A stretch of DNA of 16,196 nt, from NCBI GenBank assembly GCA_030538175.1, contig JAUNUL010000023.1, positions 1-16,196 on the forward strand. Reading direction: 5' to 3'. Of this stretch, positions 1 to 16,196 are shown piece by piece. Under the pieces are notes generated by a model, which saw only the letters and a list, made by a program, of their open reading frames with translations, was not told the DNA's origin and did no database searches. Origin of the DNA: Propionibacteriaceae bacterium (GTDB lineage: Bacteria; Actinomycetota; Actinomycetes; Propionibacteriales; Propionibacteriaceae). Position 1 is the stretch's first letter. The number at the start of each line of letters is the position of its first letter. The translations under genes were made by a program, and so were the position numbers.

Positions 1-1919
1 GCAACGGCAAGATCATCCAGGAGCTCGAGTCGTTCTTCCGCGGCGCCGGCTGGAATGTGATCAAGGTGCTGTGGGGCCGCGACTGGGATCCGCTGCTGGC
101 CCAGGACACCGACGGCACACTCGTGCACAAGATGAACAGCACCCCGGACGGCCAGTTCCAGACCTACACCGCAGAGTCGGGGGCGTACATCCGGGAGCAC
201 TTCTTCGGCGATCCCCGGCTGACGAAGATGATCGAGGGGATGACCGACGAAGACCTGCAGCGCCTGTCGCGTGGTGGCCATGATTATCGGAAGGTGTACG
301 CGGCCTTCCAGGCTGCGGCCAATCATCACGGTCAGCCGACGGTCATCCTCGCCCAGACCGTGAAGGGCTGGACGATCGAATCGTTCGAGGCCAAGAACGC
401 CACGCACCAGATGAAGAAACTGACCTCGAAGGACCTCAAGGCCTTCCGGGATCGCATCAAGATTCCCATCCCGGATGCGGACCTGGAGGACCCGAACAAC
501 CCTCCCTATTACCACCCGGGTGAGGATTCCGAGGTTATTCGGTATATGAAGCATCGCCGCCGCCAGCTCGGTGGCTTCGCACCGCGGCGGGCCGTGAAGC
601 CCCGGGAGTTGGCGCTGCCGAAGGACAAGCTCTATAAGCCGCTGCTCGTCTCCCCCGCCGAGGGCGAGAAGGTGCCAAAGATTGCGTCGACCCAGGCGTT
701 CGTGCGTCTGCTGCGCGATCTGATGCGGGACAAGGAATGGGGCGACCGGATTGTCCCGATCGCGCCGGACGAATACCGCACGTTCGGCATGGACTCCATG
801 TTCCCGACGAACAAGATCTATAACCCCAACGGGCAGATCTATGAATCGGTCGACCGGAAGCTGTTGTTGTCGTGGAAGGAGGCCACGAACGGCCAGCTCC
901 TCCATGAGGGCATTTCCGAGGCCGGCGGGCTCGGTTCGTTCACGGCAGCCGGGACGGCGTACGCGACGCACGGCGAGCCGATGATCCCGGTCTTCATGTT
1001 CTATTCGATGTTCGGGTTCCAGCGGGTCGGCGACTTCATCTGGGCCGCCACCGACCAGTTGGCCCGCGGCTTCCTGATCGGCGCGACCGCGGGTCGGACC
1101 ACGCTGACCGGTGAGGGGCTGCAGCACGCCGACGGACACTCGCCGCTGCTTGCCGCCTCGAATCCGGCGATCGTGCACTATGACCCGGCGTTCGGCTTCG
1201 AGATCGCCCACATCGTCAAGGACGGTCTGCGGCGGATGTATGGCTATGGCCTCGACGAGGCGAAGCCACACGGTGAGGACGTTATCTACTACATCACCGT
1301 CTATAACGAGCCCGTCGCGCAGCCGGGTCCGCCGGCGGATCTCGACGTCGACGGACTCCTCAAGGGCATGTATCTCTTCTCCCCCGCCCAGGGCAACAAG
1401 GACCAGGCGCAGGCACAGATCCTGGCGTCGGGCGTGGCAGTGCCGTGGGCACTCAAGGCCCAGCAGATGCTGCGCGACGAGTGGTCGGTGGATGCCGCGG
1501 TGTGGTCGGTGACGTCCTGGAACGAGCTGGCCCGCGAGGCGATGGCCGTCGAGGAGCGGAACTTCCGCCACCCGATGGAACCGAACAAGACGCCCTATGT
1601 CACCGAGTTGCTCGCCGACGCCAAGGGCCCCGTCATCGCCGTCAGCGACTATCAGCGCGCAGTGCAGGACCAGGTCCGGCCCTATGTGAAGCACGAGTGG
1701 CGTTCGCTCGGCACCGATGGGTTCGGGTTCTCCGACACACGTGCCGCGGCCCGTCGGTTCTTCATGGTGGACGCCGAGTCGATCGTCGTCAGCACTCTTG
1801 ATGCGCTGGCTCGGCAGGGGAACTATCGCGCGGAGGCTCCCGCCGAAGCGTTCCGTCGGTACAAGATCGACGATCCCCAGGCAGTCGGCCACGTCCAACA
1901 GGAGGGTGCGGGCGCGTGA
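1..1919 (+). CDS. aceE: Pyruvate dehydrogenase E1 component, 5'-truncated by window edge
   Basis: Thiamine-diphosphate E1 subunit that decarboxylates pyruvate and acetylates the lipoyl groups of E2 in the cytoplasmic pyruvate dehydrogenase complex. The reading frame is open from base 3 and begins [19 protein letters not shown], a conserved internal stretch of homodimeric AceE, so the gene starts upstream. About 638 residues are visible, against roughly 890-920 in the family. Visible landmarks are the active-site loop with THQMKK (His at 405-407), the [10 protein letters not shown] cofactor-pocket motif near 763-795, [10 protein letters not shown] near 900-930 and [12 protein letters not shown] near 1107-1143. 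The N-terminal His pair and the GDG...N Mg/ThDP motif lie off the window. The stop TGA overlaps the next start by 4 nt. No frameshift is seen in the visible part. The family call is near certain; in actinobacteria this E1 often works in a mixed PDH/ODH complex (known, not visible here). Confidence 0.97.
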
Positions 1920-2272
1920 GCCAACCCCTCACCGCCGATCAGGAGCGGTTGCTCGCGGCCATCGTCGCGCTCGAGGCTGGGCGCACGTTTGATGGCAACG
2001 AGCCCGCCCTGAACCACGGGCTGATCAGCCAGCTCATCGGGATCGAGGGTGAACCCGGCGACGGGCCGTGGCAGGTGCGTCTCGTCGCCCGGGATGCCCC
2101 GCGGATCGCGCTCAGCGACGGCCCGCTGCTGGGGCGCTATTGGGTCGGAGTCGATCGCCAGGGCGAGATCGTCGTCCGCGTTCGGGATGGGCTGCTGGTC
2201 TCGATGGAGTACGCCTGGTCCGGCGCGGAGCCCACCGGTTGGCCGGAGCCCGGGGACATCGTCACCGACTGA
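1916..2272 (+). CDS. Small hypothetical protein translationally coupled to aceE
   Basis: A 118-aa acidic protein whose family I do not recognise. The GTG start sits in a GTGA overlap with the aceE stop, and AGGAGGG at 1900-1906 lies 9 nt upstream, so both start and coupling are well supported. There is no signal peptide or membrane helix. The N-terminal third is helical ([18 protein letters not shown]). The middle looks like beta strands ([18 protein letters not shown], then [20 protein letters not shown]). The C-terminus is W/P-rich ([18 protein letters not shown]). It lacks Cys and His clusters, so it is not an obvious metal-binding protein. Co-expression with aceE is inferred from the overlap. 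The role is unknown; a PDH-associated accessory or an unrelated housekeeping protein are both possible. Confidence 0.85.
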
Positions 2273-2328
2273 TCGATCCCAGACGGTCGCACCCTCGTGC
2301 TCGAAGCCGCCGAGCGATGCGCTCGATC

Positions 2329-2344
2329 AGCCTCTTCAGAGGCT
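2329..2344 (+). terminator. Weak hairpin after the aceE operon
   Basis: AGCCTCTTCAGAGGCT folds into a 6-bp stem with a TTCA loop, 56 nt after the stop of the 118-aa gene. The following bases (TGGTCTCGT) are only slightly T-rich, so terminator function is uncertain. The rest of 2273-2400 shows no gene. Confidence 0.25.
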
Positions 2345-2400
2345 TGGTCTCGTACTGCAGCACGAGGCGCACAGGCGCCGGCATGCCTAGGGTGAGCCAC

Positions 2401-3630
2401 ATGGAGAACCCCGGCGCCTCGTTCGACCGCCTGCTCATGTGGGCACGCCGTCATGTCGTGGCCGTCGACGTGGCGTGGGCGGTCGCCTGGACGGGGCTCG
2501 CGCTGCTGTTTCAGCCGCCGTTCGATATGACCCCGGCCATGGAGGCGTGGTGGCTCGCGCTCGCGGTGGCGATGGGTGTCGCGTTGACGATGCGGCGCAC
2601 CCGCCCGCGGCTGGTCATCGCCGCGCTCGGCGTGCTCATGGTCATCCATCTGCTCGTGCTCGATGTCTTCACCATGCTGTCGGTCATCGCGACGGGGGCG
2701 GCGGCGTACACAGCCCACGCCCTGCTGGGTCGACGCGAGCGACGGCTGGTCACGGCCGTCGTGGCGATGGGGACAACGTGGGCGGCGCTCAACTATGCCC
2801 AGGACATTGTGCAGTTGGCGTGGTGGCAGCGGTGGCCGGTGGTGCTGGTGCATTGGTTGATCGTCGCGGTGTTCTGTCTGCTCGGGGCGCTGGCCCGCAA
2901 GCGTCGGGAAGAGCTCGCCCGGGCCGTGGAGCGGGCTGAGTTGGTCGCCCAGGGTCAGGCCCAGGAAGTACGCCTGGCCACCCTCGGCGAGCGCACGCAT
3001 ATCGCCCGGGAGATGCACGACATCGTCGCCCACTCACTCGGGGTGATCATCGCCCAGGCCGACGGCGGCAGGTACGCCGCAGCCGCCGACCCCGCCGCGG
3101 CCGTCCGGTCGCTGGAGACGATCGCGAACCTGGGGCGTACGTCCCTGGCGGAGATGCGGGAGCTCCTCAGCGTGCTCCGCCACGACGACACCCGGGACTT
3201 CGTGCCGGCCCCATCCCTGGCGGACCTCGACGAGCTGGCGGAGGACTATCGCAAGGCTGGGCTGCGCGTACGCCTCACCGAGACCGGCACCCCGGTCCCC
3301 CTGCCGGACACGATGGCGCTGACGGTCTATCGGGTCGTGCAGGAGTCGCTCGCGAACGCCCTCAAGCATGGCGGGCGGACGACTGTGGACGTCCGCCTCA
3401 CCTGGCCGGACGGTCCCCCACACGCACTCGTCATCACCGCCCGGAACCCCCTGGCGGACCCGAACCCCGGCGCTGATCTCGATCGCGAAGCCAGTCCGCC
3501 AGGCCACGGCCTGGTCGGCATGCGCGAGCGCGTGACCCTGCACGGCGGGACCCTGACGGTCGGTCCAGAGAGCGGGCTCTGGCACGTGCGCGCGGAGATC
3601 CCGCTTGCCTCTGAACGACCGGGGTCCTAG
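2401..3630 (+). CDS. NarL-family sensor histidine kinase (no adjacent regulator)
   Basis: A 409-aa membrane sensor kinase that should autophosphorylate on His and pass phosphate to a LuxR-type response regulator. Residues about 22-163 hold five or six hydrophobic helices with short loops, so it has no large extracellular sensor domain. A coiled region (165-200) leads to the HisKA_3 dimerisation domain with REMHDIVAHSLGV; the phospho-acceptor is His206. The ATPase domain shows an N-box QESLANALKHG (314-324) and a G-box GHGLVGMRERV (368-378). The ATG at 2401 is chosen because the preceding GGGTGAG lies 4 nt away; ATG 2383 (adding MPRVSH) is an alternative, and the longer open frame upstream is not kinase-like. 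Kinases of this type are usually followed at once by their regulator gene; here the stop codon directly abuts the stop of the convergent hsdR. The partner is either elsewhere or lost. Confidence 0.93.
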   Translation: MENPGASFDRLLMWARRHVVAVDVAWAVAWTGLALLFQPPFDMTPAMEAWWLALAVAMGVALTMRRTRPRLVIAALGVLMVIHLLVLDVFTMLSVIATGAAAYTAHALLGRRERRLVTAVVAMGTTWAALNYAQDIVQLAWWQRWPVVLVHWLIVAVFCLLGALARKRREELARAVERAELVAQGQAQEVRLATLGERTHIAREMHDIVAHSLGVIIAQADGGRYAAAADPAAAVRSLETIANLGRTSLAEMRELLSVLRHDDTRDFVPAPSLADLDELAEDYRKAGLRVRLTETGTPVPLPDTMALTVYRVVQESLANALKHGGRTTVDVRLTWPDGPPHALVITARNPLADPNPGADLDREASPPGHGLVGMRERVTLHGGTLTVGPESGLWHVRAEIPLASERPGS

Positions 3631-6600
3631 TCACGTCTGGCTGGCGTACTGGGGAGCGAGCACCTCCATCTGCTCGATCACCAACTTGACGGCCTCGGGC
3701 TGTTTGTCCGGTGGGTACTTGTATCGGCGCAGCAGCCGCCTGATGGCGGAACGCAGCTTGGCCTGGACGCCCTCGCGGCGGGTCCAGTCGGTCCTCGTGT
3801 CGCGCTGCATGACGCCCACGAGCTCGCGGGCGATCTGGGCGAGCACGTCCTCGCCCTGTTCGAGGACGGCGGATTCGTTCTGACTGACCGCGTCATAGAA
3901 CGCGAGTTCGTCGTGGGTCAGCGGCGGGGTGAACCGGTTGCCGCGCTGGGCTTCGGCGGTGACCTCCTCGGCGAGTTTGGCGAGCTCGGCGAGGACTTCG
4001 GCCATGGTGAGTTGCTGGTTGGTGTACCGCCGCATCAGGTCGCCGATGCGTTCGCTGAACGTCTTGCGCCGGACAACGTTGTTGGTGGTCGCCCGCGTCG
4101 CCTCCTCGACGAGCATGTCGCGGATCGCCTCGATGGCCAGGTGGATGTTGTCGGATTTCCCGGCCGCCGCGAAGGCTTTCGCGTTCAGCTTGCGCAGGTC
4201 CGGCAGCGGGATGCCGGCGACCTTGTAGATGTCGGTGATGTCCCCCGCGCTGGTGGCTTCGGCCATTGCGCCGCGCAGCGTACGCACGATCTCCTCGGGG
4301 ATCGGTTGGCCGTTCGCCTTGCGTTCGGCGGCGTCATATTTCGCCATCCAGACGCGGACCTCTTCGAAGAAGCGGGCGTCCGCGCGCAGGTCCGCGAGGG
4401 TTTCCGAACCGCTCGCGATCGCCCACATGCGACTCAGCTGGGAGGAGAGTTTGCGATACCGATCCCCTAGCGTGTCCTCGCCCTCGGCGACCTGGTTGCC
4501 GGGGGTGTTGGGGCTGCGAAGGTGCTCGACTGCTCCCCCGAGGGCCCTCAGCAGGCGGTTGGGGGCGTTGGTGAGCAGCAGCGTTCGCCAGTCGAAGCCC
4601 TGCAGCAGGGCACCCAGCCGGGTGATCAGGTCCCGGGTGACCGCGGCGGCCTCGTCGAGGTCACGGCCGAGTGGCTTGCTCTGCTGGTCGCTCGGGCTGT
4701 ATTCCAGCAGCGCTTCCCGCAGGTTGTCGGCGAGCGGGGCGTACCCGATCATGAGCCCGTCCTGCTTGCCGCGGAAGGTCCGGTTGACGCGCGCGAGGGT
4801 CTGCATGAGCAGGGCACCCTTGAGCGGGCGGTCGAGGAACAGGGTGTGCAGGGGCGGTGCGTCGAAGCCGGTCAGCATCATGTCCTTGACGATGACCAGC
4901 TCGAGCGGGTCGGTGACGTCTTTGAGCCGGTTCTTGATGACCTTGTTCTCGGAGTCGCGGCGGACGTGGTCCTGGATGGGTGGGCCGTCGGAGGCGTTGC
5001 CGGAATAGACGACCTTGATGGCGCCGGTGGTGATGTCGTCGGTGTGCCACTCGGGGCGCAGGGCGACGATTTCGGCGTACAGGTCCGCGCAGATAGCGCG
5101 GGTCGCGCAGACGATCATGGCCTTGCCGTAGGGCGTGGCCGTGTCGGTCGGGTCGGTGGGTTGGAGGGCTTCTGCCACGGCCGTACGCCGCAGTTCCCAC
5201 TGCTCGACGATGTCCTTGGCGAGCGCCTTGAGCCGGGCGGGGGCGCCGTAGATCGCGTTGATGACGGCGACGGATCGTTCGACCCGGTTGCGCTCGATGT
5301 CGTCGAGGCCGCGGGTCTCCTCGTCGGCGAGGGCATCGAGTTGTTCCTCGGTGACCTTGTCGGACAGCTTGACCTGGATGAGCCGGGGCTGGAAATAGAC
5401 GGGCACGGTGGCGCCGTCGGCGACGGCGCGGCTGAGGTCATAGATGTCGATGTAGTCGCCGAACACCTCGCGGGTGTTGCGCTCGGTGTCGCTGATCGGG
5501 GTGCCGGTGAAGGCGATGAGGGTGGCGTTGGGCAGCGCGTCCTTGAGGTGGCGGGCGTACCCATCCAAGTCGTCGTAGTGACTGCGGTGGGCCTCGTCGA
5601 CGATGACGATGACGTTGCGGCGGTCGGTGAGCAGCGGGTGGTCGAGGCCGGCGTCGCGTTCGTCCTGTTCGCGGCCGAACTTCTGCAGGGTGGTGAAGAT
5701 GATGCCGCCGGAGTTGCGGGAGCTGAGCTCGGCGCGCAGCTCGGAGCGGCGTTTGATCTGCAACGGCTTCTCGGCGAGCAGCGTGGACCGGTTGAACGTT
5801 TCGAACAGCTGGCCGTCGAGTTCTTTGCGGTCGGTGATCACGACGATCGTCGGGTTGAACATGCCGGGGTGGGTGACGATCAGGTTGGCGTACAGCTCCA
5901 TTTCCATGGACTTGCCCGAGCCCTGGGTGTGCCAGACGACGCCGGCTTTGCCGTTGGATTCCATGGCGCGCAGGGTGCTGTTGACGGCCTTGCGGACGGC
6001 GAAGAACTGGTGCGGTTTGGCGATCCGTTTGATGAGGCCTGCGTCCGTGGCGTCGAAGGCCGTGTAGTGCGCGACGATCGGGATGAAGCGCTCCGGATCG
6101 AACAGGCCGAACGTCAGGATCTCGAGCTCGGGGTTCTCGGCGCTGATCTCGACGGGCTGTCCCTGGTCGTCGACATTCCACGGTGAATAGTGGTTGAGGG
6201 GCGTGAACGGTGTCCCGTACTGCGCGAAGATCCCATCGCTGATCACCGTCGCCACGACCGTGCGGAACGCCATCGGGAATTCGCGGCGATAGGTGTCGAG
6301 TTGGGCATGCGCCTTCGCCACAGTCGCCTGCTTGTTGCCGGCCTGCTTGAGCTCCACGATCGCCAGCGGCAGACCGTTGACATAGAGCACGGCGTCGAGG
6401 CGGCGGTAGTGCTTGTTGTCCTTGAGCCGCACCTGCCGGATCGCGTGATAGGTGTTCTCCTCCGGATGGAGCGAGATGAGCCGGAGCGTCGGGGTCTCCT
6501 CCCGGCCGCTCGTGTCCGTGTACGTCAGCCCCCGGAACCCGTGCACCAGATGGTCATGGAACGCCTTATTCTCGGTGAGGGCGTCCTGCGAGCGCGGCTG

Positions 6601-6804
6601 GAGAATGTCGGCCAGGGCTTGGAGGAGATATTGATCGGGTACGCCCGGGTTCAGCCTCCGCAGCGCCATCAGGAAGTCCTCCTGATGCACCAGATCGGCG
6701 AGCGACGGACGCTGGGCCTCGAACTCGCTGCCTGTCCTGGGACGCCAATCGAGGTCGGCCAGCCATTCGAGCATGGCGTCTTCCCATTGGGATTCGGTGA
6801 TCAC
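3631..6804 (-). CDS. hsdR: Type I restriction enzyme R subunit (HsdR)
   Basis: A 1057-aa motor and nuclease subunit of a Type I restriction-modification complex. It translocates DNA with ATP and cuts when HsdS meets unmethylated targets. The N-terminal PD-(D/E)xK nuclease has Asp137 (RLDAVLYV) and Glu151-Lys153 (IVELKQ). The superfamily 2 helicase motifs follow: Walker A TQGSGKS (293-299), DEAH (403-406), FTGTP (432-436), MMLTGFDAP (642-650) and QTLARVNR (668-675), then a long helical C-terminus that binds HsdM/HsdS. All key residues and the full family length are present. The GTG start overlaps the abiEii stop as GTGA, with AAAGG about 6 nt upstream. It is not next to hsdM/hsdS but is the last gene of the AAA-abiE block, so its expression probably depends on that promoter. 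Its stop codon directly abuts the stop of the convergent histidine kinase gene. Confidence 0.97.
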   Translation of the reverse strand: MITESQWEDAMLEWLADLDWRPRTGSEFEAQRPSLADLVHQEDFLMALRRLNPGVPDQYLLQALADILQPRSQDALTENKAFHDHLVHGFRGLTYTDTSGREETPTLRLISLHPEENTYHAIRQVRLKDNKHYRRLDAVLYVNGLPLAIVELKQAGNKQATVAKAHAQLDTYRREFPMAFRTVVATVISDGIFAQYGTPFTPLNHYSPWNVDDQGQPVEISAENPELEILTFGLFDPERFIPIVAHYTAFDATDAGLIKRIAKPHQFFAVRKAVNSTLRAMESNGKAGVVWHTQGSGKSMEMELYANLIVTHPGMFNPTIVVITDRKELDGQLFETFNRSTLLAEKPLQIKRRSELRAELSSRNSGGIIFTTLQKFGREQDERDAGLDHPLLTDRRNVIVIVDEAHRSHYDDLDGYARHLKDALPNATLIAFTGTPISDTERNTREVFGDYIDIYDLSRAVADGATVPVYFQPRLIQVKLSDKVTEEQLDALADEETRGLDDIERNRVERSVAVINAIYGAPARLKALAKDIVEQWELRRTAVAEALQPTDPTDTATPYGKAMIVCATRAICADLYAEIVALRPEWHTDDITTGAIKVVYSGNASDGPPIQDHVRRDSENKVIKNRLKDVTDPLELVIVKDMMLTGFDAPPLHTLFLDRPLKGALLMQTLARVNRTFRGKQDGLMIGYAPLADNLREALLEYSPSDQQSKPLGRDLDEAAAVTRDLITRLGALLQGFDWRTLLLTNAPNRLLRALGGAVEHLRSPNTPGNQVAEGEDTLGDRYRKLSSQLSRMWAIASGSETLADLRADARFFEEVRVWMAKYDAAERKANGQPIPEEIVRTLRGAMAEATSAGDITDIYKVAGIPLPDLRKLNAKAFAAAGKSDNIHLAIEAIRDMLVEEATRATTNNVVRRKTFSERIGDLMRRYTNQQLTMAEVLAELAKLAEEVTAEAQRGNRFTPPLTHDELAFYDAVSQNESAVLEQGEDVLAQIARELVGVMQRDTRTDWTRREGVQAKLRSAIRRLLRRYKYPPDKQPEAVKLVIEQMEVLAPQYASQT

Positions 6805-7616
6805 AACTCGCCTTTCATGTCATTGGAGTCGAGATGACCGTCATCCAGGCGAGCAAGCAATTCGTCGCTGATGAGCGCTCCTGCGGAGTCGAGGTCGTAT
6901 CGATCCGGCCAACTGCGCACTAACGGCTCGAGGTCTTGTCTGAAGCTTGGGTCATTGAGTTTGCGATGCAGGTTCTCTCGTGCCCGGGCCGCAGTGAGCC
7001 CGACCGGCCGGTACGGCTCGAAAGCAGCGATCACGGCGAGTGGGTCCAGACCGAGATGATCCAGCGCCAGCCACATGTCGAACAGGTCCCGACCCTTCGA
7101 CCGCTGATAAAGCGCCCGGATCTTCGTCGCGATGAGCTCGGGCGTTTGGAACGTCAGGACCTGGGCGGTCCCGGACCACCAGGACGACTCCACACGATGC
7201 TCAAGGCGAATCGGTTGGAGAGCTGGCGAACGCTCGTGGGTGTTGACCTCGATCTTGAGCCGAAGGGGGACGCCCGTTTCGGCTGTCGTGCGCCAATAGA
7301 CCTTTGGATGCTGCCCGATGCGGGTCCTGACATCGAACCCAAGGCTGGTTCCTACGCGCGTGAGCGCCTGTGTCAGCGGAGCAATCCCGGCCGCGGAGGT
7401 CCGCACATAGTCGAGATCCTCACTGTAGCGATAGGCCCGATCGAGATGGAGTTTGTGCAGGGCCGTTCCACCCCGAAAGACGAGTTCAGAACTCAGGTAG
7501 TCATCGTCCGCGATCGCACAGATTGCCCGTGACAGAAGCAGATCCTGCTCGACCTGTTCTCTGGTCGACCAGTCTCGCTCGACACCCCAGGCCGTGATGG
7601 CGTTGGCGGGAATCAT
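6801..7616 (-). CDS. abiEii: AbiEii-type nucleotidyltransferase toxin
   Basis: A 271-aa protein of the AbiEii/MenT nucleotidyltransferase toxin family, the toxin of Type IV toxin-antitoxin and abortive-infection systems. Characterised relatives transfer nucleotides, in mycobacterial MenT proteins onto tRNA 3' ends. Motifs: FRGGTALHK (47-55), the metal-binding EDLD (66-69), KIEVN with the third acidic residue (121-125), and the family block ELIATKIRALYQRSKGRDLF with Lys165, Arg176, Asp177 and Asp180. All expected catalytic residues are present, so it should be active. The ATG at 7616 is chosen because it forms an ATGA overlap with the abiEi stop and begins MIPANAITAW, as family members do; the frame is open 13 codons further upstream. 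The stop overlaps hsdR by 4 nt. Target specificity cannot be read from the sequence. Confidence 0.93.
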   Translation of the reverse strand: MIPANAITAWGVERDWSTREQVEQDLLLSRAICAIADDDYLSSELVFRGGTALHKLHLDRAYRYSEDLDYVRTSAAGIAPLTQALTRVGTSLGFDVRTRIGQHPKVYWRTTAETGVPLRLKIEVNTHERSPALQPIRLEHRVESSWWSGTAQVLTFQTPELIATKIRALYQRSKGRDLFDMWLALDHLGLDPLAVIAAFEPYRPVGLTAARARENLHRKLNDPSFRQDLEPLVRSWPDRYDLDSAGALISDELLARLDDGHLDSNDMKGEL

Positions 7617-8410
7617 AGGTCGGGCTCGACTTTCCGATTCACATACACAAGCCACGCCTCGTCAACAGGACCCGAGGCCTGACCAAGTGGATCCAGCCTG
7701 GACGGCGTCGCGCCTGCTGCCTGAGCTGCTCTTCTGATCTGCTCCAGATCCTCGAAATCCCCGAACCGTTCCAGCAGGTATCCGATCCGACGAAGGGCTG
7801 CTGCGGGATACACGTCGGCCAACCGAACGACATCCTGCGCTCGGAACTGATCAAGTTCGGCCAGTTCGCAGATCACTGTGGCTGCGTTGTCGATGCCACC
7901 GGCGCGACGGATATCCGCCGCAATGTCCAGCGCTGTCGCGGCCACGGTGGAAACCTGCGCGGTCCCAGACCGGGTCGGGAACTGGGCTCGGGGGATCTGT
8001 TCGACATCACGTTGGGCGAACTCGAATCGGGTGCGCCCGACGGCCCTATCACGCACGTGACGGGTGACGGCTACCTGGAAGACCTGGGGCGCCTGATGAG
8101 CCGCACCATGAAGGGCGGCCGCCGAAAGCCACCCAACGTAGTAGTCCACGTCGAGGTAACCCATCATGGCGTCGATGATTTCCAATCCTGGCGGCGCTCC
8201 CCAGGTTCGATACTCCGGCGGAACCGGCACCCAGAGGCCCCGCACCGGCATGATCCATTCGTTGCGCCGAGCTGGTGCGTTCAGGCGCCGACGGACCTGG
8301 TCCGCGGGAACCTGCAACAGCTCGGCTAGGTCACCGACCGTGAACGCCGATCGGCCGTGCGCCAGCGCCCAGTCCGCAGACTCGGATGCCCGAACAGCTA
8401 CTCTCTCCAT
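7613..8410 (-). CDS. abiEi: AbiEi-type antitoxin and transcriptional repressor
   Basis: A 265-aa antitoxin of the AbiE system. The N-terminal part (about 15-65; FTVGDLAELLQVPADQVRRR, then WIMPVRGLWVPV) is the winged-helix DNA-binding domain. The middle and C-terminal parts (YYVGWLSAAALHGAAHQ, then VFQVAVTRHVRDRAVGRTR) match the AbiEi antitoxin fold. Known AbiEi proteins repress their own operon by binding inverted repeats and neutralise AbiEii without a stable complex (Type IV). ATG 8410 is preferred. The longest frame begins at TTG 8446, which would put the palindrome 8420-8438 inside the gene and overlap the ATPase by 25 nt. There is no strong Shine-Dalgarno before ATG 8410, so translation may be coupled to the ATPase gene or leaderless from a local promoter; the start remains the least certain point. 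It overlaps abiEii by 4 nt. Confidence 0.9.
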   Translation of the reverse strand: MERVAVRASESADWALAHGRSAFTVGDLAELLQVPADQVRRRLNAPARRNEWIMPVRGLWVPVPPEYRTWGAPPGLEIIDAMMGYLDVDYYVGWLSAAALHGAAHQAPQVFQVAVTRHVRDRAVGRTRFEFAQRDVEQIPRAQFPTRSGTAQVSTVAATALDIAADIRRAGGIDNAATVICELAELDQFRAQDVVRLADVYPAAALRRIGYLLERFGDFEDLEQIRRAAQAAGATPSRLDPLGQASGPVDEAWLVYVNRKVEPDL

Positions 8411-8419
8411 ATTCACAAT

Positions 8420-8438
8420 CGTCACAGAATCTGTGACG
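8420..8438. promoter_or_regulatory. Palindromic operator candidate upstream of abiEi
   Basis: CGTCACAGAATCTGTGACG is a perfect inverted repeat with 9-bp arms around one central base. It begins 10 bases upstream of the abiEi ATG and covers the stop codon of the ATPase gene. Its outer form CGTCA-N9-TGACG recurs at 9653-9671. Binding by AbiEi is inferred from family knowledge. A weak promoter, TTGCAG-N17-GACGAT on the minus strand (3/6 matches in each box), would place the palindrome in its spacer. Confidence 0.6.
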
Positions 8439-9585
8439 TTCTGCAATCTAGCGAGAATGCTAGCTCTGGGGGCGCAACCAGGCTCTGGACCGCGTCGGAC
8501 TTGGGCAGGTCGGCCGCAAGCTCGTCCGCCACCTCATCGATCTCCGACAGCAGCTGTGCCGAGGAGCCATCGCCCGTCACGCGGAGCACCAGGATCTCGC
8601 GAGGCAATACGCCTTCGTCATCCAGCAGTTCGGGTGCGTGGGTCGATAGCAGCACCTGCATCGTGGCATCGCGCTGGGCGACGGCCAGCATGGTTGCCAA
8701 CATGCGAACAATCGCTGCATTGAGGGACAGCTCCGGCTCTTTGAGCAGAAGCACACCACGGTTAGCCGGGGCGCTGACCAGAGTCCAGAGCAGTCCGATA
8801 AGCCGCAGCGTCCCATCGGAGAAATCGACCTCGTTCTGTTTGGCCTGCCGCTCCCGCCAGTTGCGATAGCCGGCGATCAGATGGGGTTGCCCCGTGGCAT
8901 CAACCTCGATCGTCAATGACTCGAAATCGGGCACCACAGGCTTGAGAGCCTTCTCCATTCGGCGCAGCCATGCATCCCTGGTCTTCTGTGGTGTCGCATT
9001 CATCTGAGCAATGAAGTCACTGCCGTGCGCCTCGCCGCTCGCTCCCGCCAACCACCGTGGATTCCTGATGACTTGGGGGACGAGGTGGACATAGCGGACC
9101 TTGGAGAAGTATTCCGCCAGCGGCCGAAAGGACTGATTCGCAGAGATCTGTTCCAGATGTGTTTGCGTCAGTCTCTCGGGGTCCTCAACATCGTTCGCAT
9201 CTGGGCGCCGAAGGATCTCCTCGCCGTTCTTGATGACGACTTCTTCGTGGACGATCGGCTGGTTCTTCCCACCCTGTGCCCCTTTGACGGACAGGATGTA
9301 TTGCCGCGTGTCCTGGCCGTCGGCGAGCGTGAAGTCCACGACAAGTCGGCCACCGGCATTGTTCCGTGCGAACAGGCTGCGAACCTTGGACAGACCGCCT
9401 CGACGGTCCAGCGCGGACGAGAGTCCGCCGCCGGAGGCAGCAAGGTCCCCCATGAAGCGGAACAGGTCCAAGAGGTTGGACTTGCCGGACGCGTTCGGCC
9501 CCACGATGAACAGTCGCGAGTCAACGAGGACGTTGATGTTCTTGAAGTTCCTCCAGTTGGACGCCCCGACGCGCGTGATGCGCAT
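8422..9585 (-). CDS. AAA_21-type (RecF/OLD-like) ATPase in the defence operon
   Basis: A 387-aa cytoplasmic ATPase with the SMC/RecF-like split fold common in defence proteins. The N-terminal MRITRVGASNWRNFKNINV leads to Walker A GPNASGKS (29-36). An ABC-signature-like FSDGTLRLIGL (255-265), a Walker B region VLLLKEPELSLN (278-289) and an H-loop LLSTHAPELLD (312-322) follow. The position normally holding the Mg-coordinating acidic residue of Walker B is Lys282 (codon AAA, one base from GAA), so ATP hydrolysis may be impaired. There is no TOPRIM or nuclease domain, so it is not a full OLD or GajA protein. The ATG is well supported by GAGAGGAGG at 9592-9600, 6 nt upstream. It is the first gene of the block ending with abiEi, abiEii and hsdR, and its stop lies inside the abiEi palindrome. 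Its partner is unknown; it could assist AbiE or HsdR, or be a separate defence gene. Confidence 0.88.
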   Translation of the reverse strand: MRITRVGASNWRNFKNINVLVDSRLFIVGPNASGKSNLLDLFRFMGDLAASGGGLSSALDRRGGLSKVRSLFARNNAGGRLVVDFTLADGQDTRQYILSVKGAQGGKNQPIVHEEVVIKNGEEILRRPDANDVEDPERLTQTHLEQISANQSFRPLAEYFSKVRYVHLVPQVIRNPRWLAGASGEAHGSDFIAQMNATPQKTRDAWLRRMEKALKPVVPDFESLTIEVDATGQPHLIAGYRNWRERQAKQNEVDFSDGTLRLIGLLWTLVSAPANRGVLLLKEPELSLNAAIVRMLATMLAVAQRDATMQVLLSTHAPELLDDEGVLPREILVLRVTGDGSSAQLLSEIDEVADELAADLPKSDAVQSLVAPPELAFSLDCRTSQIL

Positions 9586-9641
9586 CAGCCGCCTCCTCTC
9601 ATTGCGGTGAGTCCGATCAGTGCTGGTCGGTGGCTCTCTCC

Positions 9642-9682
9642 GGATTGACGAACGTCATGATTTCCGTGACGTTCGTCAATCC
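9642..9682. promoter_or_regulatory. Large perfect inverted repeat, likely operator of the AAA-abiE-hsdR block
   Basis: Two perfect 16-bp arms (GGATTGACGAACGTCA, 9642-9657, and its complement, 9667-9682) flank a 9-nt spacer. Each arm holds a near-palindrome, giving half-sites TGACG 9646, CGTCA 9653, TGACG 9667 and CGTCA 9674. The same half-site recurs every 21 bp, about two helical turns. The inner 9653-9671 has the CGTCA-N9-TGACG form of the abiEi site. On the minus strand a possible -10 TATTCT (9693-9688) would start RNA near 9681, at the edge of the repeat; the -35 is poor (TTGGCT at 15 nt). No T-run follows on either strand, so an intrinsic terminator is less likely than a protein-binding site. 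It lies in the only gap inside the island (9586-9733). Confidence 0.65.
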
Positions 9683-9733
9683 AGCCGAGAATAGGATTCG
9701 GGTCGCGCAGCCAAAATCGTCCTGGTCATGAAG

Positions 9734-10939
9734 CTACCGCCCGTCGTTGACGTCTGCGAGGCGCATCGACCACAGCGAGCCTTCGACCTGCTCGATGGCA
9801 TCGCGTACGCGGAGTCGCCCATCCATCAGTGCCGGCAACAGAGTGTCTCTGAGCTCAGTAAGGGCGGCGGACTCTCGGATGGCGGCTTCAACAGCTTCTC
9901 TGATGGAAACCACATTGCTGGACAGCCTCACGGCGGTCTCCTGATCCGCCCAGCGGACAGGCGCCTCGCTCAGGTCTGTCCACGACGCCCGCGGCATCTT
10001 CGTGCCTGCACTGCGGGCCGTGCTGTGATCAACAACTTCCGCAGAACTTGCGGCGGCGAGGACATATCCGGCCAGGTCAGGATCCCTCGCTCGCAATACC
10101 AGGATGTCGGTCGAGCACATGCCCTCGACCGGTGCCGACACCACTTTGTGAAAGTAGGGACGGAGCTTCCCGAAGAGTACGTCCCTGGCACTGAACACGG
10201 ACTTAGCGCTGGTCACCTCATCGCTCACCCCTTGTTGTTGGAGCCACATGTGCTGACGACCCAGGTGTTCAAGACCCACATACGGAATGCGGCCCTGAGG
10301 TCGAACTTGTTCCCGAATGTTGAAGCACAGGTCTCCCAGGACAGTCGTCGACGGCGGGAGTGCAGAGTACAGGCTACGCACAAGAGAGTCGGAGGTTTCA
10401 GCGATGCGCGAGTTGGCGGCGATCTTGTCGTCCAGCGCCCCCAGCACCTCGGCGATGGCTCGCTGCTCCGAAAGTTCAGGTATAAGTAACTCGAACTCGA
10501 GAATTCGATTGGGACTAGTGTGGCGAACCGTCGTTCCCGTTGCTGACGCCAGGACAAACTGATGATAATCAGCGAGACGCATTCTGTAGGACAGAAATCG
10601 CAGGTCTACAGATCCGTTCTTCACGATAACGTGCCCGATCCGCTGATTGTGCAGATATGTGATTCCGTCGTTGGGAACGATGGCCCAGTTCCCGAGTGTG
10701 TCACCAGCCTTGCTCAGGTCAGTCATGGTCACAACCGCGGAACCAGGCGGGAGTTCCCAGTGCGCATCATATTCAGCTTGAAAGGTCTTGGCGCGACTGG
10801 GCCGAAATCCCTCTGAAATCGAAAAATTTCCCGGGGTGAGAAGCGTCGGAAACTTCGAGTCAACCGAGAAAGATTTCCCGGGGAAGGCAAACCCGTGTTT
10901 GATCTCGACCAAATCCCTAAGGGCGACCAATCTCTCCAT
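9734..10939 (-). CDS. hsdS: Type I restriction-modification specificity subunit (HsdS)
   Basis: A 401-aa subunit that selects the bipartite DNA target for both methylation and restriction. It has the two-repeat layout: target recognition domain 1 (about 10-150, with GFAFPGKSF and QRIGHVIVKNG), a central conserved helix after LLIPELSEQRAIAEVLGALD (about 152-190), recognition domain 2 (about 195-330, with VLFGKLRPYFHKV and STDILVLRARD), and a C-terminal helix ending TLLPALMDGRLRV (about 335-377). The length is normal and both domains are complete. The ATG at 10939 is chosen over GTG 10942 because GGAGG at 10945-10949 is 5 nt from the ATG but only 2 nt from the GTG. It follows hsdM with a 1-nt overlap (TGATG). 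The first recognition domain is clearly lower in G+C than neighbouring genes, which suggests domain exchange. The recognised sequence cannot be predicted. Confidence 0.95.
   Translation of the reverse strand: MERLVALRDLVEIKHGFAFPGKSFSVDSKFPTLLTPGNFSISEGFRPSRAKTFQAEYDAHWELPPGSAVVTMTDLSKAGDTLGNWAIVPNDGITYLHNQRIGHVIVKNGSVDLRFLSYRMRLADYHQFVLASATGTTVRHTSPNRILEFELLIPELSEQRAIAEVLGALDDKIAANSRIAETSDSLVRSLYSALPPSTTVLGDLCFNIREQVRPQGRIPYVGLEHLGRQHMWLQQQGVSDEVTSAKSVFSARDVLFGKLRPYFHKVVSAPVEGMCSTDILVLRARDPDLAGYVLAAASSAEVVDHSTARSAGTKMPRASWTDLSEAPVRWADQETAVRLSSNVVSIREAVEAAIRESAALTELRDTLLPALMDGRLRVRDAIEQVEGSLWSMRLADVNDGR
10821..10883. repeat. Short direct repeat inside hsdS
   Basis: GAAAAATTTCCCGGGG (10821-10836) and GAAAGATTTCCCGGGG (10868-10883) match at 15 of 16 bases with a 47-nt offset. 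The copies are read in different frames of hsdS, so the similarity is at DNA rather than protein level. It may be chance. Confidence 0.4.
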
Positions 10940-12594
10940 CACAACCTCCCGAGCTGCTGGCGTACGACCGCCTGCAGACGATCCGATTCCCGGAACTGCT
11001 CCTCGAGCTCAGCCGTGAGCCGCGCGATCTTCTCGTCCAGCGGTTCGCCGTCGTCCTCGGTTTCGGCCATGCCGACGTACCGGCCGGGGGTGAGGGCGTA
11101 CCCCGCTTCCTTGATCTCCGCCAACGTGGCGGACTTGCAGAAGCCGGGGACGTCGGCGTACTGCTCCGACGAAACGACTGACTCGTCCGCGGGTGCTGCG
11201 TCGTCCGCACCCGTCACATCGACGGTGCCCAGGGGGAGGCGCTGCATGCCGCGCCAGGCGTGGTACGTGTCCGCGATCTTGTGGATGTCCGCGCTCGAGA
11301 ACGCCCGCTCGGCACGGGTCACCATGTGACCCATCGACCGGGCATCGATGAACAAGACCTGCCCGCGCCGATCAACCGACCCACCCTGACCGGCGCTCTT
11401 GTCCTTGGCGAAGAACCACAGACAGACCGGAATGCCAGTCGAGCGGAACAGCTTCTCGGGCAGCGCGATCATGCAGGCGACGAGATCGTTCTCCACCAAC
11501 TGCGCGCGGATCTCACCCTCTCCCCCGCTGTTGGTCGTCATCGACCCATTCGCCAAGACGACACCAGCCGTCCCGCCCGGTGCGAGCTTGGAGATGATGT
11601 GCTGCAGCCACGCATAGTTGGCATTACCCGCCGGCGGCACGCCATAAACCCAGCGTGCATCGTCCTCGTTGCGGTTCCAGTCCTTGATGTTGAACGGCGG
11701 GTTCGCCATCACATAATCCATCTGGACACCCGCGTGATAATCGAGCGCGAAGGTGTCACCCCAGGTTGCGGCGAGATTGCCGTTGAGCCCGTGAATGGCG
11801 AGGTTCATCTTCGCCATGCGCCACGTCGACTCATTCAATTCCTGGCCATAAACGGACAGGTTCGACGGATCCTCGTCGTGCGCCGCAAGGAACTTCTCGG
11901 CCTGCACGAACATGCCACCCGACCCACAACACGGGTCATAGACCCGGCCCTTGTGCGGCTGCAACATCTCCACGATCACGCGAACGACGCTGGCGGGCGT
12001 GTAGTACTCCCCACCACGTCGTCCCTCCGCCGAGGCGAACTTGGCCAGGAAATACTCATAGACCTCACCCAGCAAATCCCGCGCCTTCGAGGCCCCCTGG
12101 CCCGTGAACTGCACCGAGTTCAGCAGATCCAGCAGCTCCGCCAGGCGCCGCTGGTCGACATTGGGGCGATTGAACAAGCGCGGCAACGTGCCGGACAACG
12201 ACGGGTTCGCGCTCATCAACAGGTCCATCGCGCCATTGATCCGCTGCCCGATCGTGGTCTCCGACGTGACCTTCGCCAGCTGCACCAACGACTCCCAGCG
12301 CGCCTCAGGATCGACCCAGAACACGCCCGAGCCGGCGTACTCATCCGGATCCTCCAACGTCTCCGCGATCTCGTCCTCGTCAAAGCCATCGGCCTGCAAC
12401 TCATCGACGATCGCGTTGCGACGTTCGGTGAAGGCGTCGGAGACATACTTGAGGAAGATCAACCCCAGAACCACGTCCTTGTATTGCGACGCATCCATCG
12501 ACCCCCGCAGCTTGTCCGCCGCTTTCCAGAGCGTGTCCTTCAGTTCCTTCGGCGTCGATGGGATGAGCATCTCGGCCTGTTTCCTTGCTGCCAC
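10939..12594 (-). CDS. hsdM: Type I restriction-modification DNA methyltransferase (HsdM)
   Basis: A 551-aa N6-adenine methyltransferase subunit that, with HsdS, methylates the host targets. The N-terminal helical HsdM domain (KELKDTLWKAADKLRGSMDA, followed by VVLGLIFLKYVSDAF) is followed by GEYYTP (195-200), the S-adenosylmethionine site DPCCGSGG (220-227) and the catalytic NPPF (298-301). The C-terminal coiled segment (about 515-550) should contact HsdS. Length and motifs are typical, so it is probably active. The GTG start at 12594 lies directly after the TAA of the upstream gene, with GAGAAAGG at 12602-12609, 7 nt away. Together with the upstream methylase-like gene and hsdS it forms one unit without gaps. 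It is well separated from hsdR. Confidence 0.97.
   Translation of the reverse strand: MAARKQAEMLIPSTPKELKDTLWKAADKLRGSMDASQYKDVVLGLIFLKYVSDAFTERRNAIVDELQADGFDEDEIAETLEDPDEYAGSGVFWVDPEARWESLVQLAKVTSETTIGQRINGAMDLLMSANPSLSGTLPRLFNRPNVDQRRLAELLDLLNSVQFTGQGASKARDLLGEVYEYFLAKFASAEGRRGGEYYTPASVVRVIVEMLQPHKGRVYDPCCGSGGMFVQAEKFLAAHDEDPSNLSVYGQELNESTWRMAKMNLAIHGLNGNLAATWGDTFALDYHAGVQMDYVMANPPFNIKDWNRNEDDARWVYGVPPAGNANYAWLQHIISKLAPGGTAGVVLANGSMTTNSGGEGEIRAQLVENDLVACMIALPEKLFRSTGIPVCLWFFAKDKSAGQGGSVDRRGQVLFIDARSMGHMVTRAERAFSSADIHKIADTYHAWRGMQRLPLGTVDVTGADDAAPADESVVSSEQYADVPGFCKSATLAEIKEAGYALTPGRYVGMAETEDDGEPLDEKIARLTAELEEQFRESDRLQAVVRQQLGRL
10945..10949 (-). promoter_or_regulatory. Ribosome binding site deciding the hsdS start
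   Basis: GGAGG on the minus strand is 5 nt from ATG 10939 and 2 nt from GTG 10942, which favours the ATG. It lies within the last codons of hsdM. Confidence 0.6.
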
Positions 12595-14511
12595 TTAACG
12601 GCCTTTCTCGTGGAGTGTTGGGGATTCAATGACGGTGATGGCCCCCGAGAGGACCGAACGGGTGACCAGCCGACGGAGCTCGTCCGCTTCGGCCTGACGG
12701 CGCCGAAGGTCAGCCTCCAGCGCATCGAGCCGGTCGAGGATCGCGCTGGCGTGATGCTCGTCGATCTGCAGCACCGGCAGCTCCCAGGTCTGCCATTGGG
12801 CGTTCCCGGGCGGGAGCCGGTTGATGGCGGCCGCGACCGCGCTGGGCGCGAGCTTGGGTGAGGTGACGCGCAGGACGCGTGCCGGGTACGCCACCGCCGA
12901 CCCACCCGCCGCATCCACCACGGCCCTCGGCGTGGCCTTGGTGGTGAAGACAACATCCCCCGGCTCGGTCAGCTTCACCGACGGGACCGCCAGGGTCAGC
13001 GCCAACAGATCAACCGAGTCGGCGACCCCAGCCGCGACGGCCTCCGCGGTCCACAGGCGCGTCGAGCCCGCGGGCAGCTCGGGCACGCGCGTGCCGGGCA
13101 GCAGTTTGACCAGGCCGTGGCGCTGGGCATCCCCCATCCGCGCCGAGCACGGCGCCGCCTGCTCTGCCGCCAGTGCCGTGAACGGAAACGGGTCCGGCAG
13201 CGGTTGGAGCAGCCCCGCGCGCAGGTCCGCGATCCGGGCCGCATCCCCGGCGGGATCCAGCGCGTACGCCACCGCCCGCGCCCGATCATGCGCCACGAGC
13301 GAGCCACCCCGGCTGATGGCCTGCCGCCGATCGGCGAGTTCGAGCACGTCGAACGCACGCCCCGACACCGGTCCCGCGGCCGCAACCAGATCATCGACGA
13401 ACGACAGCTGCAGCGGCCGGTCGAACGCACGGCCCGAGATGTCACCGACGAGGAACGCCCCGGCCCGACCCACCGGGTGCGGGTCCGGCTGCACCATCAG
13501 CCACACCGCCAGGTGCTGGCGGGCGCCGCCCCTGGTCAGCCCGGCCGGGAGGCGGACGATGCCCCGCACCACACCGCCACGCAGCAACTCGTCGCGTCGC
13601 TCAGCAGCGGCCAGCGGATCGGTGAGGAGCGCTGCCGGGCCGATGACGACGGCGCAGGCATCGACGGGCAGCTCGGTGGCTACCTCGTGCAGGAGGTCGA
13701 AGGCGGCGCTCGGGTCGCCGGGCAGGCGTATCAACACCACACTCCCCTCCGGCACCGACCACTCCTGAGCCAACGGGACCACGCGCGGCCGGATGCCCTG
13801 CGTGCGATAGCGCCGCACCACGTCACGGGGCGGCGAGGACCACGGCAGCACCAGCGCAGGGGTCGGGAAATCCTCATCCGCGGTCAGCGAGAGCACCACA
13901 TCCGCACACGTCCCGTCGACATCGACGAGGCAGCCGTCCACCCCGAGGACACCCCGGACCACCTCGGCCAGGGCGGTCGTTAGGTGCGGATCAAGGCGTT
14001 CGTCATGCGCGGTCGAATGGCGGTGGAGGGCGTCGTGAAGCCGTTCGTACGCCGCCCGCGGGTGCCACGCGGCATCAGCGACAGCATCCGCCTCCGCCGC
14101 CAATGGGGCGAGCGTCGCCGCGTCGAGGGCTTCCACCTCGCTGAACAGGAAGTCGTCATCGGGGTCGAGCTCATCGACGGCGTCGAGCAGGTCGTCACGA
14201 TCGAGCGGGCCGACCGGCTCATCCAGGAGCGTGCGGGCGGTGAGCAGCGCCATCAGCTGCGCCAGCCGGTCCGGATCCTGATCCGCAGCCGTGACGGCAT
14301 GGACCGCCAACTCCGCGCGCGGATCCGGATTCTTGCCGCGTCCCGTGCGTTCGAGATAATCGACGATCTCCGCCCCCTCGAACCGCCCGTCGGGCAGCGG
14401 GTCCGGGAACACCAGACCATCCTTGTCCCGCTGGCGCCACATCGAGACCACCGGACGCTGCACCCGAGCCAGCGCCGCCACATCGGCGAGCGACAACGTG
14501 ATCGTGCTCAT
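12595..14511 (-). CDS. HTH / inactive methylase-like / HsdS-like fusion protein
   Basis: A 638-aa protein of the actinobacterial N6-methylase-like type that opens the restriction-modification operon. The N-terminal MerR/AlpA-like helix-turn-helix is LSLADVAALARVQRPVVSMW (6-25) plus a wing with DGRFEGAEIVDYLE (41-54). The middle (about 150-415) follows the methylase fold order, with RRDELLRGGVVRGIVRLPAG (305-324) and HLAVWLMVQPD (333-343) as in N6-methylase C-terminal strands. The SAM motif position reads LVDVDGTCADVVLS (195-208) and the NPPF/NPPY position reads IRLPGD (261-266), so catalysis is not expected. The C-terminus (GDVVFTTKATPRAVV at 518-532, WELPVLQIDEHH at 576-587, coiled coil about 588-625) resembles one HsdS target-recognition half with its helix. 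ATG 14511 is chosen for its AAGGGAG site. Its role is unknown; a DNA-binding partner or regulator of the HsdMS complex is the best guess. Confidence 0.85.
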   Translation of the reverse strand: MSTITLSLADVAALARVQRPVVSMWRQRDKDGLVFPDPLPDGRFEGAEIVDYLERTGRGKNPDPRAELAVHAVTAADQDPDRLAQLMALLTARTLLDEPVGPLDRDDLLDAVDELDPDDDFLFSEVEALDAATLAPLAAEADAVADAAWHPRAAYERLHDALHRHSTAHDERLDPHLTTALAEVVRGVLGVDGCLVDVDGTCADVVLSLTADEDFPTPALVLPWSSPPRDVVRRYRTQGIRPRVVPLAQEWSVPEGSVVLIRLPGDPSAAFDLLHEVATELPVDACAVVIGPAALLTDPLAAAERRDELLRGGVVRGIVRLPAGLTRGGARQHLAVWLMVQPDPHPVGRAGAFLVGDISGRAFDRPLQLSFVDDLVAAAGPVSGRAFDVLELADRRQAISRGGSLVAHDRARAVAYALDPAGDAARIADLRAGLLQPLPDPFPFTALAAEQAAPCSARMGDAQRHGLVKLLPGTRVPELPAGSTRLWTAEAVAAGVADSVDLLALTLAVPSVKLTEPGDVVFTTKATPRAVVDAAGGSAVAYPARVLRVTSPKLAPSAVAAAINRLPPGNAQWQTWELPVLQIDEHHASAILDRLDALEADLRRRQAEADELRRLVTRSVLSGAITVIESPTLHEKGR

Positions 14512-14517
14512 CAGCGG

Positions 14518-14524
14518 CTCCCTT
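14518..14524 (-). promoter_or_regulatory. Ribosome binding site deciding the start of the methylase-like gene
   Basis: AAGGGAG on the minus strand lies 6 nt before ATG 14511. It supports MSTITLSLAD as the N-terminus over the upstream start at 14559. Confidence 0.65.
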
Positions 14525-14552
14525 CGTGCCTGGACAGGAACCAACCTAGACC

Positions 14553-14581
14553 TTGGCATGCAGATTTCCTAGCTCAATAGT
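14553..14581 (+). promoter_or_regulatory. Candidate sigma70-like promoter of the lipoprotein gene
   Basis: TTGGCA (14553-14558), a 17-nt spacer, then AATAGT (14576-14581) match the consensus boxes at 5/6 and 4/6. Transcription would start near 14588, inside the inverted repeat 14581-14598, leaving a leader of about 100 nt before ATG 14692. The assignment rests on pattern only. Confidence 0.4.
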
Positions 14582-14598
14582 GATAAGGGGGCTTATCA
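14581..14598. promoter_or_regulatory. Inverted repeat TGATAAG-N4-CTTATCA in the divergent region
   Basis: Perfect 7-bp arms flank GGGG. The site sits between the divergent lipoprotein gene and the restriction-modification operon, just downstream of the candidate -10 box, where an operator would lie. It differs in sequence from the CGTCA sites near abiEi, so another regulator is implied. No T-run supports a terminator. Confidence 0.45.
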
Positions 14599-14691
14599 GG
14601 CCTCCCGCTATGCTGATTCCCGCCTGTCCTCCATCGTGGGTTTCGACGACGCCGGCGACAAGCGCCGGACAGCGACCCAAGGAGTGATCCC

Positions 14692-15249
14692 ATGAACACG
14701 GTGACCCGTCTCGGCCTGGCTCTGTCCGCAGTTCTGCTCACCGCAGGATGCGCAGGCCTGCCTGCCAGCACCACCACGACGGCCCCCGTCGGCGACAACC
14801 GCCCTGCGACGAGCGCGCCAGCGGCGCCCACCACCACCGAGCCCGCGCCCAGCCCCACCCCCACCAACAACGGCGTCGCCGCCCTCGGTGAGACGTACCT
14901 CTGGACCGACGGCCTGGCGGTCACCGTGTCGAAGCCGTCGCCGTACAAGCCGTCGGAGTACGCAGCCGGCGCCGACGAGTTCAAGCAGTCGGTCGTGTTC
15001 GACATCACGATCGTCAACAACACGGGCGGCACCTGGGATCCGGGCATGTTCCAGGCCACCGTGCAGTCCGCCAACCAGGAAGGCTCACGGATCTTCGACT
15101 CCAGCAACAACCTCGGCGAGCCGTCGACCAAGCTCCTGAACGGCCGTGAAGCGACCTTCAAGCTGGCCTTCGGCGTGGCCGACCCCGCCGACATCGTCAT
15201 GGAAGTGACTCCCGACTGGGACCACCAGTCCGCGATGTTCCACAACTGA
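14692..15249 (+). CDS. Secreted lipoprotein with DUF4352-like domain
   Basis: A 185-aa predicted lipoprotein. Residues 1-20 form a signal peptide with a lipobox LTAGC; Cys20 would be lipidated and anchor the protein on the outer face of the membrane. A low-complexity Thr/Pro/Ala linker (about 21-60) follows. The C-terminal part (about 63-183) has an immunoglobulin-like beta pattern as in DUF4352: LAVTVSKPSPY, QSVVFDITIVNNTGGTWDPG and REATFKLAFGVADPADIVME. The function of such domains is mostly unknown; antigen-like proteins of the cell envelope carry them. AAGGAG at 14679-14684, 7 nt before the ATG, fixes the start. It is a single-gene unit, divergent from the island and followed by two hairpins. 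Nothing links it functionally to restriction, so it probably marks the chromosomal side of the island border. Confidence 0.9.
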   Translation: MNTVTRLGLALSAVLLTAGCAGLPASTTTTAPVGDNRPATSAPAAPTTTEPAPSPTPTNNGVAALGETYLWTDGLAVTVSKPSPYKPSEYAAGADEFKQSVVFDITIVNNTGGTWDPGMFQATVQSANQEGSRIFDSSNNLGEPSTKLLNGREATFKLAFGVADPADIVMEVTPDWDHQSAMFHN

Positions 15250-15282
15250 GCACGACCCCTGCCCCACCAAGGGCACCCAATC

Positions 15283-15306
15283 GTCCGCCCCGCGGGGGAG
15301 GCGGAC
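15283..15306 (+). terminator. GC-rich hairpin after the lipoprotein gene
   Basis: GTCCGCC (15283-15289) pairs with GGCGGAC (15300-15306) across a 10-nt loop, 33 nt after the stop. No T-run follows. It may act with the second hairpin. Confidence 0.45.
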
Positions 15307-15309
15307 AGG

Positions 15310-15338
15310 GTCCGGTACGCCCACTCGGCGTACCGGAC
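15310..15338 (+). terminator. Strong 12-bp hairpin between convergent genes
   Basis: GTCCGGTACGCC (15310-15321) pairs perfectly with GGCGTACCGGAC (15327-15338) around CACTC. It is followed by TCCTCCCGTT, a weak pyrimidine run. It lies between the convergent lipoprotein and membrane-protein genes and may stop transcription in both directions. The rest of 15250-15425 shows nothing else. Confidence 0.6.
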
Positions 15339-15425
15339 TCCTCCCGTTCGCCACGTGACGATGGCAGCGGGAGTTCAATTGAAGGATTTGACGGTGAGCG
15401 ACAGTCCTGACGACGAAATCTTCGC

Positions 15426-15812
15426 TCAACCGGACGCTTCGGCCTGGGTGGGGCTCAGCGCGAGGACGATGCACCCAACGATCGCAGCAGCCGCGCCTGC
15501 AGCGCCGATGAACTCCAGACCCGGAACGATCATGCCGCCGTGCCGATACCAGAGTGCGGAAGCCACCAGGGTCAGCACAAGAGCACCCGCCACCGCCCAG
15601 CGCAACCAGGTCGCCGGGATGACCGCGTGCTCCGGGCCGGCCGACATCGAGACAGCCACGACGCCGACCGTGGTGATGGCGATGCCGAGCCAGTCTCTCC
15701 TCGTAGGGCGCAACCCAAGTGTCGGGATGCCGATCAGAATGGTGACCGCCAAGGACGCCGCGGCATACAACACCATCGCCGACACAGCGGCCAGGAACGC
15801 GAGGGTTGACAC
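15426..15812 (-). CDS. Small four-helix membrane protein, EamA/DMT-like in part
   Basis: A 128-aa protein with four hydrophobic segments (about 3-28, 40-60, 70-90 and 97-121). The stretch LGLRPTRRDWLGIAITTVGV between helices 1 and 2 resembles the loop and helix of actinobacterial EamA/DMT-type transporters, which usually have 8-10 helices. It is therefore short for that family and may be a remnant or a separate small membrane protein. The GTG at 15812 lies 10 nt after the ABC ATPase stop. The frame stays open further upstream but there overlaps the ATPase and reads as non-membrane sequence, so that part is rejected. The Shine-Dalgarno is weak, so translation may depend on the upstream gene. 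It may share a transcript with the ATPase; being its permease is unlikely at this size. Confidence 0.6.
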   Translation of the reverse strand: MSTLAFLAAVSAMVLYAAASLAVTILIGIPTLGLRPTRRDWLGIAITTVGVVAVSMSAGPEHAVIPATWLRWAVAGALVLTLVASALWYRHGGMIVPGLEFIGAAGAAAAIVGCIVLALSPTQAEASG

Positions 15813-15822
15813 GCTGTTCAGG

Positions 15823-16196
15823 CTACTGCCCGCTGCGCTCCCAGATTCCGGCTTGGGCTGACAGCCGGAAGGTCCCCGTGACCGGGTCAAACGCCAGATC
15901 ATCGCTGTCGAAGACGTCGGCCAGCAGTCCGCGATCAACCAGTTCCGCGGGGGTCCCGTCATGCAGGTTGCCCGAGCGGTCCAGCAGCCAGAGCCGATCG
16001 GCCAGCTGGAGCATGAGCTCCACCTCGTGGGTGGAGATCACGACCACGACATCCTGCTGGGTCGCGATGCGACGCACCAATCCGGCCAGCGCCACCCGAC
16101 CCGGTGCATCGAGGAAAGCGCTCGGCTCGTCCATGAGCAGCAGCCGCGGTTCCTGGGCCAGCGCACGGGCGGTCATGATCCGTTGGCGTTCACCGT
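15823..16196 (-). CDS. ABC transporter ATP-binding protein, 5' end off window
   Basis: The C-terminal 124 residues or so of an ABC ATPase that powers import or export at the inner face of the membrane. The frame is open to the window edge and begins with the end of the signature motif, GERQR, followed by ARALAQEPRLLLMDEPSAFLD (Walker B and D-loop) and VVVISTHEVELMLQLADRLW (H-loop). The C-terminus has the GTPAELVDRGLLADVF pattern typical of FecCD/BtuD-type iron, haem or cobalamin importers, followed by VTGTFRLSAQ. Walker A and the Q-loop lie outside the window. Substrate assignment as metal chelate is an inference from the C-terminal style. A small membrane protein gene follows after 10 nt. 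Confidence 0.93.
   Translation of the reverse strand, partial: GERQRIMTARALAQEPRLLLMDEPSAFLDAPGRVALAGLVRRIATQQDVVVVISTHEVELMLQLADRLWLLDRSGNLHDGTPAELVDRGLLADVFDSDDLAFDPVTGTFRLSAQAGIWERSGQ

Follow-up and report, generated by a model that had tools for sequence, protein, structure and literature searches.

Our analyses of a 16,196-nucleotide stretch of DNA from a member of the family Propionibacteriaceae (contig JAUNUL010000023.1; hereafter the window) have identified an AbiE toxin-antitoxin cassette whose position is best read as that of an occupant of a known cargo slot between the hsdS and hsdR genes of a Type I restriction-modification operon. The explanation that we favour, with only slightly better than even confidence, is that this cassette carries its own operator and that the antitoxin AbiEi binds both this site and a second one in the locus, limiting the transcription of abiEi, abiEii and hsdR.

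The genes of the locus (Table 1) are found in the ORF list in the minus-strand order 654-aa gene, hsdM, hsdS, a 148-nt gap, AAA, abiEi, abiEii and hsdR. The hsdM and hsdS genes overlap by 4 nt, and overlaps of the same length are present at the AAA/abiEi (GTGA, provided that the GTG at 8425 is the true start), abiEi/abiEii (ATGA) and abiEii/hsdR (GTGA) junctions. The gene order and the 4-nt stop/start overlaps described in an earlier note on this DNA are thus confirmed from the ORFs, Pfam and PADLOC, and the PADLOC calls agree with the Pfam domain assignments, the AAA protein being closest to HEC-01A. By their family domains hsdR, hsdM and hsdS correspond to a Type I restriction-modification gene set, and the adjacent AbiEi and AbiEii family genes qualify, by gene content, as an AbiE Type IV toxin-antitoxin pair. 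These toxin-antitoxin genes share their strand with hsdS and hsdR and lie between the two, as in RRDM-type islands with embedded modules. The abiEii gene is the sole PF08843 match in its own assembly; its product has one weak sequence match in the PDB (6y56_A, E 0.0042), and AbiEi has none at E 0.1. The 654-aa protein has no match in Pfam, PADLOC or NCBIfam, and tblastn matches it in 40 of the 69 loci that have both hsdR and hsdM (L154 and L246 are the same locus, counted twice).

Table 1. Genes and candidate regulatory sites of the locus.
Feature	Positions	Strand	Basis
hsdR, restriction and translocase subunit	3631..6804, GTG start 6804	-	TIGR00348 9.2e-141; PF04313 (HSDR_N), PF18766 (SWI2_SNF2), PF11867 (T1RH-like_C)
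abiEii, nucleotidyltransferase-like toxin	6801..7616, ATG start 7616	-	PF08843 (AbiEii) 7.5e-28; alignment
abiEi, antitoxin, presumed autorepressor	7613..8425, GTG start 8425	-	PF09407 (AbiEi_1) 9.9e-27; PADLOC AbiEi 6.8e-70
Candidate abiE operator CGTCACAGATTCTGTGACG, over AAA stop and abiEi start	8420..8438	-	motif, conservation in relatives
AAA ATPase, HEC-01A-like	8422..9585	-	PF13304 (AAA_21) 9.9e-28; PADLOC HEC-01A PDLC04180 1.2e-155
41-bp perfect inverted repeat in hsdS-AAA gap, 16-bp arms, 9-nt centre; candidate second AbiEi operator	9642..9682	-	repeat and motif searches
hsdS, specificity subunit	9734..10942	-	PF01420 (Methylase_S) 2.2e-8; PADLOC Specificity_I 9.6e-71
hsdM, Type I methyltransferase	10939..12594	-	PF02384 (N6_Mtase) 1.5e-109, HsdM_N 4.5e-27
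654-aa protein, no family name, first gene of hsd operon	12595..14559	-	ORF

Variable genes inside a Type I hsd locus are exemplified by the rlo genes of Campylobacter jejuni, which differ from the cargo of the window. In the relatives of the present locus that are free of cargo, hsdS directly adjoins hsdR, and the base operon would consist of the 654-aa gene, hsdM, hsdS and hsdR, with a cargo slot between the last two. This slot holds additional ORFs, each 90 aa or longer, in 15 of 54 related loci, a proportion that is not an unbiased rate, the loci being drawn from 62 that comprise the best 40 HsdR places and 22 others besides the window. The 54 loci retained have an hsdR of at least 38% identity and an hsdM upstream; the remaining eight (L168-L171, L227, L229, L236 and L245) had no upstream hsdM in range or insufficient hsdR. 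In this survey L245 and L246, which are longer, stand in for L147 and L154, the marked extra ORF of L166 and L224 was read as HsdS and not counted as cargo, and the hsdS of L164 was taken from the listing used for the hsdS/hsdR junctions. The cargo families, which are named for some of the cargo only, are diverse (viz. DarTG, MazF-like, PIN-like pair, RhuM, schlafen-like and YhcG); the Pfam scan covered the cargo apart from certain ORFs of L150, L216 and L246 and all those of L146. In six loci (L145, L146, L148, L149, L162 and L234) hsdS is overlapped by the first ORF that follows it, which suggests a single transcript.

The earlier note had offered the stop/start overlaps as evidence for a special operon, and this we reject: of the 24 entries without cargo that list hsdS, 18 have (with longest-ORF starts) an hsdS that either abuts hsdR or shares 1-4 nt with it, L133 and L140 show a 4-nt overlap of hsdR with the last gene of the cargo, and overlap or abutment at the start of hsdR is usual for this operon family. 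Nor is the AAA-abiEi-abiEii-hsdR series supported as a designed unit. In all seven AAA relatives in which the end of AAA is covered, it is followed by a short frame with the residues VxVEG (the next residues are altered in L239). The window protein matches the HEC-01A ATPase of the PADLOC candidate HEC-01, but this short gene, which follows the ATPase in the relatives, is missing and abiEi is found in its place. At the presumed Walker-B site the window protein has Lys, whereas five aligned relatives have Glu, and its C-terminal tail, which is encoded by the abiE operator, is found in none of these five. These same three features speak against AAA still working together with AbiE. Judged on sequence, AAA is probably the remnant of another module, to the 3' end of which the AbiE cassette became attached within the slot, and the overlap of AAA with abiEi looks accidental, because AAA is without its usual short gene and its tail is encoded by the operator.

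The evidence for regulation is located at the start of abiEi. Within the 3.2-Mb assembly the motif GAACGTCA-N9-TGACG is confined to two places, viz. over the start of abiEi and within the gap between hsdS and AAA, where CGTCACGGAAATCATGACG (9671-9653) forms the core of the long inverted repeat; this extended motif was chosen after inspection of the window sequence and of its relatives. The abiEi-start site falls in a block that is conserved upstream of abiEi, the identity to six near relatives being 63-73% at -30..0, 81-90% at 0..+21 and 13-37% farther upstream, and the form CGTCA-N9-TGACG is present exactly at -13 in L022, L024 and L042. Because the motif sits in this conserved block, the cassette, which hsdR follows immediately, has apparently retained an operator of its own. 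Among the 75 of 78 loci with an abiEi match that had sufficient upstream sequence, palindromes with 5-nt arms are found upstream of abiEi in 35 with N7 spacing (16 inside the gene; shuffled mean 8.1) and in 29 with N9 spacing (12 inside the gene; shuffled mean 8.9); the motif is absent from many distant relatives. A sigma-70 scan, which is ill-suited to GC-rich DNA, listed no minus-strand promoter within 3400-14700. Taken on the sequence evidence, AbiEi likely binds this locus.

The adjacency of abiEii and hsdR is so far known from one genome. An abiEi match is present beside abiEii in 78 of 80 AbiE relatives, and an hsdR of the window type is next to AbiE in none of the 80, of which 74 have contigs that extend at least 500 nt beyond abiEii. 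A search of a 296-genome sample of the phylum (AbiEii E 1e-12, hsdR E 1e-80) placed AbiEii and hsdR within 10 kb, the window aside, only at G887:C160 and G708:C13 among the matches listed, which is a lower bound, and in neither case are the two directly adjacent. In the former (L247) a more distant AbiE pair stands before hsdM, as does the AbiE pair of L071, and in the latter (L248) the AbiEii match is downstream of hsdR. An alignment search of viral contigs with AbiEii gave no relatives. A widespread pairing of AbiE with hsdR was therefore not found within the 80 relatives or among the matches listed for the 296 genomes, and the unique order is the outcome that the earlier note itself had named as refuting its proposal. 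AbiE before hsdM is also before the wrong gene for delaying restriction and would not delay it. Together these findings weaken the case for a selected circuit and are still compatible with an effect of AbiEi on hsdR.

The earlier proposal that one AbiEi repressor governs both toxin and hsdR consequently stands in part: the conserved block, the two-place motif and the gapless succession of abiEii and hsdR argue for it indirectly, while the overlaps and the designed unit on which it also relied do not hold. The cassette would have brought its promoter and operator over the abiEi start, a site of the same kind being present before AAA, and AbiEi probably binds both and limits the transcription of abiEi, abiEii and the adjoining hsdR, with hsdM and hsdS lying upstream of both candidate sites. 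We infer AbiEi binding, a promoter in the conserved block, the inclusion of hsdR on the abiE transcript and a lowered level of HsdR; hsdR may instead be expressed by read-through from hsdMS or from a promoter inside abiEii. Read-through is central to the possible, if doubtful, alternative that AbiE is passive cargo, viz. an independent addiction or abortive-infection module in a recombination-prone gap, with hsdR expressed mostly through the hsd transcript and AbiEi control negligible. The many unrelated cargos in the slot, the six loci in which the first cargo ORF overlaps hsdS, and the single occurrence of abiEii-hsdR beside AbiE pairs placed before hsdM are in line with this; however, the 148-nt gap parts hsdS from the cargo here, both copies of the extended motif are upstream of hsdR, and read-through RNA must cross a perfect 16-bp stem.

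It is unlikely that the 41-bp gap repeat is a terminator of hsdMS transcription rather than an operator, leaving the abiEi-start site as the sole AbiEi operator. Its position after a gene end and the folding of a 61-nt stretch containing it at -36 kcal/mol as RNA would suit a terminator, but no T-run is present 3' of it, it is not among the terminators that the scan predicted, its exact core is shared with the abiEi site and with no other place in the assembly, and L032 and L039 also have long perfect repeats upstream of abiEi. We give least credence to the suggestion that AAA, AbiE and HsdR work together, whether as a single functional defence complex or as a circuit kept by selection whose antitoxin sets the timing of restriction in the manner of C proteins: continuously overlapping frames and AbiEi-type sites before both AAA and abiEi speak for it, and against it stand the different short gene after AAA in seven relatives, the Glu and the lack of the window tail in the five aligned relatives, and an arrangement conserved in none of the 80 AbiE relatives.

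If the favoured explanation of AbiEi control is correct, an antitoxin cassette that captures hsdR under its own operator could bring control of restriction timing in a single recombination event, and toxin-antitoxin pairs in the hsdS-hsdR slot would be candidate regulators, beyond cargo. More tentatively, and with a probability well short of even, AbiEi at two sites would repress AAA, the toxin and HsdR and not HsdM or HsdS, so that after entry into a new host DNA is methylated before it is restricted; should AbiEi be lost (e.g. through phage translation shut-off), toxin and nuclease would be freed together. With the motif at two places only, AbiEi control of hsdR lends itself to straightforward binding and reporter assays. 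Control of a restriction subunit by an antitoxin would be new, and no description of AbiE beside hsdR was found among the titles and abstract openings of the published papers searched (the paper on 'genetically embedded' defence cited by PMC12255303 may list AbiE).

A toxin-antitoxin pair in the hsdS-hsdR slot is already known from the RptR-RMS-DarTG2-M48 island of enteropathogenic E. coli, the site of which its authors call a potential recombination hotspot, and in four other genomes that site is reported to hold a pair of genes that includes an AAA-like ATPase (PMC12255303). The toxin family there is DarTG2 rather than AbiE, and its RptR, encoded upstream of hsdM, has 79 aa (PMC12255303), whereas the gene upstream of hsdM in the window encodes a protein of 654 aa. 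The E. coli island, according to that account, is controlled by a separate small repressor, encoded at the operon head and acting on the island promoter, which the authors liken to C proteins (PMC12255303), whereas in the window the antitoxin would itself act as the repressor; it is encoded after hsdM and hsdS, so that its effect would be limited to the genes farther downstream, hsdR among them. For EcoKI, restriction in a new host is described as being held back through the degradation of HsdR by ClpXP (PMC12255303). The AbiE pairs of Streptococcus agalactiae and Rv2827c-Rv2826c are of the same AbiEi/AbiEii kind, and their AbiEi proteins autoregulate through inverted repeats in the promoter before abiEi (PMC7319586). 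The conserved palindrome at the abiEi start of the window is likewise an inverted repeat in this region; it is shorter than the published sites, which are paired 23-bp inverted repeats (PMC7319586). The passages of that report on AbiE transcripts mention no restriction gene (PMC7319586). Control by AbiEi would resemble that by C proteins in holding the nuclease back behind the methyltransferase (PMC12255303), but C proteins are regulators of Type II systems, whereas the regulator proposed here is an antitoxin from a different family and the restriction system is of Type I.

The AbiE pair of the window is a guest in its hsd operon. The gene order and the stop/start overlaps claimed in the earlier note are borne out by the open reading frames (ORFs), which run on the minus strand from an unnamed 654-aa protein through hsdM, hsdS, a 148-nt gap, an AAA ATPase, abiEi and abiEii to hsdR, with 4-nt overlaps at the AAA/abiEi (GTGA), abiEi/abiEii (ATGA) and abiEii/hsdR (GTGA) junctions. 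We infer that abiEi starts at GTG 8425, because the frame V-T-I/V-V-x-M, read from this GTG, is conserved in near relatives. The 654-aa protein has tblastn matches in 40 of the 69 fetched loci having hsdR and hsdM; in four plasmid records the gene before hsdM is called "N-6 DNA methylase" or "hypothetical protein." Of 72 fetched hsd loci, four (L135, L138, L139, and L141) give tblastn matches to the neighboring lipoprotein-like gene, and an Arthrobacter plasmid (L172) encodes a DUF4352 protein near its hsd operon.

In relatives of the window's HsdR, the usual layout is hsdM-hsdS-hsdR, often with the 654-aa-type gene first, and hsdS abuts or overlaps hsdR. DNA upstream of hsdR was compared at the best 40 HsdR places among 293 sampled genomes of the order, plus 22 among 394 sampled genomes of the class; 54 of these 62 loci had sufficient hsdR with hsdM upstream and were retained, and 15 of the 54 carry cargo (ORFs of at least 90 aa) in the slot between hsdS and hsdR. 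The cargo is varied (named in the table; the remaining slot-cargo locus is L146), and in L133 and L140 the final cargo gene overlaps the start of hsdR by 4 nt, like abiEii in the window, so that the window likewise shows AbiE sitting in a cargo slot. As a special feature this overlap was rejected, since cargo overlaps and abutting or overlapping hsdS/hsdR genes in relatives make it ordinary. The DarT/DarG-like slot genes come from three genomes of one genus (g28) in the window's own family.

Features of the window and of related loci (L-numbers)
Feature	Locus	Coordinates (strand)	Remarks
Partial aceE-type pyruvate dehydrogenase E1 gene	window	3-1919 (+)	opposite strand, beyond hsdR
Candidate AbiEi operator	window	8420-8438	abiEi start
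41-bp perfect inverted repeat	window	9682-9642	hsdS-AAA gap
TATTCT hexamer	window	9693-9688	
654-aa protein	window	12595-14559 (-)	heads operon; without Pfam, NCBIfam or PADLOC match
Lipoprotein-like gene	window	14692-15249 (+)	divergent, adjoins operon
AbiE pair, N6_Mtase, Methylase_S	L071	748-5301	
AbiE pair, hsd operon	L247	1023-9288	
L133-like pair, AAA, HsdR remnant	L238	7108-10751	
ParE-type toxin gene and short upstream ORF	L159	9061-9581	between hsdM and hsdS, besides slot RhuM
DarT and macro-domain partner	L148 (Pfam); L149, L246 (visible similarity)		slot
PemK/MazF-like toxin	L233		slot
MerR/DUF433 and PIN-like pair	L162		slot
HTH-IrrE	L133		slot
RhuM	L159		slot
Schlafen-like	L142 (Pfam); L140, one L246 ORF (similarity)		slot
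YhcG nuclease	L216 (Pfam); L150 (similarity)		slot
Ymh	L234 (Pfam); L164 (similarity)		slot
Cargo without Pfam match	L145		slot

The AAA gene in the window is probably a remnant. Matches of its relatives stop at residue 376-377 of 387 (rows split in genomes G045 and G191; an additional partial relative in G289 ends at the contig edge), leaving an unmatched C-terminal tail whose last residues are encoded by the candidate abiE operator, and the presumed Walker-B site reads LLLKEPE vs. LLLEEPE in five aligned relatives. A VxVEG frame lies 3' of the AAA match in 7/7 relatives (L239 differs just behind VxVEG; the complete gene scanned, in L241, has a weak DUF4276 likeness, E 0.029, below cut-off), and this gene is missing after AAA in the window. 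In L238, which is a decayed slot, AAA comes after a pair similar to the one in L133, and behind it lie a VVVEGESD-type frame and an HsdR remnant (residues 2-49), an arrangement suggesting that AAA has likewise served as slot cargo.

An AbiEii profile search of genome contigs identified 125 relatives; among the best 80, abiEi is matched beside abiEii in 78, the window's hsdR and AAA are matched in none (E 1e-6), and 74 contigs extend at least 500 nt beyond abiEii. HsdR and HsdM queries from other subfamilies matched no further locus among the 80 at E 1e-5 except L071, an Eggerthellaceae MAG in which abiEi-abiEii lies 3 nt before an N6_Mtase gene, itself followed by a Methylase_S gene, so an AbiE pair of the window's clade there entered a different hsd operon, ahead of hsdM. 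Among the matches listed for 296 genomes of the phylum, PF08843 and hsdR lie within 10 kb in the window and two other contigs, and abiEii directly precedes hsdR in the window alone. In one of the two other contigs, L247, a pair of another AbiEi family lies just before hsdM, and between hsdS and hsdR a PIN gene and a gene resembling Phd_YefM (below the Pfam cut-off) run antisense.

Upstream of abiEi, six near relatives have a common block around ATTGCA-AACGT-AC--TTTCTGTGACGATTGT; their identity to the window falls from 63-73% in -30..0 to 13-37% further upstream, which places the left edge of the AbiE cassette near -25. Inside this block lies CGTCA-N9-TGACG, exact at -13 in L022, L024, and L042. 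Further relatives have the same geometry in other letters (CGTTA-N9-TAACG, TCTCA-N9-TGAGA; AGTAA-N9-TTACT at -13 in L071), and the motif is incomplete or missing in some (one half-site altered in L023 and L041, L056 different, none in many distant ones). Palindromes with 5-nt arms occur upstream of abiEi in 35/75 relatives for N7 and 29/75 for N9, vs. 16 and 12 in-gene, with shuffles averaging 8.1 and 8.9 (maximum 15); other odd spacings are raised as well, partly through nested longer arms, and N3 and N5 are not above the in-gene control.

A second copy of CGTCA-N9-TGACG is the centre of the inverted repeat in the hsdS-AAA gap. Two copies in the window (0.03 expected) were matched in 0/200 shuffles, a value that is no independent test because the motif was drawn from the window and its relatives. 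The stronger fact is that GAACGTCA-N9-TGACG is confined to the abiEi start and this gap in the 3.2-Mb assembly (88% complete), where CGTCA-N9-TGACG has 8 places. The 10-base core was not found ahead of AAA in the loci of AAA relatives. The TATTCT hexamer could be a -10 element; it is not among the promoters listed by a sigma-70 scan.

The proposal that AbiEi represses both toxin and HsdR is supported indirectly by known AbiEi proteins, by the predicted operators and by the junction of abiEii with hsdR. S. agalactiae AbiEi and Rv2827c are autorepressors that act at inverted repeats in their promoters (PMC7319586); by analogy, AbiEi should bind across the abiEi start and probably also ahead of AAA. 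Because no gap separates hsdR from abiEii, transcription from the abiE promoter should extend into hsdR; HsdR would then respond to the amount of AbiEi, whereas HsdM and HsdS would not. Alternatively, AbiE may be passive and hsdR transcribed mainly by read-through that begins at the hsd promoter. The repeat in the gap could be a terminator, as a 61-nt stretch folds at -36 kcal/mol, but no T-run follows the repeat.

The timing circuit drawn from AbiEi control fares less well. By the same logic, AbiE would control hsdM in L071 and L247, an argument for insertion, and not selection for restriction timing, as the source of AbiE's position. Delayed restriction and punishment of island loss are extrapolations, and loss of Type I systems is usually tolerated, which counts against the latter.

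No description of AbiE as slot cargo that apparently kept its operator and is immediately followed by hsdR turned up in the literature searched, and the exact order abiEi-abiEii-hsdR is known from one genome. The hsdS-hsdR slot and the toxin-antitoxin cargo within it are already known: DarTG2 has been published between hsdS and hsdR, in a site that the same paper describes as a potential recombination hotspot (PMC12255303).
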